From the NCBI RefSeq assembly GCF_011250645.1, contig NZ_JAANNO010000007.1, positions 1 through 34,638 of the forward strand: a stretch of DNA of 34,638 nt, in the 5' to 3' direction. Both the position numbers and the translations under genes were made by a program. Every line of letters begins with the position of its first letter. Position 1 is the stretch's first letter. Shown here one piece after another: positions 1 to 34,638 of this stretch. The notes under the pieces were generated by a model. It had not been told where the DNA came from, did not search any database, and worked only from the letters and a program-made list of their open reading frames with translations. The DNA is from Motilibacter aurantiacus (GTDB taxonomy: Bacteria > Actinomycetota > Actinomycetes > Motilibacterales > Motilibacteraceae).

Positions 1-63
1 TTGAGCCCGGAACCGCTCCTCACTCCAACGGGCGAACGTGCCGCCGGCTCCGGGACGCGGGAA

Positions 64-94
64 GGGCGGCCTCCCGCGGGTCGGGAAGCCGCCC
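64..94 (-). terminator. Hairpin terminator after the GT2 gene
   Basis: A 13-bp inverted repeat with a 5-nt loop (arms 64-76 and 82-94) lies 20 nt past the stop of the minus-strand glycosyltransferase gene. The one imperfect pair is a G-U wobble only when read on the minus strand, so it folds better as the end of that transcript. There is no clear U-run. Bases 1-63 show no supportable feature. Confidence 0.65.
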
Positions 95-113
95 TCCGGC
101 GGGCGTGCTGGGC

Positions 114-2261
114 TCAGACCAGCAGCTCGCCGACGACGCGCGGCGCAAGCAGGGTCAGCTCGGACGTGACCGTGTCCGCCTCTGCGTCGGGGACGGCGTC
201 AGCCGCGGCGAGGAACAGCGGCAGCGCCCGGTCGTCCCGGAAGGACTCCAGCGCGACGGCGGCGGCCAGCACCCGCTCACGGGCCGGCCGGCCCGGGTCC
301 TCGGCGATGGCGAGCAGCGGGCAGCCGGCGGTGATCCCGAGCCCGCGGGCTCGCGCGGACCACTCCAACGCCCGCAGGACGGTACGCCGCCCCGCCACCT
401 GCAGGGCCGCGGCGAGCACGGCACGCGACTGCGGCCACACCGCGTACGCCCGCTCGAACAGCTCGTCGGCGTCCTCGTCGCGCAGCGACAGCGCCTGCCC
501 GAGCAGAGGCAGGACGTCGTCGGCGGCGACGAGCTCCAGGTAGCGGTCGATCGGCGTCCCGGCCTCCGCGAAGAGCCGCAGCAGGACGGGCAGCTTGATC
601 GCGACGGGCTCGCGGGCCGTGACCTCGAGCACGCGCTCGACGCCCCGCTGCACCCGTCCGGAGGCCAGGGCCGCGTCGACCTCCAGCCCCAGCCAGGAGT
701 CCCGGGTACGGCGGAGCCCGACCTCGTCCTCGACGACGTCCGGCATCGACGCCAGCATCTCGAGCGCGCGCTCGGCGTCGCCCTGCCGGAGCGTGATCTC
801 GGCCTCGTACGCCCTCACGGACAGCCCTGCGATGCTGCGCTGGCGCAGCCGCTCGATCCACACCCGGGCCGCGTCGTAGTCACGCCGTCCGATGGTGACC
901 ATCACGCCGACCAGGCACGCCTGGCGCTCGTTGACCGGGGTACCGCCGGTGGCGAGCATCCGCTCCGCCGCGTCCAGCGCGCCGTCCCCCTCGCCGGCCG
1001 AGCACAGTGAGCGGGCCAGGTTGGCCAGGGCCTCACCGGGGTCACCGGCCAGCGCCCCGTCCTCGACGGCGAGCCGGGCCAGGTCCGCGTTGCGCTTGTA
1101 CTTGTCCCGCTCGGTCATGCGGTTCGGCAGGTACCCGGAGTGGACGAGCCGCACCTCGCTGATGTCCTCCTCGAGGGGGACGTCGCCGTCGCGGCCCATG
1201 AGCTGCTCGTGGAGCCTCCCGGCCCACCAGCCCAGCTGCGTGCGCACGATCCGGCGGGACCGCATCTGGCTGCCGGCGCCCACTCCGACCACCTCGTTCT
1301 CCAGCCGGATCACGCACGACCCCACGTGGCCGGGGATGTCGCGCATCAGGCGCCGGAAGCCCTGCGGGCTCCCGCTGGCCACCTCGTCGGCGTCGACGAA
1401 GAAGGCCCACTGCCCCAGGCAGTGCAGCAGGGCCCGGTTCCTGGCGTCGGCGAAGTGGTCGTTCCAGTACCCCGGCACCACCCGGGCACCGGCGGCGCGC
1501 GCGATCTCCACGGTGCGGTCGGTGGAGCCGGTGTCGTAGACGACGACCTCGTCGCAGAACCCCTGCAGCGCGGAGATGCTCGCGGCGAGGACGTCCTCCT
1601 CGTCCTTGACGATCATGCAGCCCGAGACCAGGGGGCGCTGCGCCGGGCGCAGCGAGCACGTCCCGGCCGCGTCCCGGTGGGACCACCAGCTCTCCGCCGC
1701 CACGGCCAGGCGGCCGTCCTCGACGGCCGCCAGGCGGGCGCCGAGGCCGGCGCCGAGGTCGTCGACCCGCGCGAGGTCGGAGGCCCGCGCCGCGAGCACC
1801 AGGTCCGCGAGCTCCTCCGCGGCCCAGTGCTCGCCGCGCAGCTGCCGGGACTGCTCCCGAGCGAACGCCCGGAGGCTGCTGCGGCTCTGGACCGACGCGA
1901 CCGGCGGCACGAGCTGCTGGCGCCCGGCCGCGAGGTCGGTACGCGGGCCGACCGCGGCGACCCCGTCGACGAGCGCGGCGGCCAGCTGGTCCACCGCGTG
2001 CGGGGGCGCGATGCAGTCGCCGTCGACGAGCAGGACCACCTCGCCGCGCGCAGCGGCGAGGCCGAGCGCGCGCAGCTCGGCGAGCGAGGCGCCCGCCGGC
2101 GCCCGGACCGCCCGGGCACCGGCGAGCGGCCCGACCGGCGCGCCGGCGACCACGAGCACCTCGTCCTGCAGCCGCAGGGAGGGCTTCAGGGAGGACAGCA
2201 GCTCGGCAACCGGGCCGGCCGCCGTCACGACGACGGAGACGGGAGGGCGCTGGGCGCTCAT
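114..2261 (-). CDS. GT2 glycosyltransferase with two GT-A-like domains and a helical repeat tail
   Basis: A 715-residue glycosyltransferase, probably cytoplasmic, with no signal peptide or membrane segment. Residues 5-100 resemble a reduced GT2 domain (VSVVVTA start, LLVDGDC near 77-83). A second, clearer GT2 domain starts near residue 211 with SGCMIVKDEED, YDTGSTD near 242 and the metal-binding FVDADE near 288. From about residue 385 the protein is alanine- and leucine-rich and helical, TPR-like. SunS-type and spore-coat-type glycosyltransferases share the second-domain layout. The ATG overlaps the TGA of a 16-codon upstream ORF (ATGA). It closes a run with a GT80 sialyltransferase and a CDP-glycerol transferase-like gene, so it probably builds the same glycan. 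The acceptor is unknown; flagellin is my inference from the neighbouring flagellar genes. Confidence 0.85.
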   Translation of the reverse strand: MSAQRPPVSVVVTAAGPVAELLSSLKPSLRLQDEVLVVAGAPVGPLAGARAVRAPAGASLAELRALGLAAARGEVVLLVDGDCIAPPHAVDQLAAALVDGVAAVGPRTDLAAGRQQLVPPVASVQSRSSLRAFAREQSRQLRGEHWAAEELADLVLAARASDLARVDDLGAGLGARLAAVEDGRLAVAAESWWSHRDAAGTCSLRPAQRPLVSGCMIVKDEEDVLAASISALQGFCDEVVVYDTGSTDRTVEIARAAGARVVPGYWNDHFADARNRALLHCLGQWAFFVDADEVASGSPQGFRRLMRDIPGHVGSCVIRLENEVVGVGAGSQMRSRRIVRTQLGWWAGRLHEQLMGRDGDVPLEEDISEVRLVHSGYLPNRMTERDKYKRNADLARLAVEDGALAGDPGEALANLARSLCSAGEGDGALDAAERMLATGGTPVNERQACLVGVMVTIGRRDYDAARVWIERLRQRSIAGLSVRAYEAEITLRQGDAERALEMLASMPDVVEDEVGLRRTRDSWLGLEVDAALASGRVQRGVERVLEVTAREPVAIKLPVLLRLFAEAGTPIDRYLELVAADDVLPLLGQALSLRDEDADELFERAYAVWPQSRAVLAAALQVAGRRTVLRALEWSARARGLGITAGCPLLAIAEDPGRPARERVLAAAVALESFRDDRALPLFLAAADAVPDAEADTVTSELTLLAPRVVGELLV

Positions 2262-2308
2262 CGGCCGGCCACCTGCCGGCGGGACGGGGCGTACGGGGTG
2301 CGGCGCAT
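2258..2308 (-). CDS. 16-residue leader ORF upstream of the GT2 gene
   Basis: An ATG at 2308 has an ideal Shine-Dalgarno (GAGGAG at 2320-2315, 6-nt spacer) and opens a 16-codon frame encoding MRRTPYAPSRRQVAGR. Its TGA overlaps the ATG of the GT2 gene as ATGA. The GT2 start itself has only a modest AGGTGG upstream. The arrangement suggests that ribosomes load on this short ORF and pass to the GT2 gene by translational coupling. The peptide is very basic (5 Arg of 16). No function is known to me; it may matter only through its translation. Confidence 0.45.
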   Translation of the reverse strand: MRRTPYAPSRRQVAGR

Positions 2309-2361
2309 GGTCTTCTCCTCGACGCGTGCGGGCGAAGGCGGGTGGAGGGTCGTCGGACCCG

Positions 2362-3606
2362 TCAGGTGAGGGTCATCGGCACGAGCACCGGCACCACCTG
2401 ATGGGGTGACACCAGGCCGGACTCGAGCATGAGGTCCAGGAGCGGCGCGTCCGGGCCTCCGGAGACCGCGGTGCGGTCGGTGAGCAGGAACTGCAGGCGG
2501 TCGGCCGGGATCGTGAACTGCGCGGAGCTGACGACGCCTCCGTAGCGCCGCGGCAGCAGCCCGAGCACGGCGAAGAGCTCCAGCGGGGCGCGGGCCGGGA
2601 CGTGGACGACGTCGTCGCCGAGGGCCGCAGCGATCGCGGCGTGGTTGGCGAGGTTCGCCGGGTGCCCCTTGAACGCGAGCCGGGTGCCGGCGGGGATCGT
2701 GCCGTCGGCGCGCAGCGCGGCGATGGCCTCGATCTGGCTGGCGGCGAGCCGGGCGTCGAACTCGTCGTCCCACGCGCCGGTCGCCGTGAAGAGCAGGGCG
2801 CTGTCGTCCGCCGCGAGCTCGGCGAGGCCGGCGACCTGCTCGCCGTCCAGCCCGAAGAGGCCGAGGTAGTGCTCGACCTGCTGCGGCGACAGGTCCGGCA
2901 GCCCGTCGAAGCTCATGTCCGCGGCGTACGGCTCGAGGTACGCGTGCAGCCGGCGCCCGGGCTCGTCGCGCAGCAGGATGTCGCGCCGCAACAGGTGGTA
3001 GCGGGTCGGGAACAGGTGCTGCCAGGCGTAGCTCTGGGCGATGCCCCAGAGCAGGGGCTGGCGGGCGAGGACGGCCCGGCGCAGGTCGTTGGCGGCGGCC
3101 GCGACCTGCCGCTCCGGGTCGCGCTGCCGCTTCAGCACCTCGCGCTCGAGCAGGCCGATGTTGCCGTCGTCGTAGAGGTCGAGCGAGATGCGCTCGCGCG
3201 CGTCCGGCACGAGGAGGCACAGCTCGCGCAGCAGGGGGACCACGCTCTTGCCCGCGTGGTGCTGGTTCGCGTGGATCTCGATGCGCTCGAACCGGCGGGC
3301 CTGGACGAGCCGGCCGACCACGTCGACGAAGTCGCCGCTGACCGCAGCCGTCTGCGGGACGAAGTGCGCGTTGCGGCCCCCCATCTGCTCGGCGGTCAGC
3401 GGGAGCCGCAGCCAGGTGGCGACCTTGAACACGTCCTCCCGGTCGGCGCACGCGACGAAGTCGGCGACCTGGCGGAGCAGCGAGAGGCTGGTGGAGTCGA
3501 CGTAGAGCTTGAGCACCTCACCCTCGACCGGCCGGGCCGGCGTGGTCGCGCCACGTCCGCCGTAGGCCCGGCCGGTGGGCGGGGCCAGCACGCTGCCGGC
3601 GGTCAC
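2362..3606 (-). CDS. GT80-family sialyltransferase-like glycosyltransferase
   Basis: A 414-residue protein matching, from memory, the whole fold of Pasteurella PmST1 and Photobacterium GT80 sialyltransferases, which transfer sialic acid from CMP-Neu5Ac. The domain begins at VLKLYVDSTS (residue 31). Motifs appear in family order: YDDG at 145-148 (D147 matches the general base), WQHLFPTRYHLL near 195, TGAWDDE with W279, FKGHP at 312-316 (H315 matches the general acid), E343 in PLELFAVLGLLP, and GGVVSS with S360-S361, which bind the CMP phosphate. The GTG start overlaps the previous gene's TGA (GTGA), so translation is coupled; a GTG at residue 31 is an alternative start. Donor could be another CMP-nonulosonate. 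No signal peptide is seen. The fold call is firm; donor and acceptor are inferred. Confidence 0.88.
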   Translation of the reverse strand: MTAGSVLAPPTGRAYGGRGATTPARPVEGEVLKLYVDSTSLSLLRQVADFVACADREDVFKVATWLRLPLTAEQMGGRNAHFVPQTAAVSGDFVDVVGRLVQARRFERIEIHANQHHAGKSVVPLLRELCLLVPDARERISLDLYDDGNIGLLEREVLKRQRDPERQVAAAANDLRRAVLARQPLLWGIAQSYAWQHLFPTRYHLLRRDILLRDEPGRRLHAYLEPYAADMSFDGLPDLSPQQVEHYLGLFGLDGEQVAGLAELAADDSALLFTATGAWDDEFDARLAASQIEAIAALRADGTIPAGTRLAFKGHPANLANHAAIAAALGDDVVHVPARAPLELFAVLGLLPRRYGGVVSSAQFTIPADRLQFLLTDRTAVSGGPDAPLLDLMLESGLVSPHQVVPVLVPMTLT

Positions 3607-5333
3607 CGGTCGCCCCGGAGGCCCGCGGCCTGCAGCAGCCCGGCGCCGACGGCGTCGTCCTCGAGGAAGAGCTCGGCCCGCAGCGAGTCGACGATGTCCG
3701 CGACGATCCGCTCGCTGGCGCGCCCGTCGGCGAAGGGGAAGTGGCGGTGGACCGCCGCCGCGCGCTCGGCCTCCTGCGGGTCCTTGCCCCGGCGGACCAG
3801 CTCGAGGAACTCCTCCACGTCGGCCCAGGAACGTGCCTGGTACATCGCCTCGAAGTACGCGCCCTCGGCGTTGGTGCCCGGCCCGTCCTCCCGGCGCAGG
3901 TAGAGCAGCGGCTTGCCGGTGGGCATGAAGACCGTGGCGAGCGAGCTGAGGTCGCTCATCATGGCGTCGGCAGCCGCGAGCGCCTCGGTGTAGTCGGCGG
4001 TGAGGTCGAGCACGATGTGCTCGTTCTCGTCCGCAACGCGGCGCAGCGTCTGCTCCACCCGGGAGGGGCCGCCCTCGAGCAGGGCCAGGTCGGCGAAGAG
4101 CCGGAAGTGCGGCCGGATGATCAGCATGAGGTCCGACCGCTGCAGGAAGCGCTGCAGCATCGGCTGCAGGTAGAGGTGGAAGGTCGACCAGCCGCCCTCC
4201 TCCATGCGGAAGTGCGGGTTCCAGAGCACCACGCGGCGTCCCTTGGCGCGAGCGCGCAGCTCCCGGCCCCAGGACCGGGGGGTGGAGCGCAGGCTGACGT
4301 CCAGCTTGGGCGAGCCGAGCACTCGGACCGGGGCGTCCCCGGCGGCGCAGTGGGCGGCGTACAGCCTGGCCTGCTCCCGCGACGGCAGGTAGGCCCGCCA
4401 GGCGAAGCGCTGCAGCGGGAGGTCCCACAGCAGCTTGGTCATGAGCGCGCCGTCGATCGCGTTGTTGCCGTAGGGGACGGACACCAGGCGGACCCCCCGC
4501 TCCGCGAGCACGGTCGCGCTGAGCTCGGCGGGGCGGAACTCGTCGTAGGGGTTGTCCACCACGAGGACGTCGACGTCGTCGAGGAAGCTCGCGAGCCAGG
4601 AGCCGTCGCGCGGGTCGTAGCCCTGCTCCCGCAGGAACTGCGCGGTGCTGGCGCCGGTGCCGTCGGCGACGGTGTCGATCGCGGTCAGCGTGAAGTCGAG
4701 GTCGGGGTGGGCGGCCAGCTCGGCGCAGAGCGCGGAGACCGAGCTCCACGTCTGGCGCTGCTGGACGAGCAGCACGACGTGCGGCTTGCGGCGCCCGGCG
4801 GTCAGGTCGCGGGCGAGGAGCACGTCCCGGCGGCTGATCGCCGCCTCGACCCGGGCGCGGTCGCGCTGGGCCATGAGGACCATGAGGTGGCCGGCGTGGA
4901 CTGCGTCGGTCGCCGGTTCCGCGGCCTGCTCGGACGGCGCCTCCGCGGTCGCGTCGGTGGCGTCCCACAGCTCGCGCGCCAGCAGTGTCAGCAGCGCGAT
5001 GGAGCGGGCGTTCTCGGCCTCGTCACGGCCGGCGGGCACGCGGCGCAGCGCCTCGACGGCCTCTGCCTCCGCCTGCCCCACGAGCAGCACCTCGGGCAGG
5101 GCGCGGAGGTCGGCCACGGCTGCGGTGCAGATCTGCTGCACGGCCTCGGCGTGGGCCTGGGTGGGCTCGTCGACGCCCTGCAGCGTCAGGACGACCTCGA
5201 CCGGGTCGTTCGCGGTGAAGACCTGGACGGCCGCGGAGACGACGACCTGCACCTGCGGGAGGGCCAGGTCCTCGATCTCGACGACGACTGCGTGGCGGAG
5301 CGGGCTGGCCGCGTCGGCTGGGGTCACGTTCAC
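3603..5333 (-). CDS. CDP-glycerol glycerophosphotransferase-like protein
   Basis: About 576 residues. The C-terminal 380 residues resemble the TagB/TagF family (PF04464), which transfers polyol phosphates from CDP-polyols. Visible signs are VVLWNPHFRM, LMLIIRPHFRLF (the R-x-H site) and AAADAMMSDLSSLATVFMPTGKP (metal/phosphate loop D-x-S-S). The N-terminal 130-180 residues are not recognised and may bind the acceptor or partner enzymes. It lies 26 nt after a LicC-like nucleotidyltransferase that could supply its CDP-linked donor, and its stop overlaps the GT80 start. Two in-frame GTG starts exist (5333 and 5327). A FliA-like -10 ends at 5335, so if that promoter is real only GTG 5327 can be used, on a leaderless mRNA. 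Substrate is unknown. Confidence 0.8.
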   Translation of the reverse strand: MNVTPADAASPLRHAVVVEIEDLALPQVQVVVSAAVQVFTANDPVEVVLTLQGVDEPTQAHAEAVQQICTAAVADLRALPEVLLVGQAEAEAVEALRRVPAGRDEAENARSIALLTLLARELWDATDATAEAPSEQAAEPATDAVHAGHLMVLMAQRDRARVEAAISRRDVLLARDLTAGRRKPHVVLLVQQRQTWSSVSALCAELAAHPDLDFTLTAIDTVADGTGASTAQFLREQGYDPRDGSWLASFLDDVDVLVVDNPYDEFRPAELSATVLAERGVRLVSVPYGNNAIDGALMTKLLWDLPLQRFAWRAYLPSREQARLYAAHCAAGDAPVRVLGSPKLDVSLRSTPRSWGRELRARAKGRRVVLWNPHFRMEEGGWSTFHLYLQPMLQRFLQRSDLMLIIRPHFRLFADLALLEGGPSRVEQTLRRVADENEHIVLDLTADYTEALAAADAMMSDLSSLATVFMPTGKPLLYLRREDGPGTNAEGAYFEAMYQARSWADVEEFLELVRRGKDPQEAERAAAVHRHFPFADGRASERIVADIVDSLRAELFLEDDAVGAGLLQAAGLRGDR

Positions 5334-5334
5334 T

Positions 5335-5362
5335 GGATCGGCCCAGTGGCGGCGTGACCTTA
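5335..5362 (-). promoter_or_regulatory. Candidate FliA/WhiG-type promoter before the glycan-transferase genes
   Basis: On the minus strand TAAG (5362-5359), a 16-nt spacer and GCCGATCC (5342-5335) resemble the actinobacterial FliA/WhiG consensus TAAA-N15/16-GCCGATAA. It overlaps the TAA stop of the nucleotidyltransferase gene. A transcript starting about 7 nt beyond the -10 would begin at GTG 5327. GCCGAT occurs by chance in GC-rich DNA, so this rests on the paired -35 and the placement. Confidence 0.45.
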
Positions 5363-6115
5363 ACGGGTCGTCAAGACCGGCGTGCGCTCGGCCGACACGT
5401 ACGCGCTGGCGGCCTCGAGGTCCTGCGGGAAGTCGACCTCGACCGCGAAGTGGTCCCCGAGGTCGAGCCCGAGCCAGCGCTCGCCGCGGGTGATGCTCGC
5501 CTCGACAGCGGCCTCGAAGTAGTCCCGGTCGTCGGCCCGGCGCAGCTCGGCGACGAGCCGGGCGCGGGTGGCGGCGCTCACCAGGTTCACCCCGATGGCC
5601 TCGCCCTGGCCCCCGCGGACGGACTTGGACAGCTCGCGGACGCAGCCGCCGGCGTCGAGGACGTACTTGACCTCCTCGTCCGCCGTCCGGCCGGGCTTCA
5701 CCCCGATCAGGTTGGCCGTCGTGGACATGACGGCCGAGATCACCGTGTCGGCGAAGGAGGCGGAGAAGACGACGTCGCTGTTGAGCCACAGCGCGCCTCG
5801 CCCGTTGTCGGCGCCCGTGCTCTCCAGCCCGACGAGCAGGGACTTGGCGGTGTTGGTCTGGCCGTAGCGCTCGTTCTGGGCGAAGCTCGCCCACGGGAAG
5901 CGCTCGCGGAACTCCTCGTGCCGGTGCCCGACCACGAGGGTGAACGTGCAGCCCTGCTCGCGCAGCGGCTCGAGCAGGCGCAGCTGGCGGCCGAGGAGGG
6001 TCTCCCCGCCGGGCAGCGGGGTCAGCGGCTTGGGGGCCGAGCCGCCCAGCCGCGAGCCGAGGCCGGCGGCGAGGACGACCACGTCCAGGCCGGAAGGCGG
6101 GACGGCGGGAACCAT
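5360..6115 (-). CDS. LicC-like sugar/alcohol-phosphate nucleotidyltransferase
   Basis: A 251-residue cytoplasmic GT-A-fold nucleotidyltransferase. Residues 12-30 hold the nucleotide-binding VVLAAGLGSRLGG followed by PKPL; LNSDVVF near 101-107 gives the metal-binding Asp (D104); GEAIGVN sits near 161 and VEVDFPQDLEAA near 225. This layout fits CTP:phosphocholine cytidylyltransferase LicC and related NTP-transferases that make activated small-molecule phosphates. Next to a CDP-glycerol transferase-like gene, a CDP-linked product is the natural guess, but CMP-sugar or NDP-sugar synthesis is not excluded. ATG 6115 has GGAG 4 nt upstream. It stands 95 nt after the sigma-factor gene, on the same strand. 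Confidence 0.8.
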   Translation of the reverse strand: MVPAVPPSGLDVVVLAAGLGSRLGGSAPKPLTPLPGGETLLGRQLRLLEPLREQGCTFTLVVGHRHEEFRERFPWASFAQNERYGQTNTAKSLLVGLESTGADNGRGALWLNSDVVFSASFADTVISAVMSTTANLIGVKPGRTADEEVKYVLDAGGCVRELSKSVRGGQGEAIGVNLVSAATRARLVAELRRADDRDYFEAAVEASITRGERWLGLDLGDHFAVEVDFPQDLEAASAYVSAERTPVLTTR

Positions 6116-6166
6116 GGGTGCTCCAGGTGTGGCTGGGGGAAGGCCGGTTCTGGGGGTACTGGGGCG

Positions 6167-6193
6167 CTCGGCAGTCGCCGGGCGCGACCTGAG
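6167..6193 (-). promoter_or_regulatory. Weak FliA-like promoter before the nucleotidyltransferase gene
   Basis: CTCAG (6193-6189), 16 nt, GCCGAGCG (6172-6167 for the core). The -35 equals that before flgN, but the -10 has GCCGAG instead of GCCGAT. It would give a roughly 43-nt leader with a GGAG site. Read-through from the sigma gene is an equally simple alternative. Confidence 0.25.
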
Positions 6194-6210
6194 ACGAGGG
6201 CGCGCGCGGG

Positions 6211-7113
6211 TCAGGCGACGTTGGCCGGCGCGTACGCCGCGGCGGCGTAGGCGGGCGTGCGGCCGGACAGCCGGGCCTTGAAGTCGCCGCTCGCGGCCAC
6301 CTCGGCGAAGTACGCCTCGCGCCGGCGGGCGGCGCAGCCACCGGGGCGGGCGGCGGGGGCCACCATCGAGGGCTCGACCTGGGAGTTGATGCCGTCCTTG
6401 AGCAGCGCGAGCGCCTCGGCGCGCATCTGGGAGACGCGGGACTCGCTGACGCCGAGCTCGGCCGCGATCTCCGCCATCGGCCGCTCCTCGAAGAAGTAGC
6501 GGACCACGACGGTGCGCAGCCGCTCCGGCAGCACGTCGACCGCGTCGTACAGGTAGCCGACCTTCTCCCGGTGCAGCAGCACCTCGTCCGGCGCCGGCTC
6601 GTGCACGGCGACGACGTCGTCGAGGCTGCCGGACTCACCGAAGCCCTGCAGGCTCAGCACGACCGCGCGCTGCACGTCGTCCTCGACCGAGCCGAGCTCC
6701 TGGACGGGGACGCCGAGGTGGGCGGCGATCTCGGCCTGGGTGGGCGTCCGGCCCAGCACCCGGGTCAGCTCCTCCTCGGCCGCGTCACGCTTGCGGGCGC
6801 GGGTGCGGACCGAGCGGCTGGCCCAGTCGTAGCTGCGCAGCTCGTCGATGAGGGCGCCCCGGATGCGGGTCGAGGCGAAGCGGGCGAACGGCACCCCGCG
6901 GTCGTCGTCGTACGAGCGGGCGGCCTGCGCGAGGGCGGCGAGCCCGGCGGAGGAGAGCTCGTCACGGCTCACGTGGGCCGGCAGCCGGCCGAGGAGCTCG
7001 CTGACGAGGTACCCGACGAGCGGCATGTGCTCGCGGCACAGCTGCTCCTCGGTGCGGATCGAGCGGAGGGCCGTGCCTGCCGAGGAGCGGGCGTCGTGGC
7101 GCGTAGCGGTCAT
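6211..7113 (-). CDS. fliA: FliA/WhiG-family flagellar RNA polymerase sigma factor
   Basis: A 300-residue sigma-70 of the FliA (sigma28) class, which directs transcription of late flagellar genes. Region 2 spans about 26-105, with the class-typical DDDRGVPFARFASTRIRGAL and LRSYDWASRSVR. Region 3 is about 107-155. Region 4 is about 185-240, with LPERLRTVVVRYFFEERP and the helix-turn-helix GVSESRVSQMRAEAL. Residues 241-300 form an extra alanine-rich tail with no known domain, beyond the usual end of the family. ATG 7113 begins just before region 2; longer reading upstream adds low-complexity sequence and no domain. It is divergent from flgN across 255 bp. In non-motile Streptomyces the same family is WhiG, but the flagellar neighbours favour a motility role. 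Confidence 0.92.
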   Translation of the reverse strand: MTATRHDARSSAGTALRSIRTEEQLCREHMPLVGYLVSELLGRLPAHVSRDELSSAGLAALAQAARSYDDDRGVPFARFASTRIRGALIDELRSYDWASRSVRTRARKRDAAEEELTRVLGRTPTQAEIAAHLGVPVQELGSVEDDVQRAVVLSLQGFGESGSLDDVVAVHEPAPDEVLLHREKVGYLYDAVDVLPERLRTVVVRYFFEERPMAEIAAELGVSESRVSQMRAEALALLKDGINSQVEPSMVAPAARPGGCAARRREAYFAEVAASGDFKARLSGRTPAYAAAAYAPANVA

Positions 7114-7179
7114 GACCCGGGTCTCGGCGCGAACCGCCGAGTTCCTTGAGCGTTCCGGGGCCGAACCGCCCGCTGGGAC

Positions 7180-7227
7180 TACTCCCTTCGGGGGTACGGC
7201 CGGTCCCGGCTGGGCCCTTGTGCCCAG
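7180..7227. promoter_or_regulatory. Two inverted repeats in the fliA-flgN divergent region
   Basis: One 17-bp repeat (7180-7196) has TACTCCC and GGGGGTA arms around TTC with one non-pair. A second (7210-7227) has CTGGGC and GCCCAG arms 6 nt apart. Both lie between the divergent sigma-factor and flgN genes, where a repressor or activator of motility could bind. Neither clearly matches the BldD consensus. Function is inferred from position only. Confidence 0.3.
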
Positions 7228-7280
7228 AGCGATGCCCGATTTGGGCCGGGTCCCTGCGCCGGACGGGCGACGACGAACTC

Positions 7281-7307
7281 TCAGGTCGCCCCGCCGCAGG
7301 CCGATCC
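7281..7307 (+). promoter_or_regulatory. Candidate FliA-type promoter of the flgN-flgK-flgL-fliW genes
   Basis: TCAG (7281-7284), a 15-nt spacer and GCCGATCC (7300-7307) approximate the FliA consensus. A start near 7314 would leave a 55-nt leader containing the GGAGG at 7359-7363 ahead of flgN. Late hook-junction genes are classical FliA targets. Confidence 0.45.
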
Positions 7308-7368
7308 GGTACCCAGCACCAGTTGTCAGGGCCGGCCGGCCCGCATGGCCCGCGAGGCGGAGGACTAC

Positions 7369-7851
7369 ATGAGCTTGGCAGGGGTCTCGAGCACCCTCTG
7401 GCGCGAGCGCGAGCTTCTCGAGCTCCTGCTCTTCAAGCTGGAGGAGGAGCAGCTCGTCCTGGCCTCCGGCCGCACGCGGTGGCTCTCGCGGGCCACCAAG
7501 GAGGTCGAGATGGTGCTCGAGGAGGTACGCCGCGCCGAGCTCCTGCGCGCGGTCCAGGTCGACGCCGCCGGCGTCGAGCTGGGCCTGGGCTCCGGCCCGA
7601 GCCTGCGCGAGCTGGCCGAGGCGGCCGACGAGCCGTGGAAGACCCTGCTCCTCGAGCACCGCCAGGCGTTCCTGACCGCCACCGCCGAGATCCAGGCGAT
7701 GGCCGAGGCCAACCGCGACCTGCTCACGAGCGGGTTCCGGGCGGCGCGCGAGGCCCTGCTGTCACTCGGTGACGGGGCCGAGACGTACACCGCGAGCGGC
7801 GCCCCCGCAGCCGCCGGTCGCTTCAGTCGCCTCGTCGACGAGGCGATGTGA
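7369..7851 (+). CDS. flgN: FlgN-type chaperone for hook-filament junction proteins
   Basis: A 160-residue, almost wholly helical protein rich in Glu, Leu and Ala, typical of FlgN. FlgN binds FlgK and FlgL in the cytoplasm and delivers them to the flagellar export machine. Characteristic stretches are LWRERELLELLLFKLEEEQL at the start and a second long helix near 95-135. The family has little sequence signature, so the placement directly before flgK and flgL carries much of the call. ATG 7369 is chosen because GGAGG lies 5 nt upstream; an ATG at 7345 would put that site inside the gene. It is first in the plus-strand flagellar operon. Confidence 0.82.
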   Translation: MSLAGVSSTLWRERELLELLLFKLEEEQLVLASGRTRWLSRATKEVEMVLEEVRRAELLRAVQVDAAGVELGLGSGPSLRELAEAADEPWKTLLLEHRQAFLTATAEIQAMAEANRDLLTSGFRAAREALLSLGDGAETYTASGAPAAAGRFSRLVDEAM

Positions 7852-7918
7852 CCCCAGCAGCGACATCGCGTGACAAGCGGCCGCACCCGACCCCCCGAAG
7901 GATGAGGACCTCCCCCCG

Positions 7919-9319
7919 ATGAGCAGCACGTTCAGCGGTATCAACACCGCCTACTCGGCGCTGGTCGCGCAGCGCCGCGCCCTCGAGACGACCGGCCAGA
8001 ACGTCGCCAACGTCAACACCCCGGGCTACACCCGCCAGCGCGCGAACCTCGAGGCGCAGGGCGGCCCCGCCGTGCCGGCGATGTACTCGAAGTACGACGG
8101 CGCGGGCGACGGCGTCAAGGTCGTCGGCGTCGACCGCATCACCGACACGTTCCTGCAGGCCCGCGCCCAGAACGAGGCGGCCAAGCTCGCCGCGCAGCAG
8201 TCGGTCGCCACCTCGCTCTCGCGCATCGAGGACGTCTTCCCCGAGCCGTCGGACACGGCGCTCGGGTCGAACCTCGCCGACACGTGGAACGCGTGGGCGG
8301 ACGTCGCGAACAGCCCCGGCGACGAGGCCCCGCGCAGCGCGCTCCTGCAGCAGGCGCACACGCTGACCGGCAACATCAACGCCGCGTCGAAGAACCTGTC
8401 GGACCAGTGGGAGCAGCAGCGCCAGGAGCTGTCGGTCACGGTCGACGAGGTCAACGTGGCCGCGAAGGGGATCGCCGAGCTGAACCTCGCGATCCGCCGC
8501 GACACCCAGGCCGGCGTGCCGGCCAACGAGCTCAAGGACCGGCGCGACGCGCTCGTCGACAAGCTGGCGAGCCTGGTCGGCGCGACCGGACGGCAGGGCG
8601 AGGACGGTGTCGTCGACGTCTACCTCGGCGGCACCGCGATCGTCCGCGGCTCCGACGCCGACGCGCTGCGCCTCGACGGCCCGGCGAAGCTCGGTGACGT
8701 CACGGCCTCCAGCCAGCTGCGCATCGTCCGCGCGACCGACGGCTACCCCTCCTCGGTCAGCAGCGGCAAGGCGGCCGGCGCGCTGGAGACGCTCAACTCG
8801 ACCCTGCCGGGCTACTCGCAGAAGCTCGACGCCCTGGCGTCGGGCCTCGCCTCCTCGGTCAACGCGATCTGGAGCACGGGCTACGACCTCGACGGCAACC
8901 CGGCGGCCGGCAACTTCTTCGGCAGCTCGGACGGCAACCCGGTCAAGGGCTCGAACATCACCGTGCTCGTCACCGACCCGCGCAAGGTCGCGGCGTCGGG
9001 CGACTCGGCCACGCGCCTGGACAACGCGGTCGCCAACAGCATCGCGGCGCTCGCCGGCAAGGTCGACGGCCCCGACGGCGCCTACCGCGACCTGGTCGCG
9101 AACCTGGCCGTGGAGTCCCAGACCGCGCAGACCCGGCTCACGACGCAGACCTCGGTCGCGAACAAGGCGGCCGACTCCCTCGAGGCGGTCCGCGGGGTCG
9201 ACACCGACGAGGAGATGACGAACCTGCTCGCCTACCAGCGTGGCTACGAGGCGGCGGCGCGCGTCATGAACAGCATCAACTCCATGCTCGACACGCTGAT
9301 CAACATGGTTGGACGGTAA
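7919..9319 (+). CDS. flgK: Flagellar hook-associated protein 1
   Basis: A 466-residue HAP1, the junction protein between hook and filament, exported by the flagellar type III system. The N-terminus is diagnostic: FSGINTAYSALVAQRRALET then GQNVANVNTPGYTRQR. The C-terminus has the family coiled coil ending DEEMTNLLAYQRGYEAAARV and MNSINSMLDTLINMVGR, which packs with the N-terminal helix. It is shorter than the 547-residue E. coli protein, so the central exposed domain is reduced. It follows flgN by 67 nt and precedes flgL by 6 nt. Confidence 0.96.
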   Translation: MSSTFSGINTAYSALVAQRRALETTGQNVANVNTPGYTRQRANLEAQGGPAVPAMYSKYDGAGDGVKVVGVDRITDTFLQARAQNEAAKLAAQQSVATSLSRIEDVFPEPSDTALGSNLADTWNAWADVANSPGDEAPRSALLQQAHTLTGNINAASKNLSDQWEQQRQELSVTVDEVNVAAKGIAELNLAIRRDTQAGVPANELKDRRDALVDKLASLVGATGRQGEDGVVDVYLGGTAIVRGSDADALRLDGPAKLGDVTASSQLRIVRATDGYPSSVSSGKAAGALETLNSTLPGYSQKLDALASGLASSVNAIWSTGYDLDGNPAAGNFFGSSDGNPVKGSNITVLVTDPRKVAASGDSATRLDNAVANSIAALAGKVDGPDGAYRDLVANLAVESQTAQTRLTTQTSVANKAADSLEAVRGVDTDEEMTNLLAYQRGYEAAARVMNSINSMLDTLINMVGR

Positions 9320-9325
9320 CCGGCG

Positions 9326-10216
9326 ATGACTGGCATCTCCCGCGTCACGTATCACCAGCTCGGGATCTCGTCCCTGCGCGGCGTGCAGGGCAACCTCGAC
9401 CGCATCTCGAACCTGCAGACCCAGCTGTCCACGGGCCGCTCGGTGAACCGGCCCTCGGACTCCCCGTCGGGGACCTCGGCCGCGATGTCGTTCCGCTCGG
9501 ACATCAAGGCGAACACCCAGTACGCGCGCAACGCCAACGACGGCATCGCCTGGCTCGGGAACGCCGATCAGGCACTGCAGTCCTCGCTCTCCATCACCAA
9601 CCGGGTCCGGGACCTGGCCGTGCAGGCGGCGTCGACCGGCTCGCAGGGCCAGACGGCGCGCGACGCGATCGCCACGGAGGTCCGGCAGCTGCGCGAGTCG
9701 CTGATCGAGACCGCCAACACGACGTACATCGGCCGGCCGGTCTTCGGCGGCACGACGGCGGGCGCGAAGGCGTACGAGAAGAACGGCTCGTACGTCGGCG
9801 ACACCGGCCAGGTGCTGCGCACGGTGGCCAACGGCGTGCAGGTGCGGGTGGACGGCAGCGGCCCGGAGATCTTCGGCACGGGTGACGAGCAGCTGTTCAC
9901 GATCGTCAACGACATCGCGGACCACGCGTCCGGTGACCCGGCCGCGCTGCAGGACGACCTCACCCGGCTGGACAAGGCCCTGACCAACCTGCGCAAGGGC
10001 GCGGCGGACATCGGCGCGCGCTACAACCGCGTCGAGTCGCTGAAGCAGGGTGCGGACGACCGCAAGCTCACGCTCAACAAGGGGCTCAACGAGATCGAGA
10101 GCGTGGACATCGCCGAGGCGACGGTCCAGCTCCAGCTGCAGCAGGTCGCCTACCAGGCGGCCCTGGGCACGGCCAGCAAGGTCCTCCAGCTCTCGCTGAC
10201 GGACTTCCTGCGATGA
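9326..10216 (+). CDS. flgL: Flagellar hook-associated protein 3
   Basis: A 296-residue HAP3, which caps the hook-filament junction and adapts it to flagellin. The N-terminus (RVTYHQLGISSLRGVQGNLD, then LQTQLSTGRSVNRPSDSPSG) and the C-terminal helix (ESVDIAEATVQLQLQQVAYQ) are the flagellin-like D0/D1 segments. The ATG lies 6 nt after the flgK stop, and its own TGA overlaps the fliW ATG (ATGA), so flgK, flgL and fliW are one translation-coupled unit. It is close to the usual 300-residue length. Confidence 0.96.
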   Translation: MTGISRVTYHQLGISSLRGVQGNLDRISNLQTQLSTGRSVNRPSDSPSGTSAAMSFRSDIKANTQYARNANDGIAWLGNADQALQSSLSITNRVRDLAVQAASTGSQGQTARDAIATEVRQLRESLIETANTTYIGRPVFGGTTAGAKAYEKNGSYVGDTGQVLRTVANGVQVRVDGSGPEIFGTGDEQLFTIVNDIADHASGDPAALQDDLTRLDKALTNLRKGAADIGARYNRVESLKQGADDRKLTLNKGLNEIESVDIAEATVQLQLQQVAYQAALGTASKVLQLSLTDFLR

Positions 10217-10719
10217 CGACAGCGCTCTCCGCGCGAAAGGGCTCCGGCGTGGCAGACAGCACCCTCGAGATCGTCCGGACGGGCGTAGGGCACGATGGCC
10301 GCGTGGACGCCCAGGTGACCGCTACTTCGCCCGCGCAGCAGGAGCTGCCCTCGCTCGAGTTCCCGTCCGGGCTGCCCGGCTTCCCCGAGGCCCGGCACTT
10401 CGCGCTCGTACGCCTCGACGACGCCGGCACGGCGTACTCGCTGCGCTCCCTGGAGCACGAGGAGCTGCGCTTCGTCGTCATGCCGCCCGGGCTCTTCTTC
10501 CCGGACTACGCGCCGGAGATCGACGACGAGGCCGCGACCGAGCTCGGCCTCGATGCCGCGGAGGACGCCCTGGTGCTGCTCGTCGTCACCCCCGGCGAGA
10601 CGGTGGAGCAGGCGACCGTGAACCTCATGGCCCCGGTCGTCGTCAACCTGCGCAGCCACCGGGCGACGCAGGTCGTGCTCACCGGCAGCGACCTGCCGCT
10701 GCGCGCGCCGCTCGCCTGA
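10213..10719 (+). CDS. fliW: Flagellar assembly factor FliW
   Basis: Up to 168 residues. FliW binds free flagellin, or binds and inactivates CsrA, so that flagellin synthesis follows secretion. The FliW fold begins near residue 46: LEFPSGLPGFPEARHFALV, then FVVMPPGLFFPDYAPEID and ATVNLMAPVVVNLRS. The ATG overlaps the flgL stop, but about 40 residues precede the conserved domain. GTG codons at 10249 and 10303 are possible later starts, so the true N-terminus is uncertain. csrA follows after a hairpin, reproducing the fliW-csrA pairing known in Bacillus. Confidence 0.93.
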   Translation: MTTALSARKGSGVADSTLEIVRTGVGHDGRVDAQVTATSPAQQELPSLEFPSGLPGFPEARHFALVRLDDAGTAYSLRSLEHEELRFVVMPPGLFFPDYAPEIDDEAATELGLDAAEDALVLLVVTPGETVEQATVNLMAPVVVNLRSHRATQVVLTGSDLPLRAPLA

Positions 10720-10743
10720 CCGGCACATGCCCGACACGCCGGA

Positions 10744-10765
10744 GCCCGCCCCAGCCGGGGCGGGC
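10744..10765 (+). terminator. Hairpin between fliW and csrA
   Basis: A perfect 9-bp stem (10744-10752 with 10757-10765) and an AGCC loop, followed by TTCTG, 24 nt after the fliW stop. The U-run is poor, so it may terminate only partly. csrA probably also has its own start site between here and 10834, where I see no convincing promoter. Confidence 0.65.
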
Positions 10766-10833
10766 TTCTGCGTCCTCACCGAATGCCTGACATCCTTGCC
10801 TTTCGATCTGCCCCGCGACCAGAGGAGCGTCCT

Positions 10834-11118
10834 GTGCTGGTGCTGAGCCGCCGTGCCGGTGAGAGCGTCGTCATCGGCCACGACGTCGTCGTCACCGTGC
10901 TCGAGGTGCGGGGCGACGTCGTCCGCGTGGGCATAGCCGCCCCGCGCAGCGTGCAGGTGCACCGCGAGGAGGTCTACCGCGAGCTGCGCGAGGAGAACCG
11001 CACCGCGGCGGCCGCCACCTCCGATGCGGCCGTGGCCGCGATCGCAGCGCGCATCGCCGCCCGCGGGCCGGCGGCCGACGCCCCCGCCACCGGGAACGCC
11101 GGCAACCCCACGGCCTGA
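10834..11118 (+). CDS. csrA: Carbon storage regulator CsrA
   Basis: A 94-residue CsrA, an RNA-binding dimer that represses translation of GGA-containing leaders, classically flagellin mRNA in FliW-containing bacteria. The start GTG gives the family's usual opening (V/M)LVLSRRAGESVVIG and has GAGGAG 6 nt upstream; an ATG 17 codons earlier is not needed. The beta strands end with VRVGIAAPRSVQVHREEVY, which contains the RNA-contact segment. The usual protein stops at 60-75 residues; here about 40 extra alanine- and proline-rich residues follow. The tail's role is unknown. Confidence 0.94.
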   Translation: MLVLSRRAGESVVIGHDVVVTVLEVRGDVVRVGIAAPRSVQVHREEVYRELREENRTAAAATSDAAVAAIAARIAARGPAADAPATGNAGNPTA

Positions 11119-11159
11119 CCCCCGGCGTACACCTGCGCCCGGTTGGGCAGGAGCGGGTC

Positions 11160-11384
11160 ATGGCTGACCCGCGCACCGAGAGCGAGCTCCCCGACAGCGG
11201 CATGCAGACCGGCAGCGACGCCGGCGAGCCGGGGCTGGGCTCCATCCCGCTGCCGCCGTCCGACGACGACCAGGCGGTCGCCGAGGCGCTCGCCGCCGCG
11301 GACGACGCGCCGCTGGTGGACGGGCCGCCCTCGGGCGGGGACAACGAGCCGGACCCGGACACGCCCGTCTTCCGCGAGCCCTGA
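11160..11384 (+). CDS. Small acidic protein of unknown function
   Basis: A 74-residue, strongly acidic, probably disordered protein rich in Asp, Glu, Pro and Gly, with no Cys and no hydrophobic segment. I do not recognise a family. The gene is credible because AGGAG sits 6 nt before the ATG and it runs in line with csrA, 41 nt after the csrA stop. Its closest hydrophobic patch is GLGSIPLPP near residue 25. It could be an adaptor or a lineage-specific protein. Confidence 0.6.
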   Translation: MADPRTESELPDSGMQTGSDAGEPGLGSIPLPPSDDDQAVAEALAAADDAPLVDGPPSGGDNEPDPDTPVFREP

Positions 11385-11413
11385 GCCGGCTGGTCCTGCG
11401 GCCGCGGCCCGGG

Positions 11414-12067
11414 TCACCCGTGGTCGAAGGAGGTCTCCTCCGTCAACGACAGGTGCACGTGGCCGTTGCCCTGCTCGACGTTGAGCAGGTCGATCTGCGT
11501 GGCCGCGACGCCCCAGCTGCGTGAGGCCTGCGCCGCGAGGTCCGCGGCCAGCCGGTCGAGCCCCTCGCCGGCCCGGTCGTCGCCGCGGGCCAGCTGCTCG
11601 GCGCGGACCGCCGACAGGTACAGCTCCACGCTGGTGCGCAGCGCGGTGCGGGCCACGTTGGCCTTCGACGAACCGGACGGGGCCGCCGCGAAGCGCGCCG
11701 CGAGCTGCTCGGCCACCTGCCGCCACTCCTCGAGCTGGTCGGCAGGCGTCGGGCCGGTCGAGCGCTGCGCCAGCAGGCCCTGCGCCACGGGGGTGAGCTG
11801 CCCGGCGATGTCGCCCGCGAGCAGGGTCAGCTCGTCGACCTGAGCGGCCTCACGCTGGGCCTCGGCGGCCGACAGCTCCGCGACGCGCTCCTGCACCGAC
11901 GGCTCGTCGTCGCCCCGGGACAGCGGAACGGCCACCAGGACCGCGACGAGGGCCGCGGCGACGAGGGCCGCCACGAGCCAGGCGCGGCGCGGCCCGGCCC
12001 GGTCGTCCGTGGGCGCGGCCGGTGCCTCCGGGCGCCGTGGGGCGCGGGCCGCCCGCTGTGCCGGCAT
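11414..12067 (-). CDS. Single-pass membrane protein of unknown function
   Basis: A 217-residue protein with a basic, Pro/Ala-rich cytoplasmic N-terminus (residues 1-28), one hydrophobic segment near 29-48 (AWLVAALVAAALVAVLVAV) and a helical, Ala/Glu/Gln-rich extracytoplasmic part. It ends with DLLNVEQGNGHVHLSLTEET. No catalytic motif is visible. It is convergent with the acidic-protein gene and separated from the upstream secreted-protein gene by a strong terminator, so it is probably transcribed alone. Confidence 0.7.
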   Translation of the reverse strand: MPAQRAARAPRRPEAPAAPTDDRAGPRRAWLVAALVAAALVAVLVAVPLSRGDDEPSVQERVAELSAAEAQREAAQVDELTLLAGDIAGQLTPVAQGLLAQRSTGPTPADQLEEWRQVAEQLAARFAAAPSGSSKANVARTALRTSVELYLSAVRAEQLARGDDRAGEGLDRLAADLAAQASRSWGVAATQIDLLNVEQGNGHVHLSLTEETSFDHG

Positions 12068-12090
12068 GTGGGACGTCCTTCCCGTCGAGC

Positions 12091-12129
12091 GGCCGGCCCG
12101 GCGACGCGTCGCGCGTCGCCGGGCCGGCC
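12091..12129 (-). terminator. Strong hairpin terminator after the ThuA/PQQ protein gene
   Basis: A perfect 18-bp stem with a 3-nt TCG loop (arms 12091-12108 and 12112-12129), 26 nt past the minus-strand stop at 12155. It has no U-run, like the other hairpins here, but its stability and position make it a good transcript end. Confidence 0.8.
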
Positions 12130-12154
12130 CCTGCTCACCGTGCCGAGGCCTCGG

Positions 12155-15100
12155 TCAGGAGGCGGTCTCGTCGGCTTCCATCTCCTGGTAATCGGCGATC
12201 AGCGCTTCCGCGTCGCGCCGCAGCAGCTGCCGGACCATGAGGTCGCGCAGGTCGCCCTTGACCTGGTTGTTGACCCGGTCCGCGAACTGCTGGAGATGGC
12301 TGATCACCCGCTCCTCGCTGCCCATGTCGGCGGCGAGGACGGCCTTGACGAGCCGCTCACGCAGGTTGGCGGCCGTCTTCGCGCTGATCGTGCCGTCCTC
12401 GACGAACTGCCCGATGAGCGCGTCGATGTCGGCGAGCGACGTGGTCACCGTGAACGTCACCGTGTGGGCGGTGACGTTGCCGGCGTTGTCCGTCGACGTG
12501 ACGACGAGGGTGTGCTCCCCGAGCGCGAGCTCGTGGAAGGTGACCGTCGTCCCCGACGCGATGGCCTTGCCGTCGAGGGTGGCGGTCGTCGACGCCACAC
12601 CGGACGTCGCGTCGCTCGCCGTCCACGCCACGGTGGCGCTGGTGGAGTCGCCGTAGCCGGAGCCGTGGGCCACTCCGGTCACCGCGACGGCGGGCTTGGT
12701 GGCGTCCACGGTGACGGTGGTGGAGCCCACCGCGGAGACGTTGCCCGCCTGGTCCGTGGCGCGGTACTCCACCGTGTGCGTCCCGTCGGCGCCCAGCGCC
12801 ACCGGAGCCGAGTACGTCGACCACGCCGCCGCGCCCTGCATGCGGTACTGCACCGACGCGACGCCGGAGCCGCCCTCGTTGTCGGCGCCGGTGAGGGTCA
12901 CCGACACCGGGGAGGTGTACCAGCCGTTGGCCCCGTTCGGGGCGGCGGGCGACACCGCCGCGGTCACGGTGGGCGCGGTGGAGTCGGTGACCAGCCGGAA
13001 GAAGTCGAACGCCACGGTCACCGGGGTGACCTGCTGGGGGCCGATGGCCATGAGGCCGATCTTGTCCAGCGTCCCGTCGTTCGTCACCGGCTGGCCCAGG
13101 GCGGTCCAGGTCAGGCCACCGGTCGTGCTGACCCAGCCCTGGTAGCTGCTGCCCGTCTTCGTCAGGCGCAGGTGGAACCAGCCCGACTCCGTCGACTCGG
13201 GGACGTCGACGCTCCGGTTGCCGCCGTTGCCGAACTGCGCGTTGCGCTCGGACACCAGCTCGGCCCCGAGGTTGGTCGCGGCGGTGGAGGCGTTGTTCGC
13301 GACGAGGTCGAGCTTGACGTAGTTGTCGTCGTCGCCGTACGCGAGCAGGCCGGCCAGCTGCCACTGGTGGGCCATCGTCGCGCGCAGCCGCGTCTCGATG
13401 GTCCAGTTGCCCTGGGGGGCCTTCTGCAGGATGACGTTGCGCGGGCCCTCGTTGGCGGCGCCGTTGATGTCGCCCGGCTGGGTGACGATCCGCAGCTCGC
13501 CGCCGGCGACGCTGAGGTTGCGGGCGTCGCCGCGGACGGAGGCGTTCCAGCGGCAGCCGTCGAGCGCGCTGCCGGTGAACTCGTCGGACGGCACGACCGG
13601 CCCGGTGGCGTCCGAGGACAGCCGGAACCAGTCGAACAGCGCCGTCGAGTTGGGCGTGCCGGTGTCGCCGGCAGCCATCACGCCGAGGGTGGCGTTCGCC
13701 TTGACCGGTGCGGCGCCGCTGAGCGCCGTCCAGGTCGCGCCGTCGACGGAGTACGAAGCGGTGATCTGCGAACCTGCCTTCTTCAGTCGCAGATGGACGG
13801 TGTCACCCGCGGAGATGGCGACGTTGTTCGCGTGCCACGTGCGGGTGCCGCCGGTCTCCGTCTGGAACTCCAGGAAGCGGCCGCCTGAGCCGTTGCGCGT
13901 GTAGGCCAGCTTCACGTACTCGTTGTCCGAGGCGTGGAGCATGAGCCCGGCGTGCTGCCACTCCCTGTTGTGCGCCAGCGTCAGGCGGGTGGTCGCCTCC
14001 CAGTCGCCTGCCGGGGCCGGCTGGCCCACGTAGCTGATCGGGCCGGTCGACGCCTCGTTGATGTCGCCCTGGGTCACGGGAAGCCGGAGCGAGCCGTCCG
14101 CCACCGTGACCGGGAAGCCGGTCGCCTGCCGGACGGTCGGCCACCGGGCCGCGTCCAGCGTGCTGCCGACGAACTCGTCCGAGCCCGGCGTCACGCAGCT
14201 CGGCAGCGGCGTCGGGCCCGGGTCGGGCTGCGGCGTGCCGTCGACGAGCGTGAAGCCGCTGAACTCGACCTCGCTCTTCGCCGACGCGTGGTGTGCGGTG
14301 ACGAAGAGGCCGATGTCCTGCACGGCCGCGGCCCCCGCCAGCTGCACAGGGCCGCCGATCGCCGTGAACGTCGTGCCGTCCTTGCTCCAGTAGGCCTGGT
14401 AGTTGGCACCGTCACGGGTCAGCCGCACCCACACGGGGTAGCTCGTCGAGCTCGCGCTCGAGGACGCGTCCAGCTGGCCGTTGCCGTCGGTGTCGCGCAG
14501 CCACTCGAAGCCGCCGCTGGGCCGCATGCCCAGCGCCGCGTACCCGGGCGAGGAGCCCGGTGCCGCGATGTTGTTGCGCACGATGATGCCGGCCTTGGCA
14601 CTGTTGTTCGAGTTGCCCTGGCGCTCGATCTTGACGGTGGCGGTCCACTTGTCGTCGGCCCCGGCGGGGCGGTAGGCCGCACCGTACTGGTCGACGGCCT
14701 GCCACATGTTGGTGCCGCCGGAGTTGATGATCCACCGGTCGCCGTCCGGCCGGTCGAAGGTGGCCCCGGCGTTCGTGAACGTCTCCCAGCCGGCGAACAG
14801 GTCCCCGACCTGCGCGATGACGATGCGCGACGTCGTGCTGACGCCCTTGTCGTTCGTCGCCACCGCGGTGAGCCGGTAGCGGGCCTCCTTCGGGACGTTC
14901 CACGTCACGGCGTACGGGGCGGTGGTGTCCGACCCGATCGACTGGCCGTCGACGAAGAACTCCACCTTGGTGATGGTGTTCTCGGCGTCGGTCGCGTCGG
15001 CGGTGACCTGGACCGGGCCGACCTCGAGCTCGGCTCCGGCGGCCGGGGCCGTCACGGAGACGACCGGCTTGGTGGTGGCCGAGACGCCCTTGCCGACAGC

Positions 15101-18100
15101 CTCGATGAAGTTGAGGCGCCGCTCGCCCGCGCCCGGGAAGACGACGTAGAGGGAGAACGACTGACCCGGGTCGGTGACCTGGACCGGGACGTCGACGTAG
15201 CTCGTCAGGCCACCGGTCGCGGGGACGCTCGCCCTGCCGAGGACGGGGCCGTCCGCCGCACCGCGACGCAGCTCGACCGTGCCGGCCGTGGGCGCCGCGA
15301 CGCGCAGGAGCAGCGAGTCCACGCCACGCAGGCTCACCGGGTCGTACGCCGCCCACGCGCCGTTCTGGCCGCTGATCGCCGAGCCGTGGCCCTCCACGTC
15401 CCGGGCGTCCGCGGTGGTGATCCCCGTCGCCGAGGCCGAGGAGTAGAACTCGGCCTCGCGCTGCTTCGGGAACAGCAGCGTCGTCGCCGAGCCGGTCAGT
15501 GCCGGCACACCGCCCGCGCCGCCCTTGTCGGTGTAGCGGGCGTCGAGGACGTAGAAGACGTTCATCCCCTCGCCGTGACCGCCGCCGAGGCTGGTGGTGG
15601 CGGTGCCCTTGCGCCCGGAGAGCGGCTCGGACGGGTGGGCGTGCTCGTCGTGGCCGAGAGCCGGCTGGATCACGATGTCCGCGTCGGCGATCTGCGTGTC
15701 CTCGGCGTCGGTGACCTCGACGTCCCAGCTGACCTGGTCGCCGAAGTCGAAGAACCCTCCGTTCGGCGGCAGGTTGAACGTCACCTGCGGCCGGGTGTTG
15801 CCGACCGTGATCGGGACGGTCGTCGTGCCGTCCTTGCCCTCGGGGTCGGTCACCGTGAGCCGGGCGTCGTAGACGCCGTTCGCGGTGTACGTGTGGGTGG
15901 CGGTCGGCGTGGTGGCGTCCGTGGTGCCGTTTCCGTCGAAGTCCCACGCGTACGTCAGCGCCGCGCCCTCGGGGTCCTTGCTCGCGGAGCCGTCGAACTG
16001 CACCACGAGCGGGGCGTGCCCGGAGTCCGGCGTCGCGGCCGCCTCGGCGACCGGGGAGCGCGAGCCCGAGATGTAGTCGATGCGGTGCAGTCCGGAGTTG
16101 GGGTTGTCACGGCCGTAGCCGCCGCCCCAGTCGAGGACGTAGAGGGAGCCGTCGGGGCCGAACTTCGAGTCGATCGGCGCCAGGAACTGCTCGTTCGGCA
16201 GGAACGGGTTGGCCTTCTCGATGCCCGTCTGGCCGTCCTTGAGGACGAGCGAGAACATGCGGTTGCGCGCCCAGTCGTAGAAGAAGGGCTTGCCCTCGTA
16301 GTACTGGGGGAACTTCGTGTCGGAGTCCAGCTCCGGGTCGTACTGGTAGAACGGGCCGCCCATCGGGGCGAGGCCGCCGCCCTGGTTGATCCCGCCCTGC
16401 ACGGACGAGCGCTGGTAGCCGTACCACATGGTCGCGGGCTTGGCCGCCGGCAGCTCGGTGAGACCGGTGTTCTTGACGGAGTCGTTGATCGGGGCGTTGC
16501 AGTTGAAGAACCCGCCGACCGTCACCGGGCTCGTGGTGTAGTCGACGTCGCGGAAGGGCTCGTTGTTGCCCATGCACAGCGGCCACCCGTAGAAGCCGGG
16601 CTCCTTGACCAGGTTGTACTCGGCGATGCCCGCAGGCCCCCGGTTGGCGAGGTTGTCGGTGTTGTTGTCCGGCGAGTAGTCCGCGACGCCGAGGGCGCCC
16701 GTCTTCTGGTCGATGGAGAACCGGAACGGGTTGCGGAAGCCCATCGCGTAGATCTCGGGCTTCGTCTTCGGCGTCCCCGGGGCGAACATGTTGCCCTGCG
16801 GGATGGAGTACGTGCCGTCGGGCTCGGGCTTGATGCGGAGCACCTTGCCGCGCAGGTCGTTGGTGTTCGCCGACGTGGCGCGCGCGTCGTGGAAGGTGTT
16901 CGGCCGCTCGGACAGCGGGGCGTACCCGCCGGAGGGCTCGGAGTGCGGGTTCACGTCGTCGCCGACGCCCAGGTAGAGGTTGCCCTGCGCGTCGAAGTCG
17001 AGCCCGCCGCCGGTGTGCCCCGGCTCGTCGGGCAGGCGGCTCGCCGGGACCGTCAGCAGCACCTTCTCCGTCGCCCGGTCGATCTGCGAGTTCGGGCCGA
17101 CGGTGAAGCGGGAGAGCCGGCTGAACCAGTTCGCGGGGTTGGTGTCGTCCGAGGACGCCGGGGCGTAGTAGACGTACAGGTAGCCGTTCTCGGCGAACTT
17201 CGGGTCCAGCGCGATGCCGAGCAGCCCGTCCTCACCGCCGGAGTAGACGGGGATCGTCACCGCCGTGGAGGTGGTGCGGCTCGTGGGGTTGTAGACGCGG
17301 ATCTGCCCGCGGACGAGCTCGGTGAAGAACACCCGTCCGTCGGGGGCCACGTCCATCGCGAACGGCGCGCTGGTGTTCTCGTCCAGCGCGACCTTCTCGA
17401 ACTCGCTCCAGTCGGTGCCGCCGCAGTCGCCCTCTTCGAGGCCTGCGGCCCACTTCACGCCGCCGAGGATGTGCCGGACCAGCGCCGGCTCCTGGTAGTG
17501 CGCACCGAAGTGGCCCATGCCGGTCATCCACGCGCGGCCGCCGTCGTACGGGCGGCACCAGGAGATCGGGTGGTCGTACCCCATGCGGTTGCTGCCGGGC
17601 TCGTACGTCGTCTCGTCCATGGTGGCGAGCACGTGGGCCTCGCCGCGCACGTTGGCCGAGTAGTTGTACCACTCGTCGGCGCGGTTCCAGCGCTGCGGAA
17701 GGTGCTTGGTGGAGGGGTGCACCTGGTCCTCGACCCGCACCGTCCCCGGCAGGCCCGGGCTGTTCCCGGTCGCCGCGTGACCGGGCATCAGCGCCCCGAT
17801 CATGGTGTCCCACCAGGCGTAGTTGCCGCGCATGTCGGTGGCGTTGTGGATGGCGACGATGCCGCCGCCGGCCCGCTGGTACCGCTCCAGGGCCGCCTTC
17901 TGCTCCGCGTTCCAGGGGTCACCCGACGTCTGGAACATCACGAGGGCGTCGTACTTCGCGAGCTCGGCGTCGTTGAAGACGGTGGAGTCCTCGGTGTGCA
18001 CCGAGTCGATCCCCTCGGCCTGGAAGGCCGCCTGGAGCACGGGCGTGCCCTGGACGATGGCCTCCGTGTGCCGGAACTGGGTCGTCTTGGTGAAGATGAG

Positions 18101-18226
18101 GACGAGCGGGTTCTCCGCCTCCTCGGACTCCGCGGCCTGGGTCGGCGCGGCGGGTATCAGCGGGAACATCAGGGCGGCGGCACACGCCGCGCCCAGTCGT
18201 CCCCACAGGCGACGTGGGACGTGCAT
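12155..18226 (-). CDS. Secreted giant ThuA / PQQ-sugar-dehydrogenase-like multidomain protein
   Basis: A 2023-residue exported protein. Residues 1-32 are a Sec signal peptide ending near PTQAA. Domains by rough position: ThuA (42-258, class I glutamine-amidotransferase-like fold); soluble quinoprotein glucose/sorbosone-dehydrogenase-like beta-propeller (268-715, with VALDENTSAPFAMDVAPDG and GDDVNPHSEPSGG); PKD (720-807, YAWDFDGNGTTD); CBM6-like (920-1042); bacterial Ig (1052-1135); a LamG/DUF1349-like region (1146-1324); two DUF1349-like copies (1344-1535 and 1545-1747, both with DEF-G-LD--RW); OmpL47/Ig-like repeats (1751-1932); FIMAH (1933-2023, DIDALIGQFVEDG). It probably acts on or binds polysaccharide outside the cell. 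ATG 18226 has GGAGG 7 nt upstream. It follows the epimerase gene in a sugar-uptake locus. PQQ dependence is inferred. Confidence 0.9.
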   Translation of the reverse strand: MHVPRRLWGRLGAACAAALMFPLIPAAPTQAAESEEAENPLVLIFTKTTQFRHTEAIVQGTPVLQAAFQAEGIDSVHTEDSTVFNDAELAKYDALVMFQTSGDPWNAEQKAALERYQRAGGGIVAIHNATDMRGNYAWWDTMIGALMPGHAATGNSPGLPGTVRVEDQVHPSTKHLPQRWNRADEWYNYSANVRGEAHVLATMDETTYEPGSNRMGYDHPISWCRPYDGGRAWMTGMGHFGAHYQEPALVRHILGGVKWAAGLEEGDCGGTDWSEFEKVALDENTSAPFAMDVAPDGRVFFTELVRGQIRVYNPTSRTTSTAVTIPVYSGGEDGLLGIALDPKFAENGYLYVYYAPASSDDTNPANWFSRLSRFTVGPNSQIDRATEKVLLTVPASRLPDEPGHTGGGLDFDAQGNLYLGVGDDVNPHSEPSGGYAPLSERPNTFHDARATSANTNDLRGKVLRIKPEPDGTYSIPQGNMFAPGTPKTKPEIYAMGFRNPFRFSIDQKTGALGVADYSPDNNTDNLANRGPAGIAEYNLVKEPGFYGWPLCMGNNEPFRDVDYTTSPVTVGGFFNCNAPINDSVKNTGLTELPAAKPATMWYGYQRSSVQGGINQGGGLAPMGGPFYQYDPELDSDTKFPQYYEGKPFFYDWARNRMFSLVLKDGQTGIEKANPFLPNEQFLAPIDSKFGPDGSLYVLDWGGGYGRDNPNSGLHRIDYISGSRSPVAEAAATPDSGHAPLVVQFDGSASKDPEGAALTYAWDFDGNGTTDATTPTATHTYTANGVYDARLTVTDPEGKDGTTTVPITVGNTRPQVTFNLPPNGGFFDFGDQVSWDVEVTDAEDTQIADADIVIQPALGHDEHAHPSEPLSGRKGTATTSLGGGHGEGMNVFYVLDARYTDKGGAGGVPALTGSATTLLFPKQREAEFYSSASATGITTADARDVEGHGSAISGQNGAWAAYDPVSLRGVDSLLLRVAAPTAGTVELRRGAADGPVLGRASVPATGGLTSYVDVPVQVTDPGQSFSLYVVFPGAGERRLNFIEAVGKGVSATTKPVVSVTAPAAGAELEVGPVQVTADATDAENTITKVEFFVDGQSIGSDTTAPYAVTWNVPKEARYRLTAVATNDKGVSTTSRIVIAQVGDLFAGWETFTNAGATFDRPDGDRWIINSGGTNMWQAVDQYGAAYRPAGADDKWTATVKIERQGNSNNSAKAGIIVRNNIAAPGSSPGYAALGMRPSGGFEWLRDTDGNGQLDASSSASSTSYPVWVRLTRDGANYQAYWSKDGTTFTAIGGPVQLAGAAAVQDIGLFVTAHHASAKSEVEFSGFTLVDGTPQPDPGPTPLPSCVTPGSDEFVGSTLDAARWPTVRQATGFPVTVADGSLRLPVTQGDINEASTGPISYVGQPAPAGDWEATTRLTLAHNREWQHAGLMLHASDNEYVKLAYTRNGSGGRFLEFQTETGGTRTWHANNVAISAGDTVHLRLKKAGSQITASYSVDGATWTALSGAAPVKANATLGVMAAGDTGTPNSTALFDWFRLSSDATGPVVPSDEFTGSALDGCRWNASVRGDARNLSVAGGELRIVTQPGDINGAANEGPRNVILQKAPQGNWTIETRLRATMAHQWQLAGLLAYGDDDNYVKLDLVANNASTAATNLGAELVSERNAQFGNGGNRSVDVPESTESGWFHLRLTKTGSSYQGWVSTTGGLTWTALGQPVTNDGTLDKIGLMAIGPQQVTPVTVAFDFFRLVTDSTAPTVTAAVSPAAPNGANGWYTSPVSVTLTGADNEGGSGVASVQYRMQGAAAWSTYSAPVALGADGTHTVEYRATDQAGNVSAVGSTTVTVDATKPAVAVTGVAHGSGYGDSTSATVAWTASDATSGVASTTATLDGKAIASGTTVTFHELALGEHTLVVTSTDNAGNVTAHTVTFTVTTSLADIDALIGQFVEDGTISAKTAANLRERLVKAVLAADMGSEERVISHLQQFADRVNNQVKGDLRDLMVRQLLRRDAEALIADYQEMEADETAS

Positions 18227-18276
18227 GGAAGGTCCTCCAGCGAAGTGATTCGACCACGGGTGACGTCGTTGTTCCG

Positions 18277-18294
18277 CTGCCGCCGGAGCGGCAG
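18277..18294 (-). repeat. Short hairpin between epimerase and ThuA/PQQ genes
   Basis: A 7-bp perfect stem (18277-18283 with 18288-18294) and 4-nt loop in the 79-nt gap after the epimerase stop. It may slow transcription or mark a processing site between two co-transcribed genes. Confidence 0.35.
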
Positions 18295-18305
18295 TTTGGT
18301 CGAGC

Positions 18306-19172
18306 TCAGGCGGGCGTGCTCACCTCCAGGTCTCGCAGGAACGTGAGGCCGTCGGTCGCGATCGCGTCCTGGGTCGGGGCGAGCCGGCGCCAGATCGACG
18401 CCGCTGTGGCGATCGAGGCGTTCTCGGAGGTGAAGGACTCGATGCACAACGGCCCGGTGTAGCCCGCGTCGTCGATCGCTGCGAGGATGCCGGGCCAGTC
18501 GAGGTGGTCCGCGCCCGGCGCTCCACGGTCGTTCGCGCACACCTGCACGTGCGCGATCCGCCCCGCGGCGCGGCGGATCGCGGCGGCGACGTCCTGCTCT
18601 TCGATGTTCATGTGGTAGACGTCGAGCAACAGGCCGCAGCCCCGCGCCGGCAGGGGCGCCAGTGCCTCGAGCGCCTGGTCGACCGTGTTGATCAGCGAGG
18701 TCTCGTACCGGTTCAGCGGCTCCACCGCGACGGTGACACCGGCGGTCAGGGCGTGCTCGACCACCGGGGTGAGCCCCTCGGCCAGCTCCCGGTACGCCGC
18801 GGCGCGCTCCCCGTCGCTCATGCGCCACGTCCGCCCGGTCGCGGCGTAGGCAGGGCCTCCGACGACCGGTGCTCCCACGGTGTGCGCCACGTCGACGACC
18901 CCGCGCAGGTAGTCCTGCGTTCGCCGCACCGTCTCCGCGTCGGTCGCGACGAGGTCCCGCCCCGGCGCCATCACCAGGCAGACCGACGCGGCGAGCCCCA
19001 GCTCGTCGAGCAGCCTGCGGGTGGCGACCGGGTCCCAGTCCCCGAGGCTCTCCACCGGGAGCTCGATCACGTCGAACCCCCATTCCTTCACCCGGGGGGC
19101 CAGCTCGCGAACGGCCGCGTCGGTCAGCGGCGACGTCCAGACCCAGGTGTTCACGCCCAGCGTGCGAGGCAA
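18306..19172 (-). CDS. D-tagatose/D-psicose 3-epimerase-like sugar isomerase
   Basis: A 288-residue TIM-barrel protein of the AP-endonuclease-2 superfamily. The four metal/catalytic positions of ketose 3-epimerases are visible: VAVEPLNRYE (Glu), LLLDVYHMNIEE (Asp-x-x-His), AHVQVCANDRGAPGADHLDW (His) and LCIESF (Glu). Such enzymes epimerise ketohexoses or related sugars at C3, or isomerise hydroxypyruvate-like compounds. I place the start at TTG 19172, with GGAGG 5 nt upstream and the barrel's first strand (LGVNTW) following at once; a longer frame begins at 19220 and adds 16 unlike residues. It is cytoplasmic and lies between ABC binding-protein and ThuA/PQQ genes. Exact substrate unknown. 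Confidence 0.87.
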   Translation of the reverse strand: MPRTLGVNTWVWTSPLTDAAVRELAPRVKEWGFDVIELPVESLGDWDPVATRRLLDELGLAASVCLVMAPGRDLVATDAETVRRTQDYLRGVVDVAHTVGAPVVGGPAYAATGRTWRMSDGERAAAYRELAEGLTPVVEHALTAGVTVAVEPLNRYETSLINTVDQALEALAPLPARGCGLLLDVYHMNIEEQDVAAAIRRAAGRIAHVQVCANDRGAPGADHLDWPGILAAIDDAGYTGPLCIESFTSENASIATAASIWRRLAPTQDAIATDGLTFLRDLEVSTPA

Positions 19173-19203
19173 GTCGTCCTCCGGACAGGTGCGCTGGCAG
19201 GAA

Positions 19204-19225
19204 GGCGGGTGAGCGCTCACCCGCC
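19204..19225. promoter_or_regulatory. Perfect 22-bp palindrome, LacI-family-like operator
   Basis: A perfect palindrome with core GGTGAGCGCTCACC, centred on CpG as in LacI/GalR operators and close to the symmetric lac operator core. It lies 31 nt before the epimerase TTG and after the terminator of the binding-protein gene, where a promoter for epimerase and ThuA/PQQ genes should be. It shares GCGCTCAC with 24336-24343. No regulator gene is in the window. Confidence 0.6.
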
Positions 19226-19233
19226 GGACGAGA

Positions 19234-19264
19234 GCGGCCGCGGGGACGGTGTCCCCGCGGCCGC
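19234..19264 (-). terminator. Hairpin terminator after the binding-protein gene
   Basis: A perfect 14-bp stem with a 3-nt loop (arms 19234-19247 and 19251-19264), beginning 9 nt past the binding-protein stop. It should separate the ABC transporter transcript from the epimerase transcript, at least in part. Confidence 0.75.
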
Positions 19265-19272
19265 GGGTGGGG

Positions 19273-20505
19273 CTAGGAGCGGTCCTTCCAGGCCTGCGGG
19301 TAGCCTGGCAGGTCCTCGCCGCCGAACTTCGCGTAGTGCAGGCTCGGCATGTCCTTGTTGGCCTCGAGCATGCTGTCGAGGGTCTCCGCGGTCACCGGCG
19401 ACTGCGGGAGCACCCACTCCTTGGGCACCGGCTCGCCCTTCCAGATGCGGACCGCGGCCTCGATCGGGGTGCGCCACTGGAAGTTGGAGTACGCCGGGCC
19501 GATCGCCGTCATCCCGGTCTCCTTCCACTTGCGCAGGAAGCTGAGCTCGTCCTCGCCCACCATCACCGGGTAGTCCTTGCCGGCGTCCTCGAACGCCTCG
19601 ACCGCCGCGACGGCGCCGTCACCGGCGTCCATCCAGATGCCGTCGACGTCCCCGCGCTGCAGGTACTGGGTGACGATGTCCTTGATCTTGGCGGCGTCGC
19701 CGCCGGTGAACTCGTCGCCGAGCACCTCCAGATCGCTGTTGTTGAAGATCTCCTGAGCGGCGGCCCAGCGGTTCTCCAGGACGTCGACGCCGGGCAGGAT
19801 GCGCAGGGCTAGGACCTTGGAGCCGGGCTCGAGGTTCTCCACCAGGAACTCGGCCCCGTCGGCGCCGTAGGCGTAGCCGCCGATCGGATGGATGAACGTC
19901 GTCATGCAGTCGGTGTTGACCCCACGGTCGAACACGATGACGGGCACACCGCTCGCGCAGGCGGCCTCGACCGCCGGCGTGAGCGTCGCGGTGGTCGACG
20001 GCGACACGATGATCGCGCCGCAGTCGCCGCTGTCGACGAACGCCTGGATGTCGGAGATCTGCTTGTTGTCGTCGTCCCCGGCGTCGGAGACGCGGAACTC
20101 GCCGATCTCACCACTCTGCTTGTAGACCTCGACCTGCTGCTGCATCGTGATCCAGCCGGTGACGCGCCAGGGGTTGGACACCGAGGCGTTCGAGAAGCAG
20201 AGCGTCTGCGGCCCCGACCTCTTGTACTCCGTGGTGTCGACGTCCTCCGGCTCGATGGCCTGCAGCCACGGCTTGGAGTCGTCGCCCTCCGGCGTCATCT
20301 CGCGCTGGGCCAGCTGGCGCTCGTAGTCCGCGCGGACGAACCACTCGCCGTCGGCCTGGCCCTCGGCGGCAGGCGTCGCCGCGGCGCTCGCTCCGGCGTC
20401 CCCTTCCGCGCTCGTGCCGGAGGCCTCCGGGTCGTCGGTGGAACAGCCGGTCAGGGCCAGGCTCGCCGCAGCAAGCCCGGCGAGCACGGTCTTGGGAACT
20501 CGCAA
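19273..20505 (-). CDS. Sugar ABC transporter substrate-binding lipoprotein
   Basis: A 410-residue periplasmic-binding protein of the ribose/LacI type (PF13407), anchored as a lipoprotein. The signal peptide ends in the lipobox LTGC (Cys 21). A low-complexity linker (Ser/Ala/Gly/Glu) runs to about residue 55. The two-lobe fold shows in AIIVSPSTTATLTPAVEAAC, VPVIVFDRGVNTD and VDGIWMDAGDGAVAAVEAF. The start is TTG 20505, with GGAGGG 7 nt upstream. It is fourth after an ATPase and two permease genes on the same strand, 109 nt after the last permease. The ligand is probably a sugar handled by the downstream epimerase, but this cannot be read from the sequence. Confidence 0.92.
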   Translation of the reverse strand: MRVPKTVLAGLAAASLALTGCSTDDPEASGTSAEGDAGASAAATPAAEGQADGEWFVRADYERQLAQREMTPEGDDSKPWLQAIEPEDVDTTEYKRSGPQTLCFSNASVSNPWRVTGWITMQQQVEVYKQSGEIGEFRVSDAGDDDNKQISDIQAFVDSGDCGAIIVSPSTTATLTPAVEAACASGVPVIVFDRGVNTDCMTTFIHPIGGYAYGADGAEFLVENLEPGSKVLALRILPGVDVLENRWAAAQEIFNNSDLEVLGDEFTGGDAAKIKDIVTQYLQRGDVDGIWMDAGDGAVAAVEAFEDAGKDYPVMVGEDELSFLRKWKETGMTAIGPAYSNFQWRTPIEAAVRIWKGEPVPKEWVLPQSPVTAETLDSMLEANKDMPSLHYAKFGGEDLPGYPQAWKDRS

Positions 20506-20560
20506 GGCGTCGCCCTCCTAGATAGAGACGTCGTTGTCGTGGAATCGGGCAGGGAAGCCC

Positions 20561-20585
20561 CAGCCGGCGGCCTGGCGGCCGCTGG
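20561..20585 (-). repeat. Imperfect hairpin between permease and binding-protein genes
   Basis: CAGC/GCTG-type arms with one bulge in the 109-nt gap. It could protect or process the mRNA so that the binding protein is made in excess, as is common for ABC importers. Pairing is imperfect. Confidence 0.25.
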
Positions 20586-20614
20586 ACGGGAGGTGTGGGG
20601 GTGTCCGACGGGGC

Positions 20615-21676
20615 CTACGCGACGCGCTCGGGGACCGGGTCGTTGGCCGTCTCCGTCGGAGCCGGTGGCGGGGGCCGGTGACCGCGGGCACGGGCGGCGT
20701 AGGCGACGGCGGCGATGATGATGACGCCCTGGAGCGCCGGGCGGGCCGTGGTCGGCATGTCCAGCTGGGTGAAGAGCCGCTCCAGCGCCTGGTAGGTCAA
20801 CGCGCCCGCCATGGCGGCGACGACCCACCCGCGCCCTCCGCCGAGGACCACGCCCCCGAGGACCACCGCCGTGATCGCGGTGAACTCGAGGCCCTGCCCG
20901 ACCTGCGCGGACACCCCCGCGAAGCCGCCGATGAGGATCGCGGCGACCGTCGCGAGCACGCTCGACAGCACGAACGCGAGCGTCCGCGCCCGCCACACCC
21001 GCACCCCGGCGAACGCGGCTGCGGTCGGGTTGTCGCCGGTCGCCATGAGCGTCCGGCCGTAGGGGGCACGCATGAGCAGCACCGCGGCGACGCCCAGTGC
21101 GATGGCGATCAGCAGCGCGTAGGGCAGCTGGCGCACCACCGGCATGTCGATCCCCGACCGCCCCCACTGCCGGAAGCTGTCCGAGAGCGCTCCCGTGGGG
21201 GCGCCGCCGGTCCAGAGCCGGACCGCGCCGGCCAGGATCAACAGCATGCCGAGCGTCGTGATGAACGAGGGCACCCGCAGCAGCGTCGTGATGAGCCCGT
21301 TCACCAGGCCGACCAGGATCCCGAACGCCAGCATCAGGGCGATGACCGGCCAGGTCCGGCCGTCCTCGCCGTCGATCAGCTTCGCGGCGATCACCACCTG
21401 GGCACCGACCAGGCTGCCGACCGAGAGGTCGAACTCGCCGGACACGATGACGAAGTACTGGCCGATCGCGAGCACGATCAACGGCGCGGCGTTGCGCAGG
21501 AAGGCCATCAGCGACGGCGGCTCGGCGAACGAGGGGTTGAGGAAGGTGATCGCGACGAGCACCACGATCAGCAGGGCGAAGACGGTCCCGCTCCCGCCGC
21601 CGAACAGCTCCAGGGCGGACCTGCCGACCGCGGAACCGCGGTTCGTACGTGCGGGCTGGGTCGTGGCCTGGCTCAT
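20615..21676 (-). CDS. Ribose-type ABC transporter permease (second)
   Basis: A 353-residue RbsC-family inner-membrane permease with about 8-10 hydrophobic segments. Family signatures are GQYFVIVSGEFDLSVGSLVG near residue 70, VNGLITTLLRVPSFITTLG near 125 and AVVLGGVVLGGGRGWVVAA near 275. ATG 21676 overlaps the first permease's TGA (ATGA), so the two are translated as a pair and probably form a heterodimeric channel with the ATPase below them. Confidence 0.93.
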   Translation of the reverse strand: MSQATTQPARTNRGSAVGRSALELFGGGSGTVFALLIVVLVAITFLNPSFAEPPSLMAFLRNAAPLIVLAIGQYFVIVSGEFDLSVGSLVGAQVVIAAKLIDGEDGRTWPVIALMLAFGILVGLVNGLITTLLRVPSFITTLGMLLILAGAVRLWTGGAPTGALSDSFRQWGRSGIDMPVVRQLPYALLIAIALGVAAVLLMRAPYGRTLMATGDNPTAAAFAGVRVWRARTLAFVLSSVLATVAAILIGGFAGVSAQVGQGLEFTAITAVVLGGVVLGGGRGWVVAAMAGALTYQALERLFTQLDMPTTARPALQGVIIIAAVAYAARARGHRPPPPAPTETANDPVPERVA

Positions 21677-22773
21677 GCGCGTGCCTCCGGGATGCCGGCC
21701 CGGGGCGCGTCCTGCAGCGGGGGCGGCGCCGCCCTGCCGTGCCGGCCGAATCTGGCGCGTACGGCGTGCCGGTCGATCTGGCGGCGCGCGTACAGCGCCA
21801 CCGCGACGATGATGATCGCCCCGCGCAGGACGTCCCGGAAGAACGGGTCGATCTGCAGGAGCCGGAAGACGGTGTCGAGGACCGCCAGGATCAGGACGCC
21901 GGCGATGGTGCCCGCGATCCCGCCCCGGCCGCCCATCAGCAGCGTCCCCCCGAGGACGACCGCCGCGATGGAGTCGAGGTCGTAGCCGGCGCTGTAGATC
22001 TGCGCCGCCACCCCCGTGCTGAACCGCGACGCGAGCAGCAGCCCCGCAACGCCGGCGGTCATGGAGCACAGCACGTGGGCCACGATCACGGTGCGGTCGG
22101 TGCGCACGCCGGACAGCCGCGCGACCTCGTCGTTGCCGCCCACGGCGAACATCGAGTAGCCGGTACGGGTGCGGCGCAGCAGGACGATCCCGGCCACCGC
22201 GACGGCGAGCATCACCGCGGTCGACACCGGGACCATGCCGATGCGCGTGTAGCCGAAGTTCTGGAAGCTCTCGGGGATCGCTCCCGCCGGGCCCTTGTAC
22301 TCGGTGTCGAGGTAGCCCCGGATGACGAGCGCCACGCCGAGGGTGGCGATGAAGGCATTGACCTTGAGCTTGGTGATGATGAGCCCGTTGACCAGCCCGA
22401 CGCCCGCGGCGACCGCGAGCGCGGCCGCGATCCCGAGCGGCACCCGCGCCGGGTCGCCGTCCATCGTGGTGGCTCCGACGAGGCTGCTCAGCGCGGCGAC
22501 GTAGCCCACGGACAGGTCGAGCGACCGGCACAGGATGACCAGCGTCTGCCCGATCGCGATGAACCCGAGCACGCTGGAGCGCGTGAGCATGTCGACGACG
22601 TTGCGCTGGGCCAGCAGGTTGTCGCCGTCGGCCGCCACGAGGACCGCGCCGATGACCAGGATGCCGAGGAGCGCGAGGTAGATGACGCCTGTCGTGCCCA
22701 GCCGGACCGGGGCCCGGCGGGCCGCCGGCTGTGAAGCCGGGCGCGGCGTCCTGGCCTGCTCCGTGAGCGTCAT
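21673..22773 (-). CDS. Ribose-type ABC transporter permease (first)
   Basis: A 366-residue RbsC-family membrane permease. It shows GQTLVILCRSLDLSVGYVAA near residue 75, VNGLIITKLKVNAFIATLG near 127 and AVVLGGTLLMGGRGGIAGT near 275, aligned with the same motifs in the second permease. The two proteins are paralogues, so an old duplication gave a heterodimeric channel. ATG 22773 overlaps the ATPase stop (ATGA). The C-terminus carries an Arg- and Pro-rich cytoplasmic tail. Confidence 0.93.
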   Translation of the reverse strand: MTLTEQARTPRPASQPAARRAPVRLGTTGVIYLALLGILVIGAVLVAADGDNLLAQRNVVDMLTRSSVLGFIAIGQTLVILCRSLDLSVGYVAALSSLVGATTMDGDPARVPLGIAAALAVAAGVGLVNGLIITKLKVNAFIATLGVALVIRGYLDTEYKGPAGAIPESFQNFGYTRIGMVPVSTAVMLAVAVAGIVLLRRTRTGYSMFAVGGNDEVARLSGVRTDRTVIVAHVLCSMTAGVAGLLLASRFSTGVAAQIYSAGYDLDSIAAVVLGGTLLMGGRGGIAGTIAGVLILAVLDTVFRLLQIDPFFRDVLRGAIIIVAVALYARRQIDRHAVRARFGRHGRAAPPPLQDAPRAGIPEARA

Positions 22774-24275
22774 CGCGTCGCCCCAGCCGTCATCGGGCGG
22801 GCTGCCAGCGTCATCACGGACTCCTCGTCGACGCCGCCGGGCAGCGAGCCGCTGATCTCGCCGTCGTGCAGCACGATGATGCGGTCGGACATCCCCAGCA
22901 GCTCCGGGAGCTCGGAGGAGATCATGACGATGGCGACGCCACGGGCGCACAGCTCGCGCATCAGCTCGTAGACGGCGCGCTTCGCGCCCACGTCGATGCC
23001 GCGGGTCGGCTCGTCCAGGACCATGACCGCCGGGTCGGTCGCCAGCCACTTGGCGAGGACGACCTTCTGCTGGTTGCCGCCCGACAGGTACCTCACCTCC
23101 CGCGCGCCGCTGCGCGCCGTGAGCTCGAGGGAGGACAGGATCCCGGGGATCGACCTGGCCCGCTTGCCGGCGGCGCCGGGCAGGACCGCATCGAGGACCA
23201 GGCGGGCGTTGGACATCACCGACTGGTTGAGGGCCAGGCCCTCCGCCTTGCGGTCCTCGGTCACGAGCGCGAGCCCCGCGCGCACCGCCTCCCGGGTCGA
23301 GGAGGGTGAGACGAGCTTCCCGTCGAGACGCACCTCGCCGCGGGTGAACGGGGCGACGCCGAACAGCGCGTGCGCGATCTCGGTGCGGCCACTGCCCTGG
23401 AGGCCGGCGAGGCCGACGATCTCGCCCGCGCGCACCTCGAACGAGATGTCGTTCACGTGGTCGTTGCCGGCGCCGGTCACCGCCAGCCGGACCGGCCCGA
23501 TCGTCGCACCCGGCAACGGGTCGGGGAAGAACGTGCTGATGGAGCGGCCGACCATCTTGCGGACCAGCTCGTCAGGGGTGATGCGCTCCGTATCGGTCGT
23601 CGTGACGACCGAACCGTCCTTCAGGATGGTGATGCGGTCGCAGAGGTCGAAGATCTCCTTGAGCCGGTGCGAGACGTAGAGGACCGCGATACCGCGCGCC
23701 CGCAGCGTCCGCGTGAGGCGGTAGAGCAGCTCCACCTCGTGCTCGGCGAGGGCAGCCGTGGGCTCGTCCATGGAGATGATGCGGGCGTCGTAGGACATCG
23801 CCTTCACGATCTCCACGACCTGCTGCTGCGCCACCGACAGCGAGCGGACCCGCGTACGCGCGGCGATGCCCGTCACGCCGAGGTCGGTGAGCAGCGCGTC
23901 GGTGTCCCGGTCCATCCGTGCGACGTCCACGAGCCCGCGCCGGCGCGGCTCCCGCCCGAGGAAGACGTTCTCCGCCACGGTGCGCTCGGGCAGCAGGTTG
24001 AACTCCTGGAACACCGTCGAGACCCCGGCATGCTGTGCCTGCAAAGGGTGCTCGAAATGCACCTGGCCGCCTGCGAGCTCGATCGTTCCCGCGTCCGGGG
24101 GATGCACTCCGGCAAGTATCTTCATGAGCGTCGACTTGCCGGCGCCGTTCTCGCCGACCAGCGCGTGCACTTCTCCGGCGCGCAGCTCGAGGTCTACGGC
24201 ATGCAGCACCTCGACGCCGAAGAAGGACTTCGACACGCCCCTCATCTGCAGCAGCGGGGCCTCGGCCGGGCTCAT
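22770..24275 (-). CDS. Ribose-type ABC transporter ATPase with two nucleotide-binding domains
   Basis: A 501-residue RbsA/MglA-type tandem ATPase. The first domain has Walker A GENGAGKST (about 39-47), signature RSLSVAQQQ and Walker B IISMDEPTAAL. The second has the degenerate Walker A GLQGSGRTE usual in this family, signature LSGGNQQKVVLAKWL and Walker B VMVLDEPTRGIDVG. It powers uptake through the two permeases that follow with 4-nt overlaps. ATG 24275 is chosen because upstream frame is low-complexity; its Shine-Dalgarno is poor. It is first in the operon, with operator-like repeats 31-69 nt upstream. Confidence 0.93.
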   Translation of the reverse strand: MSPAEAPLLQMRGVSKSFFGVEVLHAVDLELRAGEVHALVGENGAGKSTLMKILAGVHPPDAGTIELAGGQVHFEHPLQAQHAGVSTVFQEFNLLPERTVAENVFLGREPRRRGLVDVARMDRDTDALLTDLGVTGIAARTRVRSLSVAQQQVVEIVKAMSYDARIISMDEPTAALAEHEVELLYRLTRTLRARGIAVLYVSHRLKEIFDLCDRITILKDGSVVTTTDTERITPDELVRKMVGRSISTFFPDPLPGATIGPVRLAVTGAGNDHVNDISFEVRAGEIVGLAGLQGSGRTEIAHALFGVAPFTRGEVRLDGKLVSPSSTREAVRAGLALVTEDRKAEGLALNQSVMSNARLVLDAVLPGAAGKRARSIPGILSSLELTARSGAREVRYLSGGNQQKVVLAKWLATDPAVMVLDEPTRGIDVGAKRAVYELMRELCARGVAIVMISSELPELLGMSDRIIVLHDGEISGSLPGGVDEESVMTLAARPMTAGATR

Positions 24276-24305
24276 CGGGCACGCCCGGGCAGCGGCACGG
24301 GCGGG

Positions 24306-24344
24306 GCGCAAACAGGGTGGTTCTCCAACATGTTTGCGCTCACA
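24306..24344. promoter_or_regulatory. Inverted repeat and LacI-like operator before the ABC operon
   Basis: GCGCAAACA (24306-24314) and its exact reverse complement TGTTTGCGC (24331-24339) are 16 nt apart. The right arm runs on as TGTTTGCGCTCACA (24331-24344), with the TG...CG...CA frame of LacI-family operators and the same GCGCTCAC as the palindrome before the epimerase. It lies in the leader of the ABC operon, downstream of the candidate promoter, a place suited to a repressor. Confidence 0.5.
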
Positions 24345-24458
24345 CGAGAGGCAGCGTGCACCGGTCCGCGCGGGATGACAGGGGGGAGGTGCATGGCCCC
24401 CGTCGCCTGCGTCAGTGCCCGCCGCGACGTTGCGGCGTACTTCACTGGCATGCCACGC

Positions 24459-24488
24459 ACCTTGGTGGACCCAGCCGTGCGGAGTCAA
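24459..24488 (-). promoter_or_regulatory. Candidate housekeeping promoter of the ABC operon
   Basis: Minus-strand TTGACT (24488-24483), 18-nt spacer, CAAGGT (24464-24459), compatible with actinobacterial TTGAC-/TAGRRT elements though the -10 is weak. The leader would be about 175 nt and include the repeats at 24306-24344. Confidence 0.4.
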
Positions 24489-24515
24489 GAGAAAGTTATG
24501 AACTCGTGGCCGTAC

Positions 24516-24529
24516 TTCTTCGTGAAGAA
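24516..24529. repeat. 14-bp inverted repeat upstream of the ABC promoter
   Basis: TTCTTC and GAAGAA arms 2 nt apart, 28 nt upstream of the candidate -35 of the ABC operon and far from any coding frame. The spot suits an activator or a second regulator. Its short arms mean chance is possible. Confidence 0.3.
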
Positions 24530-24780
24530 CGCGAAAGTAGTGCCCCCGGGTGCCCCTGCCTGCGCCGTTCCGGCGGGAAGCGGCCCGCGCACCGCGCATT
24601 TCTTTGCCGCCGCAACCGTCGCCCTGCCGGTGTCACGGCTCCACCTGCGATTGAGGTTGTGTGCTTCGGCGAACGCTGCTTCCCTGCAACCGACAGCAGA
24701 TGTTAGGTTGCGCGCCGACCCCGATCGAGGCGCTGCGGCCCGTCGCGCTGCGCGCCACCGTCTCCCCCGAGAAGGTTGCC

Positions 24781-25095
24781 GTGAGCCTGCCCGAGCGCCG
24801 GTGGCACGTGACGGTGGACCTGCGCGTGGACCGCCCGCCGCACGACGAGGAGATCGTCGTGCTCGCAGACCGCCTGGACGACCTGACCCTCTCCCCTGCC
24901 GAGGAGGGCTGCGACCTGCAGGTGCGTCTCACCGTGCAGGACACCAGCCCGGTGTCCGCCGGGGCGACGGCCCGCGCGATGGCCCAGTCCGCCATCCGCC
25001 GCACGTCGCTCCAGGTCTCCGGTCGGCCCGCCCTCACGGTGGTGATCGACGGGCTGCCCGGGTCGCCGGGCCAGGAGGGCCGGCCGCAGCACTGA
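24781..25095 (+). CDS. Small protein of unknown function
   Basis: A 104-residue soluble protein with alternating short strands and one helix (TARAMAQSAIRR near 64-75). No family is recognised. GTG 24781 has GAGAAGG 5 nt upstream and precedes a protein-like frame; the frame can be extended to 24661 but the added residues look random. It stands alone: divergent from the ABC operon, and 12 nt from the convergent hydrolase gene, with no room for a terminator. Confidence 0.55.
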   Translation: MSLPERRWHVTVDLRVDRPPHDEEIVVLADRLDDLTLSPAEEGCDLQVRLTVQDTSPVSAGATARAMAQSAIRRTSLQVSGRPALTVVIDGLPGSPGQEGRPQH

Positions 25096-25107
25096 CCGCG
25101 AGCCCGC

Positions 25108-26202
25108 CTACGCGGCGAGGTGCCGGTCGAAGAACGCCACCGTCCGCCGCATGGACGTCGGCCACTGCGGCCCGAAGGCGTGCTCCTCCCCCTGGTACTC
25201 GTACATCGTCACGTCCTTGTCGCGCCGCTCGAGCGCGTCTCGCGTGGTCCGGGACCACTCGATGGGGCAGGTCGAGTCGGAGGTGCCGTGATGGATGAGC
25301 ACGGGCTCGGTCACCCGGTCGAAGTACGTCCGGGGGGAGACCCCGCGCCAGAAGGCGGGGCTCTCCTTGGGCGTGCCGTAGCGGTCGAGGATCTCGCCGG
25401 CCAGCTGCTCGTCGTCCCGGGTCCAGCGGTTGAAGTTGTCGATCGTGCTCGAGCTGACCGAGGCGAAGACGACCGCGGCGTCGACGAGGCCCGGCTGCGC
25501 GACGAGCGTGTTCAGGGCGATGCCTCCGCCCATCGACCGGCCGAGCAGGCCGATGCGCTCCTTGTCGACCGCTCCCAGGCCGGACCTGCGCAGGGCGAGG
25601 ACCGCGTTGACGACGTCCTCGGTGTAGCCCAGGCGCATCGTCACCTCGTTGTCCGGGTCGTCGGACGACTGGGCGTGGTTCCGGTAGTCGGTGTGCAGGA
25701 CGACGTACCCCTCGCGGGCGAGGTAGTCCTGCTCGCGGCGCAGGCCCTGGCCGTTGACGTAGATGTCGGTGTCGATGTGCCCGTGCGCGAGCACGAGCGC
25801 GGGGAACGGACCCTTGCCCCGCGGCACGTTGAGGATCCCGGAGATCGTCAGCTTGCCGCTCCGGTAGGTGACGTAGTGGCGCGTGTAGGCGCTGTTGCGG
25901 TCCAGCGTCCGGCCGACCTTCAGCCCGCGCCCGTCGTACTCCTTCTCGAACATCGCCGGCAGCGAGACGGGGTCGGGCTTCGCGGTACGCGAGGGCGTGG
26001 GTGTGGCGCTCCCCGACCGGCTGGGCGTCGGGGACGCGCTGGGCGACGGAGCGGCCTCCGGCGTCACCGGGGTCACGGGGGCGGACGGGGCCGCCCGGTC
26101 GACAGGCGCCTCGCCCCCGGCCGTGTCAGCGTCGGAGGACGTGCACCCGGCCAGAGCCGTGGCGAGCGCGAGGAGCAGGGCGGGCGTCCGGCGTACGTCC
26201 AT
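25108..26202 (-). CDS. Alpha/beta-hydrolase lipoprotein (prolyl-oligopeptidase/esterase type)
   Basis: A 364-residue surface-anchored hydrolase. The signal peptide ends in lipobox ALAGC (Cys 20), followed by a Pro/Ser/Thr-rich linker to about residue 75. The hydrolase domain shows VLAHGHID (oxyanion region), nucleophile elbow GLLGRSMGGGIALN, LIHHGTSDSTCP (Asp) and GEEHAFG (His), a complete Ser-Asp-His triad. This layout fits S9 peptidase-like and acyl-esterase-like enzymes; substrate cannot be told. It is convergent with the small-protein gene and divergent from the monooxygenase gene. Confidence 0.88.
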   Translation of the reverse strand: MDVRRTPALLLALATALAGCTSSDADTAGGEAPVDRAAPSAPVTPVTPEAAPSPSASPTPSRSGSATPTPSRTAKPDPVSLPAMFEKEYDGRGLKVGRTLDRNSAYTRHYVTYRSGKLTISGILNVPRGKGPFPALVLAHGHIDTDIYVNGQGLRREQDYLAREGYVVLHTDYRNHAQSSDDPDNEVTMRLGYTEDVVNAVLALRRSGLGAVDKERIGLLGRSMGGGIALNTLVAQPGLVDAAVVFASVSSSTIDNFNRWTRDDEQLAGEILDRYGTPKESPAFWRGVSPRTYFDRVTEPVLIHHGTSDSTCPIEWSRTTRDALERRDKDVTMYEYQGEEHAFGPQWPTSMRRTVAFFDRHLAA

Positions 26203-26273
26203 GCCCCCATGCTGCCCCGCCGGCCGCCCGGGCGCACCCGGGCATAGACCGGGCGCCCCTCGCGTTGAGCGGC

Positions 26274-26294
26274 TACGATAGTTGCGAGTTCAAC
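26274..26294 (+). promoter_or_regulatory. Candidate -10 and operator before the monooxygenase gene
   Basis: TACGAT (26274-26279) is a plausible -10, followed at once by GTTG (26281-26284) and CAAC (26291-26294), an inverted repeat around 6 nt, a MarR-like spacing. No good -35 is seen. The gene starts at 26323. Confidence 0.3.
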
Positions 26295-26322
26295 AACCTG
26301 CCGAAGCGCGAAGGAGCCCGAG

Positions 26323-27465
26323 ATGCAGTTCGGCGTCTTCTCGGTCAGCGACATCACGACCGACCCCACGAACGGCCGCACGCCCAGCGAGGCGGAGCGG
26401 ATCCAGGCGATCGTCACGATCGCCAAGAAGGTCGAGGAGGTCGGGCTGGACGTCTTCGCCCTCGGCGAGCACCACAACCCGCCGTTCTTCTCCTCCTCCC
26501 CCACGACCACGCTCGGCTTCATCGCGGCGCAGACGAGCACGCTGCTGCTCTCGACGGCCACGACGCTCATCACCACGAACGACCCGGTGAAGATCGCCGA
26601 GGACTACGCGATGCTGCAGCACCTCGCCGGGGGCCGCGTCGACCTGACCCTGGGGCGCGGCAACACCGGCCCCGTCTACCCGTGGTTCGGACAGGACATC
26701 CGCAACGGCATCCCGCTCGCGGTGGAGAACTACGCGCTGCTGCGCCGGCTCTGGACCGAGGACGTGGTGGACTGGCAGGGCAAGTTCCGGACGCCGCTGC
26801 AGGGCTTCACCTCGACCCCGCGCCCGCTGGACGGCGTGCCGCCCTTCGTCTGGCACGGGTCCATCCGCAGCCCCGAGATCGCCGAGCAGGCGGCGTACTA
26901 CGGCGACGGGTTCTTCCACAACAACATCTTCTGGCCGATGTCGCACACCAAGCAGATGGTGGGCATCTACCGCCAGCGCTTCGAGCACTACGGGCACGGC
27001 CGGGCCGACCAGGCGATCGTGGGCCTCGGCGGCCAGGTGTTCATGCGCAAGAACTCGCAGGACGCGGTGCGCGAGTTCCGGCCGTACTTCGACAACGCCC
27101 CGGTCTACGGCCACGGGCCGAGCCTCGAGGACTTCAGCGCGGTCACCCCGCTGACGGTCGGCTCGCCGCAGCAGGTGATCGAGCGCTACCTCTCGTTCCG
27201 CGAGGACGTCGGCGACTACCAGCGCCAGCTCTTCCTCATCGACCACGCCGGCCTGCCGCTGAAGACGGTGCTCGAGCAGCTCGACATCCTGGGCGAGGAG
27301 GTGGTCCCGGTGCTCCGTCGCGAGCTCGACGCGTTGCGCCCCGCCCACGTGCCGGACGCTCCGACGCACGCGAGCCTGGTGGCCGCGAAGGGCGGCGCGC
27401 AGGACTCCACGGTGTACGCCGCGGGCGACGACGTCACCGGCAAGGCTCCGGCGGTGGCCCGATGA
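26323..27465 (+). CDS. CE1758-family luciferase-like FMN-dependent monooxygenase
   Basis: A 380-residue bacterial-luciferase-fold (LLM) oxidoreductase, which uses reduced flavin and oxygen on an unknown small organic substrate. Visible signs: FALGEHHNPPF near residue 45, LLSTATTLITTNDPVKIAED near 75, the GGRVDLTLGRGNTGPVYPWF loop near 105 and FVWHGSIRSPEIAEQAA near 175. These are typical of the CE1758 LLM subfamily, which is encoded beside a CE1759-family FMN reductase, as here. Its TGA overlaps the reductase ATG (ATGA). GAAGGAG lies before the ATG. Confidence 0.92.
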   Translation: MQFGVFSVSDITTDPTNGRTPSEAERIQAIVTIAKKVEEVGLDVFALGEHHNPPFFSSSPTTTLGFIAAQTSTLLLSTATTLITTNDPVKIAEDYAMLQHLAGGRVDLTLGRGNTGPVYPWFGQDIRNGIPLAVENYALLRRLWTEDVVDWQGKFRTPLQGFTSTPRPLDGVPPFVWHGSIRSPEIAEQAAYYGDGFFHNNIFWPMSHTKQMVGIYRQRFEHYGHGRADQAIVGLGGQVFMRKNSQDAVREFRPYFDNAPVYGHGPSLEDFSAVTPLTVGSPQQVIERYLSFREDVGDYQRQLFLIDHAGLPLKTVLEQLDILGEEVVPVLRRELDALRPAHVPDAPTHASLVAAKGGAQDSTVYAAGDDVTGKAPAVAR

Positions 27466-28082
27466 CCGCGCGCACCCTCGCGGTCGTGAGTGCCGGGCTG
27501 AGCCAGCCCTCGTCCACCCGCTTGCTGGCCGACCGCCTCTCCGTGGCCACCAGCACCTCGTTGCAGGAACTCGGCTTCTCCCCTGCGGTCGAGGTGGTCG
27601 AGCTGCGCGACCTGGCCCACGACCTGACCGACAACCTGCTGACCGGCTTCCCGAGCCCGCGGCTCGAGTCGGCCATCGAGGCCGTGGTGGGGTCCGACGG
27701 GCTGATCGCCGTCACCCCGATCTTCACCGCGTCCTACAGCGGGCTGTTCAAGACGTTCTTCGACGTCCTGGAGCCGCAGGCCCTCACCGGCAAGCCGGTG
27801 CTGCTCGGGGCGACGGCCGGGACGGCCCGCCACTCGCTGGCCCTGGAGCACGCACTGCGCCCGCTGTTCGCGTACCTGCGGGCGGTGGTCGCCCCGACTG
27901 CGGTCTTCGCCGCCTCGGAGGACTGGGGCGCGGGGGACAGTCCGGTCGGGCGGGCGCTCGCCGAGCGGATCGCGCGCGCCGGCGGTGAGCTCGCCGACCT
28001 GATGGGCGTCGAGCGGCGCCGCCCCGCCGCGGACCCGCTGTCGACGCTCACGCCGTTCGAGCAGCTGCTGTCCGGCAACTGA
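27462..28082 (+). CDS. CE1759-family NAD(P)H-dependent FMN reductase
   Basis: A 206-residue flavodoxin-like reductase that should supply reduced FMN to the overlapping monooxygenase. It begins TLAVVSAGLSQPSSTRLLAD, the phosphate-binding loop of the family, and has DGLIAVTPIFTASYSGLFKT near 85 and GKPVLLGATAGTARHS near 110. The ATGA overlap implies balanced synthesis of both halves of a two-component monooxygenase. Confidence 0.92.
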   Translation: MTARTLAVVSAGLSQPSSTRLLADRLSVATSTSLQELGFSPAVEVVELRDLAHDLTDNLLTGFPSPRLESAIEAVVGSDGLIAVTPIFTASYSGLFKTFFDVLEPQALTGKPVLLGATAGTARHSLALEHALRPLFAYLRAVVAPTAVFAASEDWGAGDSPVGRALAERIARAGGELADLMGVERRRPAADPLSTLTPFEQLLSGN

Positions 28083-28093
28083 GCTCCGCGGCT

Positions 28094-28131
28094 GACGGGG
28101 CGCCCCTTCCCTCGGGAGGCGGCGCCCCGTC
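28094..28131. terminator. Bidirectional terminator between convergent genes
   Basis: A perfect 11-bp outer stem (28094-28104 with 28121-28131) continues into an inner CC/GG and TCCC/GGGA stem with small bulges. It fills the 68-bp gap between the FMN reductase and azoreductase genes, which converge here. Confidence 0.8.
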
Positions 28132-28150
28132 TGCTTGCGGCCGCCGTCGC

Positions 28151-28798
28151 TCAGGCCGCCGCCCGCTCGGCGAAGAGCGCGTCGATGGCCGCGTGCGCGT
28201 CGGCGAGGCTCTTGTCCTCCAGGGCGCCGAGGTCCAGGGCGGCCATGGCCGGGCTCTCCCGGGCCAGGGTGAGCTCGGTGTCGATGAACCGCACGTCCGT
28301 GATCCCGACCGCGCTGAGGGCATGGCGCAGCCACGGCTCGCGGTGGTCCCAGCCCTCGCGCGGCGTGCCCGGGCCGTAGCCGCCACCGCGCGCCGTCGTG
28401 AACGTCATCCGGACGTGCCCGAGCAGGCCACCGGACTCCCCGGTGGTCAGCCCCGGCACGACGATGCGGTCGGTCCAGGCCTTGAACGTCGTCGGGGCGC
28501 TGAAGTTGTAGAGCGGCAGCCCGATGACGACCTCGTCGGCGGCGAGCAGCTCGTTCACCACCTCCTCCGTGAGGTCGCGTGCGGCCTGCTGCGCCGGCGT
28601 GCGGTCCGAGGGGGCGAGCACGTTGCCCAGGAACGCGTCCTGGTCCAGGTGCGGCAGCGGGCGTGCTGCGAGGTCCCGGTAGGTCACGGCGCCGTCGGGG
28701 TGCGCGGCCCGCCAGGCGTTGGCGAAGTGGGCGGACAGCTTGCGGCTGCGCGACCCCTCGGTCCGCATCGAGGAGTCGAGATGCAGTAGGTGTGCCAT
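28151..28798 (-). CDS. azoR: FMN-dependent NADH:quinone/azo reductase
   Basis: A 215-residue AzoR/flavodoxin-2-fold enzyme that reduces quinones or azo compounds with NAD(P)H. It shows LLHLDSSMRTEGSRSRKLS (FMN phosphate site), VIGLPLYNFSAPTTFKAW near 88 and FTTARGGGYG near 135. ATG 28798 has no Shine-Dalgarno, but a TATACC -10 lies just upstream, so the mRNA may be leaderless. It is divergent from a MarR regulator with a shared palindrome between them, the usual layout for quinone- or electrophile-sensing control. Confidence 0.9.
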   Translation of the reverse strand: MAHLLHLDSSMRTEGSRSRKLSAHFANAWRAAHPDGAVTYRDLAARPLPHLDQDAFLGNVLAPSDRTPAQQAARDLTEEVVNELLAADEVVIGLPLYNFSAPTTFKAWTDRIVVPGLTTGESGGLLGHVRMTFTTARGGGYGPGTPREGWDHREPWLRHALSAVGITDVRFIDTELTLARESPAMAALDLGALEDKSLADAHAAIDALFAERAAA

Positions 28799-28806
28799 GG
28801 ATGGAA

Positions 28807-28843
28807 GGTATAGCACAGATCGTTTGCGGCGCACAAACGTTCT
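28807..28843. promoter_or_regulatory. MarR-type operator over divergent azoR and marR promoters
   Basis: A 27-bp imperfect palindrome (28817-28843) has core arms CGTTTG and CAAACG 7 nt apart and outer AGA/TCT. The azoR -10 TATACC (28812-28807, minus) and a TTGTGC -35 about 18 nt behind it overlap the palindrome. On the plus side TACTCT (28850-28855) lies 7 nt before the marR GTG. Both starts would be at or near the first base of the mRNA. Confidence 0.65.
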
Positions 28844-28861
28844 GCCGACTACTCTTGCCGG

Positions 28862-29338
28862 GTGACGTCCGACCCGACAGCGCCTGCGACGGCGGGGACG
28901 ACGCTCGCCCTCATCGACCACCTGAGCCGGCTGGGGCGGCGCTCCGCAGAGGCCCACGGCGTGCCGAGCGGCCTGCGCCCGCGCCAGTTCGTCGCCCTCA
29001 CCGTGCTGCGCGAGCAGGGCCCGGTCGCCCAGCAGACCCTCGCGTCCGCTCTGCGACTGGACCCGAGCAACCTCGTCGGCCTGCTCAACGAGCTCGAGGG
29101 CTCCGGCCTGGTGGTCCGCCGCCGCGACCCGGGTGACCGCCGACGGCACATCGTGGAGCTGGCACCGGACGGGGCCCGCGCGCTCGAGGCCGCGGAGCGC
29201 GAGATGGCGTGCGTCGAGGACGGGCTGCTGCGGGCGCTGAGCGGACAGGAGCGCGAGGTCCTGCACGGGCTGCTCCGTCGCGCGCTGGGCGACCAGCTCC
29301 CGACCTGCGCCGAGGCCGACCCCCCGGGCGGCTGCTAG
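28862..29338 (+). CDS. MarR-family transcriptional regulator
   Basis: A 158-residue winged-helix MarR protein. The helix-turn-helix is [20 protein letters not shown] near 58-77, followed by the wing [20 protein letters not shown] near 84-103, with DxRRR typical of the family. Long terminal helices form the dimer. It probably binds the palindrome it shares with azoR and is released by a quinone-like or oxidising ligand. Its TAG stop overlaps the TAG of the convergent amylosucrase gene. Confidence 0.92.
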
Positions 29339-31275
29339 CCCTCGACGACCCACCAGGCGGCGTACGGCGGCAGCCAGGCCTGCCCCTCCGTCACCTGAAT
29401 GGGGCTTCCGCTGATGGCGTCCGCTGGACGGACGAACCCGAGTTCCGCCAAGTGCGCGGCGGGCCACGGCTGCCAGTCCGGCGTCACGTTGTAGAGCCCG
29501 AGCAGCGGGCCCTCCGGGTGCCGGCGCAGCACCGGCAGCACGCCCGGGCCGACCGGCTGGAGCACCTCCGCCGGCACCGACGCGTGCAGGTGCGGCAGGG
29601 AGCGGCGCACCCGCGCGAGGCGGGCGAGCCCGGCGAAGGCGCGCCCCTCGACCCCGCCCGGGTCGTGCCGCTGGTACGCCGTGGCCCAGGGCATCCGGGG
29701 GCGGTGCGCCCAGCGGTTGTCGCCGCCGTGCCCCTCCTCCCGCGCCCACTCGGGGTCGCTGGGGAGCGCGAGCTCGTCGCCCATCCAGACGACGGGGACG
29801 CCACCCCAGCCCAGGACGACCGCGTAGGCGAGCCAGAGCCGCCCGAGCGCGGCGTCGACGGCGGCGGTGCCCCCCTGCTCACGAGCGGCCTCGAGGCCGA
29901 CGAGGCCGGCGGCCATCCCGCTGATGCGCCGGTCCCCCGTCGCCGGGTTGTGCTGGAAGACGAGCCCGCGCGCCGGCGACCCCGGGAACTCCCCCGAGTA
30001 CCAGTCGGAGAGGAACGCGCGGTGCGCCGGGCCGGAGAGGCCGACCGCAGCGGCGTCCCCGTCGTCGATCGCCCAGCCGATGTCGTCGTGGCATCGGACG
30101 TACGTCACCCACGCCGTGCTGGCCGGGATGGGCGGCAGCGCCCGGAGCGCGTGCGCCGCGAGGCGTACGTCCTGAGCGGCCAGCATCGACCAGACCTGCA
30201 CCATGAGGCTGTTGTGGTACGCGAGGTCGCTCACCTTGCCGTAGTGCACCCCGCGCCCCAGGTAGTGCACCAGGTCGGCCGGCCCGACGATCGCCTCCGC
30301 CTTGAACGCCACGGCGGGGCACGCGATCCGGACCACGGCTCGCAGCGCCTGCGTCAGCGCGTGCACCTCCGGCTGGTTCTGGCAGTCGGTGCCGAGCCGC
30401 TTCCACAGGAACGCGATCGCGTCGAGCCGGAGCACCTCGACCCCGAGGTTCGCCAGGAAGAGCACGATGTCGGCGTACTCGCAGAAGACGTCCGGGTTGG
30501 ACCAGTCGACGTCCCACTGCCAGCAGTTGAACGTCGTCCAGACCCAGCCGCGCAGCTCCTCGTCCCAGGTGAAGTTGCCGGGTGCGAAGTCCGGGAACAC
30601 CTCCGGCAGCGTCTCCTCGTACTCGTCCGGTCGTGACCGGTCGTCGAAGACGTGGAAGTACGCGCGCCGGGCGGCGTCCCCGGCGCGCGCCGCCGCGGCC
30701 CACTCGTGCTCGCGCGCCACGTGGTTGAGGACGAGGTCCAGCACGAGGCTGATGCCGGCCGCACGCAGCGCGCGTGCCAGGTCGCGCAGCCCCTCGACGT
30801 CCCCCAGGTCCGGGCGGACCGACCGGTAGTCCGCCACCGCGTACCCGCCGTCGTTCTCGCCCTCGCGCGGGCGCAGCAGCGGCATGAGGTGCAGGTAGGT
30901 GACGCCGAGCTCCTGCAGGTAGGGGATGCGCTGCCGCACCCCCGCGAGGTCGCCGGCGAAGCGGTCCGCGTAGGCGGCGTAGCCCAGCATCCGCGGCGAC
31001 TGGAACCAGTCGGGCTCGAGCGTGCGGGCCTGGTCGAGGCGGTGCAGCTCCGGGTCACGGGCGCGGTAGGCCGCCGCGGCGAGCCGGACCACGCGCAGCG
31101 CGAGGTCGCCGGCGGCCGGCTGCCCGTACGCGGCGGCGAGCCCGGCGTGCAGGTCCGCCCACCAGCGGTCCAGGCGGACGGCGAACAGCTCGCGGCGATG
31201 CTCGGGCAGCCCGGCGAGGGCCTGGCCGGCCGCTGCGTGCGCGGGCGCCGGTGCCCGCGGCGTGTCGATGGACAT
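29335..31275 (-). CDS. Amylosucrase (GH13)
   Basis: A 646-residue glycoside hydrolase family 13 enzyme that makes alpha-1,4-glucan from sucrose with release of fructose. Length and residues match Neisseria amylosucrase: nucleophile D285 in [10 protein letters not shown], acid/base E327 in [10 protein letters not shown], and D397 in RCHDDIGWA, a subfamily hallmark. [14 protein letters not shown] near 180 is the first conserved GH13 region. Residues 1-90 form the helical N-terminal domain of amylosucrases. There is no signal peptide, so it acts in the cytoplasm. Start ATG 31275. It is divergent from an unknown gene and convergent, with overlapping stop codons, with marR. Confidence 0.93.
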
Positions 31276-31287
31276 GACCGGATGTTC

Positions 31288-31308
31288 TCCAGTGCCGAAG
31301 CCACTGGA
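31288..31308. promoter_or_regulatory. 21-bp palindrome before the amylosucrase gene
   Basis: TCCAGTG (31288-31294) and CACTGGA (31302-31308) are exact inverted arms with 7 nt between, 13 nt upstream of the amylosucrase ATG in the 87-bp divergent gap. It could be an operator for sugar-responsive control of amylosucrase, of the divergent gene, or both. Confidence 0.45.
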
Positions 31309-31362
31309 ACGCGGGGCCGCGGACCGCCACAATGCCCGGGTCACCCGGCGGCAAGGAGCCCG

Positions 31363-32055
31363 ATGAGCAACCCTGTCCACTCCCCGGCCGAGGGCGAGGG
31401 CCCCTGGTCCCGCGTGCTGCCCGTGGTCAGCTCCGCGCTGCACCGCATCGGGGCGGCGGCCCTGTCCCTCGGCGAGCCGAAGGTCGGCGGCACCCCCAGC
31501 GAGCAGCTGGCCTCGCACCTGCGCGCGCTGATGGAGGCGTCGCAGGCGATGCACGACATCGCCGCCTCGCTCGTGGGGCGCAACGACCACACGATGGCCG
31601 AGTTCGTGGCGATCCAGCGCACGCTCAACAGCGAGCTCATCGCCGACGAGGACAGCTCGTCCCGGCTCGAGGTGTCGGTGCTGTTCAGCGACCCCGAGCA
31701 GTGCGTCCGCATGGCCCGGCTCGTCGGCACCCCCGACGTCTTCACCATCCAGGGCTTCGACGCCTACCGGTACGCCCGGGTGGAGAGCCACGTCCCCGGC
31801 GGCGTGGTGCACGACGAGCTGTTCCTCGTCGTCGAGCGCCGGGTGCCGGAGGCGGAGCCGGACGAGGACCCCACCGCCGCCGCGGCGGCCGGCATCGTGG
31901 CCATCCTGCCGCTGGACCCGGACTCGCTGCAATGGGAGAGCGCCCTGCGCGGCGACGCCCCCGAGGACTGGCTGCGCGAGTTCGGCGCCTTCATCCGCCA
32001 GGACGCCGAAGCTCTGGCCGCCCAGTTGGCTCGGGCGCGTCGATCCGGGGCATAA
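31363..32055 (+). CDS. Conserved-looking protein of unknown function
   Basis: A 230-residue soluble protein not recognised. Residues 1-85 are helical ([20 protein letters not shown]). Residues 95-175 look like an alpha/beta domain with strands [27 protein letters not shown] and [12 protein letters not shown]. An acidic, alanine-rich segment (near 168-180) precedes [14 protein letters not shown] and a final helix. ATG 31363 has AAGGAG just upstream. It is divergent from amylosucrase and precedes a PilZ gene by 106 nt, so it might belong to the same signalling group. Confidence 0.7.
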
Positions 32056-32085
32056 CGATCGGGCGGACCATCCCAATGGATGCAC

Positions 32086-32113
32086 TAAGCGCTAGAGGAT
32101 GGTGGCATAGAGT
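32086..32113 (+). promoter_or_regulatory. Candidate promoter of the pilZ gene
   Basis: TAGAGT (32108-32113) matches the actinobacterial -10 TAGRRT. Alternatively TAAG (32086-32089), 15 nt, GCATAGAG has FliA-like spacing but only half of the -10 letters. The stretch is less GC-rich than its flanks. Confidence 0.35.
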
Positions 32114-32161
32114 CACCACTACGCCGTGGGCGTCACGGCGCACGCTCGAGGGGAAGTGCCG

Positions 32162-32833
32162 ATGACCGCAACCGAGCAGGCCGGTTCCGGAGGGTCGCCC
32201 GGCGGCCGCCCGGGCTCCGGGTCGGGGAGCCCGTCCGCCGGGACGGCTGTCACGATCGTGCCGGCAGGCGACGTGCGGCTGCTGACCGGCGTGCTGCTGT
32301 CCTGGCAGGAGCCGGCGTCCGGGGTCGAGACCACCGTCCACGCGTCCGTCGACATCGCCCCGACCAAGATGCACGGGGAGAAGCTCCCGGTGTGGGCGAC
32401 CGTGCAGGCCGAGGGCGGCGACACCATCGTGCTCAGCGCCGAGGCTCGCCGGGGAGAGACCGCTCACATCCTCGACCTCGCCGGTCGGGTCGCGGCGCGC
32501 GAGCCGCGCCGCCGCAGCGTGCGGGCGCCGGCGCACCTCGACGTGGACGTCCGGGTGGAGGGCGAGACCGTGCGGACGCTGAGCGGGCGGACGCTCGACC
32601 TCTCGGCCGGGGGCTGCCGCATCGCGCTCGAGGGCGGCGAGCGGGAGGCCCCGACGCTCGACGCCGGCCAGCCGACGGACGTCGTCATCCACCTGGACCG
32701 CGAGAACCGTCCGCAGATGTCGGGGTACGTGCACGCCGTACGCCCCGGCGGGCAGGTCGTGATCCGCTTCGAGGAGCTCTCCCCGAGCTACGTGGAGCAG
32801 ATCGAGCGCTACGTCTACGCGACACTGCCCTGA
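32162..32833 (+). CDS. PilZ-domain c-di-GMP receptor
   Basis: A 223-residue protein. After a Gly/Ser-rich disordered start (1-28), residues 30-112 form a beta-rich domain like the N-terminal YcgR/PilZN module, and residues 113-223 a PilZ domain. Both c-di-GMP motifs are present: R-x-x-x-R within RRRSVR (R117, R121) and D-x-S-x-x-G as DLSAGG (146-151). YcgR-type proteins slow the flagellar motor when they bind c-di-GMP, which fits the motility genes in the window. GAGGGGAAG lies before ATG 32162. Its TGA overlaps the apparent CTG start of the next gene. Confidence 0.9.
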   Translation: MTATEQAGSGGSPGGRPGSGSGSPSAGTAVTIVPAGDVRLLTGVLLSWQEPASGVETTVHASVDIAPTKMHGEKLPVWATVQAEGGDTIVLSAEARRGETAHILDLAGRVAAREPRRRSVRAPAHLDVDVRVEGETVRTLSGRTLDLSAGGCRIALEGGEREAPTLDAGQPTDVVIHLDRENRPQMSGYVHAVRPGGQVVIRFEELSPSYVEQIERYVYATLP

Positions 32834-33180
32834 GCCCCGACGAGGGCACCGACGACGCGCGCGCCGCTCTGGAGTCCGAGCGGCGCGAGACCGAGGAGCG
32901 CATCGCGGCGCTCACGCGGGACTTCGGCGGCATCGTCGAGGCCGCCGCCGACGCCAACACCGACGACGAGCACGACCCCGAGGGCGCGACGATCGCGTTC
33001 GAGCGTGCCCAGGTCTCGGCCCTGCTCGAGCAGGCCCGCCAGCGGCTGCAGGAGCTGGAGGGAGCGCTCGCGCGCATCGACGGCGGCGCGTACGGCCGGT
33101 GCGAGGTGTGCGGGGAGCAGATCCCGGCCGCCCGCCTGGCCGTCCGCCCCTCGGCGCGCACGTGCGTCGGCTGCGCCTGA
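32830..33180 (+). CDS. DksA/TraR-family zinc-finger protein with apparent CTG start
   Basis: About 116 residues. An N-terminal helical hairpin (ALESERRETEERIAALTRDF, then FERAQVSALLEQARQRLQEL) precedes the four-Cys zinc finger CEVCGEQIP...TCVGC (C91, C94, C112, C115; C-x2-C-x17-C-x2-C), as in DksA/TraR proteins that enter the RNA polymerase secondary channel. The usual acidic tip residues appear as NTDDEHDPEG between the helices. No ATG, GTG or TTG lies in frame between the pilZ end and the zinc finger. CTG 32830 overlaps the pilZ TGA (CTGA) and is the likeliest start, by translational coupling. A start deep inside pilZ is the alternative. Confidence 0.8.
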   Translation: MSPDEGTDDARAALESERRETEERIAALTRDFGGIVEAAADANTDDEHDPEGATIAFERAQVSALLEQARQRLQELEGALARIDGGAYGRCEVCGEQIPAARLAVRPSARTCVGCA

Positions 33181-33343
33181 CGCCGCTGCCCTTCCCGCGG
33201 GGCGGGCTCAAACGGCGACGACCGCCCGGCGCGCCTGGGACACGAGCTCGGCCCGGGCCTGCACGAGCCCGTGACCCGCGCAGCGAGGAACGACGTCGCC
33301 GCAGGCGAAGCGCCTCACGACGGTGCTCCTCGAGTGCTCGGTC

Positions 33344-34489
33344 TCAGGGCCGGGCGGTGGACAGGGCGGTCACGACGGCGTCCAGCAGGACGACGCCGAC
33401 GTAGCGGCCGGTGTCGTCGACGCAGACCAGGGGGTCGAAGCGGCGCTCGGCCGGACGGGCCATCGCCCGCAGGGCCGCGTCCGCGAGCGGGGTGAGCGCG
33501 TTGACGCGCAGGATGGCGTCCGAGCCGCGGTAGCCCTGCGGGTCGCTGGCCCGGCGCAACGGCAGGTAGAGCGCGTCGGGGCAGCCGTCCCGGTCCACGC
33601 GCACCCGCGGCGACGGCGACGGCTCGAGCAGCTCGCCGGGGCGCAGCGGGGCGGTCCGGACCGCGAGCGAGCCGATGCGGCCGGTGTCCGCGGCACGGGC
33701 CGAGGAGGAGACGATCCGCGCCGCGACCTCCGCCGGCAGCTCGCTCCAGGCGGGCGCGGGGCGCCCCAGCAGCCAGCCCTGCGCGAGCGGCACCCCGAGC
33801 GCCTGGCAGCGCTCGAGCTCCTCCTGGGTCTCGATCCCCTCGGCCAGCACGTACGCGTCCAGGCGGCCGGCCAACGAGCCCAGCAGCTCGACGGTCCAGG
33901 CCTTCGCCCGGTCGGTGCCGACCCCGGTGATCAGCTCCCGGTCGATCTTGACGATGTCCGGGCGCACGTCGAGCAGCTGGACGAGCCCGGCATACCCGCT
34001 GCCCGCGTCGTCCATGGCGAGCAGCGCGCCGGCCGCGCGCAGGGACCGGATCGCCTCGCTCAGCTGCGGGCCGACGGTGTGGCCGGCGTGCCCGGTGAGC
34101 TCGACGACGAAGCCGGTGAGCTTGCCGGCCTCCCGCAGCACCTGCTGCACCGGCTCGGAGGCGAGGGCGTCCGGGCTGATGTTGACCGTGAGGAAACGGG
34201 GCTCGGGCAGCAGCTCGCGCGCGGCGACGGCGCGGGCCACGACGCGCGCTTCCAGCCGCGCCGCGCCGCCGTACAGGCGGGCCTGCCGGAACCACACGTC
34301 AGGGGTGGCCGCGGGCTCCAGCTCGAACCGGGAGAGCGCCTCGTAGCCGACGACGGTGCCGTTGACGATGTCGACGATCGGCTGGAACACCAGCGTGGGG
34401 TGGTCCGGGGCGGAGAGCGCCATGGCGAGGGCCGCCCGCCAGTCGCCGCTGCCCGGCCGCTCGGGCCGCGACGCGAGCAGCTCCCCCAT
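33344..34489 (-). CDS. EAL-domain c-di-GMP phosphodiesterase-like protein
   Basis: A 381-residue protein, no membrane segment. The EAL domain (about 30-265) keeps the metal and catalytic positions: YEALSR (E50), TVNIS (N103), VVELTG (E130), MDDAGSGYAGL (D160, D161), KIDREL (K181), AEGIET (E217) and AQGWLLG (Q237). The usual ELTE motif reads ELTG, a change of unknown effect. Residues 290-381 resemble a CBS-like or degenerate sensor domain (VCVDDTGRYVGVVLLD). ATG 34489 is chosen because a FliA-like -10 ends 6 nt upstream, giving a leaderless mRNA; GTG 34531 is the other option. It probably lowers c-di-GMP, opposing the PilZ brake. Confidence 0.88.
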   Translation of the reverse strand: MGELLASRPERPGSGDWRAALAMALSAPDHPTLVFQPIVDIVNGTVVGYEALSRFELEPAATPDVWFRQARLYGGAARLEARVVARAVAARELLPEPRFLTVNISPDALASEPVQQVLREAGKLTGFVVELTGHAGHTVGPQLSEAIRSLRAAGALLAMDDAGSGYAGLVQLLDVRPDIVKIDRELITGVGTDRAKAWTVELLGSLAGRLDAYVLAEGIETQEELERCQALGVPLAQGWLLGRPAPAWSELPAEVAARIVSSSARAADTGRIGSLAVRTAPLRPGELLEPSPSPRVRVDRDGCPDALYLPLRRASDPQGYRGSDAILRVNALTPLADAALRAMARPAERRFDPLVCVDDTGRYVGVVLLDAVVTALSTARP

Positions 34490-34495
34490 GCCGGC

Positions 34496-34523
34496 CCATC
34501 GGCGGCCGCGGGCCTCGGCTGAG
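34496..34523 (-). promoter_or_regulatory. Candidate FliA-type promoter of the EAL gene
   Basis: CTCAG (34523-34519), 15-nt spacer, GCCGATGG (34503-34496), the same -35 and spacing as before flgN. The start point would fall on ATG 34489, so this needs a leaderless message. Confidence 0.45.
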
Positions 34524-34564
34524 CGTTTCACGCCGCCGGTTGCAGGACCGGTGCCGGGGAAAGG

Positions 34565-34605
34565 CCGCGGCCCGCGCCTCCGGGGGGAGGAGGCGCGGGC
34601 CGCGG
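34565..34605. terminator. Perfect 17-bp hairpin near the window end
   Basis: Arms 34565-34581 and 34589-34605 are exact inverted repeats around a 7-nt loop. It lies upstream of the EAL gene and probably ends a minus-strand gene entering from beyond 34638; a minus-strand TGA at 34629-34627 could be its stop, but too little sequence is present to call that gene. Confidence 0.65.
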
Positions 34606-34638
34606 AGATCAATCAGCGAGGGGCTGTCAGGAGGCCCC

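Follow-up and report, generated by a model that had tools for sequence, protein, structure and literature searches.

The window analysed here, a stretch of 34,638 nucleotides, comes from the soil actinobacterium Motilibacter aurantiacus (contig NZ_JAANNO010000007.1). Close to its start a group of glycosyltransferase-type genes adjoins flagellar genes. On the minus strand the order runs from a FliA-type sigma factor through a MobA-like nucleotidyltransferase, a TagB-like protein and a GT80 protein to a GmaR-like GT2 protein, after which comes the contig start. The genes, and the motifs of the GT80 protein referred to below, are the following:

114..2261, minus strand: GT2 protein of 715 aa with a GmaR/SunS-like catalytic domain at residues about 205-400 (profile and PDB match)
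2362..3606, minus strand: GT80 (PF11477) glycosyltransferase gene, 414 codons from GTG 3606 (profile and fold)
2524..2529, minus strand: serine pair S360-S361 of the GT80 protein, aligned with S449/S450 of 2z4t
2659..2673, minus strand: FKGHP motif, residues 312-316; H315 aligns with H405 of 2z4t
3163..3174, minus strand: YDDG motif, residues 145-148 of the 414-aa form; the second D is D147
3603..5333, minus strand: TagB/TagF-like protein (PF04464 Glyphos_transf), immediately upstream of the GT80 gene, whose start it overlaps
5360..6115, minus strand: MobA-like nucleotidyltransferase (PF12804; profile match)
6211..7113, minus strand: FliA/WhiG-type sigma factor (TIGR02479 185.8 bits, just under the 189.6 cut-off)
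7345..7851, plus strand: FlgN chaperone (profile search)
7919..9319, plus strand: FlgK hook-associated protein (profile search)
9326..10216, plus strand: FlgL-like protein (over-cut-off Flagellin_N match; FlgL name by position)
10249..10719, plus strand: FliW (profile search)
10834..11118, plus strand: CsrA-like protein (name by sequence and position; homologues lie beside FliW in the relatives G001 and G002)

The first-pass annotation of this DNA had placed a GT80 sialyltransferase-like enzyme in a flagellar locus and gave no strand; the frame lies on the minus strand, and its position between fliA and the GmaR-like gene, with FlgN, FlgK, FlgL-like and FliW genes nearby, bears out the location. 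The GTG start at 3606 overlaps the TGA stop of the upstream TagB-like gene, as GTGA, so that translation of the GT80 gene is probably coupled; an alternative internal GTG at 3516 would give 384 aa. Codon use looks native, as had been noted, with GC at third positions of 0.982 and a codon-adaptation-like score of 0.878, where the other 22 scored gene calls of the window range over 0.598-0.913.

Among solved structures the GT2 neighbour is closest to GmaR of Listeria (4.1e-21), though over residues 205-395 only, the middle of the 715-aa protein; SunS-type glycosyltransferases come next. By sequence, and by synteny in relatives, it is the likely flagellin O-glycosyltransferase. The TagB-like protein is a possible phospho-polyol transferase or a rival nonulosonate transferase, and its predicted model is poor (two sequences, pLDDT 43.9, pTM 0.34). 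The MobA-like protein weakly resembles inositol-1-phosphate cytidylyltransferase, over residues 11-51 only. The contig begins at window position 1, 113 bases beyond the GmaR-like gene, and the window's assembly contains no flagellin gene, the FlgL-like protein being its only over-cut-off Flagellin_N match. A search with a simple FliA-promoter pattern over the window, L026 (plus strand), L034 and L035 (plus strand) gave one match, at window 28822, far from the cassette, and none close to it.

Family membership, fold and catalytic residues

The window protein matches PF11477 (PM0188) at 103.7 bits (E=1.4e-29, cut-off 25), with residues 32-375 aligned to positions 1-357 of the 390-position profile; none of the NCBIfam profiles matched it. 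A phmmer search of PDB sequences returned 15 GT80 sequences (E 1.7e-28 to 2e-16), led by 2z4t (1.7e-28) and including the PmST1 entry 2ex0 (8.6e-25), and then one unrelated row at 0.24. An AlphaFold2 model, built on an alignment of five sequences (the window protein, its M. deserti ortholog, the homologues from Photobacterium damselae and a viral contig, and a truncated one from Shewanella), reached pLDDT 83.3 and pTM 0.82, with low-confidence segments at 248-250, 350-356 and 379-384. Foldseek placed GT80 chains in its top 24 rows (E 2.3e-23 to 1.5e-19, query-normalised TM 0.69-0.77; next row 5.7e-6). The top 21 rows of VIA-align were likewise GT80 entries (Z 28.6-33.3, rmsd 3.8-4.9, 353-370 residues), the next being an unrelated glycosyltransferase at Z 11.0. 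The predicted structure has a two-Rossmann GT-B core that superposes on the GT80 structures, and both the family and the fold originally proposed are upheld.

The landmarks that had been recognised by eye (YDDG, W279, FKGHP, E343 and SS) are all present in the 414-aa numbering and align with residues of 2z4t. D147 falls on D232, the catalytic base of this Photobacterium enzyme, and W279 and E343 fall on W365 and E432. Asp232 and His405 are named as catalytic in the Photobacterium enzyme, and the catalytic set of PM0188 is given as Asp141, His311, Glu338, Ser355 and Ser356 (PMC4202792); by way of 2z4t this set is matched by D147, H315, E343, S360 and S361. The base, the HP histidine, the ribose glutamate, the tryptophan and the first serine are conserved; in the M. 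deserti ortholog a threonine replaces the second serine. When PmST1 closes, its S143 forms a hydrogen bond to the phosphate of CMP (PMC5517516). The equivalent position in the window protein is N149, one of 12 sites where it alone differs from M. deserti and two gamma enzymes.

PmST1 (PM0188, Pasteurella multocida) and the Photobacterium GT80s (2ex0, 2z4t, 4r83) share with the window protein the Pfam family, the GT-B fold over the whole length, the catalytic base, the HP histidine, the glutamate, the tryptophan and the first serine. The window protein is only about 21-26% identical to these enzymes, is actinobacterial and lies in a flagellar cassette; it also lacks the signal and the N-terminal extension that the homologues from Photobacterium, Shewanella and the viral contig have. 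Hydropathy and inspection by eye show no evident signal peptide in the window or M. deserti GT80, whereas three homologues (P. damselae, S. sairae and viral contig L016) start with a lipoprotein-like signal by the same means. The hydropathy peak of the first 70 residues is 0.94 in the window and 1.18 in M. deserti, against 1.28-1.66 in those three. The three other cassette proteins reach 1.49-1.65, so that hydropathy is weak evidence for a cytoplasmic GT80.

The M. deserti ortholog is 70% identical to the window protein, with dN 0.23 and dS 0.49 (NG86) and dN/dS about 0.47, a ratio to be read with third positions near saturation in GC; that this ortholog exists speaks against a chance reading frame. 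Of 393 genomes sampled from the class, which span 137 genera, two have a PF11477 match over cut-off, and both belong to the window's genus; in a phylum sample of 396 genomes, overlapping the former, the window's own genome is the only one. The TagB-like gene is distributed likewise, in 2 of the 393, with at most three candidates per genome scored. A scan of 84,980 species with two short patterns matched 45 stretches, and confirmation followed for three of them, from Motilibacter deserti, Photobacterium damselae and Shewanella sairae; with its strict patterns, the scan fails to pick up known carriers of GT80, Pasteurella among them. A PF11477 fragment in genome G423 (67 positions, sub-cut-off, two stops) was not counted as GT80. 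The plasmid and phage collections gave no tblastn match to GT80 at 0.01, and a plasmid or phage copy was set aside.

Separately, the IMG/VR contig L016 carries a GT80 homologue with a lipoprotein-like signal at 2192-3745 and, by eye, a phage-type integrase-like ORF at 1-1029, and contig L017 carries another homologue; GT80 genes may travel on proviruses.

Nonulosonate pathways of the two Motilibacter species

The window genome contains one PF02348 cytidylyltransferase over cut-off and one strong NeuB-type synthase, both in a single pse-type cluster that lies on the window's contig about 156 kb from the GT80 gene. The search for CMP-nonulosonate genes that the first-pass annotation had suggested therefore found a cytidylyltransferase and a synthase in the same genome. 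That annotation had taken the lack of a GT80 profile hit, a fold without the GT-B core or a genome without a CMP-sugar synthetase as evidence against itself; with the PF11477 match, the GT-B model and the CMP-nonulosonate genes present, none of these results occurred.

Each of the six Pse steps (PseB, C, H, G, I and F) has a candidate in this one cluster, and PseB (495 bits; cut-off 408) and PseI (350; 340) alone among them are over cut-off. Also over cut-off are a pseudaminic-acid-associated methylase (252 bits; 112) and the amidotransferase proteins WbuX (318; 203) and HisH (200.5; 105.4). PseC (394 bits; 423.5), PseG (125; 154), PseH (47; 93) and a WbuZ-like protein (249; 300) are under their cut-offs, and the PseF/KdsB-like protein has weak matches of 41.5 and 45.4 bits. 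NnaB outscores PseI on the synthase (380 vs 350 bits) but stays below its own cut-off of 400. We read this pathway as one that would make pseudaminic acid (Pse) with an amidino group, perhaps methylated. The cluster surroundings form a polysaccharide locus with a flippase, WecG/TagA, GT2 and GT4 genes and, by eye, rml- and gmd-like genes, and for this reason the Pse may go elsewhere than to flagellin. The Pse-type cluster itself (G000:C7:159661-168481), with its amidotransferase trio (WbuX, HisH and WbuZ-like) and pseudaminic methylase, is an observation in its own right in an actinobacterium.

Motilibacter deserti has one NeuB-type match at 1e-10, 43% identical. Its cluster includes LegB (433 bits, under 475), LegC (380, under 420), NnaB (351, under 400) and NeuC/NnaA (256, over 236), as well as a cytidylyltransferase-NeuD fusion and a CBS-nucleotidyltransferase, and we read its pathway as probably legionaminic (Leg). 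GT80 and a NeuB-type synthase are both present in two of the five genomes of the family and both missing from the other three (G001, G002 and G004; NeuB at 1e-10), while FlgK occurs in all five; over five genomes the co-occurrence is suggestive only.

The donor of the GT80 enzyme is probably not sialic acid itself, the pathway appearing pseudaminic-type here and legionaminic-type in the sister species. Of the sialyl transfer originally proposed, a nonulosonate pathway stands and sialic acid as the donor probably does not. This also separates the window protein from PmST1 and the Photobacterium enzymes: its genome would make Pse, and that of its sister Leg, but not evidently Neu5Ac. Two further matches in the window genome were rejected: a second PF03102 match (C4, 30.3 bits, cut-off 22.1) reads by eye as DAHP-synthase-like, and a second PF02348 match (C5, 15.3 bits, under cut-off) as GlmU-like. 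The window genome has no match at E <=0.1 to PF01973, the family of Maf (the model matches 7 of 14 control genomes, none of them known as a Maf carrier), or to PF07388, the family of polysialyltransferase GT38 (6 of 14 control genomes); transferases of both types were set aside.

Pseudaminic acid has the L-glycero-L-manno configuration and legionaminic acid the D-glycero-D-galacto configuration, like Neu5Ac. Pasteurella and Photobacterium sialyltransferases are reported to accept CMP-Leg5Ac7Ac (PMC6388019). No report of CMP-Pse acceptance by a GT80 enzyme was found, and the one paper found that mentions both GT80 and pseudaminic acid concerns legionaminic acid in B. subtilis.

Synteny in M. 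deserti and flagellate relatives

In M. deserti the TagB-like, GT80 and GmaR-like genes lie together on a 6,049-base contig that ends 154 bases beyond the GmaR-like gene. The fliA gene of this species is on another contig and is followed by an ORF stub unlike the window's nucleotidyltransferase, so the link between GT80 and fliA is seen in the window's species only. The TagB-like gene of M. deserti has a divergent glycerol-1-phosphate-dehydrogenase-like gene beside it (L026:2-565), at the place of the MobA-like nucleotidyltransferase in the window. Between the two species the cassette proteins (GT80 70% identical, GmaR-like 73%, TagB-like 79%) diverge more than the flagellar proteins (FliA 96%, FlgN 98%, FlgK 91%, FliW 88%, FlgL-like 87%).

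The relatives G001 and G002 have GmaR-like homologues that are 40-42% identical. In G001 the gene is the immediate neighbour of a flagellin gene; in G002 five flagellin-like genes in tandem come right after it, and FliD and FliS lie farther on. Because the GmaR-like gene adjoins flagellin genes in these two flagellate relatives, the window genes resemble a cassette for flagellin glycosylation. Between this gene and fliA, G001 and G002 have genes that match none of the window proteins, other glycosyltransferases among them; the G004 contig breaks off before a GmaR-like gene is reached. As the window assembly has no flagellin gene, it is from the relatives that we infer flagellin beside the cassette. 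Tandem flagellin copies that break the assembly could explain both the contig ends after the GmaR-like gene and the missing flagellin. The tandem genes of G002, each about 270 aa, occupy L035:10838-15833 between the GmaR-like gene and fliD, and one of them was tested by Pfam.

Proposed function and rival readings

The reading that we favour, with modest confidence, is that the window protein acts in the cytoplasm as an inverting nonulosonosyltransferase of family GT80 and caps an O-glycan of flagellin, with Pse as donor here and Leg in M. deserti. We infer the donor and the acceptor. The GmaR-like GT2 protein would add a first sugar, of HexNAc type, to Ser/Thr of flagellin in the cytoplasm. 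D147 of the GT80 enzyme would then deprotonate a hydroxyl of this sugar for attack on the CMP-nonulosonate at C2, the donor phosphate being held by H315 and the two serines. The donor would be CMP-pseudaminic acid, probably as an amidino and methyl derivative, in the window's species and CMP-legionaminic acid in M. deserti. The products of the TagB-like and nucleotidyltransferase genes might add a further (phospho-)group before the modified flagellin is exported. Aeromonas flagellin is glycosylated with Pse in the cytoplasm, before export (PMC4065374), and action of a cytoplasmic GT80 on flagellin fits this precedent.

By synteny, the flagellum is favoured over the wall as target. An undescribed nonulosonic-acid glycan on flagellum or wall had been the initial suggestion, of which the flagellar part is strengthened; the claim of novelty does not hold for walls, the wall of Streptomyces coelicolor carrying a Kdn teichulosonic acid (PMC7831098). 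A literature search on Actinobacteria, in titles and abstract beginnings, found no actinobacterial flagellum reported to carry a nonulosonate, and no title found for Motilibacter mentions flagellar glycosylation.

The pse cluster lies within a polysaccharide locus about 156 kb from the GT80 gene, and it is on this account that wall or exopolysaccharide, with an accidental position in the flagellar locus, has to be weighed as a destination. Kdn wall polymers are known in actinobacteria (PMC7831098), and the GT80-fliA link is seen in the window's species only. We nevertheless consider such a destination unlikely: GT80 and the GmaR-like gene are neighbours in the assemblies of both Motilibacter species, the relatives have flagellin beside the GmaR-like gene and other glycosyltransferase genes between it and fliA, and no glycosyltransferase was seen (by eye, first residues) among the gene calls in 35 kb at the M. 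deserti Leg cluster. More improbable again is a reading in which the nonulosonate is transferred by the neighbouring TagB-like protein (3603-5333), and GT80 performs another step or uses a minor donor. The TagB-like protein is a rival because TagB-domain proteins are implicated in transfer of Pse/Leg derivatives in Tannerella forsythia, where they are named as candidates (PMC7439481) and where knock-outs of such candidates lost the nonulosonate (PMC6388019); its gene, as noted, shares the distribution of GT80. Its only PDB match, however, is the polyol-phosphate polymerase TarL (E 0.0015), and the MobA-like gene beside it in the window and the glycerol-1-phosphate-dehydrogenase-like gene in M. 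deserti fit a CDP-polyol donor. Moreover, the TagB-domain protein SpsB is dispensable for Leg transfer in B. subtilis (PMC7439481), and GT80 is an established CMP-sialic acid family (PMC4202792).

That same literature, which lists GT80 enzymes with a CMP-sialic acid donor (PMC4202792), would suit an enzyme whose donor is genuine CMP-Neu5Ac, CMP-Kdn or a different compound that the cell makes or scavenges by another route. The single over-cut-off PF02348 protein and the single strong NeuB match are both in the pse cluster, and with no second of either in the genome a true sialic-acid donor was set aside as very improbable. Least probable of all is a relic gene or a non-catalytic GT80-like protein, to which N149, the S-to-T change in M. 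deserti and the low-confidence model segments might point: the frame is intact in two species, the catalytic residues are kept and dN/dS is about 0.47.

Known and candidate nonulosonate transferases offer partial parallels to the proposed flagellin-capping GT80. For Maf the acceptor is Ser/Thr itself, not a sugar as in the present proposal. Maf1 of Aeromonas has the same proposed job, the transfer of a nonulosonate onto flagellin in the cytoplasm before export (PMC4065374), but Maf belongs to a family unrelated to GT80 and the window genome has no PF01973 protein. GtfS and TFUB4_00887 of Tannerella forsythia are likewise close homologues (81% identical) that serve a Pse derivative or a Leg derivative according to strain (PMC6388019). 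They are, however, TagB-domain proteins and not GT80 (PMC7439481), and act on an S-layer protein O-glycan rather than flagellin, without cross-complementation (PMC6388019). KpsS1 of Acinetobacter baumannii is also a pseudaminic acid transferase, but a retaining one of another family, GT118 (PMC12887879), whereas GT80 is inverting (PMC4202792).

The window protein is a GT80 member by profile, fold and motifs, and a variant, unmet in the literature searched, by host phylum, genomic setting and probable donor. More tentatively, and with doubt outweighing belief, the Motilibacter GT80s may form a natural donor-switch pair, in which the window ortholog would use CMP-Pse as an inverting pseudaminyltransferase and the M. 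deserti ortholog CMP-Leg, and which would place a nonulosonate on an actinobacterial flagellum. Such a Pse/Leg ortholog pair would make donor specificity testable by residue swaps. GT80 enzymes, with which marine and animal-associated bacteria attach sialic acid, serve in the making of sialosides and are of gammaproteobacterial origin in the literature examined; the donors and the role of the family would be widened by a divergent branch in actinobacteria that is linked to flagellin. Few Pse/Leg transferases are proven, and the papers examined name Maf1 (a candidate), the Tannerella pair and KpsS1.

Farther along the window, a predicted protein of 2004 aa with a secretion-like start is encoded at 12155-18169 on the minus strand, and after it comes what reads by eye as a sugar ABC transporter cluster (19273-24275).
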